64,000 nt of DNA from Pegea sp. RAD2-039 (taxonomy: Eukaryota > Chordata > Thaliacea > Salpida > Salpidae): positions 868,001 to 932,000 of the forward strand of contig JAQGEQ010000339.1 in assembly GCA_034620365.1 (NCBI GenBank), read 5' to 3'. The position numbers and the translations under genes are program-made. How positions within the stretch are numbered: position 1 is the first letter of the stretch; every line of letters starts with the position of its first letter. Shown piece by piece: positions 1-64,000 of this stretch. The notes beneath the pieces were generated by a model, which made no database searches, was not told the DNA's origin, and was given only the letters and a program-made list of their open reading frames with translations.

Positions 1-574
1 CAGACTTAAAGTTAATTGCTTTTTATAACTTTTACATAATTCCTTATTCAGAAATCATAGCTAAAAATTTAGATGTAAAGTTATCTAATAATAAATTAAT
101 AATTAATTAATATAACAAATAATTACTAAAAATTGATGGCTTCTAAACAACGCCTGTAAAGCTGTTATGTGTCTGTGACCTCATTGTTGTCTATCTAGGT
201 AGTTTGAGTAACTTTGAACTTAATATTAAGTGAACCTTTCGACTGCTTTTCCTATGCCAGTTTGTTTTTAGCTACTACTGTAGAAGATGTAAGCTAACAG
301 AAGTATTTTATGCTTGGTTTGTCTTTTACATCGATTAAATTTTTCTGTGAGTTTCTGAACCTGATATTTATCCTATAAACTGATCTACTTGATGTCGAAC
401 AATATGACTCGATTATAGGTTCAAAATCAATAATGATACTACCATCAATTCTTACTGCTTATCAACTCGCTTATCGATGCGGCATTTACACCGAGGTCTT
501 GAAAGCTCCAAACTAACTTAAGAATGAAATGATTCACTCAAACAGAAGTTAAAAGTTTTTTTTTCGATTTCAAG
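1..574. other. No gene recognised; probable intron of the SLC35F gene
   Basis: AT-rich sequence without an exon I can support. It ends in a polypyrimidine tract and an AG acceptor at 573-574 that starts the first visible exon of the SLC35F-like gene, so it is probably intron. The missing 5' exons lie left of the window or are too short to see here. Confidence 0.5.
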
Positions 575-1044
575 GATCATTTTAGAACGCGAAATCTTGT
601 TTGAAATCTCATGGAGCTGGCCGCTTATTGGTCTATTTGCTGCATATACTTGTACAATGTTTTTATACTATACACTTATGCCACTGGTGATGGTACGAAG
701 TAGTGCTACAGCTGTCAATATTTCTATTCTAACAGCTGATCCTTTAGCTATCATAGTTGGATATTATCTCTTTGACAACAAGGTGATGTTTTGTGAAATT
801 TAGTTTTGAAACACTGGTTTTGTGAATTTTAGTTTTGAAACACTAGAAATTTACAAAAATTAAAAAAAAATTTAATTTTCAGTTTTCCCCTCTTTATGTG
901 GTCTCAATTTTGATGATCATTTTTTCACTGATCATTTACAACTCTCAACAACCACGATCTTTACGTGAAGTCTTTCATCAAGACTCAGAGAACCAAGAAG
1001 CTTATATTGAATCTAATGGACAAGTTTCTATTTCTTCACTGTAA
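575..1044 (+). CDS. SLC35F: SLC35F1/F2-family solute transporter, C-terminal part
   Basis: Two exons, 575-782 and 883-1044, joined in phase 0, ending at TAA 1042-1044. The protein runs from IILEREILFEISW through two membrane segments. The stretch FLYYTLMPLVMVRSSATAVN followed by ILTADPLAI matches the end of the SLC35F1/F2 group of the drug/metabolite transporter superfamily (human F2 has MPLV..TSAT.VN..ILTAD at this place). Exon 2 gives one more hydrophobic helix and a short polar cytoplasmic tail (NSQQPRSLREVFHQ). The family consists of multi-pass membrane proteins with poorly defined substrates. The gene is truncated by the window edge, so only about 120 C-terminal residues are visible; which of F1/F2/F6 it is nearest cannot be decided by eye. 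No ATG should be sought at 597, which is inside the exon. Confidence 0.8.
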
Positions 1045-4000
1045 CAAATTCTCTATTCATTCACTAAAAAAATGATATATTTATTTATAATTCTTCATCT
1101 AGTCAATTAATCTAATACCACTTCTTAAATGTAATTTCTAAAACTTATATTCTTGAACTAAAATGTTGATTTCTTTTTTCTTCAGTCATAACTTTGGACT
1201 CAATTTTAGTGCTTTATGTATTTCATGTTTTTTGCTTTTCCAGTTTTTAACTCTGACTTCAATGTTGTGAAGTTGAAGACAGATAACTGAAAAGTTTTCT
1301 ATCAATCATAAAATAACCAGTTCAACTTAATTTATGATAAAAACTTTAGACTTAATAGTTTACCAAAGAATGTTGTTCAACCGACAAATATTGTCCGTTT
1401 ACTATTTATGTAAACTTTAAAAAAAATTTGATAGTTGTTTATCTTAAAAAATGTAATTTCTTCTGCGTAGTCATCAAGTATTTTTGAAAACATTACAAAA
1501 ACAATAATTTCTTTTTGGTTTTGTTGCATATCAAATAGTATTTTTTCAATTTAATCTATGGAATCATTATTTTCTAAATAAGCCGGATAAATTTGTTCGA
1601 TAATTTTCATTTGAAAAATGTTCAAAAGAATTTTTACAAGTGGAATTTTAGTAAACTAAAAGTTATTCGAATTTAATTTTAGTTAGCCTGTTTGAAAATC
1701 AAAACACAAAATAAACTTAGATGAAATGAAAGTAATTTGTTAATTAATTAATTTTCTTATTAATGTAAAATTTGTACCAAGAAGTTGACAATTTCAATAA
1801 CAGCATTTAACTTAAATTTTCCAATCAATTCATGTTTTTCTAGAAGTGTTATAGCAGCTTTAGTTAAAATACCAGTTGGAGAACAAATATTTCATAAAAT
1901 ACCATTTGACTCACCACCTTGACTTGCAAAAACTACTTAGCCGACCAATTAAACCAATGAACAGTTAGAGCTGTGTATAGAAAACTTTGATGATACAGTG
2001 CTCCCCAAAAAAAATCTTTAATAACAGTTTTTCTTTCATGAGATAAAAGCGATTTTTTGAATTTCAGTACAAAACAAAATTAAATATTCAAGATATTTCA
2101 AATGTTTTATTGCGTTGTATTTAGAATAACTTAGCTTTTGTTTGGCTGTAAGCTTTAGTAATTGTTATTATTTATTAAATAAAAAAATAAAGTTAGTTAT
2201 TTTAATTTTGTACCTGTCTATAAGTCTTGTATAACTAATGATATAATCTACAGTCTTTAACTAGTACTTCGTTTAGTTTCAGCTTAGTGGTAGTTTTTAT
2301 AGTTGTCTTCTCACGCAGCTTGAGGATTGTAACAAACTCAGACCACTTCTCTAGGATTCTTTTAGAGTCCTTGGTTCCAAAAGAGACTAACTTAGTTTTT
2401 AGTTAAGAAGTACTCAACCAGGCTTACAGTCATAAATCAATACTGAATGTAAAGAAATAAACATTTAAAAACTATCTAGACTCAAACTTTGGTTATAATT
2501 AAGAATATTTACATCGCCAATCTCAATAACTTTGTTTAATACTCTTAAGCATCAATTTATCTTTTACCAGTTGTGAGATATCATATTAACTGAAATAAAA
2601 ATGAATTTTAAAAACTCTATTTTTGACACCGTATGACTTGAAAGAAGTTTTTCAAAATTGAAATTAACTTTAAACTTTACTTGTTGCTCAGTATCAGTAT
2701 ATCAGTTTATCTTCAAATCCAAATTTTTTAACTTACTAATAATTATCAATAAAGACTAAAACTAAATTTCTGTAGCATATTATAAAAACGGTAGCGCTAT
2801 CAGCAAAATCAAGATTAAAAGATGCTCTTTAGTGGTTGGTATAACTTGGAGTTCTATATCAAGTGTTTATTTAATTATCAATTTGTAACATCTACTTGAA
2901 GCTGGAAACATTTGGTCTACGCTTTTTTTATGTTTTAGTTGTTGTTTCTTGTTGTGTTATCCAACATGCACAATAACCACAGCTCCTTTGTGTTCCCACT
3001 TTGTTTTCCAAGAACAAAATTGACATCTCTATATTGAAACTGCTAATCAACTGATTCACAATCAAGCTTTTTAAAAACAACTTTTGACCAAAGTATTTTT
3101 TAGTTTATTTGAATAGCCAATTGACACAGATTCGACCCTGTTTTGAATACTTAAAAGTAAACATTGTGGGCTTTGCTTAAAGCTATCGATGAAAAACTGC
3201 CAATACAAAAAAAAATGTCATAAAAGCTAGAAGCTCAGAAATATTGTCAAGAAGTGTAAGATCATCTTTTTGAAAAACGAAGCTGATGTCCTGTAAAATG
3301 TATCCTCAGTAGCAAAAACCAACAAACCTTTTCTTACAGCCTAAAGAAAGAATTTTACACTGCTTTCATTAAAGGTGAAGGGCTCAAATTAATTCATTGA
3401 GCTTTGGTTGATTAAAATTTTGAGGATTATATAACTATAAAGGCCAAAATAGGCCAAAGTATAAACATTTTTTATGTTCACTGAAGCTGCAATCAATAAG
3501 TATTGCAGGGCGATCAAAAATATTTTATGTGTCTTCAATATAATAAAGGGCTGTAAAAAGCGGTATTTCTTTGAAATGTACCCACTGTAATTGTTTTTAG
3601 TTTAATGTATTTCCAAGCTTTCTTCTTGTATTCGTCGAAACCTTTTCAATTTTTTATCAGAAAGAAGTAACGATTATAAAAATGGTTTATAAGTTACATC
3701 TAAATTTTTGATAATACAAATTTAAGTTTGGTCTTTTATCAAATACGAACCATTTCAACGCAGGTTTTGCACATATTACCTGGTGCATTTGGAGCCTCTT
3801 TTTCATAAAGTTTAATGTTTTCACTAATTTTTTCCATCACATACTCTCCTTATAAATAACACTTATTTTTATCATTTTTATATTAAAATAGGTTATTTGA
3901 TAGAACTTAAAAATTTTAAAAACCTAAAATAGAATTTTAATATAATAATATTAATTGCGACACTGATTATATCGTGTACCTAACTGTGACTACTTTTACT

Positions 4001-4782
4001 AATTTTATTTATGAATCAAAACCATTTAAAATGATACTTCCTTCCTGAAGAGGCAACCATGAGGCAAAAACGAAAATTATAGTCAAATGTAGAAGTATAA
4101 ACAATTCTATGAACTTACATTTAAAATGTAAACTTACTTTTTTACTTTTTAACTATATGAAATAAAGATAAATTAATGGCAATAAAGAAAATAAACTTTA
4201 TAAAATTATAGTAATCAAATCAATTTAAATTTATTTTCTGCCTTTTTTTAAGCGAAATAAACTAATACTTTTGATTAATTTTTAAATTAATTTTCAAAAT
4301 ACTTATATTTAAAATAACTGTTTGGGAGCACTTGTTATTTCCAAAACATTTAGAAAAAAATCACATTTGTTGCTAACGTACACGGAGTATAAAAGTTTTT
4401 TATTTTATTTCAGATATTGAAATTTTAATTATTCCTCCATTTGTTGCATTAAGTAAGTTTATGAAGATTAATTTGTAATTTTTCGTATGTACTTGCGAGT
4501 CTAAAATTGCTAATCGCTTTAATTTATAAAAACTTTGTTATAACTAGCTGCATCTAAAAATTATGTTTATAAATTAAAAAATGAAAATTTATCCAAAAAG
4601 TATTTTGAAAACTAATTTCAACTGTTCTCTGAACATTTTTTTTCTCTAACTTATTTAGTTTAATTACAAACTTTGCATGAAAATAAATAAAGCCTTATTT
4701 TCTGATGATTTTTGATATTTTCATTTGAATCAAACTATTTAACTACTGATGCTAAATATTTAAAAATTGTTTATTTTAGAAA
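1045..4782. other. Intergenic AT-rich region with possible repeat fragments and a 5'UTR exon
   Basis: No convincing gene. There is a SINE-like stretch near 2281-2400 and a minus-strand mini-ORF at 3745-3840. A donor-like TTAA|gtaagt at 4451/4452 pairs well with the AG acceptor at 4778-4779, four bases before the CFAP418 ATG. A 5'UTR exon ending at 4451 is therefore likely. The stretch 2950-3780 is slightly less AT-rich and could be an old DNA-transposon remnant, but I could not assign it. Confidence 0.4.
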
Positions 4783-5910
4783 ATGGATGATTTAGATGAC
4801 TTGTTGGATGAAATTGAAAAGAGTTTTGATAAATCAGTTTCTTTGAAAACCAATTCTAAAATGTCATCAAAACGGTTTGTTTTTTTTTAAGTTTGAAAAT
4901 ATTTATAACTCTAATATTAATTATTAAAGATTATTTTAATTTGAAATTCACTATTACATGTTTTTAGGTCATCTTTGGAAGAAGATATTGATGAAATTTT
5001 GAAGAACACGGAAATTGAAACTTCTGAAACTAAACAAAATTCCAAAGTTTGTTTTTTTTAAATAATTTGAATGTGTTTAAAGTCAGATTGTGTTTTATAG
5101 AAACCAATGAAATCATCAAATGAACGTATTAAGTAAGTTGATTCTATTAAGTTTAATCTTTTAGTTGTTACACTATTTATTTGTGTTTTTCCAACTTATT
5201 GGATTATTGAATTAAAGATTTTAAGTTTTTGATGATCTAATACTATAGTTTAATAATGTTTAGATGTTCAAAAATTTTTCTTGGTGGAAGTACTAGCCAG
5301 ACTGGTCTCTTTGTCTTTGGTTCTAATAAGTCAGTTTTAGTGAAACTATTTAATTTAAGTATTTATTAAAAAAACTTTCAAACATTAATCAGATGATTAT
5401 TAAAATATTTTTAATGAAAATTTAATTTCTACTAATTTTATTATATTGGGTTGAAATAAATTTTATTTTTTTTTAAAGGATCTGTGATAATTTGAGATGT
5501 ATTTCTTGTGATTTTAAAGTTCTACAATTTACTGATTATTGTTGGGACGAAACGACTGATTATTTATTTCTTCGTAACAATATGCCTGATTATCATCGTC
5601 TTAAAAATAAACTAAACAAATGTTTAGGTTTGTTTAAATCAACTTTATTACATTTGTATACATTTTTTCATAGTTTTAAAGAATGGTGATTACTTGTATT
5701 TAATCTCTTATTTTGAGGAATTAAAGATCTTATCATTAAACTGTTTAAATTGTTTTAACTTTAATTAAAATCTAAGCTAATAAAAATATTTTTTTGAATT
5801 TAGGCACACGAGCATATTCCTGTCAATGTTCTTGGAAAAATGTTTCAATTAAAACTAACATTAACACTATATCAAATTTAAAGTGGGTTTGTGGAAGACA
5901 TAAAACTTGA
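4783..5910 (+). CDS. CFAP418: CFAP418 (C8orf37) ciliary protein
   Basis: Six exons: 4783-4874, 4968-5046, 5101-5132, 5264-5329, 5479-5627, 5804-5910; all phases agree, giving 525 nt and 174 residues (human 207). The start [16 protein letters not shown] matches the acidic N-terminus of the human protein. The conserved C-terminal half is clear: [28 protein letters not shown], then [11 protein letters not shown] and LKWVCGRH, with the Cys pairs kept. In vertebrates CFAP418 acts at the photoreceptor connecting cilium and is mutated in Bardet-Biedl syndrome and retinal dystrophy. The acceptor 4 nt before the ATG marks a 5'UTR intron, or a trans-splice site if this lineage trans-splices. The shorter length comes from the variable linker after the N-terminus. 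Confidence 0.93.
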
Positions 5911-6122
5911 TTTCCATTTTATAAATCATAACAAGCACCACTAAAAACAGTCTTCATCTCATGCAGCTTTTAACTGCTTCCATAAAAATCATTTTCTGCA
6001 CTTAACTTTTTTATCGTGTATTTCAATTGAAGTTTAAACTTTTCTATAAATGTTTCACGTTATTAAAAAATACTTTAAAAAATCTTTAACAAGAGTCATA
6101 TAATTAAGAAACTTGAAATCAT

Positions 6123-8224
<2,102 letters not shown>

Positions 8225-9500
8225 CTGTGAATAAATAATAAAGTAACTGTATCAACATATTGTTTGTGTTTTATCTAATTTATTCTTTTAAACCTTAATA
8301 CTTTCTAATACAATTTTTTTAAAGAAATTAGTTTTTAATATTTTTTAATGAGTAGTAGTTTTGAATAATGAGCCTCAATAAATTTACTAACGATTGTATT
8401 TTGAATGGAACAGCTGATGATGGAACTATCGCGTTTTTCAATGCTAGTATTTCCAATAAAATAAAAAGTTTATAAAACTGTAACATTTTTTACAACTCTG
8501 AACTGAAACAAATATATTCGTTAGTAGAAGTTTTCGACTAGTAGTCTGATCTTATAAATTAAAAAAAATCAAAAACTTTAAATTAAAAATTCATCTTCTT
8601 ACCTACAAGTCTCTTATAACCTTAAAAATAAAAATTTTCTGTTTCTTCAGGTTAACTGACAGTAAAGACTAAGTATTAGTAAGTCATTATAACTCTTGTT
8701 TAAGTTTCTTATAAAAAAGAGGTATCTAGTAAAAGCTACACCCTTAGGCGACTATCCAAAAATACTTTTTTCAGGAGTATATACTCTGCTATGAAACTAG
8801 GTGGTTTGCTACGCATAGCGCTTGCATGTCTCTTATCCACCATTACCACTAAGCAGGCTCGTCTGTTCAGAAAGTTATTTTTTGAATAATTTAGTCGATA
8901 TAAGAGTTTTAAATGATATCAAACCATAGTTTTGCAGTCTGACTAAAACTAGCTTCCCAGGTTTTAGAAATCGAAACAAAAATCTTAAAAATTGATGTTG
9001 ATGTCCACTATAAAACTATTTTTAAATTAATTTTTCATCTAAAGAAGAAATTCAATGAAGACATAATAAATATTTTTGTTTTGTTTTATGCATATAACAA
9101 GTTGGTTTTAGAGTTATTACAAAAATAAATTTAAAGATGCAAAAATATTAAACTTTTAAATAGTTTAAGGAAGAATTGTAAATTTTATCAAGATTAATCA
9201 GTCATAACCATAACTGAAAAATGAGTACGAATAAATGAACTCAATTTTAAATTCTTTAATCACAATGACACTTTTACAAATTCAAATTCTTCTTTTTCAA
9301 ACCTTCACAAAACTATTTTCTTTTTCCTGAAAATTATATGAGCTTTACTAATAACAAAGTTATCAGCTTATATCTAAAACAATCTTAAAATAAATCATAG
9401 ATGTTTTGATCTAAAGTGTACTTCAAACAAAAACAATAAATAAAAATAGATGACAAGAGAGGAAAACAACAAAGATCATCTTGAAGAAACTTTTTGTAGT
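8225..9500. other. Intergenic region, no gene; possible SINE at 8740-8890
   Basis: Should contain the 5' exon(s) of the TIL-trypsin gene, but no signal peptide could be supported. Short open stretches at 8369-8476 exist on both strands without homology I recognise. On the minus strand, 8890-8740 has a tRNA-like A box (CTTAGTGGTAATGG) and a downstream B-box-like sequence, followed by a body loosely like that of the SINEs at 33.5, 40.4 and 54.2 kb. Confidence 0.35.
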
Positions 9501-10765
9501 TCAATCACATTGTTGGTTTTTTAAAGGCAATTTAGTAGCATGCATAATATAATTGATATTAGTATCATCGCTCCAAATCCATTTATTCATCAACGGAATA
9601 TAACTCATACCGTGAATCTTATTAATATGACAACCACCTGAAAGTTAAAGAAAATTTACAAAGTAGGTCTTAATGAGGAAAATTTAGACCTTCATCAATC
9701 CATAGAGCTAGTTCTTCTGGAGTTATAAACTTGTTCCATTCATGAGTTCCTTTTGGTGCGACTTGAAATACATTTTCAGCTACTAATATTGCCAAAACAT
9801 AAGAGAGTTTGTTTCGATTGATAGTGCTGACAACAAGAGAACCTTCATCCTATATTTGATATCAAAATGTTATTTTTAACTCAGATTAAATTGTTTGAAC
9901 TTACATCAAGTAAAGAAGTACATGAATGAATAAATTGTTGAGGATTATCGAGGTGTTCTACAACTTCTGAAGCAACAACACAATCAAATTTCAACGAATC
10001 TAATTCTGCTATATCTTCAATAGGAGAATCCAGGTATTGAAGATTTTCTAATTCTGGATCTTCATTTCTGTAAAAAAATACTTAAAAAATTGTCATCTTT
10101 CTCCGCTAAGATCTACTTGTAAGTCTGTGCTACTTCTAAAACTTGTTCATTTGTATCAAGTCCTACTACTGATGCTCCTAGCCTGGCAAGAGGGACTGAA
10201 AGAAGCCCTGCTCCACAGCCAACATCCAAAATCTGGTGGAAAATATAAATAAATATGAATATTATGAAGATCTCTTTATAAAGTGACATTAAGGACCGAC
10301 TTCCAGTCACAAAGCTTCATTTAAAAAGTTCTAGAATAATAATATAAAACTAAGAATCATAAAAAGGAAAGTTTATTAGATTAATAATAATTTTTCAAAT
10401 ATCAGTTAACAACTTACATTAGTTCCCTCTAAAGGTTTAGGGCACTTGGCTTTTCCTTTACCCTGATACAGCAAGCAATCTCTGATGAAAGGTACACGAA
10501 GATCATTCATACTGTGAAGTGCTTTCATCTCTTTGTTTTCATTCCACCAGCTATCATCAATTTAGTTAGTTCAACTCATTTGATGTTGAATTCATTAAAC
10601 TAACTTGCCAGCACACTCAGAAAATATCTCCGGGTTTTCACTGCTCTGAAAACTAAGAAAACGTCTTCCATAATTTTGAGGAATAATTGTAACACTTGGT
10701 AAGTTTGATTTGGACACACTGTAAGATTTACGAATGGTATTTAACAGTTTTAAGTTAGTTGTCAT
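9501..10765 (-). CDS. COQ3: COQ3, ubiquinone biosynthesis O-methyltransferase
   Basis: Six exons, 10765-10605, 10550-10418, 10232-10117, 10067-9905, 9849-9690, 9637-9501: 870 nt, 289 residues (human 369). COQ3 uses SAM for both O-methylations of coenzyme Q synthesis on the matrix side of the inner mitochondrial membrane. SAM motif I is [19 protein letters not shown] (from about residue 99); the acidic end of the next strand is [20 protein letters not shown] precedes it, and [30 protein letters not shown] and [12 protein letters not shown] follow as in the family. The N-terminus [16 protein letters not shown] is Arg/Lys/Ser-rich and suits mitochondrial import. I chose ATG 10765 because a strong TTTTTTTCAG acceptor lies just upstream (about 10804), making the further-upstream in-frame Met improbable. 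It lies directly downstream of PDSS2 on the same strand. Confidence 0.93.
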
Positions 10766-11284
10766 TATTCGGTTTTCAATTTCAAAGTTAAAAAAACTCA
10801 AGCTGAAAAAAAGGAAAAACAGGAAATAAATAATTTGCAAAAGTAAATAAATCTAAAATAGAACGAAAATATCAGTTTATTTTAATTATTTTTTAATTTA
10901 TAATAATAAATTTATTCACATAATAACATCAGAAGTACTATATCGTGAATTTGAATTAAAAATTCTAGAGTTTTTCAAACAAATTAACTTGCACAATAAT
11001 TAGAAATAATATAAAACAATAATTAAAAAAACCGTAATTCAAATAAACTTTATATAAACTAATGTTTAAAAATTAAATCCAAGTATGAAGACGCTCTTTT
11101 GTGAGAGCAACAACTAAAATAAACTGTTTGTACTAAAGTTAGTTGCAGTAAAAGACAAAGTTTTGAAGCAAGCAACTCAAGTTTTATGAAAGTATTCATT
11201 TAGCTTTATTGATGTAAAATAAAAACTGTCTTTGAGTTTACAAATAAAATATATAACTAAAGAAACAGTCTAGAAGAAAGTATA
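10766..11284. other. 520-bp spacer between PDSS2 and COQ3
   Basis: AT-rich. It holds the PDSS2 3'UTR and the COQ3 5' region with a polypyrimidine/AG acceptor near 10804 (minus strand), 39 nt before the COQ3 ATG. I see no exon in it. Confidence 0.5.
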
Positions 11285-14183
11285 TCAAGTTAAAGATAAT
11301 GTCAATTGTTCAAGGCATCTTCTTGATTTAACATCAGGAAGTAAATGTAAAGTTTCCACAGCGGCATTGACATGGTACAAACATACATCTTCTGATCTTT
11401 CCATTACAGATTTATCTTTTAATATGAGTTCAGTAAACTAAAAAAATGTAATAAGGTTTGTAAAAAGGTAGTAGGTGATTATTGGATCTCTACTTGATCT
11501 CTTTGCAGCTTGTACGTGTGTCCTTTATTTTGAAGAAGGAAGCTATTTAACCACTTCTTGCCACCGTTAGATTCGGATGCAACTGCTGAAGGCAGTGAAC
11601 ATAGTTCAGATAAGAAGTGAGTGTTTAAAACATCTACATCTTTTAAAGATTCGATTTGTGATATTCTTTCAATATCAGATCTTGCCTGATTATAAGATCA
11701 ACATTTATTAATTTTTACTAACAATCATCAACTGACTTCCTGTGCGAGAATAAGATGATGACCAAACTGGGCACATATTTCACCATATTCTTGCTCTTTA
11801 TCATGAAGAATAGCACCTGACTTACAGGCCTTTAAATCAAACAAGTTATTTCAAAAATTGAAAAATCACGCTAGAAATAACTAACATTAGAAAGCAGGTT
11901 TCCATGGGCTAGCAAGTTTCTGTTCTTCCATTCTTCTATATTACAAGGAATACTTTCTTTCGAGTTTGAATCAAAATATTCTCTTTGTTCCGGTAAAGCA
12001 AAGAAACCATTAGACATATCACGAACCGCACTTGCCATCAAACCAAGCACCTAGACAACATTTTCTACTTTAAATTTAAATCTGACATTTCCTGATTATT
12101 TTACTTTGGAGTTTTCTAACTGAGAAAGCATCACTGTTGCTTTAGCTAACAGGAAATCGCCTCCGAGAACAGCTATTTTATTTCCTATTTCAAACTCTTT
12201 AATCAAGTTTTGTGGAATACTTGTCAGATGAGAATCAACTAGACCTCGTTGTATAAGAAATGCAATATAAATCAATTCTGTCAGCTCAGCTAGTGATGAT
12301 TGTCTGTTGAAAAAGAATTTTAGAAAAGGCATATTTGTTTATAAATTGATAAAAAATTATTTGGTAATTTAATAATTATCTAATATTAAATTAAAGTTTT
12401 TCATTAAAAAAGCAAACTTATATTAATCATATAATCAAATCTTAAATCATCAAATAATTTAAAAGAAAACATTTTTTGTATATTATGGAGTATGTAAGAA
12501 TTTTTGGATCAAATAATAGAAAATTTGTTTTTGATCAATTACCAACAGACAACAATAGTTCTGGAAACTTGAATTAAAATCATAGTAAATTGGTAACCAA
12601 CAGTTAATAATTGACTGGTTGAAAAAAACTTTTACTTTCTTCTTCAACTGTATATTATATTTTAATTATATGTTATTGAAATTTAAATTCGTTGAACAAA
12701 TTCAACAGATAAAATGTTTACAAACTTGACAAAAGTTTCATTTAACTTTGTAGGGTCCATTTGACCACTAGAATCAGCAATTAACTTAGAAATGAGTAAC
12801 ACAACAATCTTTCTTGTTTCTGCTGCATGTTTAGATTGTAGAATTTGTCTGAAATAAAATTTAATTAATAAAAAAGATTTTAAATAAAAAAATATAATAA
12901 AAATGAAGAATATTTACTGAGTTGTTTTAACTATAGGATGTCCAGAGTTAACTATTTTTGCTAAATGAGTGGTCACAGCTTGAAACTCATTATTTATAAC
13001 TGCTTTTAAGGATTTTCTCACAAATGAAAGAGGCATTTCATCTACAAAAGACTTTGCATCTGATAAGGCTTGCTGTAGTAATCCATGATTAGAGTTTCTT
13101 TCTGATTTATTCTTGTCTAAGACGCTAGGAAATCTAGGATAGATACCTGAAGACACAAATAGAGTAGCTTTTTTAATCAGATGATTGGAATATAACTAAG
13201 AATTTAAACTATTTATTAAATGTTATCTGACAATTTGTTACAATTTAACTTAAATATTAAATGAGAAGTTAAAGTAAGAATTAGTTTAAGATGATTCAGT
13301 ATAGAAAAAATGATAATACTATAGATCACTATAAAATTGTAAATGATTTTGTTATTATTTGAGTAGTGAATTGCTGCTTTAAAAATAAAAACGTGAAAAG
13401 CATTCTTTTTCTTCTTGAACAAAAGTCAAGTTTAAAAATATTAATTAAGCAATTAATTCCCTTTTTGTACTAAAACTTTTAATAGAGATAACAATTACTC
13501 TATTATATTTATTATACATATTTTATATTATACATTAATTGTTAATTAATAAATATTTATTAATAGATTAAAATAATTATAATAAATAGATTATAATTAA
13601 AATATTTATAAATTGCATTTTATACTGAAAATTTACTTAAATGATCATTAGTTAAAAAAATAGATTTTTTCTAATCAGGCACTATAATTATTGAGCTACA
13701 AATTTTAATAGATACAGAGACTTTAAATAAAACAAAAAAAATAGATAAAACAATCAAAAGCTTTACTTTAAAAGTAAACAAATGTTATTTCAAATAACAA
13801 TATAAATAAAGAATTACATTCTAAAATCACATTCAAATAATCATATGAAAACAATAATAAATATTAACAATAATAATGACAAGAATCATAACCTAATTGT
13901 CAACAGCAAATTAAAAATTATGTTTGTTTGTGGGTAATAGTTCGAAAAATTTTATTTTATATATTATATTCAAACGTTATTCTATTCTGATAAAAAAATA
14001 GCAAATTAGTAGCATTTAAGGAATATTTACATCAATATAATTTTTATTTATTACCATCTCTAGAAAAATTTTATAAAAATGATAAAATTTAGAAAAATAA
14101 ATACCAGGGCTATGAATTTGATTGAGGAGTTTTCCATTTTCTTTAAAAATTTTCAGCATTCTTAATCCAAAATTTTGAGGCAT
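11285..14183 (-). CDS. PDSS2: PDSS2, polyprenyl diphosphate synthase subunit 2
   Basis: Eight exons: 14183-14105, 13146-12918, 12848-12726, 12303-12105, 12050-11886, 11829-11737, 11685-11494, 11437-11285. This gives 1233 nt and 410 residues (human 399), with every splice phase consistent. PDSS2 is the regulatory partner of PDSS1 in making the isoprenoid tail of coenzyme Q in mitochondria. Diagnostic segments are ITEL-type QSSLAELTELIYIAFLIQRG, FEIGNKIAVLGGDFLLAKA, EEWKNRNLLAHGNLL and the C-terminal LQRDQ...NAAVETLHLLP. As usual for subunit 2, the aspartate-rich DDxxD motifs of active prenyltransferases are degenerate (GGDFLLA instead of the second motif). Exon 1 (MPQNFGLRMLKIFKENGKLL) looks like a mitochondrial presequence and joins exon 2 in phase across a 958-nt intron. 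Exon 1 is the least certain part. Confidence 0.92.
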
Positions 14184-16451
14184 TATTTTGATTTATCTTA
14201 AGATAAACTAGAAGATTAAAAATATCATTAATTATTACTTAAACTGTAACTAAGGTAGATATAACCTTGTCATAGTAATTGATTGCATGCCATACACTTA
14301 CTAAATAAGCTTTTTGTAAAAAAATCCCCTAAAAAAGTTTTAAAGTTTCATTGAAATTAATAATATGGTGTAATCTTTATCAAACAAATTATAGTTATAA
14401 AACATAACAACTTTTAAGGTAAAAAAAGTTTTCATGTTCAAAAAAAAATGAAAAATACGAATCGCTACAGTCTTTTCATTAAAAGTTCAGGCTTAACGTT
14501 ACATTGTTAATCACATTGTGATAAAAATAAGAATCTGATAATGCTTTATTAGGTGATTTTAAAACCATGTAGCTTTCAAAAAAAGTATTGATTTACTTTA
14601 ACACGCTTTGAGTACTAGATAATTTTTTGCATCGCAAGTTCTCAGAATATATCAAAATTGCGGCTGAGCTAATATCAATCAAGTTTATAGCTTTCTAATA
14701 TATAAGTTTATTAATTTGTATTATACTTTTATGTAATTTTTCTATGTCAAATTTAAATTAAAGTCAAACTTGAGAAAGTTTGGATTTTAGTTTATTCAAA
14801 GATTTATTTTGCTATAAACATTCATTTAATAGCATAAGAAAAGTTTTATGAAAAATATTTAATTACTAACTTATTAAATACAGCTGATTTTTAATAAATC
14901 CTTAAAAGGCAGTATGCAAGTAACCGCAAGTAATTTGGATTTATATTTTAAGTTTTCATTTTTATATAAATTCTGTAGTTATTTTTATAATGTGTTTTTT
15001 AATTCTTTGTTTAACAGCAAAGGTTTAATAATAATGATTAAAATCTGGTAATAAATTCTATAAATATAGTTATGGTTGATCAAACATTTATTAAATGCAA
15101 GAAAGTCAACATTTCGAAAAATGAAATAATTAAAGAGTTTTTTTTTTTTACGGGAACTTGTTGAAAACCACCATGAAATAAATAAAAAATATTCTAAGTA
15201 TAATGTGCAAAAATATAAATATTCAAGCCAGCATTAACAAACTATTTGAATAATTTCTTATTAAAACAAAATAAATTTGACAATTCAACTGATAGCCTAT
15301 TTTAATTATTGTTAAAATAAATTTCAATTCTTGAATTGCATTTGAAAACTTAACTGAAATTTTAGAGATTGTCTCATGAAAATTATGGTAAATAAATAAA
15401 TTAGTTAATTGATTATATTTTATAAAAAATTAATCGTAATTTGAAATGTCTAATATTCCTTTTAAGGGAAGTCCCCTTTTTTGAACAACAAGATTTGAAT
15501 AATTATTTTTAAATCTTACATCTGATATCAAAATAAAACTGTAAATTTGCTTCAATTATAGTAAAAAAATTATTGTAAACTCAGTTTACAATTTAATGTT
15601 GATCACTAAAAGTCTGCAAAATACTCTGACTTAATTATATATTTTTGAATGTTTTTTTGAAGCATAGTTTTCTGATTATTTAATTTTCTGAATTTAATAA
15701 AAATTTAGTTTAATTTTTTATGAGAATTTTTGACTAAACATATGCTTACACAGAATATAGTTATTTTCTTTCACTTCATATAAAATTATGCCCTGCAAAG
15801 TAACTTTAGATTTATCTAAATCAATTTCTATTAATTATTTGTGAGAATGTGTGTTACCTCAGGTATACCCTCCTTCGCATTTGTTATAATAAATAAAATA
15901 GATAAATTTTATCTGTATATGGAACAAATGGTTGCAGATGAAAACTTTATATAGCTCTTATAGTGAACATAACATGACTGCAGAAAAGTAGAAGTAAAAA
16001 TTTCCAAATGTTTTAGTTTAACATAAGTAGTGTTGAAAATCAGAAGATAGCGAAGTCTAAAACATTTAACAATATAAAACAAATAAAGAAAATTTTAGCA
16101 TAATTAATTTAATTTTTAAAAAAGTTACAAAATTTACTATGGAGATAGAGTGTACAAAAACAATCTAAACTGTGGTTCCCTTATTGAACTTAATCTAAAT
16201 TTATAACTTTTATAACATTAAAAAATGTCTGATTATTCCTAATTTATGATTTTGAAAAGTTTCTTATTTTGCTTAACAAACACTAAACATGAATTTTAAT
16301 TTCTATCATTTTGTTATTAGGCATATGCTTGTAATATTTATTAAGTATTTTTTATGAAAGATTTCCCAGCCAAAATGAAAAGTTAGTATGATTATACTAT
16401 TAGTTGAACTTATAAATTATCTTGCATCTATTAAAGCTACATTAAGTTAAG
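14184..16451. other. Intergenic AT-rich region between divergent PDSS2 and ARL6
   Basis: About 2.3 kb of very AT-rich sequence with no exon, RNA gene or recognisable transposon. It must carry both promoters because PDSS2 (-) and ARL6 (+) are head to head. Confidence 0.5.
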
Positions 16452-17362
16452 ATGATACAATGGAACATAAGAAAATTATTTACCAAAAGAAAAAAGAAAA
16501 ATATCATGTTTATTGGCCTTGATAAAAGTGGTAAAAGTAGCATTATTAAAGGTCTGCAAGTTGATAAACTTCCTTTTTCTCAACCACCACGTGTTACAGT
16601 CGGTTTTTCAGTACAATATCTCAAAGTTGATAAGTAAGTTAATAACTAATAATTGACTTTGAATGAGTTATCAATAACTGCATAATAATTATGTAATGTT
16701 ATATTAATTATCTATAAAAGGTTTCAGTTCACTATCTTTGATATGTCTGGTCAAGAAAGATATCGTGAATTATGGCAAAATTATTATCATGAAACAGATG
16801 CGGTTGTTTTTGTAGTGGACTGTAGTGACTGTAAACGATTTGCTGTTGTACGGGATGAACTGAGAAAGTTTATTGCCCATAAAAGTAACCAAACTTAAAT
16901 TATCTGAAATTTTATAGTAATTTTATTGTTACAGATATTAAAAATAAAGAATTTCCTTTCCTAATACTTGTTAATAAAATTGATCTTTATAAGGCTGATA
17001 ACATTGATCAAATCCTTGGTCTTAACCATATTTTAAACAAACCATTTGCTTTAAGGTATTTATGAAATTCATCTAAGTGTTTATTTTACATATAAAATTT
17101 AATCTAAGTAGATGTAAAAAAAAACACCTATTTTAGTAACAATTAAAGTTTAGAAATTTTCTGCACTGAACTTTGTAAGAATATATTTCAAATTGATCCT
17201 TAATAATTACTTACACATTAAATAGTAATAAATTATCGAATATCAATCAATGCCTTTATTGACAGATTCTGTAGCGTTCGTAATGGAGATGGTTTAAAAG
17301 ATGCTTTCAATTGGCTTTGTGTAGAATTAGAAAAAAATACTACTTACACGATTAGCAATTGA
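16452..17362 (+). CDS. ARL6: ARL6 (BBS3) small GTPase
   Basis: Four exons, 16452-16633, 16721-16884, 16935-17055, 17266-17362: 564 nt, 187 residues (human 186). ARL6 recruits the BBSome coat to membranes at the ciliary base. The GTPase motifs are complete: P-loop GLDKSGKS (residues 22-29), switch-1 Thr in PRVTVGFS, the ARL6-typical FDMSGQERYRELWQNYYHE (human FDMSGQGRYRNLWEHYY), NKID for guanine, and a C-terminal WLCVELEK helix. FDMSGQ instead of the usual Arf WDxGGQ separates ARL6 from other Arf-like proteins. Residue 2 is Ile, so no N-myristoylation is expected. It is the second BBS-related gene in this window with CFAP418, 10.5 kb apart. Confidence 0.93.
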
Positions 17363-18126
17363 TTACTTGCCAAGTATCTGTTGTAGTTACTACAAAATGT
17401 TTTGCCAATTCTACAAATGTTTTCTATTGTTGCCAAACAACTTTCATGCTTTTACTTCTTCATTTAGTAATTTATCGTCATCAAACATATCATTAACGCA
17501 TTTGCTTATCTTTGTTAAGTAATTCTTACGTCATTTGTCGTAGACTAACTTCATTTGTATGAGTATTGATTATTATCCAATATGTTTTGTCAAGCTCTTA
17601 GCAAAATGTTCTTCTTTTCAAGTGATATAGTTGAAGATTCTTTTAAAAGATACTCTGTTTCACCTATTGTTGTTGAACTTTCATTGCCTAAGTGTGTCAA
17701 AATCAACCTTCAAGTTCTTTACACTTTAAGAAAAATGTAATAAAAGGATTTATTATAGTTTAGATATAAATATATATTATTTAGAGAGATTTTTTATTGA
17801 TTTTTATTTTATGAAAAAGAATTTCGACGACATTCAGAACAATATTGCTTCCAAAAAATAAAATAAATTTCAAAATTGACTTTAAAAAATGTTTCGGCAA
17901 AACAAATTACATTGAGTACCATGCAAAATCACCAGCTTTTAACAACAACAAAGACAGTAAAAACGAAGTACAATCACAACATAGCAGCTTAAATATCAAG
18001 CAGTCATAAAAACAACAAATTTAGTGATGATAACAATAACAATTTCGTCTTAAAAAATCTAGAATTGATTAAGATAAAGATGTACTTAACAGTAAAAAGT
18101 ATTTAGAAAATATATAAGAGGCAAGA
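17363..18126. other. Spacer between convergent ARL6 and RAB39, no gene seen
   Basis: AT-rich 3' flanks of the two convergent genes. AATAAA-like signals occur (for example near 17858) but I see no ORF or repeat worth naming. Confidence 0.5.
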
Positions 18127-19241
18127 TCATGAGCAGCAAGTTTGTTTCTTCGATTTTGTATCGTCTGTTGTAGGAGTTTTCGGGACTAAACCACATTTTA
18201 TCCCGTCCCAATTTGTATTTGTATTCACAGACCCGGAGGTCACCAATCTAATATTGATTTAAGTAAATTTTAAAAAAGTAAACTTTATTATATGAAAAAT
18301 ATTCAATATTTTAGATTAATGTTAAGCAGCTTAAAGAACAATTGATGCATTTAATGTGAATAATCTTTTTAAAATCAATCAAACACAAAAATAAACTAAT
18401 TTAGTAGAGAGTACTTAATCACTGTTCTATATACATAATCTTAAATTGAAGCTAGTAACCTATAAAGTAATTCAGTCAAAGCAAAGAAAGACTCTTCAAC
18501 ATTAACGTTTTCTTTAGCTGAAGCCTCTACGTAAGGCATTCGATGACATCTTGCAAACGCGGAACCTTCTTCGTACGAAACCTGATAGTCAAAAAATTAG
18601 TTTCAGCTGTCATATTCTGGTCATGATGAAGTAGTTGGGATTGAAACTTGTAAAGAAAAATCAACAAAAAGCTTCAGGTGTAAGATTAGAAACTTACTTT
18701 GCGTTCACTTATTAAGTCACATTTCTGCCCCACTAAAGCAAAAGACATTTTGTTTGGAGCCACATGAAGTTTTGCTTCATTTATCCAGCCACTAATATGG
18801 TCAAAACTAGCTCTATTAGTGACATCATACACAATAATAGCACCCGCTGAATTTCGATAATAGGATCGAGTAATTGACCTGTTAAATTAAGTGATGTTCA
18901 CAAGATCAACAAAATTGTTTATAAATCTTTTTATATACCTAAACCTTTCTTGACCTGCTGTGTCCCATAGTTGCAGTTTTACTCTGGTTCCAGGAGAAAC
19001 CTCAATAAGTCTAGAGTAAAAATCTACTCCAACAGTAGGATCAGAAATCTGAAAAAAATTAAAAAAAAAAGGATGTAAAAATAGGATTTTGTTAAAAATT
19101 ATAAATATTTACATCTATAAAACATCCATCAGTAAATCTTCTTAACAAAGCAGATTTTCCAACAGTTGAATCACCAAGTAACACAACTCGAAACTGATAA
19201 ACCCAAATTGTTTCAAATCTTGGGATCATATCTGAAGACAT
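18127..19241 (-). CDS. RAB39: RAB39-type small GTPase
   Basis: Five exons, 19241-19113, 19048-18939, 18878-18698, 18581-18460, 18247-18127: 663 nt, 220 residues. The start region [20 protein letters not shown] matches the RAB39A/B signature (METIWIYQFR). P-loop GDSTVGKS is at residues 23-30; [39 protein letters not shown] and [15 protein letters not shown] follow. The guanine-specificity motif is QKCD where human has HKCD, not the usual NKxD. The last exon ends KSKKQTCCS, with two Cys for geranylgeranylation. That exon is missed if translation is read past the exon-4 donor at 18459, where a stop soon appears. RAB39 acts in endosome/lysosome and autophagy-related traffic in vertebrates. Either Met1 or Met5 could be the start. 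Confidence 0.92.
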
Positions 19242-20879
19242 TTCTAAAGATATTTATAGAACAAATTATCTGAAATCTTTATATTACACATTATGATTTT
19301 ATAGAAGTTAAAGATGAGTGTGGGAGCAACCTAAAAATATGAATGATTTTAGAATGAAAGAACTTTAAAGTCTACTCAGGAAAAGATTGAATAAAAAAAT
19401 TACATTAAAATTATAAAGATTATCAAATTTGAAATTAAATTTAGAGAAAATATGTAAAAATCAAATGATTTATTCGAATGCTACCTTCAGAACTTTTAAC
19501 AAAGGCTCTAAAAATAGTTATAAGACGCTACTATTTTATGAGGTAGAAGATCACAAGATATTACTATATTTTTGTTTATAAGATATTATTACCAGCATAT
19601 TGAGCTGTTTAAATAAACTTGGAATAAATTCAAATTTAAAAGTATACAAAAATATATATGTAGCAGTTTAAACTGAAGTTAAATAAAATTTAATTTATTT
19701 AAATGTTTTTTTTTAACTTACCTAGCTAATTACGAATTTTTGTATAAAGTATATAATAGATATTTGAAATTTTATTTTAGAACAAAAAATTTAGCAAATT
19801 AAGCAAACGTAATATTAACATTCTTTGGTATTTTCAAATTTGAAGTTTTAATACAAACAGAAAAATCTACACAGGAAGATAAAGAAAACCATCTACAAAC
19901 TTTTGTGTAGTACAAAAGCTCAAAATGAGATTGAGACTATAATGTCTACCAACATAAATGGTTATATACACAACAAAGCGTTATTAGATAGCCATACAAA
20001 ATTTAAAAAGCAAAAAAAAAACTTATGTAAATTGTTTTTCATTAATCTATTTTGATTTAAAAAACTTAAACATAAGGCTGTGATGTTCTTTAATAAGTCT
20101 TTTGTCTCAGATATTTCAATGCGCTAGTCAAATGAATGATAATTATTATATAAAAATTGTAACAAAATATATTAAAACATAACATGATCTAACAAACATA
20201 TTATTTACAGTACTATCTATAAAACTTATGATTATATACAAATCTAAGTTTTTGTTTGAACAAATCGAAAAAAGAACAAAAGATATCGAACTTCAAAGTA
20301 AATAATAATTAAGTATTTTAGATTATTAATAAATCTTATAACTGTAAAAAGATTCATGACAAATTATCAAGTAGTTCAAAAATGTATTTAAATTTCTGTT
20401 TAGTCGTAATTCAAAGATAAATTAAACATGTTGTACTTATCGCAAATCTACCAGTTTGTTAGATAGATCTAAGAACTCTTTTCTTAGTCAGTAAGCCTTA
20501 GTTCCTTTATAGCTAAAAATGTTATGAATATTCAAAAAATTATTACACAAAATTCGTTAAAAACAAATTTCAAAATTTTCTTTTAAGTAGAATAATAATT
20601 TAGAATTCAAAAAGTATTTTGATTATTTATTAATATAGTGAGCATCCTTTTTTGTAGACCTCACTAAAGCCCATCGATACTATGAATAAATAAGCCCGGT
20701 AGATGACTATCAAAAATCTTGCATTTCTACCAAAGCTTACCAACATGGTAATGCCCCCCGCCCACCAAGATCAGAAATCGCAAGCAAAATAAAAATTGAT
20801 TTCTCCACATCGTTTGAAAACGGTGTGGAACAAAGATATATGCGTGCATATTTTTATTGTTTCTTTTTTACTGAATAGT

Positions 20880-21310
20880 GAAGCCTTAAATCTTGATGAA
20901 AAGGTTGCAGTTAAGTAACGCCTCGATGACTACCTATTCAACTAGAAACGCCTAGGACTTGAAGCTTTCCATCACGTGGTTTGTAAGCTTCTTTTTGTCG
21001 AAGAGGCTGCTTTTCTGGTACTAAATCGGCGCTGCAAAGAATTGTCTCCTGCCTCGTGGAGGCAGCAAGACTCTTCAGAATTGATGTAAATAAAAAGACG
21101 GAAGTTATTTATAAAACTTCTGCTAAATATCAGTCATCTCATCTGACTGTAAGAACAGAGGTACAAAGATCAAGTCCATATTAAAACAGCGAATTATACG
21201 AATCTCTTAGTTGTTTCAACTTGCAGCGGATAGTACAACAAGAAGAAAAAACCATCAACATCTTTGTAAGCGAGCTAACGCTGCAATAAAAAACAAATTA
21301 GAAGAAAATA
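20880..21310 (+). mobile_element. RTE-like LINE reverse transcriptase relic
   Basis: Several frameshifts and stops, but the RT core is legible in shifting frames. LLFVEEAAFLVLN lines up with the catalytic LLFADDAAL block, with both Asp lost. VEAARLFRIDVNKKTEVIYK lines up with the SEACKEFGLTISLKKTEVM block that follows it in RTE-type elements. Clearly non-functional. Two related relics lie on the minus strand at 58.4-59.1 and 62.2-63.1 kb. Confidence 0.6.
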
Positions 21311-22616
21311 AAGGATTCACGGTCACGCAGCATTTTTCATTTACTAAACCCTTGTAAAAAAACGGATATGCCTTTCGTGCATTGATTCATCTAATAAAAG
21401 AGCAATAAATTGTAATCTCATCCCTATATCTTTCCTTCTATTGCTGTATTGTACGGTATCTGCCGGTAACTTCCCTTTCACCTTATCTGATGCTCTATCT
21501 TCGAGTTTCAAAGCCATGCTATTATGATTTAGTTTTATAAGAAATCGTTTAAGTAGTATTTCTGACGTTTTATTCATTCTGTGTTATTGTTTTTGAAATT
21601 TCATGCATTTTTATAAAAGAAAACTGGCCTGATAGAGCTACTTATTAAGTTAAAGTAAAAAACTTTATTATAGATAACTATTATTTAAAAAAAGTATTTA
21701 AAGTGTAGCAGCTGAAAATGATAAAAGTTCAAGCAGCTTGTATCAAAGAGTCCATTTTAAAAGTAGCAAGTGTAATTTTCAAAAAGGATATAAACTAAAT
21801 TTTCTTAAGAAAAGTAGTTTAGCTTTATATCTTTTCCTTACTTCTGGTATCTTTTAGGTAAATGTACATCAAACTTTTTGTACAAAACTAAGCAGCTGCT
21901 AACTTTTTAAATGATTCTTATATTCATTCAATTATCTGAATGAAATTATGACATTGAATTGATAACTTAAAATCAACTTTATCTTCATCACGTTTCTTAT
22001 GTTTCATTTTTTTAAATGTTTTATGGTTTAATCGAGTAATTTTGTAGTTTAAAGTTTTTATTATTTGACAAATAGATTCAATTTTTGGTATGTCAGCATT
22101 GTAAAATTAAATTAGGGTTAAAATTTGACTTTTCATTCAAAAATAGGAATACTATTTCTACGATTTTAGATCGTCGATAATATGCAACCACAAAAGTCAG
22201 TATTAATTTTAAGATTAAAAAAAGATTTTACTTCCTGAAATAAATTATATCAACTCCTTAAGAGAGCTTATTAGAATTATAAAATCCTACTCTGAAATCA
22301 ACAGAAAGTCAACAATAAACTAGATTTGCTCTAAATTGTTTTTTTCTTTTTTTAACTGAGTCTTTTAGTCCGACGTAGAAGATAGAAACCACCTAACAGC
22401 CATACTTTTTCACATAGTATTTAATTATAGTAGAAAGTAGCGTGTGCTAAATACTCTCACTCTTTACGCCTGAGGCTTGATGATACGGCCAAGCGCTTAT
22501 ATATAATCTTTGCTTTTCCCATAATCATTCACCAAGTCTTAAGTACTGTTTACCCATAGCTTGAGAAGATACTTTCTACGTTTGCTAGCTCATGGCGAAA
22601 TATTGTGCAGCTTTAT

Positions 22617-22698
22617 CGTCAACAAAATGGCGAGATGCGAACCCAGGAGTACAACAGATTAGTAGACAGTCGACTTAGCCACTTGTTCATCTGTCGTC
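22617..22698 (-). pseudogene. tRNA-Ser-like sequence (pseudogene or SINE head)
   Basis: Read on the minus strand, the order fits a serine tRNA: GACGACA acceptor strand, GTGGCTAAGTCG D-arm, CTACTAA anticodon loop, GGTTCGCATCTC B box and a TGTTGAC 3' acceptor strand (6 of 7 pairs). Anticodon and T stems are broken, so it is not a working tRNA. It may be the head of a SINE. Confidence 0.4.
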
Positions 22699-23198
22699 GT
22701 GCAAGTATACTGATGTAGACTATACATCAAGCCAATTCTTCTAATAGTAATGAAACTCTCATTTTATTCAACTTGCATTCAAATAAAGTTTATATATCAG
22801 ACGGGGTACTATTTTGTTTCTCTATCCAGGTTCATTACACTTGTTACAAGTGTTATTTGAATAAGTAAAAGCATAAAAAATGGCAATCGTCGGTATCTTT
22901 TTTATTACAGCTGAATTAATGAATAACATTTTTACAGAGATTTATTTTTGAATTTAATCAATTATCTCAATTTTTGCATATGCTCTAATTTTTTTATTAC
23001 TAGGACTATAAAAATGGTAAAAAATAAATGGTAAAATCATAACATACTTGTAAACCTACTTTTATTGGTTTAATCTTAAGTCATTAATTAAAAGATCTAA
23101 AAGTCTTCTTAGCTGTTGTAATATTTTTTATTGCTACTTTTTCAGTTTACGATGTTAATTAAAATTTGCATATTCTATTTATAAATTAGAAACACTAA

Positions 23199-23259
23199 AT
23201 GCGTGATTCTATTATTTCGTTAAAACTCCGTCCGACCATTTTGTCAAGAGCGGTTGTAG
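23199..23259 (+). promoter_or_regulatory. Probable 5'UTR exon of USP10 with an upstream ORF
   Basis: A less AT-rich stretch ending TTGTAG|gtaagt. It pairs with the acceptor TTATTTTCAG at 24231-24240, which opens the exon carrying the USP10 start. Its ATG at 23199 would give a 23-codon ORF ending at TAA in the next exon, before the USP10 ATG. A second micro-uORF (ATG GAA TAA) sits at 24313-24321. The transcription start was not determined. Confidence 0.4.
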
Positions 23260-24324
23260 GTAAGTTTCTTTTCTGCCTTTTTCCTCTACTTTTCTGTCAT
23301 TTAATATATGTTATTACAGTTATTTTGTGATTTTATTTATCATTTTTAAATGAAATTTTGTTAAGTCAGTTTTTTAAGGTTTTTATTTTATTTTGCGACA
23401 GTCTACAAGCTCATTTTTCTGACATCTTTAATGTTTCAAGTTTGACTTTGAAATTAAAAACTTAACTTTGAGCCAGGTTATAATTATGATGATTAACTTC
23501 CACATATTTATTATTTTTGATGTTGTCCCTAAACACAATTATTACAGTTTTACATTTTATTAGTATCTAATATAAAATTTAGGCATTGACAAGTTTAGAT
23601 TTTATTTGAGTAAAAATTGCATATCAAAAGTTCATAGAGATGTTTTATAATTATGAATTTTCTAAGATATCATGATAGATATTTGAATTATATTTTATTT
23701 TTTATTTTAAATTAATTTTTATAGTTTTTACTAAATAAAATCCATTTTAATCACAAAAAACCATTAAATTTTATTTGATTATATTTTATTATTTTAGGAT
23801 AATTTAATTCAAGTTGAAAAGTTTGGTTAAACTAAGTTTGCAGTTTTGTTCAAATCAAATTTTTCCTTTTCTCTAACCTTTTAAATTTGAAATGTAATAA
23901 TTGTATTAAATCAATATATTTTAAATTTTTAGTGATTGATTTGCTTTTATTTAGTTTCTTAATAGGTTTATCTTTGCCAAAAATTTGAACTTTTTATATG
24001 AAATAAACTGATTCAAATTTTTTTTAACTTTTATTATAACTATATTTATTATATTTTATAAATTATTTACATTAAATTATTTTATTTTATTCCACTTTTA
24101 TTTTTGGTTCTTATATATTATATTAACATTTTCATAGATGAGAGATAGCTTTTATAATACCTAATGTTTTAATTTTTATTTCATAAAATTTTTATATTTT
24201 TCTTAAAAAAGATTATCATTAAATTTTATATTATTTTCAGCTTCAATTTAATAATTTGTAAAATATCTACAGCCTCTTTGTATAATATATTAGGATAATT
24301 TTTAAGTTTATAAATGGAATAAAA

Positions 24325-27300
24325 ATGAGTCAACAATTTTCAACAAATTTAAATACAAACATTAAGGTAAGAGTTTTAAATATTTATTTCTTTATATATT
24401 TTATTGTAATAATTAAATACTATGGTGTACTTTAATAATTGTTCTTACATTACTTTTATACTTTGTAAAAGTTCTAACGTTATCTAATTTGTTTTATTAA
24501 AATGATAATGTTTTTTATAATTTTTATATTTTAGTTTGGAGATTTTGATGATGAATTTATGAATCATCTATGTGTTGGTCCTGATATTTGCTTACAAGTA
24601 ATCTTGTTATTTATTATCTCATGTTTTCTATCTGAATATAGTACTATAATGTTAAATTTTGTAACAAATTTTTATGAAAATAATATTTTTATTTTTAAAT
24701 TATTATGATTTAAAAATATTTTTAGCTGTTTAAATAAGATATTTTAGAATTTTGTTTATTTACCAGTTATTTCTATCTCTTTTTTTTATTAATAAAGTTT
24801 TATTATCTTTCAGCTTCCTTCATCCTGGAAAGTTTATGGTAAAAATATTTTATCTTATTCATAATTTTGTATGGTTTTCATTCATTAGTTGTGCTGTTTA
24901 AAGTCTTATTAATTAATTAAAAAGTTTATTTTTCACAATTTTATAATTGATGAGACTGGAAAATTCATGTTATTGATATTTTGCAGAAGGTGATCATTCT
25001 GGGATATTAAGCTTTGGACCCTTTACAAACTCCTATAAATGTGATTATCTAAATTCATTAAATGATGTTACTGAAAGTAGTAATAATGAAGATGAGAATT
25101 ATAATGAAAATAAAGAAGATGTATTCTCTGACAATGATTCAGAATTAAGTGGAACTGAAGAAACTGTTTTATTAAATGGAAAAGCAAATGATGAAGTAAA
25201 CGGGGTTTCTGAGCATTGTGCCAGTGATCTAAAAAGTTTTGCCAATGATTCTCCATCAACAAATCTGAATGGCAGTTTAGATCACCAAGAAAAAATAGTC
25301 CCTCAAACAGCTAATATAGCTGAAAGCTCTTCACTAAAACATGACAAAGAGGTCAACGAAAAAAAAGTTGCTGAAACTAAATCACCAAACAATATAAATG
25401 AAACTAAAACTAGCCCAAAATCTGTATCTTGGGCTGGACTTTTTCGGCCTAACTCTCATCAATCATTTAACAACTCATCAACCAATGCTAATGTAAATGA
25501 AGAAAAATCTTTACCACCTGAATCCCCCAAGCCAGCTGCTGTCACCAATGCTACTGAGGCTTCAAGTCCTACTTCATCTCCAAAACCTGATGATCAACTA
25601 TTAGTTACTAATGACAATTATATAAATGCAAACGAGGATAAGTTTGCTTTGCTAGTAGCTGGTAAGTCCATTTGGTTTGTTGCTTCATTAATTTATGCTT
25701 TCGCCTTGTAGAGTTTTTTTTTATCAAAAATTGTCAAGTAAATGAAATAATGGCTGTAAACTATTTAAAAATATTTTTAATGAAAACTATTTAATTTTCA
25801 AATTCTGATTGATAAAATATTTTGATGTTTTTGAAATTGATGAAAATTGTTTTGAATTTACTCTGATGAAAAACATTTGATTGAAGCTACTACAAAACGT
25901 CTACAAATATTCAAAATGTCAATTTGTTTACAGAACATTTGAATGAAGCTGAACTAATCTACAAACCTCAAGCCTTCATACCTCGAGGCTTTACTAACAG
26001 TAATAATCGGTGTTTCATCAACGCTGTCAGTTGAATGTGATATTGAAGCTCATCTCTCATTACTCAAGATCATTCTAATTTTCAGACTCTGCAAGCTCTG
26101 TTAGTATGTCCTCCTCTGTACCAACTTCTCAAGTCTCTTCCTCTTATACCTCATGATAAACGTCCTAAGACATCAACTCCAGTCATTGACAGCTTGTAAG
26201 ACATCAGCCCCCTTCATCAATTTATGTAATTATTTTTGCTTCTATCAGCGTGAAGTTGGCTTCTGAGTTCAGACAACTAACAACAAAGAAAGGAGCACCT
26301 CAAAGTCGAGAAGTTCCCCAAGATATCGCCTTCTCTCCTACTTACATTTACAAAATGCTCGCAGAGACCAATCCTAATCTCTTCCAGACAGTCAGTGATG
26401 ATCAATTGATCTTTCAGCAACTGATCATGTCTTTGATTTAGGGAACTGAAGGAGATGCTGAAGAGTTTTTAAGTTGTGTCTTGAACGGTTTACACGAAGA
26501 GATGAAGCAGCTGTTGATGCTGTGGGAAGACCACCAAGTTGATGATAAACTTTCAAACGGACATGACAACCATATGGTTAGTGCCCATACGCCAACCACC
26601 TGTCCACTAAACCAATCGCTGTTTGCTTGTAGACGTCACAATCAATAGTCGCTCCTAGCGATGAATGTAACTTGTCTCTTGACGGATGGGAAGAAGTTAC
26701 CAAGAAAAATCGAAGCTCAGTAACTAGAAGAGCTGACATCACCAGGTAATCGTCATCTCTGATCGTTTCATCGATTTCATGGAAACCGTGATCAACAGAT
26801 CTTATATCTCGGACATTTTTCGAGGAGTCTTATCGTGTACTCTTAACTACCGACCCGGAATCAAAGCCAAAGTCATCCATGAGAACTTCTTCTGCCTCCC
26901 AATTGATGTACAAGCTCATCGAACAGTGGAAGATGCTCTCGCCGCTCTTACTTCTCGCGAAGTCTTTAACTCAAGTGGCGATGCACAGGTCAGTGACGTC
27001 ATTAGCACATGATCGATTTGATGTAGAGATTGTTGTGACGTAATAGGGACCAGTGGCGCGTCATCAACTGGTCGAGAACTTGCCGCCAGTGTTGATCCTT
27101 CATTTGAAGAGATTTGTTTACAAAGATGGAAATCCGGTGAAGCTCCATCAAGATCTTGAATTTAAAACCGACCTCACAATCGAACGCGGTCAGTGATCTT
27201 CATCTTAGTCTGATCTTCATCTCTTTCTGATCTTCATCTTTGTGGGATCTTTGTCTGATCTTCATATCTTTCTGATCTTCATCTTTGTCTGATCTTTATC

Positions 27301-27786
27301 TCTTTTTGATCTTCATCTCTTTTTGATCTTCATCTTTGCCTGATCTTCATCTTTGTCTGATCTTCATCTTTGTCTGATCTTCCTTATTCTGATCTTTATT
27401 CTATTTTCAGAACATTTATCGAAACAAGCCAAAAAGTTGAAACTTCCAAAACGCAGCTACAAATTGTTTGCTGGTAAGTGCCCCAGCCCAACCACACCCG
27501 TTTCATTCCTCAACAAATCCTAATTCTGCTTTACTTGCTGACCAGTTGTCAACCATCACGGCGAAAACTCGACCACTGGTCACTATTCGACTGACGTTTT
27601 CCACATCGGGCTGAGTTCCTGGTTAAGAATGGACGACAAATCAATAAGACCTGTTCGTAACATAGAGGTAAGTGTCTCTGCTGCTCCTCTATTCCGTCTT
27701 CTCACCTCATGCGTTGCTAGGTTACCAAATATAATAAAGCGAGAAGCGCCTACTTGCTTTTCTACCGAAGAACCGATCTTGGTTGA
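24325..27786 (+). CDS. USP10: USP10 ubiquitin-specific protease
   Basis: Fourteen coding exons: 24325-24366, 24535-24597, 24814-24838, 24987-25661, 25934-26025, 26086-26195, 26249-26390, 26442-26576, 26633-26745, 26799-26988, 27047-27188, 27411-27473, 27546-27667, 27721-27786. Total 1980 nt, 659 residues, all phases consistent. The deubiquitinase domain starts at [16 protein letters not shown] with the nucleophile Cys295. [33 protein letters not shown] and [17 protein letters not shown] follow, then GHYSTDVFH with His610 and [10 protein letters not shown] with Asp627/628. The N-terminus has FGDF at residues 15-18, the motif by which USP10 binds G3BP/Caprin-type NTF2-like domains in stress granules. 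Residues 45-268 are a low-complexity, acidic and Ser/Asn-rich linker. USP10 deubiquitinates p53, ribosomal and endosomal clients in vertebrates. The 3' half is richer in G+C than its surroundings. Confidence 0.95.
27190..27395 (+). repeat. 17-bp minisatellite in a USP10 intron
   Basis: About a dozen imperfect copies of TGATCTTCATCTTTGTC, variants with CTCTTTT or CTTTC at the end, fill the intron between exons 11 and 12 (27189-27410). The pyrimidine-rich strand is the sense strand, so the array merges into the polypyrimidine tract of the acceptor at 27410. Confidence 0.85.
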
Positions 27787-29570
27787 GCTATTAGTAAGTA
27801 CTAGGCGGCCGATCTCTTGCTGCTGATGACGTCAATCGTGGAGCGCTAGTTAATTTTACTCTTATTATGACTTGTTTAGTTGATTGAGGTTTAGCCGACG
27901 GTCACGTGGTCGGTTTTGACCAATCAGAAAGCCGAATGCTTCTGAATTCTTAAACCGAATTTCAATCGGTTTTTTTTCTTTGTATTTCTTTGATCTGTTT
28001 CAAATTTGCTATTAATTAAACGCCGCAAACTAACCCTGTCAACCACCAACCCATATAAGCCATCAGTCTACAGACGACTTATTATATTTACTTGTAACCA
28101 ACCACCCTCTTCCCTATCTGATTCCCAACCACAAAACTTCTTGTCATCCGATAAGTCTTGTAAATAATTACAATAACCCCTTTTCAAACGTCTGTTTATC
28201 AAATTTCGATTTTTTACTCTTGTTTAGCTTTTATTTATCTTACAAAAGCCCAGTTAAGGAAAGCCCAGCCCTAACCTGGTGAGCCGAATCAGATTCTAAC
28301 TTTTCTACATCTTTAAACTCTCTTAAAAGTTTTAACAATGAATCTGTTGAATCAAAATCCGTTTTTCTCTCTTTTACTAAAAAGAACATTTTTGCTCTAA
28401 ACACCCTTCCATGTTTTTCGCTTTAGTTTTGCATACTTCAATGGACGCAGTTTAAACGTGTCTCTTGCATCATCCAGTGACCCCTTTTCCCATTTAATTG
28501 ATTTAACTTGTGAGTTTATCTGATAGATTTGAGCATATTTTTGTCAGCAGTCATTCTATCAATAAATTGATGATGCGATTTACATTTTTGATACAGGCGT
28601 TTATTTTAGTGGCATTCTGATGTTGTGTCTCTAAACCAGTTGTTGTGTTTTTCAACTTGCTATCTAAAGCTTTCAGCTCTGCATTTACATTTTGATTTGT
28701 TTGAAATTGCTTTTTACACAGCTAGCTAGATCTTACAGAAACCCAACCAATTTACTGCTTATGATTTAATTTATTTTTGCATATTTATTAAAACTGAATA
28801 AAAATAACTAAGTTAGTAGCATCAGTACTCAATGATGTTTTGAGAAAGAAATTCATCAACAATCACCAATAAACGAAACTGATTATGTGAGACCAGTAGC
28901 TAAAGAAAGAATTGTTGCATTTTAAGAAAGTCAGATTTTGTAACGAGTTATTAAAATAGAATCTCTCATATTACTATCGACTTGTTTAAGTATAAAATAA
29001 AAATGTATATTTTAAGTTTCTGCTTTTTTTACTGAGAGAATCATTTTCTGAAATTAATTGAGTTATTTTAGCAATATGAATAACAAAAATGGAAGTTTTT
29101 CTTTTACAGAAATTGTTTTTGGTTCTAAAATTGACTCAAACGTTGACAGTAAACTTGTTTAATCAAAATATTTTGCAAGTTTTGATAATATTTCAAAAAA
29201 CTGTTTTGAAATCAATTTTCGGAAACTCGTTTGTCAAGACTTTGTTGGCTTACTGGATCTAAATCTTTAATATTTGTGTGAATAATTGATAACAAGTATT
29301 TAATTTGTGAATCTATACATTAGTTAATATAAGTAGAATCTAGATGTTAAAGTTATTTGAAATTTGTAAGATTTGATTTAACTATAAAAATACCAAGTGT
29401 TTGTTTTATATTTGGTTAAAATATGTTTTGGTTTAATCTATAAATCAAACTTGATGCTGTTGGTTTGCGGAAAACGAGATGTAATAAAAAACCATTTGGT
29501 TGAATTTTTAGAATTTAACTTGTAATCATGCTAGCAGTCTAAATCTTATCTAGCTAATAAGCTCTTAAAA
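27787..29570. other. Intergenic; promoter-like patch at 27885-27950
   Basis: Just past USP10 lies a GC-richer patch with a palindromic E-box context (CGGTCACGTGGTCGG, 27899-27913) and a CCAAT box (GACCAATCAG, 27919-27928). No gene start follows that I can recognise. A 28-codon ORF beginning at 29077 (MNNKNGSFSFTEIVFGSK) has no known relative to me. The rest is featureless. Confidence 0.35.
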
Positions 29571-29589
29571 ATAATTCAGTATTAAGTTG

Positions 29590-30720
29590 GCTATATGTTA
29601 CAAGAACATGATTTCACTGTTGAAGAAACGTGCAGAGCTGTTTGAAGTTGTAAGGGGTTGAGAGACGATAGCTTAATGTCCTTTGCATACACAAACACAC
29701 TGACATCATGTACTGCTACTAGTCTTCTGATGAGGCCTTTAATAAAAATTAAAAAGAGAAGGGGACCCAGAACAGAACCCTGAGGAACACCACTAGTGAT
29801 TTGACTAAAAGTAGATAAAGATCTTTTTACACGAGTTTGTTGGGTTCTACCTGATAGGTAATCTTCAATCCACTGTAAGGTAAAGCTTTTGATTTTTACA
29901 TTTTTCAATACAGTAACGAGCTTAGTGTGTGGGACAGAATCAAACGCTTTAGCAAAATCGAGATATATGATGTCACAGGGAGTGTTACTTTCATAATGGG
30001 CTGTAAGCTCATTAAGAAAAATGAGATGTTGAGTCAGGGAAGATCTCCGTTTCACAAAGCCGTGCTGGACATCAGATATTAGATGGTGCTCCATCAAATG
30101 ACTGGTCATATGATTGTGAATAATATGTTTTTGAGTTCTGCAAATAACTGAAGTCAGCGAAACTGGTCTGTAGTTAAGTGCGGTTTTTTAGGATCCTTTT
30201 TGTGAATAGAAGTAATTAAAGTTTTCTTTCAAAATTGTGGAATTCTCCTTCGCTTTAAAGTGATGTTAAAGAGTAGAGATAAAACAGAAGTAGTTTAAAA
30301 AAATGCAGGGATCTGATCAGAGGTGTTGGATACTGATAATTTTAAAGAAGATATAACCTTAGCTACCATATCAACCGTTATTTCAAGATATATTATCTCA
30401 GATACATTTGTGAGAATGTCAAAGTAGAAAAGAGGAGTCTTACCATCATTGGTTATAAAAGCGCTATTAAATTGATTATTTAGCAGTTTAGTTTTGTTAC
30501 CCAGTTCAACCACAAGTTGATTGCTGTTATCAAGCAAGGGATAATTTAAGATCTCGCCTTACGCTTGTGATTTATGAAGCCGGAAACATATTTTTTGTCA
30601 GATAAAGACAATTAGAAATGGATTTTTTGAAAAATATACTAAGACCAGTATAGAGGTTTGATGGAAGGGTCTGCTTAAGTTTGTTTCTTAAGAAGGTTTT
30701 TTAAATGCTGTAAACTCCAC
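29590..30720 (-). mobile_element. CR1/jockey-like LINE relic, reverse transcriptase region
   Basis: Reading from 30720 down: SGFINHKRKARS, then LLNNQFNSAF (pre-RT), a short gap, NYRPVSLTSVIC (RT block 1), LISDVQHGFVKRRSSLTQHL, IIYLDFAKAFDSVPHTKL (block with the first catalytic Asp), SGVPQGSVLGPLLFLIFI, then VFVYAKDIKLSS where the active-site FADD should be. The catalytic dyad is damaged (AKD) and stops interrupt the pre-RT part, so it is dead. No endonuclease domain or 3' tail could be delimited. Confidence 0.85.
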
Positions 30721-31304
30721 AAATATTTGGGCAATTTTAGTTTTTGTTGATAATATAAAAAAGTATAAATCTGTCAACTGACTCTTTAACGATGTTAGTA
30801 GACCATGGATAAATATGTTGTCAGTAGAATTGAAATAGAAATACAGTCCATACTTGATAGAAATTCATTAATATATCCATGATACAAATTCTTTTTGATG
30901 GAATTTTAACGTTTGAGGAAAAAAGTTTGAATTCAATCATGTTGTGACCAAAAACCTTAACCTTAAATATAATCTTAAAATTTCTTTTTGATTAACGTAG
31001 ACTATCTTCTGAGGAATTGACATGACAAAGATGATCCAAAGTATAACCACTAGCTTGAGTTAAAAAGTAATTGTTTGAACATTTGGTTAAGGATATTGAG
31101 GAAGCTTACAAAAGGCTGAATCAGAATGGCTGAATTAGGACTATCGCTATCCAAGTTAAGAGAAAAAAGAGCATTTAATTGAAAGTGAGCATTCAACCAA
31201 TTTTTGTCATTGATTTATTTCAAAGTTTATATTTCGAGTTTTCATGAAATAAAGACTCTGAAAATATCTTCAGGAAAATAATAAAAAAAACAGCTCAGTT
31301 GAAA

Positions 31305-33208
31305 TCATACAGTTATCACTAAATGTTTCCATTTGCAGTTAGAGTTTTCCTTAAAATACTTTTGAACGTATGTACAAGTTGCTTTCATCTTCAAGTTGTT
31401 GTCAATACAAAACTGAATACACTTCTAAAATACAAAATGTAATTTGTGAAAGCTCCTAACAACAACAAAACTGTTATTCTGTTTTTTTGTGTTTGAAATA
31501 TTAATGAACCCTCTGTTGGGCAATAATCTGTCTTCATATTGTGATAATTAATTAGTCCTTAAAATTGTTTTAGATTCAAATTGATACATTTTGGCAGATG
31601 ATTAGATTTATCTTTTTTGTTTTACTTATTTATCTTTCTCAATTGATTAAAATGTAAATTAGGATTCCAATAAAATTATTTTACCTCAACCAATTTCTTT
31701 GCAATACCTCGTCCACGTAGATTAGAAGACACAAAAACATGTTGAAGATCTATGGATGTTTCATTTAAATAATCATACTGAAGAAAAGATGAATATTTTT
31801 TGTCTGAAAAAGTATGTTTGTTGAACTCATTGATGAAAGTTGTTTTTAAAAAAAATTAATTTAGAAATCAAAACTATCAGAATGAGATCACTTGTAAATG
31901 AAATTATTTAAAGAAAAAGTCTTTTACACAATTTTTACAGAAGTGATAGATTTTGATGCACTGATAGAGTCGGAAAGAAGATTTCAAACTATGGTTAGCC
32001 TATTGAAAAAGCTATTAGCTAGTCACTATATGTTATCAAAGTTGTTGGGTGGGTTAATTTTGAATGACAATCTCTGAGGATGTGTGAACCATTTGTAAAG
32101 AAATCATTAAAGTAAAGATGATAGAAACTTTTAATAATTCCAAACAATGATAAGAGACCAGAGAAAAAGAGTTAGAATTGTATGAATTTAGTATGAAGCT
32201 TTATAAAACATTCTTTGCATGGAGAAGAAGATATGCCAAGTCCAAAAAAAGCTTTCCTAGTAAAGGATCTTTGAACGAATTTAAGCTTAATAATATTTTT
32301 TTCAAATAGAAGATTCCATACAGAAGAGTTTAACTCCAGCTTAAGATGGACATATCTAGTGAAAATATTTAACAATGTTCAAATATTTCCAATCTTAAAA
32401 GATTTGAGAATTTGGTATGAAGTGACTAAGCCATTTCTGAAAAAATAGTTTTGGTGGTGATCCTATTTTTAATCATGAGAGATGAAGATACCCATTTTAT
32501 CCTTAAAGGAAGGGCACTAGAAAATGTTATTGTTGTTCAAGTACAAATTGGAAGATATTGGGTAAAAGAAGGTTGATGAATAAGTGAGTCAGTACTAAAA
32601 AGGTTTATTATCATTGGCAAAGAGCATTACATTTCAAATAAAGATAAGTCTGTAATATCAATGATGTAAATATTGAAGAAAAGAGATCCAATAATGCTAC
32701 TTTAGGAAACATTACTCAAAACCCTCGGGAAAACTTGAAACAAAGTTATTTATGAAGACTTGTTGACATAACTTTAAGAAATTGCTAAATCCAAGAGATA
32801 AGAGTTAATACTAAATCGTCTGAAGGCTCTTAATAAAATGGGATATTAAACTTAAACTTTTTTTTGCAATTGTCTAAATAATGATATTAGTAAAATCTTA
32901 TTAAAGTAAAATATTTACTTTAGAAATTATGGCCAATTTACACAACTATACCATTTTAAGACGATTACAAAATTTTTAGAAAAATCAAAAACAACTTCGC
33001 CTCTAGTTTTTTATTATAAAAATAACTATACAAGTAAGCTAACCACAAATAAATAATAAACACAAACTATCAAAATCTTTAATATTATATAATAGTATAT
33101 CTCACATTTTTATATTAAAAAATAAATATTACCTTCAAATTGAACATAAAAGTGTTTTGCTTCAGTATCATGTAAAATAGTTAATTCTGATTGGACATTT
33201 TGCAACAT
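31305..33208 (-). CDS. NATD1: NATD1-like GCN5-family N-acetyltransferase domain protein
   Basis: Three exons, 33208-33133, 31803-31685, 31424-31305: 315 nt, 104 residues (human NATD1 113). It is a single compact acetyltransferase-fold domain. YSSFLQYDYLNETSIDLQHV matches the human YEYVGKRIVDLQHTEV region. LRGRGIAKKL is the acetyl-CoA pyrophosphate-binding loop (human YRGRGIAKHL). LKMKATCTYVQKYFKEN matches the C-terminal LKAHLTCWYIQKYVKEN. The cellular substrate is unknown in any animal. Intron 1 (31804-33132) carries a decayed LINE in the same orientation, which explains its unusual length. Splice phases are consistent. No ORF above 60 codons reveals this gene; it was found by joining short exons. 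Confidence 0.88.
31950..32860 (-). mobile_element. CR1/jockey-like LINE relic in NATD1 intron 1
   Basis: Minus strand from about 32800 down. A degraded copy of the GVPQGSVLGPLLF block (legible as SSIIGSLFFNIYI with a stop beside it) and of the FADD block (LFAND, frameshifted) come first. Near 32375-32172 the C-terminal segment VWNLLFEKNIIKLKFVQRSF and TRKAF follows, the post-RT VQRRFT block of such elements. It has many stops. Same family as the relics at 29.6-30.7 and 61.5-62.2 kb. Confidence 0.65.
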
Positions 33209-35845
33209 TTTTATAAATATTGTTATAAATATCAAGATTATTTAGCTTTCAGTAGTAGTGATTATTTTGCCACATTATGGCGTCCAACAGCTTTGGGCTT
33301 TTTAACAAATGTTCAAAGAAACTAGTTTGCTTATAATGCAGATTTCTAGTATGAATATTTATTATAACACGTAAAAAATAAAATTTATAAAAACTTCTTT
33401 ATCAAATGAGTAAAGATAACGCTTACCTAACAGATGTTTTAAAATAGTTAAATCTAATTAAATTTTGCATACGAGGTTGTGCATACGCGTTCTCTTAGAA
33501 CAGTTGTCATAAAAGATACTCACAAGATCCTTCTACCCGGCTTTTTATGGACTTTTTCTTGTTACAAATATATATCTTTTCAGGTTTGCACTCGGAACTT
33601 CCGTGTGTTGGGCGATAATCACTACACTACAGAGACACGATAAGTCTTATATGTCCATTCTATTTCGGTAAACTACAAAAACTAAACACCAATTTCAAGT
33701 CTTTACATAAAATACCCTGATAGCAACTAAAAGTATTAGAGTAACAAAAATTTTCGAGGGAAACAAAAATATTTAAGCTTGTAGCTTAAGGTATTCAAAA
33801 TAAAAAACTATAAGTAAAATCATAAAAATTGGTGATTTGAAACAGTTGCTGGTAAAAAAAACTCAAGCTTCTCATCTTTAATCTACAAGAGATTTAGTAG
33901 TTCTTAAATTATTAATAGTTATTTTCAAATAAGGCTAAGTACAAATTGCTTTATAAATTTTGACCTTTTTTAAGTTACTTCTTTTTATAATCATTTCACA
34001 ACAATAGTTATCGCTTACTTACCATGCCAAAAATATTAGTTATTGCAGTCACTACCATTTTCTTTCTATTTTTATTTGTATTTATAGGATTTTTAGAGCA
34101 GAACAACCAGTAAACTTGTTCATTTTATCTTGAAATAAAATAACTTTTATTGGACTCTCAGTTTAAAATGTAATTCATGTCAGAACTCTTAAGCAAAAAT
34201 GTTATATGACATTTTGAATTATTAATGTTTTTTTATAGTAGTTATTGGTGGAAACCATTTTCTAAATAGATTTAAAACTTTGCTTTTGATTATTGATGTG
34301 AAGTCGAAAGTACTACGGATATTCACTTCGAGAGTAAAAAATTAAAGTTACATCATTAAATCATTAAATAAAAACAGTCAAGTAGGGTATAACATAAGCA
34401 TAAGTTTACTACTTCAATTTGTATTGAATTCAAGAAGGACAAAAAAAATGTCATTTATATCTATATCTATCTAAGAAAATTGAATAAAACAATTGTTTTA
34501 GTAGTTTTTGAAAACAAAAAGAAAGCTTTCAAGTCTTTTTTCCACATAAATTCTGCAAAATAACAAAGCTTTAAATTTTCTAATTACGTTTGTGTATCAT
34601 AGTTTTACGTAAAGGTAATCAGTGCATTTATATAACTAATTTTTACTTTTTCTTATTTATTATGATAATAAAACAAATACTTGTCCGATCTATCTAAGTA
34701 AAACTATTTTTGATTTTTTCATAAATAATCTCACACTTTTTTTATTACTTTTCTTTCTAAGGCCAACTTGTAGTTCTTCGGGTAACAAAGCCGTTCTTAA
34801 GTGCTATACAAAGTTTATTTTCAATACTGCAAGTCACTTATATTTTCAATTTTCATTTATTAACAGAACTATTTTGAAATAGTATACTAAAAATTGTTTA
34901 TATGTTCAATTAACCAATTATTAAGTAAAAAATATCAGAAGTTGAATTGCTAAAGGATTTTTTTATTTTAAATGCTTATGTGATGGTGTTTGTTTTCGTC
35001 AATACTGAAATTGTTTTTTGTAATATTTTTTTCTATCATTGTGATGTCTATTAAAACTTTGAATCTAATAAAAATTTAGTTCAGTTGAAATAAATTTTGA
35101 TTCAAATGGTTAGTTTTGCATGTTTTAACCTGAATAAAAGTGATTTAATATATCACAAATTGTAAAACTTGAAATTTATGAAAGTATTGAACTTTTTTTA
35201 ACTATTATTATGTCTGTAAGTAATTAAGATCTCTTTAAAAAATGAAAACTCTAAATATTTTTTTCTTTCATATATTCTTTTAAACTATTAACATATTTCT
35301 GACATTAAAAAAATCAAGTTTATTAATTTAATATTTGTGTTAAATGTCTTATATTCCTGAAGTATATATTTGGATGATTAACAATTTTTGATTAATGTAA
35401 AAATTTTACTAAATATAAAACTTAGTAACAAGAATGTAAATAATAATAGAGATAACCTTCATAGTTTTTTATTGACTTCTATAACATTATTTTATATTTT
35501 TAATAATTCATTATTTGTTTTCTTTCTTTTTTTCAAAGTCATTTTTTCATTTGTTGTTTATAGATACGTTTTTAATAATTCTCCATTAGATGTTAATTTA
35601 AACTTAATTTTAGTTAAAAAGTATTTCTTATATATTCATAAATTTATAGTTTGACTTATTTAAGAAAAAAATATAATTTTGATAAAAGGTAAATTAATTT
35701 AGTTAACCTTTTTTATTAGTGACATGAATTTTTGTTTCAGTTTATTTTTAATCAAAATATTAAAATTATTTAGAAGTTGATTTAACTTTTTTATAACTCA
35801 TAATAAGTATACTCTTTTAATCAACATCATTAATTCTTTTTCTAT
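33209..35845. other. Intergenic AT-rich region with one SINE copy
   Basis: No gene supported. A SINE copy lies at 33521-33640. The open stretch at 35388-35654 is AT-rich Leu/Phe/Asn codons without domain signal. An acceptor CTATAG at about 35841-35846 marks the start of the GEMIN6 5'UTR segment. Confidence 0.45.
33521..33640 (-). mobile_element. tRNA-derived SINE, copy A
   Basis: Minus strand: head GTAGTGTAGTGATTATCGCC resembles the 5' half of tRNA-Val. A degraded B box (GTTCCGAGTGCAAACC) follows, then a body ending CATAAAAAGCCGGGTAGAAG. The body ending is shared with copies at 40.4 and 54.2 kb. Confidence 0.6.
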
Positions 35846-35899
35846 AGTGATATATTTGAGAGATATTATATATTGGGATTTATAAAATTAAAAAGCATA

Positions 35900-36370
35900 A
35901 TGCAAGATTGGAAGTTTTTAAAAGCAAATGAGAAATTTTCTTTTATAAAAAAGTATGTAGAAATAAATGTTCAAGAAGGTTTAAAGTTTAAAGGATTAGT
36001 TTTCACAGTTGATCCTGTTAGTGAATCTATAGTTCTTCAATCAGACAAAAAGGTGTCTATTATAAATGGCAGAAAGATTGAAAGTATTAGTTTAATTGAT
36101 AAATCTATTGATGAAGAACCATCTATTAATTTACATGATTTGATTACTCCAAAGCCACATTCTTTGAGTGAATCTGAGCTTAAAGTTAACAAAGAAAAAT
36201 TATTAAATTGGTTAAAACGTAATAAATTGAATGTATCCTTAGAAGGTGAAAATATTAAAGTTGAAGATTATGTCACTATCCTGCCTCCATATACAGCTGA
36301 TTCGTGTATGGCATCAAATGAAATTATTTTACAAAGAATTCAATCTATAATTGGAAATATGAAAGAATAA
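35900..36370 (+). CDS. GEMIN6: GEMIN6, SMN-complex component
   Basis: Single coding exon, 156 residues (human 167). GEMIN6 has an Sm-like fold and pairs with GEMIN7 in the SMN complex, which loads Sm rings on spliceosomal snRNAs in the cytoplasm. KGLVFTVDPVSESIVLQ matches human KGWVLTTDPVSANIVL; LLNWLKRNKLNVSLEGE matches the WLEKNHIPITEQGD region; ILPPYTADSCMASNEIILQR matches IDPPYGPENCSSSNEIILSR. I take ATG 35900 (MQDWKFLKANEKF), because the open frame further 5' has no ATG and begins just after a probable splice acceptor near 35846. PSMC4 starts 229 bp downstream on the same strand. U2, U5 and U6 genes, the clients of this complex (U6 excepted), lie about 18 kb to the right. Confidence 0.9.
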   Translation: MQDWKFLKANEKFSFIKKYVEINVQEGLKFKGLVFTVDPVSESIVLQSDKKVSIINGRKIESISLIDKSIDEEPSINLHDLITPKPHSLSESELKVNKEKLLNWLKRNKLNVSLEGENIKVEDYVTILPPYTADSCMASNEIILQRIQSIIGNMKE

Positions 36371-36599
36371 ATTCTTTAACTTTTGTTAGATGCGGTTTTC
36401 CATTAGAACATTTTTTTACTAGACAATTGAGTACTGTCAATAGTTTTATGTTTTGGAATACATAAATTGTTCTTTATTTAATAATTAATTGAGTTATAAA
36501 CTGAAATTAAATTTATCAGAAATATCAATTATGTTTATAACTGATTTCATTAGTTTTTATAGATTTATTTGGTAGAATAAGCTGATATTTAACCTTAAG

Positions 36600-38609
<2,010 letters not shown>

Positions 38610-39349
38610 GTAAGATGAAGTTTTCCTTTGTTCCTGATGGTGACTCTCTTCACATTTATTTCAGCTCAATCCATCCCTCAAAGTCTACTGGATGAGGAGT
38701 ATCTGTTACTTGTCATGTTGTTTCTCATGTTAAATTTTATAGAAGAGAGTTTAGTGGTGTCTTTCTTCACTTATTAACTATATATCTGTTTCAAGTATTT
38801 TGCTAAGTTTATCTAGTCTAATAACAGAGCATCTACACGCGAATGAATACAGTTAGTTGCTTTATACTTGAAGTTTTCTACATCAAACTCTCATCAACAT
38901 TTTTAGTAATATTTAATTGCAATCAAATAATTAAAATTGTTTTCTGAAATAATTAAAAGATGAATTTTTAAGCTGTGGATAGATACAGAACTTTATTACC
39001 TTAAAATTTAAGACAGTCAAATATAAGATTAAATTTATGTTAATATAAAACTTTAGAATCAAATTATGAAATTTCGCTTGTTAAAGATAATTGTTAAATT
39101 CCAAATTCAGCAGTTTTCACTGATAACTTTGATTTAATTGTTTAAAGTTTATTCAAATAGTTTTCTATTGAAGCTGTACAAGATTGAGAACATTTGATGA
39201 AATACAAGTCTAACCCTTAGTCTCTTATATCGTCCAACACCTCGTAAATTTTCCTTATCTTTTACTAACACGAAATCACTTGACTCATTTTAGGTTTGCC
39301 TTTTATTTCAATCAAAACAATTCGTTATATGATAAAAAAGCTTCATATC
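38610..39349. other. Spacer between convergent PSMC4 and the fibrinogen-domain gene
   Basis: 3' flanks only. Sequence 38640-38830 is PSMC4 3'UTR-like; I see no exon, RNA gene or repeat. Confidence 0.5.
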
Positions 39350-43385
<4,036 letters not shown>

Positions 43386-45101
43386 TATTTAGATTTTCTG
43401 TTCTGTTGTATAAAATATATCATTTGAATTTGCCTGATTTTGTCTAAAAACGACTTTCTAAAAACAACTAACTTAAAAGCTAATATGAGTAAAACATCAG
43501 ATTTAAATGCAACTAAAACTTGCTAACTTGAAAAGTAGAAATATTTTGTAAAAAACATAACTTCAAAAGTTTATAACTCAGTTAATATCAAATCTGGATA
43601 AGTAATTGCTGCATTTGAGGAAAAACATCACATGAGCACTTAAAGCTGCACATTTTTAGACGGATAGAAAAAAGTCTCTTTAAACTTGAAGTGTTCTCTC
43701 ATCTAGATTTTAGCCTCAGGAAAGAGATAGTGACTGCCAAAACTCAATAATTGGATTCATATTTCATAAATAAACCTTTGTATTTACGATTAGCGATTAA
43801 ATAAACATTTTTATTCGATTTATTTGTTATAAAACACAAACAATTTAGCATTTTAGTTGGTATGAACTACTATAATTTAGCCTGATTACTTTTAAATTAC
43901 AAATTGATGTTGATTTATGTAGCAGTAAGTCATTACTTGTAAATTTTATGTACCATCAAAAATAATCTATTATAGAAAGCATGGTTATCAGTTTGTAAGT
44001 ATTTGAAGTATCAATACCATAAAGGTGAAAACCCAACTAAACATTACAATTTCACAAATTTTTTATCTTGCTTTCATACTTATAACATTTTTTCTTTAAA
44101 TTATTTTTCAAAAGTTAGTTTCTGATAAGAAATAAAATGTTTCTGTGATTTTTAAATCAATGTGTTTTAGATGGTTGTATATTCAAACTGTTTTCAATTA
44201 TAATCCTGAACAATTTTCCTGGTTCACCATCATTTGAAGAATGGAAAAATATGAAACAAGAAAAAGATGAAAATGCAAATTGTAAAAATGTTTAATTCAA
44301 TCACATCTAGTTACTCACAAACAAATTGGTTATAGATATACCTCACAGTTTTTAAAACTTTTATTCAATAAGTTTTAAAACTAAACTTAAAAAAACTGTC
44401 AAAATAAAGTTCTATTAGCAAGTAGTCAAAATCTACTTATAATAATTAATATAAATATCCAATACATAATTATGTAGGTATTAAACAAAAGTAGTAAAAC
44501 TTATTTATATATTTTTTAATATAATTTATTAAACAAATGATGATATGATTCTTATTCTGAACAAAATTTGTTTACTAGATCTTTTTAAATTGCTTGTTGT
44601 GTACAAATTATGTTTTTAATTTTTAATATAATATATAGCCTATATATAATATTTATATATAATTTAAACAGATCTAATTTACAATAAATTCAATTTAAGT
44701 TAATTTTGTTGCTTATTTGAAAAATGTTTCTTGCTTTCGAACAACATATTTCTTTATTTTGGATTTTAAGATCTAATCTTCAAACTAAATATGCTTGACT
44801 AATTTCATATAATTTATTTATAAGGAGACTTAAACTATTCAAATATTTTTTGGGGATCAATTAGAGCTTTCATAAAAGTTGAGAACAATTTAAGAAGCTC
44901 TCTTGCTTTTAAGTTAAATGTTAATAAACTAAATAGCAAAAAAATATTTTATAAATGTGTAAAATTGTTAGGTAAAAAAATTGAAATAAATAATTTGATT
45001 AAACTGCTATTACTACATAAATTTCAAAATTAAATGTTTTGAACATCAGAATCATTCTTAGAATAATACAAAATTTATAAATTTTATAAAGTCCCTGTCG
45101 A
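43386..45101. other. Intergenic region with a small candidate gene
   Basis: Contains only the candidate exon pair at 43976-44295 listed separately; the remainder is very AT-rich and empty. It includes the promoter of the fibrinogen-domain gene (minus strand, above 43385). Confidence 0.4.
43976..44295 (+). CDS. Candidate small membrane-protein gene, 3' exons only, unrecognised
   Basis: A 19-nt exon (43976-43994, flanked by TATAG and GTAAGT) joins in phase to 44171-44295 (acceptor TGTTTTAG). The joined reading is AWLSVYGCIFKLFSIIILNN, then FPGSPSFEEWKNMKQEKDEN, a short tail and a stop at 44293-44295. This looks like one hydrophobic segment followed by a charged, Lys/Glu-rich end, as in small integral membrane proteins. 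I do not recognise the family and found no start exon upstream, so this is only a candidate. The good splice signals and non-random composition in AT-rich surroundings are the reasons for listing it. Confidence 0.35.
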
Positions 45102-45183
45102 ACTGGGTTGGCCGAGTGGTTAAGGCGTTGGACTTAAGTTCCAATGGACGGTGTCCGCGTGGGTTCGAACCCCACACCCAGTA
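45102..45183 (+). tRNA. tRNA-Leu-TAA: tRNA-Leu (UAA)
   Basis: Complete type II cloverleaf without intron. Acceptor strands ACTGGGT and ACCCAGT pair at all 7 positions, with discriminator A at 45183. The A box is TGGCCGAGTGG. The anticodon stem TTGGA/TCCAA encloses loop CTTAAGT with anticodon TAA at 45135-45137; a long variable arm follows and the B box is GGTTCGAACCC. A T-run 3' of the gene can end Pol III transcription. Confidence 0.97.
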
Positions 45184-45189
45184 CAAAAT

Positions 45190-48100
45190 TTTTATGATAG
45201 TATTTGAATGAAATTTTTATTTAAAGTATTAATTACAAGTAGCTGGAAAAATTAGAAGTTTTGTCAATAAAGTAAATTATTTTAATTATTATATAATTTA
45301 TAAATATCAAAAACACCTAAGTTTTTTAAAGATAAGGAAAAATTAAGGACATTTATATTCTCAAACTTTTAAAAGTTAACTATTATTGTATTGAAAGTAT
45401 AAAATTGACATTTTGTTTTTTTCAATGCAGTTTTTAGTCACATAAATTTTAAAAATTAACTTTTATTTTATTACCATTCTTATTAAATCTTCTAGATTTT
45501 GCAATTAAAGTTAAAGTTTTTATCAAAATAGTTTATGAATAATTATAAAATATATAAATTAATGATATAAAAACGACTTCAAAATAACTTAATCAAAAAA
45601 CGAATTTAACTGATAATAAATTCATTCTTTTATATATCAAAGGCTTTTTATATAATAGCAGATATTTTATAACTACTAAATAAACGTTCACTAAACAATC
45701 CCCCCAAAAAATCGTAATTTGGATAAATGTCTTAAGTTATTTCAGAGAAATTGTAATTTTTTGAAAACCCAAAAATTAGATTTTAAATAAAAATTGTTTT
45801 CTTCTGAAGATGGTTTTATATTTTTACTGATCTTTGTTAACCAAAACAGCAGATACTTCATATATACTTCTTTTTTGTCTGTGCATGACTCTATTTACCC
45901 ATTATGATTATCTGTTAGCAAAATTAACAAAATCAAAAGTTAATAAAATAAGAAGTTTTTAAAACGATAATAACATTATTAAGGACTTAGAAATACATGA
46001 ATTTTGTAAATAGAATCAAATAGTTTAAGTACAACTTAAAGTTTATAGTTTTTTAATAAAAAGTGTTAAGTAAAGCATAATTGTACCGCAAAATAGGCAG
46101 TTTTCATTCTAACGTAACAACATTAGTATTCACAGCTGTGGTTTGGACAATAGAAAAGAAAACAGGGAGCTTGAATTGCATTTAAAACGACTTAAAGACA
46201 AAAAAATCAGTTACAAACCAATCTGGAATTTCAAACGAACTAGATGTCTGATTTTTGAATAGAGTGGAAAAAACTTTTTTAGTAATCTTTTCATTATGGC
46301 TGATAGTATAAGGTTCATATTTATATTTTTTATAAGATGTAAAATGTTAAAAATAAATAATAGATCAACTAAACTCAATTGGAAAGATTACGTGAAGAGC
46401 CATTTAGTAAAAATGATGATATTTCTATGTTTGTTTCTAATAACAATATTGATTACTACTTGATCACTTCTTCAGACTTATGTCCTAAAGTAGACAAAAA
46501 GAAAAAAAAATAAAAAAAGTTGAAAATGAAAAAAATTGAATTGTATCTGCGTATGAAAACTTTTTATTTTCATTTTTTAATTGCATCATTCTTCTTTATG
46601 ACAGAAATGCTTTTGTCCAACTTTTTTCTAAAGGTATTTAAAAAGATGATTCAAGTCCTTATAGCTCTTAGACATCAAGTTCTTTCTTAAAACTAATATT
46701 TTCAAATTTATCAAAGTTGTTTTAAACACAATTTTCGATCTAGTACTCGAAATCTTTTAAATAATCTTTCTTCTACAATTACTAAATCTTTATTCACGAA
46801 TACTGATGATGCAGACGCTTTTTATTTTTGGATTTTGTGGAAGAATTTATTCTGATTGTAAATTGTATGCAAACCTAAAAAAGTTAAATCATGATCTTGT
46901 ATTGTAGTTTTGAATAACAAAATAATCATAAACCAATCGCAGTTCATAGTCATGGACTGGACTAGAGACCAGAGGTTTTGATATGAAAATGTTCAAATAA
47001 AAGTTTCTATTTGTTGTTTGTAGACTTAGGTAAAAATGTTAAATATGAGTTTTTAAAAGAAAGATTTTTTACTATTCAAAAATGTAAAACTATGATATAA
47101 GACGTTTTTAATAAAAGGAAGTATGTTGTATGTTCTTTAAATAAACTTCTTTACAAACGATTATTCAACATCACATAGATCTATCCAAAAATATACAGAG
47201 AGCAAGACTTTTTTTACCTTACCCTTGATATATCATTATCGCATTGCTTGAAAATGGGCGAATGTGAGCTACCTCTTTCATAGGCCTATCTGGACAAACT
47301 TTGCCTAGATTTTTCAGGAAATTTTTATTCTTTTTTACATATATCACTCTATAAAATTACATAGAAAACCGAAATAGTAGCTAAACATTTTTTAAATTAT
47401 GTTGCTTTGAAGAGGCTTCTTAAAAAAAGCATATACAAGTATTAAAGTTTGTTAAATTGATTTTAACCAGTTGACAAAATTCAATCACTATCTATATTTA
47501 ATCTTCTTCTTGAAATTGCAGTTTGTAAAGTTGTTGCAATAAAGCTATGTAACTAAGAAAAACAAGTATGATGCTCAGTTTGTGTAATTCTTATGTACTT
47601 TTTCTTATGAATCACTAGTTTCTAGATTTCATGAATTTTGTAAGATCAAATTTTATTTTTATTCAGTTATTGACAATAACTGATTTTAAAACAAAATTTA
47701 AAAAACAATAATAATAAGAAAAGGTAAAGCTAATGAAATTAAAAGAATGTAGAAAAAAAATGTAGACCCCTTTAAAATACAAACTTCTATGTTATATATA
47801 ATTAATTGTTACAAATTACTATATATTAAAAGTTAACAATTAAAAATTACTTTATCAACTGAATGAAATAAATGATACTGAAATTACTGTTTGATAAAAG
47901 AATCAATAGAGAAACAATTCCCTGTATAAATAATCCATTAAAATTGTTGTGAAGAGTGATAATAAAGGTTATTAAAATCACTAAAGTTATATAGCAAAAA
48001 TTATGACTATTTTATCGTAAACCTTTTAAACTTTAAATAATGATGACTTTTTCAGTTTTACAAGAAATATTTAAGAGTGGCATACTTTTTGAGAAACAGC

Positions 48101-49466
48101 AAAACCTATGAGTTTGAATGTTAGCAAAAATCTAAGCCACCGAAAATTTGCTAACTACTTTCATAGGCTTGTCCGGACAGATTTCAATTTCTTATAAAAG
48201 CGGCTTACTCATTATTTCCTTCTTTTTATATCATTCTTGATTCGAATCTGTAATTTTCACACTTCTTATCGATACTGTTTCAGTGGAGTAGTTGTAATGT
48301 TATATTTTTAGAAGTTATTATTTTGTTGAAAAATAAAGAATATAAAATAAAGCATGATTATGCATTTTTAAACTTTATTCTATACTATTATAAATGTTTT
48401 TTATCTTTACAACTTTTTTTACTTAAAATTGTCAGTACAATTTTCTTAAAAGTTCTATATTTTTAAACTTTAAATCTAAAAAAGGCTTTTACTATATATT
48501 TTTTATAGTTTTAAATATTTGTTTGATTAAAATTTAACATATTTAAAAAGTCAATATGTCGTACTTCAAAAGCTTCTTTATCTGGCTTAGTTTTTGGTAG
48601 ACATTTTCTATCTTGAGTCTTATAGCTAAGCTGCTTCTTTTGTTCTTATAGTCCGAAAAGCAGGTTCTAAATTGAAGGATAAAATTTCTCTTTATTTTAA
48701 TTTCATACTGATTGCTAAGCTTCATAAGATGTTTTAACATAACTTTGTAAAAAGAATAGTGAACATTTTTAGGTTGGTTATAAATATCTATTTAACAATT
48801 TTTTTTAATTTTACTTCTAATGTGTGATACTGAATATATTTTATAATAAAAAATCCTTTTAAAATTTTACTTTTTGTATTTTTCAAATAAACAGCAGCGG
48901 CCTGCCTGCGACGGCCAAATACATGGCTAGATTTTTCCTATTTTCAAGTTTAAGTTATTTATACGTTAGCTTCTTATTGAATTATCGTTATTTGTATAAT
49001 TTTTTCATTTAATGTATTAAAAAACCAGTTTTAAGCAATTATGCTTTTATATTACAGATTAGTATTTATAATATTCTATTGTATTTTCTGTGTTTTTAAA
49101 GGATTATTATTTTTTAATGAATTTCAGAATATACTTAAAATTTATTTTAAATTAAGAATAAATAGATCATTTCAAAGTTTTTTTTCAAATAGTTTAGAAA
49201 CCAACTTTTATATCTTAATTCTAGAGTAAAATAAAACTTCTAAGTATAAACTTAGTTTTATTCGATAATTTTGAATATAAAGTACTTGATAGATTTAATA
49301 TAAAAACTTTGTAAATAAATTTTTAGTAAACTTATTCTTGAAAATCAGAATTCTAGCTTTGGAATTTGATTTTACTGGAAACAAAGTTTTTATAAGTAAT
49401 CTTTTCAATTACAGATTGGTTTCAACATCTTAAACTCATTTTGTATACTTCTTTAAAAAGTTTACT
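45190..49466. other. Intergenic AT-rich region, no gene
   Basis: More than 4 kb without an exon I can support. Poly-A/T runs and short open stretches only (for example 46377-46513, ending in a Lys run). A GC-rich palindromic scrap (GCGGCCTGCCTGCGACGGCC, 48897-48916) is reminiscent of one at 40166-40190 and one at 58320-58345, perhaps ends of an old element. Confidence 0.45.
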
Positions 49467-52286
49467 ATGGAGTCATCTTTCTTTATTCATCAGAATTGCA
49501 ATGTAAGTAAATCATAATTATAGTATATAGTTTACTTAAAATTATGTATAAGTAAAAATATTTAAGTTTAAATTAAATTTTTAGCATAATTTTTATAATT
49601 AATACAAATTTATGTTATAATTATTTAGTAAATTTATTATTCTGCACTTCTATTGGAGTTTATATTTTACTATATTTCTAGCAATATGTGAGATATTATA
49701 GACCATCTCCAAAATTGCTATTAATTTTACATTTAGCTGGATCTGAGCTTCAAATTTACAATGAGCAACAAGTAAGATATTATTTTCATGGATTTTATTC
49801 AAGTGTTGAATATTTGTTAAATATTTAGTAATATGTTTAAAATTTGTTTTCAAATTCAATTTCTTGTCTTTGATAACTTTACATTTTTAGATTATTTACC
49901 TGTTGAAGAAATATATGTTTGAAAATGGAATGATGAAAAGTAGAGATGCAACTAAAGCAACTAATCTCAATGATAAGATGAAGATGCTTCTAGATACAGA
50001 TCTGACAACTTTTCCTATTGAAGAGTAAATATTTTTTTATATAATTTTTAAAGCTTAAAAGTTCTTTCTTTTAAAGCATTTATTTCTTTTGACTTCTTAG
50101 AGATCTTTTTGATGACATTAGTGCCAGTGTAACACTGCTTGATGAAAAAGAAGTTGATGCTATTCTGAAACCTCCTCCAGAAAATCAGGTAAAAATTTCA
50201 ACAATTTTAGTAAAATCTCATTAAAAATATATCTTTTTATTCTAACAACTCTGGCAAAAAAATGAAAACCCTAATTTTGATGATTTTAACTTGCAGTTTT
50301 TCTCTAAATTTCATCCACAGTTTGAAAAATGATCTACAAATTTAGAAACAGTTTTATTTAGCACTCCAAATTACTTATACAAGTTTGCCCAGCTTAAGTT
50401 TTAGAATCTTACATCCAATTATGAAAAAAACAAAAATAATAAAATTCAATTAGCTCATTACAAACATAAAATAGGTAAAATATAAATTGTTACAATTAGT
50501 TTTTAAATCGAGAGTGTAAGTTTTATTTTATTGATGTTTAGAGATTCGGTGAGACATCAACTTCACAATTTAAAGATACAATTAGGATACAATAAAGGAT
50601 TAGCAAAAATAGAACGCAATTTTCTTAAATGCCAATCATTGCTAATGTTATACTGAACATCAATTTTCAGTTTAACATAGCATTAGTAATGATGCATTTC
50701 AATTACAGCTGGATACTATAGAGCAATAGCTCTTAAAAAGTAAGTTTAGTCTTTTATCCGTTTTTATTTCCATAAATCGAAGTTTGAAGTGAACAGAGAA
50801 GTATTTGGATATTCAGCTCGTCATTTATGACACCCAACAAATATTTTTGGATTTTTTTTGCTCTTTTTCTTCATAAATCTTTTATCTTCTTGCTTGTATG
50901 AGGAAGCTAGTTAAACTTCATCATCTCATTAGCTTCATTTTTCTTTTATTATTGATTTATAGAATGACGGTTGTGATGACATGAGCGACTGCCAATATGA
51001 ACAATTGATTGAAAGTATAACTTCAAAATTAAGTGATTGGTTAGTTGAAGATTCCGTCACAGAAACTGTAAATCAGGTTGTGGATTTGACAATTAGTTTT
51101 ATGAAAAATTCAATAAGTCGAAATGTAACTACAACTAAAATTGGTGCCCCAAAAGCCCCAGTAACCTCGCCACGTGAAAGATTGGCCATCAGTATGCGCA
51201 GATCTATTGACAAGATTTTGGAAAACGTCACAACAAACTCATCTGTTGATCTCGATGATTTGGTTGAAGTCTTAGAAGAAATCATTGTTTCAAATGATAT
51301 ATTTAAAAAAAGTTCTTATAAAACTCGTCGACGCGATTTGAAAAGTACAACGGAAATGCAAATAAATTTGTTCTTGAAACAATCTTGGAGCAAAAATATC
51401 CGACAAGTAGTAGTGGAAGCAGTGAAAGATGGTGTGGTGGGTTTACTACTTCAACATCATATCTGTTGTCATTAAACTGAACTTTTCACAGGATCACGAA
51501 TATTGTAGAAATTATGGATTCAAGCCAAAGATGAATTTAATCTACTCATCTTGCAGACAAGTTAAAGAAGATGATAAAACGGATAGTTCATCTTCAGATT
51601 ACGACTCCGATTCGGAAGATGGCGTTGATACGGTCAGATCACTTTCTATTTTTAGCTAAAAATAAAAGTTTTAATTTTCTTTACAGGCTGACTCTAAGGT
51701 ATCCGAACTAAATTCAAAGATTAAATCCGAAAATTCTGATGATCTGAACGTCTTAACAGATGATTCTGATACTATAAAGTATCCTATTCCTTTAAGACGC
51801 TATTTGACGAAGAGAAATTACGAAGGATCAATAAAAAGATCTTTAGAAAGTTTGAATCCGTCAAGCTCTTCTTCAAGTGGATTCTCATCAATGAGTGAAT
51901 CTTCCATCGAATCTTCAATCGAATCTTCTAGCAGATGTTCATCTTCAGGAGATTCTTTTATTGATCTTTCATCTAAACAAAACCTAATCAATTCGAGGCC
52001 TTCAAAAACAAAATATTTATCAAAAAAGTTTAGATTAAGCCGTGAAGATGAAGATATTCTAAAGAAGACTCACCTTGGCTCTAATCCGACGGCTGAAACA
52101 GAAACTTTGATCTGTAACTTATGTAATACTCATCAGATGAATGCTGTATTAGTTCATGGCTTGAGTGGTCATCAGTACGCTTGCTTCGAGTGTTCCCAGA
52201 TCTTATATGATCGACAAAAGCCATGTCCTTTGTGCCGAAGACCTATTTTGCTGGTCATCAAAACTTTTAATCATTTACTGACCTAG
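49467..52286 (+). CDS. MDM2: MDM2/MDM4-type p53 regulator, RING E3 ligase homologue
   Basis: Seven exons: 49467-49502, 49682-49771, 49891-50024, 50101-50188, 50963-51436, 51492-51632, 51687-52286. Total 1563 nt, 520 residues (human MDM2 491), in phase. The N-terminus (YYRPSPKLLLILHLAGSELQ, IIYLLKKYMFENGMM, TFPIEEDLFDDI) corresponds to the SWIB/p53-binding domain. The C-terminus is an MDM-type RING, LICNLC...VHGLSGHQYACFEC...CPLCRRPI, with Cys464/467, His478/483, Cys487/490 and Cys501/504. The tail LVIKTFNHLLT is four residues longer than the invariant MDM2 end. The central part (about 117-274) is predicted helical, not the acidic/RanBP2 zinc-finger region of vertebrates. No CxxC pair for that zinc finger is visible. 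A Ser-rich stretch with poly-Ser runs (about 365-405) precedes the RING. Whether it is active (MDM2-like) or not (MDM4-like) cannot be told. Confidence 0.88.
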
Positions 52287-53691
52287 AAAATCAGTTGTAT
52301 GGAAGAGTGCAGGTGGGAAGATTGAAGTGGAAAGATTAGAGGTGAAAGAAGAACGTGGTGGTTTGTAAGAGGGGCTTAGAAGAGAGTCCAAAGAAGACTA
52401 AAAGTCTTAAGTGTAACTGAAGCGCTTGAAACTTGATGAAAAGTTTTATAAAAAAGAACAATTTCAGTAAAATTTTCTTTAATCCAGAAAACTTGAAACT
52501 GTCAAACTGGGTTAATTGCCACTTCTTTAGATTAAGTTGAAGATCAACTATATTGCTAATTTCTTTTTTTTTAACTCTTTTTGTCTAATAATTATCATTT
52601 TTAATCTTATGTTTCGATAAAAAATTGTTTTTGATTGTAAGTAGCTTCTCCAATAACCTCGCCTGCAAATATCGAATAAATGAAAGTTTTTTTTAACAGT
52701 TATCGATTTATTCAATAAATCGATGGTTTAGATGTCTGATAGTCGATCTTTCATCGACATCTATCTTCATCTTTTTGGATTTATATCAGGATCCGTAGAC
52801 GTCTGAAGTAAAAAACTTGTCACAGTCCCCAAAGTCGCCGCTTGCGGATGTCAACGTAGGCAAAAGGTCGACAAGGAAGGGGAAGGAGGTGATGCCGACC
52901 AATTCCTTGAGGAGCCATTTACTGTTCTTTCTTTGGGTACTGGGGCAATAAAAACAAAAAGGTCAACATCATGGAGAAACGAGGGTAATCACGAACGAAA
53001 AGGGTGGTAGGGTTATGGAGGAAAAACCTTCCAGACTGTTCTCAGATATCTGGTTGTTATAATTGTGGAGAGAAACGAATTTGATGAATTATTTAAAACT
53101 AAAAAATGTGACCCAAAAGAGTTCATTGTGACATAGAAGAGATATTTAAATAATTTTTTATAAATATATATCTTGTTGCTGTCATAAAATAATACAAAGC
53201 AATCAGATTCTACTGACGTGAAAACACGCGGGATTATAAAAAGAGATGCAACCAATCACAGAATGAATGTATAAAAGTAACGTGCAAGGTGGCGCGCTTG
53301 TAACGTAGGTTACTAAAGTTCAAGAAACGCGATTAGTAAATAGAGCTTTGTAGAAAGTATTTTTTATATAAATCCGATTAAATGCAATTACAAAATCCAA
53401 CATCTATTGCTGATTAATTAGAAGTAATGAGGTCACACTAGTACATGTGGTCCGGCCTTTAACATATTTGAAGTGAACAAATATGGTTTCTTATCTTTAT
53501 GGAGTTTAATTTTAAATATAAAAAGTAGTTCAGAGTTGCAAGTTTATAGTACACAAACTAAATAAGTTACAAAAGTACAGGAAGTTTCCGTGTCTGTAAA
53601 TTTTAGTGTGGTTGTTGATGCTAATTTTGACTACCGATAATTATGTTGAAGTAAAATATCTAAAAGTTCGTCACGCTGACAAGCAAGTAGC
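52287..53691. other. MDM2 3' flank and a GC-richer, possibly LTR-derived block
   Basis: After the MDM2 3'UTR, 52780-53420 is clearly richer in G+C than its surroundings. It contains two TATA-like sites (ATTATAAAAAG about 53233, TGTATAAAAG about 53269). It starts near TGTCACAGTCCC (52818) and could end at CCAACA (about 53402), which would fit a solo LTR or a promoter. No target-site duplication was found. No coding region. Confidence 0.35.
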
Positions 53692-53796
53692 AAAATGAGG
53701 AACGCTTCACGATTTTTCGTGTCATCCTTGCGCAGGGGCCATGCTAATCTTCCCTTTATCGTTCCAATTTTAGTATATGTACCCGAATCACCATAC
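53692..53796 (-). pseudogene. U6 snRNA pseudogene (U6-a)
   Basis: Minus strand. The body matches U6 from ACATATACTAAAATTGGAAC to the 3' end, but the ACAGAGA box is changed (GATAAAGGGAAG). The 5' stem-loop is rewritten (GTATGGTGATTCGGGTAC instead of GTACTTGCTTCGGCAGTAC), and position 81 of the body shows CACGAAAAATC. No TATA or PSE lies upstream. Its 3' flank (about 53641-53691) matches that of U6-c, so it is a broken remnant of another array unit. Confidence 0.85.
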
Positions 53797-54194
53797 TAAA
53801 TAGGAGATACTTTTAATTTGAGTTTTAATTAAAATCTAGTTGATCATATAGTGTAAGTATAAAGATATATTTAAAATTTGCTAAAAGTAATATTAAGAAA
53901 ACTCAGAAACCAGCCGATAATAGCAGCCAGAGGTCTCAGAAGATCCTGGAAGAAAACCAAGTTTCTAAAGGATTTGGTCATCAACTTTTGGCTCCTTTTT
54001 TGTTTCTGGAGTACCCATGAATCTCCAGATATTGATCTTCTGGTTAGTTTTGTTTAGAACCTGAGGATTGGATAAACATTGCTGATATTTTTCTGTGCGT
54101 CGGTCCGCCGCATCACTAGATCTCTTTTCATTTTATTTAGAGTAACTGGCATTTCTTAGTTTTTCTGATCCTCATCATTGACCAGTCGAAAAAG

Positions 54195-54305
54195 GACTTC
54201 TTACTCGGGTCTTTTATGCACTTTTCTTTGTCGCAAGTTAGTTAAACTCAGGACAATTCGCGAGCTAGGCGGCGGGCGTAATAATCGCTACACTACTGCG
54301 ACAAG
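54195..54305 (-). mobile_element. tRNA-derived SINE, copy C
   Basis: Minus strand head GCAGTAGTGTAGCGATTATT resembles tRNA-Val. The body TTGCGACAAAGAAAAGTGCA and AAAAGACCCGAGTAAGAAG matches copies A and B. It sits just outside the left arm of the snRNA inverted repeat. Confidence 0.6.
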
Positions 54306-54482
54306 TAAAGCAGATCTCGACTTGAAAAAAATCTGCTAAACGTCCGTCAAATATTTTGTCAAATCATTTGCAAATGAATTTTTTCGGCTCGAATATTAAT
54401 TAAAAAGTTCTATATAAAAAGAAAAAGTGACAAAAATTATTGAATCATATAAAAAATTTTGTCTCACTGATTTCGGTCGCCC

Positions 54483-54514
54483 ACAAACACTAAGCTTTCC
54501 ATCGTGGCTATATA
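54483..54514 (+). promoter_or_regulatory. U2-a promoter: PSE-like and TATA-like elements
   Basis: PSE-like ACAAACACTAAGCTTT at 54483-54498 (-55 to -40) and TATATA at 54509-54514 (-29 to -24), separated by 10 bp. The same elements precede U2-b and U2-c. Confidence 0.7.
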
Positions 54515-54537
54515 CTCGCAGAAAGCCACCAATCGTT

Positions 54538-54727
54538 ATCGCTTCTCGGCTCTTTGAGCTAAGATCAAGTGTAGTATCTGTTCTTCTCAGTTTCAAACCT
54601 GAGAGGTAGGCCACTGGCCTACTCCAATGTTTGACTGAGTTTTTGGAATGGGATCAGCACGGAGAGCTTGCTCACCTCTGATCATGGGTCGGCCCGGTAT
54701 TGCAGTACCTCCGGGAACGGCCCACCA
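54538..54727 (+). ncRNA. U2: U2 snRNA gene (U2-a)
   Basis: Full-length U2, about 190 nt. The 5' end ATCGCTTCTCGGC and the branch-point recognition segment AAGTGTAGTATCTGTTCT are canonical. An Sm-site region GAGTTTTTGGAA follows stem II. The 3' stem-loop IV GGTATTGCAGTACCTCCGGG is the U2A'/U2B'' binding element. U2 pairs with the intron branch site in the spliceosome. It has its own PSE/TATA promoter and a 3' hairpin at 54728-54746. ORF-like reading on its opposite strand is an artefact. Confidence 0.96.
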
Positions 54728-54746
54728 CACTCTCCATTGGGGAGTG
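54728..54746 (+). terminator. Hairpin directly after U2-a
   Basis: CACTCTCC-ATT-GGGGAGTG can fold into an 8-bp stem (one G-T pair) with a 3-nt loop immediately after the mature U2 end. It recurs at U2-b (57797-57815, perfect) and U2-c (61070-61088, one mismatch). Probably a 3'-end processing signal; function inferred. Confidence 0.5.
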
Positions 54747-55514
54747 ATCTTTTGCCAAAATGTTTTCCTCTTACAATAGAGTTAATGTCAAGATGTAGTA
54801 CTTCTTTCGAACATTTGCTAATACAGAGCTGCTGGCATCTAATTTCAGTAATTTTAATTAACCCAAATTATATTAAATTTGTTGCAAAGTCTTTTTAGAA
54901 TGATTCAATAATTAGAATTTAAAGCAAAACTACAATTTTTATGAAATTATTCTATTTGTTTTGAAGTATTTATCTAAATTTCAAATTCTTAAAAAAAAAT
55001 ATTTTTGTTTAAAACTTTCATTGGAAAATGAATTTTAATCAATAATTTCATTTTATTACAAATATTCTTCAGTAAATTATTTTTATTCAAATATTCATCA
55101 TCTGTTGTTTCTAACAAAAATATTATTATGTTGATAACATCTCTTAGAAAACAAACTTTTATATTATTCTTTGAATATCACTATAAAATAATATAAATAT
55201 TTTTATGTGAAAAATAAAGAAAAATTATGATTTAATAGATAAAACATATTATGACAATATTTTTCAATTATTATTCAAAATTTAGTAAAATTTCACCAAA
55301 GATCTTTTATGAACTAAATCTAAAAATCAATTCAATCGCTGTCGTCTGTAGTTCGTCTGATATAGTGACATCAATAACCGAACAAAGATAAAATCGATGA
55401 GTAAATTAACGAGAATCTTTGATTCGATTTTTCAGTCAATCTTAAAAACTTGAATTGTGTTTGCTGACTTGTTCTACTGACAATGTAAAAAGAAATTTGA
55501 TCAGTTCTATAAAA

Positions 55515-55558
55515 GACGTCCTAACAAACACTAAACTTTTTTTAATCTGTTGTATATA
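55515..55558 (+). promoter_or_regulatory. U6-b promoter: GACGTC, PSE-like and TATA elements
   Basis: GACGTC at 55515-55520, PSE-like ACAAACACTAAACTTT at 55524-55539 (-61 to -46), TATATA at 55553-55558 (-32 to -27). The gap is 13 bp, 3 bp more than at U2 and U5 genes. Confidence 0.7.
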
Positions 55559-55584
55559 GAAACAGAGTCATTCAGTTCATTGAT

Positions 55585-55601
55585 TTACTTGCTTCGGCAG
55601 T

Positions 55602-55641
<40 letters not shown>

Positions 55642-55690
55642 GGCCCCTGCGCAAGGATGACACGCAAAATCGTGAAGCGTTCCTCATTTT
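55585..55690 (+). ncRNA. U6: U6 snRNA gene (U6-b)
   Basis: Full-length U6, about 106 nt. TTGCTTCGGCAGTACATATA leads into ACTAAAATTGGAACGATACA with the ACAGAGA box. AGATTAGCATGGCCCCTGCG (AGC triad region) follows, then GCAAGGATGACACGCAAAAT and a TTTT Pol III stop. U6 forms the catalytic core of the spliceosome and binds LSm2-8 at its U-rich end. The first base is T where U6-c has G, which weakens the 5' stem by one pair. It is Pol III type with an external TATA promoter. Confidence 0.95.
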
Positions 55691-56195
55691 GCTACTTGCT
55701 TCTCAGCGTGACGAACGTTTAGATATTTTAATGTAAATCACGTGATTTGAAACCAACATAAAACACAAATAAGAAAAAGCAGTCAGATCAATTTCAGTTG
55801 TAAGTATCTTCAATTGAGACACATTTTGAAGAAATTTCATCTCATCTACACATTTAGCGCAGAGTGACCGAGAGTTCTTGAAAGATGTCGGATTGTAATA
55901 GCGTGATGCACCTTCTACAAAATACAATAAATTTAATATTATTTTTCAAATTATATCTTTTTTACATAAATTTAATTTCTAATAATGAGCAGCATAAGTA
56001 GTTGTTATTACTAATGAATACAGATTTTGTAGAATCGTAAAGGTCTTTAGAGTAAAAAAACAAAGAAACAATTTGAGTAATTAGAAGTATTTAACATTTC
56101 AATTTAAGAATTAACAAATTTTACAACTCATTTTTAGCTTTTAAACATTATTTATATAAAAGTGTCGAGACTAAATGAGTTTATTGGAAAAGGTA

Positions 56196-56242
56196 TGACG
56201 TCATCACCCACAAATCTCAAACTTATAAAGGTGCTTATATAT
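56196..56242 (+). promoter_or_regulatory. U5-a promoter: CRE-like, PSE-like and TATA elements
   Basis: Palindrome TGACGTCA at 56196-56203, PSE-like ACAAATCTCAAACTTA at 56210-56225 (-53 to -38; 11 of 16 as in U6), TATATAT at 56236-56242. The gap is 10 bp. The same set precedes U5-b and U5-c. Confidence 0.65.
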
Positions 56243-56262
56243 GGATGAAGTTACATTGGAAG

Positions 56263-56388
56263 ATACTCTGGCCTCAGTTCAGTTCACGAATGAATCTTTC
56301 GCCTTTTACTAAAGATTTCCGTGGATTGGGGCAAAACAATGAGTCTTGATTAGTTTTTGCTTGACCTGTAGCTATTCGGCGCGGGTCT
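56263..56388 (+). ncRNA. U5: U5 snRNA gene (U5-a)
   Basis: About 126 nt. ATACTCTGG 5' end; the invariant loop 1 is present in TTTCGCCTTTTACTAAAGAT, followed by TTCCGTGG. A TTAGTTTTTGCTTG Sm site comes next, then a 3' stem GACCTGTAGC...GCGGGTC. U5 loop 1 holds both exons during splicing. It is the third gene of the left array arm, 572 bp after U6-b. Confidence 0.95.
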
Positions 56389-56719
56389 TCTTTTCTCAAA
56401 TATTATGATAAATATATAGATTTGAAAAAGTTTATATTTAAGGAATTACTTTTTCAAGTATAATCGAAATGCTTTTTTACCATTATTCAACTTTTATATT
56501 TCTTCAGTAACATTTCTTACTTGTTTCTTATATTTGTTTAATTTAGTACAAAACCATATTTTTTCAAATTCGCTTTTAACTTAGTAAATAATATTTTCAG
56601 ATCAGTTTGTTTTTATATGTTTTTGTTTGAAACTGACAAGCCCCTAAACCTCGAACAGTTTTAATATTAACTCGACCAACTCTTATCTGATTGTGCTTAT
56701 TCCAAGCCGGCTTTATTTA

Positions 56720-57796
56720 TAGTTGCACATGTTGAAAGATGCTTATTTGAATCTAAATTTGATCTTATCAATTCTACCTACCTCAGCTGTTTGTGATGAA
56801 TCATTTATTTCGACTAAAATTCAGTTATAACATCAAATGATATTCTCTCGCCAGCAAATATAACTTACAAAAATATTACTCTTTTCTTTCAAATTTCTTT
56901 TCAAAGTTTTTAAAGCAAGCGTTTTATTCATCTACTGAAAGAATCTATCGTTATTCAAGATCTGACGGATCTTTAACAATTTGTTTTTTATATTCTAACT
57001 TTTGTTGAGAAATTAGTGATTTGACCATTATCTAATTTTGAATATTTGATTTGTTATCCGTTCTCACTTTCATCAGTTAATCTTCATAATCCTTCTAGAA
57101 TAAGAGCTCTTTGCATTTCAAGGGATTTTTACAGTTATATACATATAATGGTAAAAACAAAACTAAGTTGAGAGAGTTTTTTTAAATCATAGAATCTTAA
57201 ACGTAAAGAGACGTCTTTAGTATTCCCAATTTTAAAATAAAAAATATCTTTCGGCGAAAGAGTAAAATATTTGTTAGCACATTTATAGATTTTCTTACAA
57301 ACCAGTTTGAGGATGAATAAAAACCCCAGTGAGACACTTTGATCCTCAAAATTTAGCCTTAAAAAAAATAAAGCCCACCCCATAATAAAATACCAATTAA
57401 GGTTGGGCAATTAGGATTTTTTGGATAACAAATCTTTCCCATAAATAGTCAAAAACACGTTTTCTAGTGAAATTATTCAATATGTCCAATAATATGTATT
57501 CAATAATAATTTGTATATAACAACTGTAATTAAAATTAGAGTAAACATTTCAAAAAAAAATGTAGTTTTGTATAAAACTCAAATTATAGAATCATTTTGT
57601 AAAAATACTTTGCAACAAACAGTTTAAAATAGTTCGGTAACATCTCGAGAATCATAAAAACTATAAAAAGTAAATTCCAAACCAAAGAAATCCTAAAATT
57701 AGATGCTTACCAACTCTGATTTTGCAATTGTTAACAAAAGCCCTTAACAATTTCAAGATTAATACTTGTAAGATGAAAGAAGTTTCTAGTAAATAT
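56720..57796. other. Spacer between the left arm and U2-b, no gene
   Basis: About 1.1 kb of AT-rich sequence between the left-arm flank and U2-b. The minus-strand open stretch 57410-57135 is hydrophobic and AT-driven, without domain signal. Nothing else is supported. Confidence 0.45.
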
Positions 57797-57816
57797 CACT
57801 CCCCAATGGGGAGTGT

Positions 57817-58005
57817 GGTGGGCCGTTCCCGGAGGTACTGCAATACCGGGCCGACCCATGATCAGAGGTGAGCAAGCTCTCCGTGCTGATCCCATTCCAA
57901 AAACTCAGTCAAACATTGGAGTAGGCCAGTGGCCTACCTCTCAGGTTTGAAACTGAGAAGAACAGATACTACACTTGATCTTAGCTCAAAGAGCCGAGAA
58001 GCGAT
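57817..58005 (-). ncRNA. U2: U2 snRNA gene (U2-b)
   Basis: Minus strand, full-length and nearly identical to U2-a over the transcribed part. PSE-like ACAAACACTAAGCTTT at 58045-58060 and TATATA at 58029-58034, gap 10 bp; perfect 3' hairpin at 57797-57815. It lies in the spacer of the inverted repeat, without a neighbouring U6 on its 3' side, and so belongs to a truncated unit. Upstream similarity to the other U2 copies extends to about 58140. Confidence 0.95.
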
Positions 58006-58429
58006 AACGTTTGTTGGCTTTCTGCGAGTATATATCCACGATGGAAAGCTTAGTGTTTGTGGGCGACCGAAATCAGTGAGAAAAAATTTTTCATATGATT
58101 CGATAATTTGTGTCACTTTTTCTTTTTATGTACAAATTTTTTATTGATATATTTCATATGATTTAATAAATTATGTTAATTAATCTTTTTATTTTGTAAC
58201 TTTCAATTGACCAGACGTTTGAATCTAAAAAATTGTTTATTGTTTTCAAACATAACTTGAGAAAATATTGGACGGCTGGGACGAAATCTTGCGGATTCTT
58301 CTATTTGTTGTAATGATAATGGCCTGTTTCGGCTGAGAACGGCTCTGATTGTTGTGCTTAAGGAGTGTTGTTAAAAATAAATCAAAATGCTGTGAGATGC
58401 AAAAGAGATAAGAAATGTTTAGAGTTTCT

Positions 58430-59060
58430 TCTTTTTATCCTTGATTTTTTTGCGGAGTAAAGAGCGCCATTCGGAGCGAATCTCTGGTATGATGTTGAGC
58501 GATTTTATATCATGCTTTCAAGTATTCTTAAAGCAAAGACAGGGAAGGCTGATGCTATGTTTACTTTTTGATGTATACTCACTTAACAGATCTCTTTAAG
58601 ATATATCTTTCACCCATCCAACAAATATATCTGAGCCAGTGAAGCCTTTGCTTGTCAAGAATGCTGTACACTGTCGTTAGGGCAGTATGTTTCATAACTT
58701 CCTTTATAAGGTCTTTTACTGCCACCTTAAAGGTGAAATCGGTTCATCAACATTTTTAGGTCTTTTGCTAAATATGCAACAACTGCTGCACCATCAGCAA
58801 AATCGACTTCACGGGTGGTAACATTTCTAAACTTCGCTTTATATGATTTATTACAAATATTTCCATCAAATCTTGAGAGAAAGCAGGTTACTTATCTAGA
58901 TGCACGAAAAGCTTGCTTCAGTAACAATGAGAAGATAATCCAAAAGAGCGTTAGTCAGGAACAACAATTTTTTGGTGCAAGAACACATCCTTGTTTTACT
59001 CCATTTTTGATGGTAAATGGTTCAGAAGAACTTCCATAATACTAGACTGTTGATTTAGTA
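58430..59060 (-). mobile_element. RTE-like LINE reverse transcriptase relic in the array spacer
   Basis: From 59040 down: SEPFTIKNGVKQGCVLAP (RT block), then REVDFADGAAVVAYLAKDL where FADD has become FADG, and near 58690-58430 a C-terminal part with ILDKQRLHWLRYICWMGERY and IRSEWRSLLRKKIKDKKK. These are the usual post-RT blocks of RTE-type elements. Stops and frameshifts are numerous. Related to 62.2-63.1 kb at a similar position next to U5-c. Confidence 0.75.
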
Positions 59061-59417
59061 TTTGCGTAATGATTTCACCATATTAAAGAGGCTTAGCTGA
59101 CATCCAATCTTCAACAACATCGAGAACAGATTTATCCTACTGACAAAGTTAAAAATTTTGCCAAAGTTGATGAGCCCGATATGCAAAGCCTGTATTATTC
59201 TTTGCATGTTTCCTGTACTTGATGCACAGGAATAAATCATAATTTTTCTAAGCATTTTGATCTGAAATAAATTGAAATAAAATTTAAAAACTAGTTTCAT
59301 TTGACCCTAAAAAATTGAAAAGTTGAGTAATTGATAAAAACAATTCGATTACACTTGAAAAAGTAATTCTTCAAAAATAGAATTTTATCATATTTATCAG
59401 GTTATTTTGAGAAAAGA

Positions 59418-59543
59418 AGACCCGCGCCGAATAGCTACAGGTCATGCAAAAACTAATCAAGACTCATTGTGTTGCCCCAATCCACGGAAATCTTTAGTAA
59501 AAGGCGAAAGATTCATTCGTGAACTGAACTGAGGCCAGAGTAC
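59418..59543 (-). ncRNA. U5: U5 snRNA gene (U5-b)
   Basis: Minus strand U5 with intact loop 1 (CGCCTTTTACTAAAG). It differs from U5-a at the first base (G for A), in GGGGCAACACAATG, and in the single-stranded TTTTTGCATGACC after the Sm site. PSE-like ACAAATCTCAAACTTA at 59581-59596 and TATATAT at 59564-59570, gap 10 bp, with TGACGTCA further upstream. Confidence 0.95.
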
Positions 59544-60115
59544 CTTCCAATGCTACTTCATCCATATATAAACAACTTTATAAGTTTGAGATTTGTGGGT
59601 GATGACGTCATACTTTTTCCAATAAACTCATTTAATCTCGACACTTTTGTATAAATAATGTTTAAAAGCTAAAATTAAATTCTAAAATTTGTTATTTTTT
59701 AAATTGAAATGTTAAATAACTTCTAATTACTCAAATTGTTTCTTTGTTGTTTTACTCTAAAGACCTTTACGATTCTACAAAATCTGTATTCATTAGTAAT
59801 TGCAATTACTTATGCTGTTGATTATTAGAAATTATATTTATGTAAAAAGAATTTAATTTGAAAAATAATATTAAGTTTATTGTATTTTGTAGAAGGTGCA
59901 TCACGCTATTACAATCCGACATCTTTCAAGAACTCTCGGTCACTCTGCGCTAAATGTGTAGATGAGATAAAATTTCTTCAAAATGTACCTTAATTGAAGA
60001 TACTTACAACTGAACTGATCTGACTGCTTTTTCTTATTTGTGTTTTATGTTGGTTTCAAATCACGTGATTTACATTAAAATATCTAAAAGTTCGTCACGC
60101 TGAGAAGCAAGTAGC

Positions 60116-60164
60116 AAAATGAGGAACGCTTCACGATTTTGCGTGTCATCCTTGCGCAGGGGCC

Positions 60165-60204
<40 letters not shown>

Positions 60205-60221
60205 ACTGCCGAAGCAAGTAC
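60116..60221 (-). ncRNA. U6: U6 snRNA gene (U6-c)
   Basis: Minus strand, full-length, with the perfect 5' stem-loop GTACTTGCTTCGGCAGTAC, ACAGAGA box and terminal TTTT. The best-looking U6 of the window. Promoter: TATATATA at 60246-60253 and PSE-like ACAAACACTAAACTTT at 60267-60282, gap 13 bp. Confidence 0.96.
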
Positions 60222-61089
60222 ATCAGTGAACTGAATGACTCTGTCTATATATACAACAGATTGAAAAAAGTTTAGTGTTTGTTAGGACGTCTTTGATAGA
60301 ACTGATCAAATTTCTTTTTACAATGTCAGTAGAACAAGTCAGCAAACACAATTCAAATTTTTAAGATTGACTGAAAAAATCGAATCAAAGATTCCCGTTG
60401 AATTACTCATCGATGTCATCTTTGTTCGGTTATTGACGTCACTATATCAGACGAACTACAGACGACAGCGATTGAATTGATTTTTAGATTTAGTTCATAA
60501 AAGATCTTTGGTGAAATTTTACTAAATTTTGAATAATAATTGAAAAATATTGTCATAATATGTTTTATCTATTAAATCATAATTTTTCTTTATTTTTCAC
60601 ATAAAAATATTTATATTATTTTATAGTGATATTCAAAGAATAATATAAAAGTTTGTTTTCTAAGAGATGTTATCAACATAATAATATTTTTGTTAGAAAC
60701 AACAGATGATGAATATTTGAATAAAAATAATTTACTGAAGAATATTTGTAATAAAATGAAATTATTGATAAAAATTCATTTTCCAATGAAAGTTTTAAAC
60801 ACGAATCTTTTTTTTAAGAATTTGAAATTTAGATAAATACTTCAAAACAAACAGAATAATTTCATAAAAATTGTAGTTTTGCTTCAAATTCTAATTATTG
60901 AGTCATTCTAAAAAGAGTTTGCAACAAATTTAATATAATTTGGGGTTCAAACTTAAGATTACTGAAATTAAATAATTTTACCAGCTCGGTTATTTTTAAA
61001 AGTTCAATATGAACGTTCTTAACAATCTCGAAACTAATTCCAGAAATTGAAACGATTTTAGCTAAAGATCACCCCCCAATGGGGAGTGT

Positions 61090-61278
61090 GGTGGGCCGTT
61101 CCCGGAGGTACTGCAATACCGGGCCGACCCATGATCAGAGGTGAGCAAGCTCTCCGTGCTGATCCCATTCCAAAAACTCAGTCAAACATTGGAGTAGGCC
61201 AGTGGCCTACCTCTCAGGTTTGAAACTGAGAAGAACAGATACTACACTTGATCTTAGCTCAAAGAGCCGAGAAGCGAT
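61090..61278 (-). ncRNA. U2: U2 snRNA gene (U2-c)
   Basis: Minus strand, full-length, transcribed part as in U2-a. PSE-like GCAAACACTAAGCTTT at 61318-61333 and TATATA at 61302-61307, gap 10 bp. The 3' hairpin at 61070-61088 carries one mismatch. Confidence 0.95.
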
Positions 61279-61452
61279 AACGATTGGTGGCTTTCTGCGA
61301 GTATATAGCCACGATGGAAAGCTTAGTGTTTGCGGGCGACCGAAATCAGTGAGACAACATTTCTTAGGTAACTTGATAATTTTTGTCACTTTTTCTTTTT
61401 ATATAGAACTTTTTAATCGATAAAATGTTTGAGTCGAAAAAATTTACTCAGA

Positions 61453-62170
61453 TTAACGTACCAGGTGATACAGTCTTATTAAGGTGTAATGTGTGTCATC
61501 TGAGTTGTCTGATGTAACTTGAGAGAAGGAACAACTGAGACGAAAACAGCCATAACTATCTAAATTCAAGAGACCAATTCGATGTTTATAACTATTGTAT
61601 TCAATATTATATTTGCTGCCTACTAATCTCGTAAATGTTGCTTGAACAAATTTAATTTTTTTGATATCACCAACTTGATATGGCATTCATGCACTGGCAT
61701 TGTATTCAAGAATTTAATTACCATTAGGATTAAAGGCCCTTATAATAAGAAAAACGAAATTGATTGATTTTGCAAAAATCTTAGAAACATAATTGTGTCG
61801 TTTAAAGTCAGACGATTGGGTGCCAAAGTGTAAGGACCAAAAATATTCTTTGAATAATAAATCCATTCAAGGAATATTGGTTCAAGGAATTTGTGGCTGG
61901 TTTGCGAGAAAGAGTTATATGTCCAGACTTTGTGGGCTGGATTCTGAGTTGCCAGTTCACAGACCAGTTCTCTACAGTGTGTAGTGCAAATTAAATTTTT
62001 GAAAAATTACCAGATAATAGCTTAATATCATCTTCACACACAAACACACTAACATCATCTACTGCAACAAGTATTCGTATCGTGATTGAATAAATCCCTA
62101 CAGTAAAAAAAAGGATGACTGATGTTGTGTTAGGCTTTTGATAGCTCCCCATACAACAGATCGATTGGGA
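61453..62170 (-). mobile_element. CR1/jockey-like LINE relic in the array spacer
   Basis: From 62110 down: VDDVSVFVCEDDIKLLSG, the active-site block with its Asp pair still present. Near 61686-61453 the post-RT segment IKKIKFVQATFTRLVGSKYN and HRIGLLNLDSYGCFRL follows. The first block matches the 29.6-30.7 kb relic (DVSVFVYAKDIKLSS), so both belong to one family. Interrupted by stops. Confidence 0.7.
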
Positions 62171-62199
62171 TCCGTTCCTATTCTATCTGATAGACGTGT

Positions 62200-63100
62200 T
62201 CACGCCAGGATAGCTTTTTCTTGCTTGACAGGCTGCTAGTGGTTGTTAGACCATAAAAAAAGCGTTAAAAAGTTCCTTATTAGAGGTGATTTGCTGTCAC
62301 GTTAAACGTGATGTGTAACAAAGACAACGAAAATGAAAGGTGTTCAGTTTATTTTGTTAGCTTCTGATAAAGTTCAAGTTTTCTTGGCCTTCATCAGTCT
62401 ATTGCAGATAGAGACTCTATAGATGGAATCCTTGCTTTTGATGATAACTTTAATTTATCCCAAACCCCAGAAGTGAATCGTGCAAATGTACCCGATGCTC
62501 TACAAATGCAGCTGTTGATCCTTGCTTCTATTCAAACTGATGATGTTATTTTTGAGCCTAGATAGATAAAATTATCTACATCCTCAACATAATAATAATT
62601 GATGTTGATTAGCTGTGGAACATTAACACCTTGGCTGAGAAATTTTATCTTTTTTAGAATGTTTTAAATTCCAAATTCCCTAGAGTCTGATGAAAATCAA
62701 TCCATCATCATCTGTAGGTCTTTTGTTGAACATGCAACAATTGCTACATCTTCCCCAAAACGCAAGTTATACACATGGTGATGGTTTTTACCTCGCTCTT
62801 TTCATTTAGACATGATTCATTGGAAGACTTCTATTGGGTCTTGAATGAAAGCAGGTTTCTTCAGTAGATGTATGAAACTTTTGCTTTAGTAAAATTGAAA
62901 ATAAAATCCCCAAGAGCTTTGGGGAGTGGCATACCCTTGTTTTACTCCGTCTTCGATGGTAAATGGTTCCGAGTAGCTATCATCATACTAATAGTTGCCT
63001 TAATGTTTGTTTGAAATGATTTCCAAGTATCGAGAACACACTCTTCCTACTGACAAGGTTTTGTATGGTCAATGAACGCGATAAAAAAACCCGTGTTTTG
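62200..63100 (-). mobile_element. RTE-like LINE reverse transcriptase relic beside U5-c
   Basis: From 62990 down: SEPFTIEDGVKQG, then EDVAIVACSTKDLQMMMD (active-site block, FADD lost). Near 62590-62390 come FIYLGSKITSSV, IEARINSCICRASGTFARF and VWDKLKLSSKARI, the typical YLGS...I..RI..A...F.RL..VW block. Stops and frameshifts throughout. Nucleotide similarity to 58.6-59.1 kb suggests both descend from one insertion in the ancestral array unit. Confidence 0.75.
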
Positions 63101-63576
63101 TTCTTTTCATTTTTTCTGCAATTGATCACAAAAAAATCATATCCATGCATAAAAATTTTGATTTAAAACCACATTATGACCAGGAATAGAATCTTTTAGT
63201 CGATATCTGCAGGCGAGAAAGTAACACACGAGCTAATAAAAGTATAAATAGATCTGTCCTGGAGTAAGCAATCAAATAAGAGTTGGTCGAGTTAATATAA
63301 AACTGTTCAAGGTTTAAAGTTTGTAATTTTCAAACGAAAAAAAATAAATGTAAACATAAAAAACCAACTGAATTGGAAATATTATTTATGAAGTTGAAGC
63401 GAATTTGAAAAAATAGTTTCAATCTAAATTGAACAAATATAAGAAAGAAATGCAGAAACTAAAGAAATATTAAAGTTGAATAATAACAAAAAACATTTCT
63501 ATTATACTTGAAAAAGTAATTCTTTAAATATAAACTTTTTCAAATCTATATATTTATCATAATATTTGAGAAAAGA

Positions 63577-63702
63577 AGACCCGCGCCGAATAGCTACAGG
63601 TCAAGCAAAAACTAATCAAGACTCATTGTGTTGCCCCAATCCACGGAAATCTTTAGTAAAAGGCGAAAGATTCATTCGTGAACTGAACTGAGGCCAGAGT
63701 AC
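63577..63702 (-). ncRNA. U5: U5 snRNA gene (U5-c)
   Basis: Minus strand U5; loop 1 and Sm site intact, first base G as in U5-b but TTTTTGCTTGACC as in U5-a. PSE-like element at 63740-63755 and TATA-like at 63723-63729, gap 10 bp. The sequence to the window end (63703-64000) continues the same 5' flank as U5-b, so a further U6 and U2 are expected just beyond the window. Its 3' flank (63240-63576) matches that of U5-a better than U5-b. Confidence 0.95.
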
Positions 63703-64000
63703 CTTCCAATGTAACTTTATCCATATATAAACAACTTTATAAGTTTGAGATTTGTGGGTGATGACGTCATACTTTTTCCAATAAACTCTTTTAATCTCAA
63801 CACTTTTGTATAAATAATGTTTAAAAGCTAAAATTAAATTGTAAAATTTGTTATTTCTTAAATTGACATCTTAAATATCTTCTAATTACTCAAATTGTTT
63901 CTTTGTTTTTTTACTCTAAAGACCTTTACGATTTTACAAAAACTGTATTCATTAGTATTTGCAATTACTTATGCTGTTGATTATTAGAAATTATATTTAT

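Follow-up and report, generated by a model that had tools for sequence, protein, structure and literature searches.

The 64,000-nt stretch analysed here (the window) contains part of a cluster of U2-U6-U5 snRNA gene units. We estimate with a probability of roughly 0.7 that this cluster is real and mostly functional, that gene conversion acts on its copies, and that the distance between a PSE and a TATA-like box sets the polymerase of each gene. Genes were called with the Rfam models at their gathering thresholds (46 bits for U2, 44 bits for U6 and 40 bits for U5) over the whole window, which has a G+C content of about 28% and comes from an assembly of 105.7 Mb. Three U2, three U5 and two intact U6 genes were found together with one U6 pseudogene, and every copy exceeds the gathering score of its covariance model (RF00004, RF00020 or RF00026); the eight intact genes and one pseudogene counted in the first-pass annotation are upheld. 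Fibrinogen-C, TIL, trypsin and RING domains were also detected and, taken with the assembly size and G+C content, suggest an animal source. The features of the cluster are listed in Table 1; the contig of the window is referred to as C39, and window position 54377 corresponds to C39:922377.

Table 1. Positions of snRNA genes, repeat arms and PSEs in the window.
Feature	Position	Strand	Description
U6 pseudogene	53691-53796	-	Rfam, 96.9 bits; keeps the 3′ portion of the unit U6 with its 3′ flank
Left arm (unit A): U2, U6, U5 and spacers	54377-56504	+	93.2% identity to the inverted arm
PSE of U2, unit A	54480-54497	+	TATA-like box 11 bp downstream
U2 snRNA gene, unit A	54538-54730	+	RF00004, 150.5 bits
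PSE of U6, unit A	55521-55538	+	TATA-like box downstream in three equally good registers (12, 14 or 16 bp)
U6 snRNA gene, unit A	55585-55691	+	RF00026, 108.7 bits
PSE of U5, unit A	56207-56224	+	TGACGTCA immediately upstream; TATA-like box 11 bp downstream
U5 snRNA gene, unit A	56263-56383	+	RF00020, 81.9 bits
U2 snRNA gene, unique centre between arms	57813-58005	-	RF00004, 150.5 bits; PSE 58046-58063
Right arm (unit B): U2, U6, U5 and spacers	59309-61444	-	Aligned to the other arm
U5 snRNA gene, unit B	59423-59543	-	RF00020, 79.9 bits
PSE of U5, unit B	59582-59599	-	Match to the PSE
U6 snRNA gene, unit B	60115-60221	-	RF00026, 113.6 bits
PSE of U6, unit B	60268-60285	-	TATA-like box 14 bp downstream
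U2 snRNA gene, unit B	61086-61278	-	RF00004, 150.5 bits
PSE of U2, unit B	61319-61336	-	TATA-like box 11 bp downstream
Start of unit C, tandem copy of unit B	63459-64000	-	94.1% identity (2150 bp) at an interval of about 4.15 kb
U5 snRNA gene, unit C	63582-63702	-	RF00020, 80.8 bits
PSE of U5, unit C	63741-63758	-	Match to the PSE

The three U2 genes match the full length of the model (1-192/192 of RF00004), and the U2 gene of the unit is identical at 193/193 positions across all five units aligned from C39 and from contig C32, which carries a related locus. Both U6 genes at 55585 and 60115 combine the RF00026 match with an ACAGAGA box, a T4 end and an external promoter; the unit A copy has a T in place of G at its first base and otherwise matches the U6 of the other units. 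All three U5 genes keep CGCCTTTTACTAAAG, which we take to be the loop I sequence. A few base differences separate the U5 copies, several of which are distinguishable by sequence. The U6 copy at 53691 is called a pseudogene because it has no PSE upstream (the best match has 8 mismatches), its 5′ stem-loop is altered and its ACAGAGA box reads AAAGGGA; by covariance-model score alone it would be accepted. Its similarity to the other copies stops at 53782.

It is improbable that the units are decaying duplicates from a transposon-driven segmental duplication, with most U6 and U5 copies silent and the working U6 genes on contig C8. Decay would be consistent with the pseudogene, with a truncated U2 on C32, with U6 copies on contigs C81 and C114 that have a changed 3′ end, and with decayed remnants between the units (58955-59041 and 62886-62987), which are presumably reverse-transcriptase-like, as judged from a motif, and which sit in spacers outside the snRNA genes, a placement that speaks against a LINE targeting these genes. 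However, the U6 and U2 genes of units A-C and of C32 are 99-100% identical while spacer 1, between U2 and U6, differs by up to 14%, and these units retain the PSE and TATA-like boxes at both genes. Up to the T-run, units B and C encode the same U6 RNA as the C8 genes.

Along the direction of transcription the unit reads U2-U6-U5, as it does on C32 and C81; the repeated three-gene unit was recognized in the first-pass annotation, but in the order U5-U6-U2. Units A and B mirror each other including their spacers, as had been described, and the inverted pair (C39:922377-924504 and 929444-927309) aligns over 2150 bp in the assembly. In the multiple alignment, unit A is 93.5% identical to unit B and 95.1% to unit C. 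The U6-U5 spacing is indeed the same in both arms, but it measures 571 and 571 bp rather than the 572 bp given previously, which is the gap in unit C. The arms flank a 2.8-kb unique centre that bears another U2 gene. Units B and C lie head to tail and unit A is inverted, so that the array is tandem only in part. The cluster extends outside the window, with the U6 and U2 genes of unit C at C39:932275-932381 and 933236-933428, respectively, and a further U2 at C39:940187.

The inverted repeat is probably real, because its arms are 6-7% diverged, its gene-bearing centre is unique and a related locus has the same centre; a simple palindrome artefact is unlikely. An assembly that had partly created the inverted and tandem layout, through chimeric palindromic reads or misjoined haplotypes, would conceal a simpler array. 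Some snRNA clusters do lie at or near contig ends (the end of C114, which terminates within a copy of the C81 unit, the start of C81, and C121:559), and the arms of the C81 palindrome match at 99% identity for at least 2 kb. We nevertheless regard this explanation as very unlikely, given the divergence of the C39 arms around the 2.8-kb centre and given that C32 repeats both centre and arms with a different copy number. Plain haplotype duplication is opposed by the 7.6-kb left flank, whose sole match is itself.

Derivation from the same palindrome is the best explanation for the C32 locus, in which the counterpart of the central U2 gene (57813) lacks its 5′ part and promoter and a 222-bp gap is found. 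The reading of C32 and C39 as allelic haplotigs was rejected: the search, at its sensitivity, detected no second copy of the left flank, no alignment of at least 100 bp connects C32 beyond about 1283 kb (to 1288 kb) with C39 at 918-921.6 kb, and the 3.1-kb U1 loci located ~82 kb rightward on the two contigs have only about 300 bp in common. The two are treated here as duplicated loci; they may be allelic in origin with a large rearrangement.

Comparison of the two loci indicates gene conversion, because arms within a locus resemble each other more than arms between loci, mainly in one spacer. Arm identity is 96.1% within C32 and 93.5-95.1% within C39, compared with 90.0-90.9% between loci, and spacer 1 is 98.6% identical within C32 versus 85.8-86.8% between loci. 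The unique centre (95.3%) and the right flank (95.4%) diverge less than the arms when the two loci are compared. The two C32 arms are united by 75 informative sites, with 19 for the next best grouping, and 62 of the 75 fall within alignment columns 391-1078, a stretch that corresponds roughly to spacer 1. Spacer 2, between U6 and U5, gives no clear contrast (95.3% within C32, 93.6-97.3% within C39 and 93.7-95.1% between loci). The gene conversion proposed in the earlier annotation is thus a likely cause of arm identity at least in the U2-U6 halves, and the U6-U5 spacer does not extend it.

A scan of the window that allowed up to 3 mismatches gave five PSE matches, compared with 0.11 expected from shuffles, and all 5/5 lie upstream of a U2 or U6 gene; the PSEs of the three U5 genes have 4 mismatches and fall outside this search. 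The shared PSE is located at about -55 to -64 and is followed by a downstream element at a fixed distance. The promoter comparison was extended to the genome with 65 unique promoters from 75 genes (3 without a PSE were dropped), using the Rfam model starts as gene starts. U1, U2, U3, U4, U5 and U12 were presumed to be Pol II-class, and U6, U6atac, RNase P and MRP to be Pol III-class, from knowledge of their homologues. One 18-bp PSE is common to both classes, and a TATA-like box is present in nearly all promoters. The first-best PSE-TATA spacing is 5-11 bp in the Pol II-class (9 bp in 37/53) versus 12-16 bp in the Pol III-class, in a set from whose same 65 genes the PSE consensus and spacing rule were originally derived and in which many promoters are duplicates (6 versus 4 kinds of RNA). 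A TATA-like box occurs at 7-11 bp in 49/53 unique Pol II-class promoters (shuffles: mean 4.9, maximum 14) and at 12-16 bp in 12/12 Pol III-class promoters (shuffles: mean 1.2, maximum 6). The spacing rule, when set beforehand, held for U6atac (16 bp), both U12 genes (9 bp), RNase P (15 bp) and MRP (16 bp). U3, which was outside that prediction, fits the Pol II spacing, with a first-best value of 5-9 bp in 6/9 matches examined. The U6 promoter common to C81 and C114 has the Pol III spacing but a PSE-start distance of 58.

The TATA register is ambiguous in TATATATA runs, and the last-best register gives 9-13 bp for the Pol II-class and 14-17 bp for the Pol III-class. Secondary 6-of-7 TATA matches overlap: they lie 13 bp from the PSE in 13% and 15 bp from it in 4% of Pol II-class promoters, and 12 bp from it in 42% of the Pol III-class. 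Because sea-urchin U2 promoters require a TATA sequence, this genome is probably not the first animal case of a TATA box at a Pol II snRNA gene.

Each gene of the cluster thus has its own promoter, composed of the common 18-bp PSE, a putative SNAPc site, and the TATA-like box. The box stands ~9 bp past the PSE where the relatives of the gene are transcribed by Pol II and about 14-16 bp past it where they are transcribed by Pol III. In the mechanism proposed here, a single SNAPc-type factor would act on every gene of the cluster, and the shift in distance, about half a helical turn, would let it recruit either the Pol II set or a Brf2-type TFIIIB together with Pol III. The gene, unit and arm structure, the pattern of arm identity, the common PSE and the spacing difference are read directly from the sequence; transcription, polymerase identity and SNAPc binding, like the causal role of the spacing, are predicted here from the DNA. 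A stronger version is put forward tentatively, at slightly below even odds: the PSE and TATA would be fully interchangeable, and the polymerase would be set solely by a change of ~5-6 bp (half a helical turn), a plant-like rule in an animal lineage, which would let U6 enter a U2/U5 unit kept uniform by palindrome gene conversion.

Three answers to the question of polymerase choice are described in passages of PMC9652321: the presence of TATA in vertebrates, the PSE sequence in flies and distance in plants, for which the distance between elements is stated to be the key determinant. A vertebrate-type rule, with no TATA in Pol II snRNA promoters, does not describe this genome, in which 49/53 have the box. 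The arrangement resembles that of plants in that the same elements serve both classes at class-specific distances, although weaker secondary matches overlap. An insect-type rule, in which small differences in the PSE sequence, together with the sequence downstream, decide the polymerase and the spacing difference follows from that choice, like the 8-bp PSEB and 12-bp TATA distances of Drosophila, is possible though somewhat doubtful. In Drosophila, the PSEA sequence decides and PSEB or TATA alter efficiency only, according to the relevant parts of PMC4227766 and PMC9652321, and the fly difference of 8 versus 12 bp has the same sign as that observed here. The sequence just past the PSE could contribute, because T occupies each of positions 19, 20 and 21, counted from the first base of the PSE, in 10/12 Pol III promoters; these positions are mixed in Pol II promoters. 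However, RNase P and the C81 U6 keep the long spacing without this TTT, no column of the promoter table (65 unique promoters) completely separates the classes, and an identical 18-bp PSE is found in a U2 gene (C32:1276544), in U6 genes on C8 (three genes) and C49, and in MRP.

Linkage to 5S rRNA genes, whose promoter is internal, was considered and rejected, with the 5S matches (four on C1 and a weak one on C84) located elsewhere. The co-clustering of Pol II-type and Pol III-type genes in one duplicating unit had been described as unusual; the mixed duplicating unit is confirmed, but U2-U5 linkage is already common, and the unusual part is the U6 inside it, for which no precedent was found in the literature searched. 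As far as the linkages listed in PMC3464664 go, U2-U5 is the usual arrangement among the fishes examined and also occurs in Drosophila, and these linkages (also U1-U2 and U4-U5) likewise place several snRNA genes, each with a PSE, in a duplicating unit with U2 beside U5; they comprise Pol II-type snRNA genes only, whereas here a Pol III-type U6 lies within the unit and the units are palindromic. The 5S-U1-U2-U5 linkage of the sole Solea senegalensis and the 5S-U2 linkage of oysters, the latter from a title in the reference list of the same paper, also bring genes of both polymerases together in an array, but their Pol III member is 5S rRNA rather than U6, a PSE/TATA gene (PMC3464664). The U1-U4 and U2-U5 clusters of Arabidopsis are likewise small and mixed, and the same two promoter elements occur in most snRNA genes; the clusters listed are without U6, and the element is the plant USE with TATA (PMC545797, in the part concerned). 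Drosophila likewise uses one SNAPc site for both classes, with the downstream element 8 bp from it in Pol II genes and farther off, at 12 bp, in Pol III genes, but the passages of PMC4227766 describe PSEB instead of TATA in Pol II genes and a deciding PSEA sequence, whereas in this genome Pol II-class genes carry a TATA-like box and can have exactly the same PSE as Pol III-class genes. The PSE/UM1 of C. elegans is also a PSE with two sub-motifs before snRNA-type genes, but those loci are, in the account given in PMC2527325, mostly TATA-less, in contrast to the 49/53 unique Pol II-class promoters with a box here. Euglena has repeated U3-U5 and U3-tRNA gene pairs with variable spacers, but in a protist, with other genes and in convergent pairs (PMC2784804, as excerpted).

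The proposal that the unit keeps the stoichiometry of these RNAs constant is rejected because of the unequal genome-wide copy numbers: 19 matches for U2, 15 for U5, 15 for U6 (13 over the cut-off), 19 for U1 (18 over the cut-off) and 6 for U4. C8 carries four intact U6 genes and no U2 match, 8 of the 15 U5 matches fall outside U6-bearing units, and the number of units varies between loci. What the cluster bears on is the old question of how two different polymerases come to be recruited by one PSE-binding factor: the two classes lie together in a single 10-kb cluster and are built from nearly identical elements, and elsewhere in the genome an identical 18-bp PSE occurs in natural promoters of either class. 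The cluster would also illustrate how a mixed unit evolves in concert via inverted repeats.

The Rfam search of the whole window at gathering thresholds returned nine snRNA matches at 53.7–63.7 kb, three each of U2, U6 and U5, and all nine pass the covariance models. One U6 copy, which has AAAGGGA in place of the ACAGAGA box and an altered 5´ stem-loop, is a pseudogene; comparison with the 18-bp promoter consensus also revealed no proximal element (PSE, the presumed SNAPc site) upstream of it. This bears out the first-pass annotation, with its count of eight intact genes plus one pseudogene. The mirrored blocks it described are present in the assembly as inverted arms, 93.2% identical over 2150 bp, around a unique centre that carries an additional U2; each arm holds a unit transcribed in the order U2-U6-U5. 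A tandem copy of the right-hand unit follows ~4.15 kb further on with 94.1% identity, so the cluster extends past the window.

It is unlikely that the inverted arrangement is an assembly artefact: the arms have diverged from each other, the unique centre bears a gene, a related locus has the same centre but a different copy number, and a genome search found no second copy of the left flank. However, snRNA genes do lie at or near contig ends on C114, C81 and C121, and the palindrome arms of C81 are 99% identical, so the C81 locus is less trustworthy.

The genome search (105.7 Mb, 387 contigs) scored best candidates only, so its counts are lower bounds: at least 15 U5, 19 U2, 15 U6, 19 U1, 6 U4 and 5 5S matches, of which 15, 19, 13, 18, 6 and 5 exceed the cut-off. 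The same-strand order U2-U6-U5 was found on C39 (the contig of the window), C32 and C81. On C32, a truncated U2 separates two units that face each other. C114 breaks off inside a unit 98.6% identical to that of C81, with U5 and U6 present and the expected U2 position past the contig end, and the two may be one locus; the 3´ end of the U6 in this palindrome copy is replaced and lacks CGTTCC. Nine of the 13 over-cut-off U6 matches have a U2 gene at most ~2 kb away (C39 four, pseudogene included; C32 two; C81, C114 and C49 one each), and the other four form a U6-only group on C8. Seven of the 15 U5 matches sit inside U6-bearing units (C39 three, C32 two, C81 and C114 one each). A U1 and a U4 gene lie ~1.5 kb apart on C115, like the U1-U4 pair described for Arabidopsis in excerpts of PMC545797.

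Locations of snRNA genes and other features (C numbers are contigs of the same assembly)
Feature	Location	Strand	Remark
Reverse transcriptase ORF	window 29591-30187	-	198 aa; RVT_1, E 6.2e-26
ORF with Gemin6 domains	window 35834-36370	+	about 17 kb from snRNA cluster
C3HC4 RING protein	window 51675-52286	+	left of cluster
U6 pseudogene	window 53691-53796		no PSE; removed from pooled test
Decayed reverse-transcriptase-like fragment	window 58955-59041	-	inter-unit spacer
Decayed reverse-transcriptase-like fragment	window 62886-62987	-	inter-unit spacer
U6 beyond window	C39:932275		Rfam search of genome
U2 beyond window	C39:933236		Rfam search of genome
U2 beyond window	C39:940187		Rfam search of genome
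U2	C15:702115		no PSE; removed from pooled test
U2, truncated	C32:1279466		no PSE; removed from pooled test
Divergent U1	C40:371310, 178115, 176281, 223617		
Divergent U1	C39:1024117		
Near-perfect palindrome around U6-U5 pair	C81:6770-13000		99% over at least 2010 bp
Copy of C81 palindrome	C114:365504-368272		contig ends inside it
U1 + U4 genes	C115:167655-169437		same strand

Five units, three from C39 and two from C32, were aligned. U2 is identical in all five (193 bp), U6 in four, with a single change in the fifth, and U5 is 97.5–100% identical. Whole-arm identity is 96.1% within C32 and 93.5–95.1% within C39, versus 90.0–90.9% between the loci; for the U2-U6 spacer the values are 98.6%, 93.3–96.8% and 85.8–86.8%, and the U6-U5 spacer shows no clear contrast (95.3%, 93.6–97.3% and 93.7–95.1%). 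The unique centre (95.3%) and right flank (95.4%) are less diverged between the loci than the arms. The arm boundaries, estimated from alignment coordinates, agree to within about 90 bp at the two loci, which suggests that the palindrome most likely predates the locus duplication and that the arms were afterwards homogenised inside each locus; independent re-duplication inside each locus is the weaker explanation of their likeness. Among informative two-versus-three sites, 75 unite the two C32 arms and 19 support the next grouping. The clustering of 62 of these 75 in alignment columns 391–1078, about the U2-U6 spacer, and the flat U6-U5 spacer count against a uniform process. Gene conversion between the arms, as first proposed, is therefore supported mainly for the U2-U6 half.

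Upstream regions were compared for 65 snRNA genes (15 U2, 13 U6, 15 U5, 16 U1 and 6 U4) out of 74 matches; the nine left out are U2 on C101 (two), C121 and C15:690553 (partial), two below-cut-off U6, and U1 on C37, C29 and C38. With up to seven mismatches allowed, the 18-bp PSE consensus CCCACAAACACTAAACTT is found in 62 of the 65, beginning 55–64 bp upstream of the Rfam start and usually followed by a TATA-like box. Among genes with at most five PSE mismatches and a box of at least 6/7, the first-best PSE-to-box spacing is 9 bp (n=12) or 10 bp (n=1) for U1, 9 (n=6) or 11 (n=4) for U2, 9 (n=3) or 7 (n=1) for U4, 9 (n=9) or 11 (n=5) for U5, and 14 (n=6), 16 (n=4), 15 (n=1) or 12 (n=1) for U6. 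Before further results were obtained, long spacing was expected for U6atac and RNase P/MRP and short spacing for U12, U4atac and U11. In agreement, it is 16 bp in U6atac, 15 bp (also 17) in RNase P, 16 bp in MRP, whose PSE is the perfect consensus, and 9 bp in both U12 genes (one also 11). U3, outside this expectation, has 5–9 bp as first-best in six examined of nine matches; in one of the six, registers as long as 13 bp score equally.

Polymerase classes were assigned from animal homologues: U1, U2, U3, U4, U5 and U12 as Pol II-class, and U6, U6atac, RNase P and MRP as Pol III-class. After removal of three genes without PSE, 75 promoters (MRP outside these counts) gave 65 unique ones. Of 53 Pol II-class promoters, 49 have a TATA-like box at 7–11 bp (mean 4.9, maximum 14 when single bases of the PSE-to-start interval were shuffled), and all 12 Pol III-class promoters have one at 12–16 bp (shuffles, mean 1.2, maximum 6). 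The first-best ranges are 5–11 versus 12–16 bp and the last-best 9–13 versus 14–17 bp, with weaker secondary 6/7 matches overlapping between classes (Pol II-class, 13% at 13 bp and 4% at 15 bp; Pol III-class, 42% at 12 bp). Measured to Rfam starts, the PSE-to-start distance is 55–59 versus 63–64, except for one U6 promoter common to C81 and C114 (58). Sea-urchin U2 promoters are known to carry TATA.

A CRE/ATF-like site (TGACGTCA, GACGTC or TGACGT) adjoins the PSE, between -66 and -79 in 12 of 15 U5, 8 of 16 U1 and 5 of 13 U6 genes; it occurs in three of six U4 genes at -20 only, in none of the 15 U2 upstream regions searched, and is visible before several U3 genes. It may act as a distal element.

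Five of the 16 U1 genes examined (among at least 19 matches) form a strongly divergent family, with AAACTTACTTGG at the 5´ end where canonical U1 has ATACTTACCTGA. About two thirds of positions are shared with canonical U1 (110 of 165 aligned columns in one compared pair), and the predicted fold closely resembles canonical U1. Each lies near a canonical U1 and has its own PSE and TATA-like box. The splice sites predicted to pair best with the divergent 5´ end are CCAA|GTAAGTTT, with A at -1.

The two inter-unit spacers with decayed fragments share a 61-bp stretch that is 80% alike and contain PFTIKNGVKQGC and similar sequences, which we take to be a reverse-transcriptase-like motif. The RING protein resembles MDM2 C-termini. 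Gemin6 is a component of the SMN complex, which loads Sm proteins on snRNAs; the closeness of its ORF to the cluster is probably coincidence.

PSE-bound SNAPc recruits one or the other polymerase, the choice depending on TATA presence in vertebrates, PSE sequence in Drosophila and distance in plants, according to PMC9652321 and PMC4227766. The vertebrate rule does not hold here, because most Pol II-class genes carry TATA-like boxes, whereas the class-specific distance agrees in form with the plant rule. PSE sequence may decide the polymerase, as in flies. At each of the three positions immediately 3´ of the PSE, 10 of 12 Pol III-class promoters have T. Among the 65 unique promoters, no single PSE position fully distinguishes the classes. 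An identical 18-bp PSE precedes one U2, four U6 and the MRP gene. The shared PSE and the spacing difference suggest that a single SNAPc-type factor would serve every gene of the cluster and that PSE-TATA distance would decide the polymerase, or help to.

Mixed snRNA clusters as such are already known: partial texts report U2-U5 clusters in fishes and Drosophila and 5S-U1-U2-U5 linkage in a sole (PMC3464664), U1-U4 and U2-U5 clusters in Arabidopsis (PMC545797) and a U3-U5 cluster in Euglena (PMC2784804). A unit combining U6 with U2 and U5 was not found in the literature searched, mostly at listing level and largely outside subscription journals. This promoter geometry was not found for an animal by title or abstract opening, a coverage that excludes a survey of insect snRNA promoters reportedly made in 2007. 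The promoter geometry is the aspect of this cluster most worth following.
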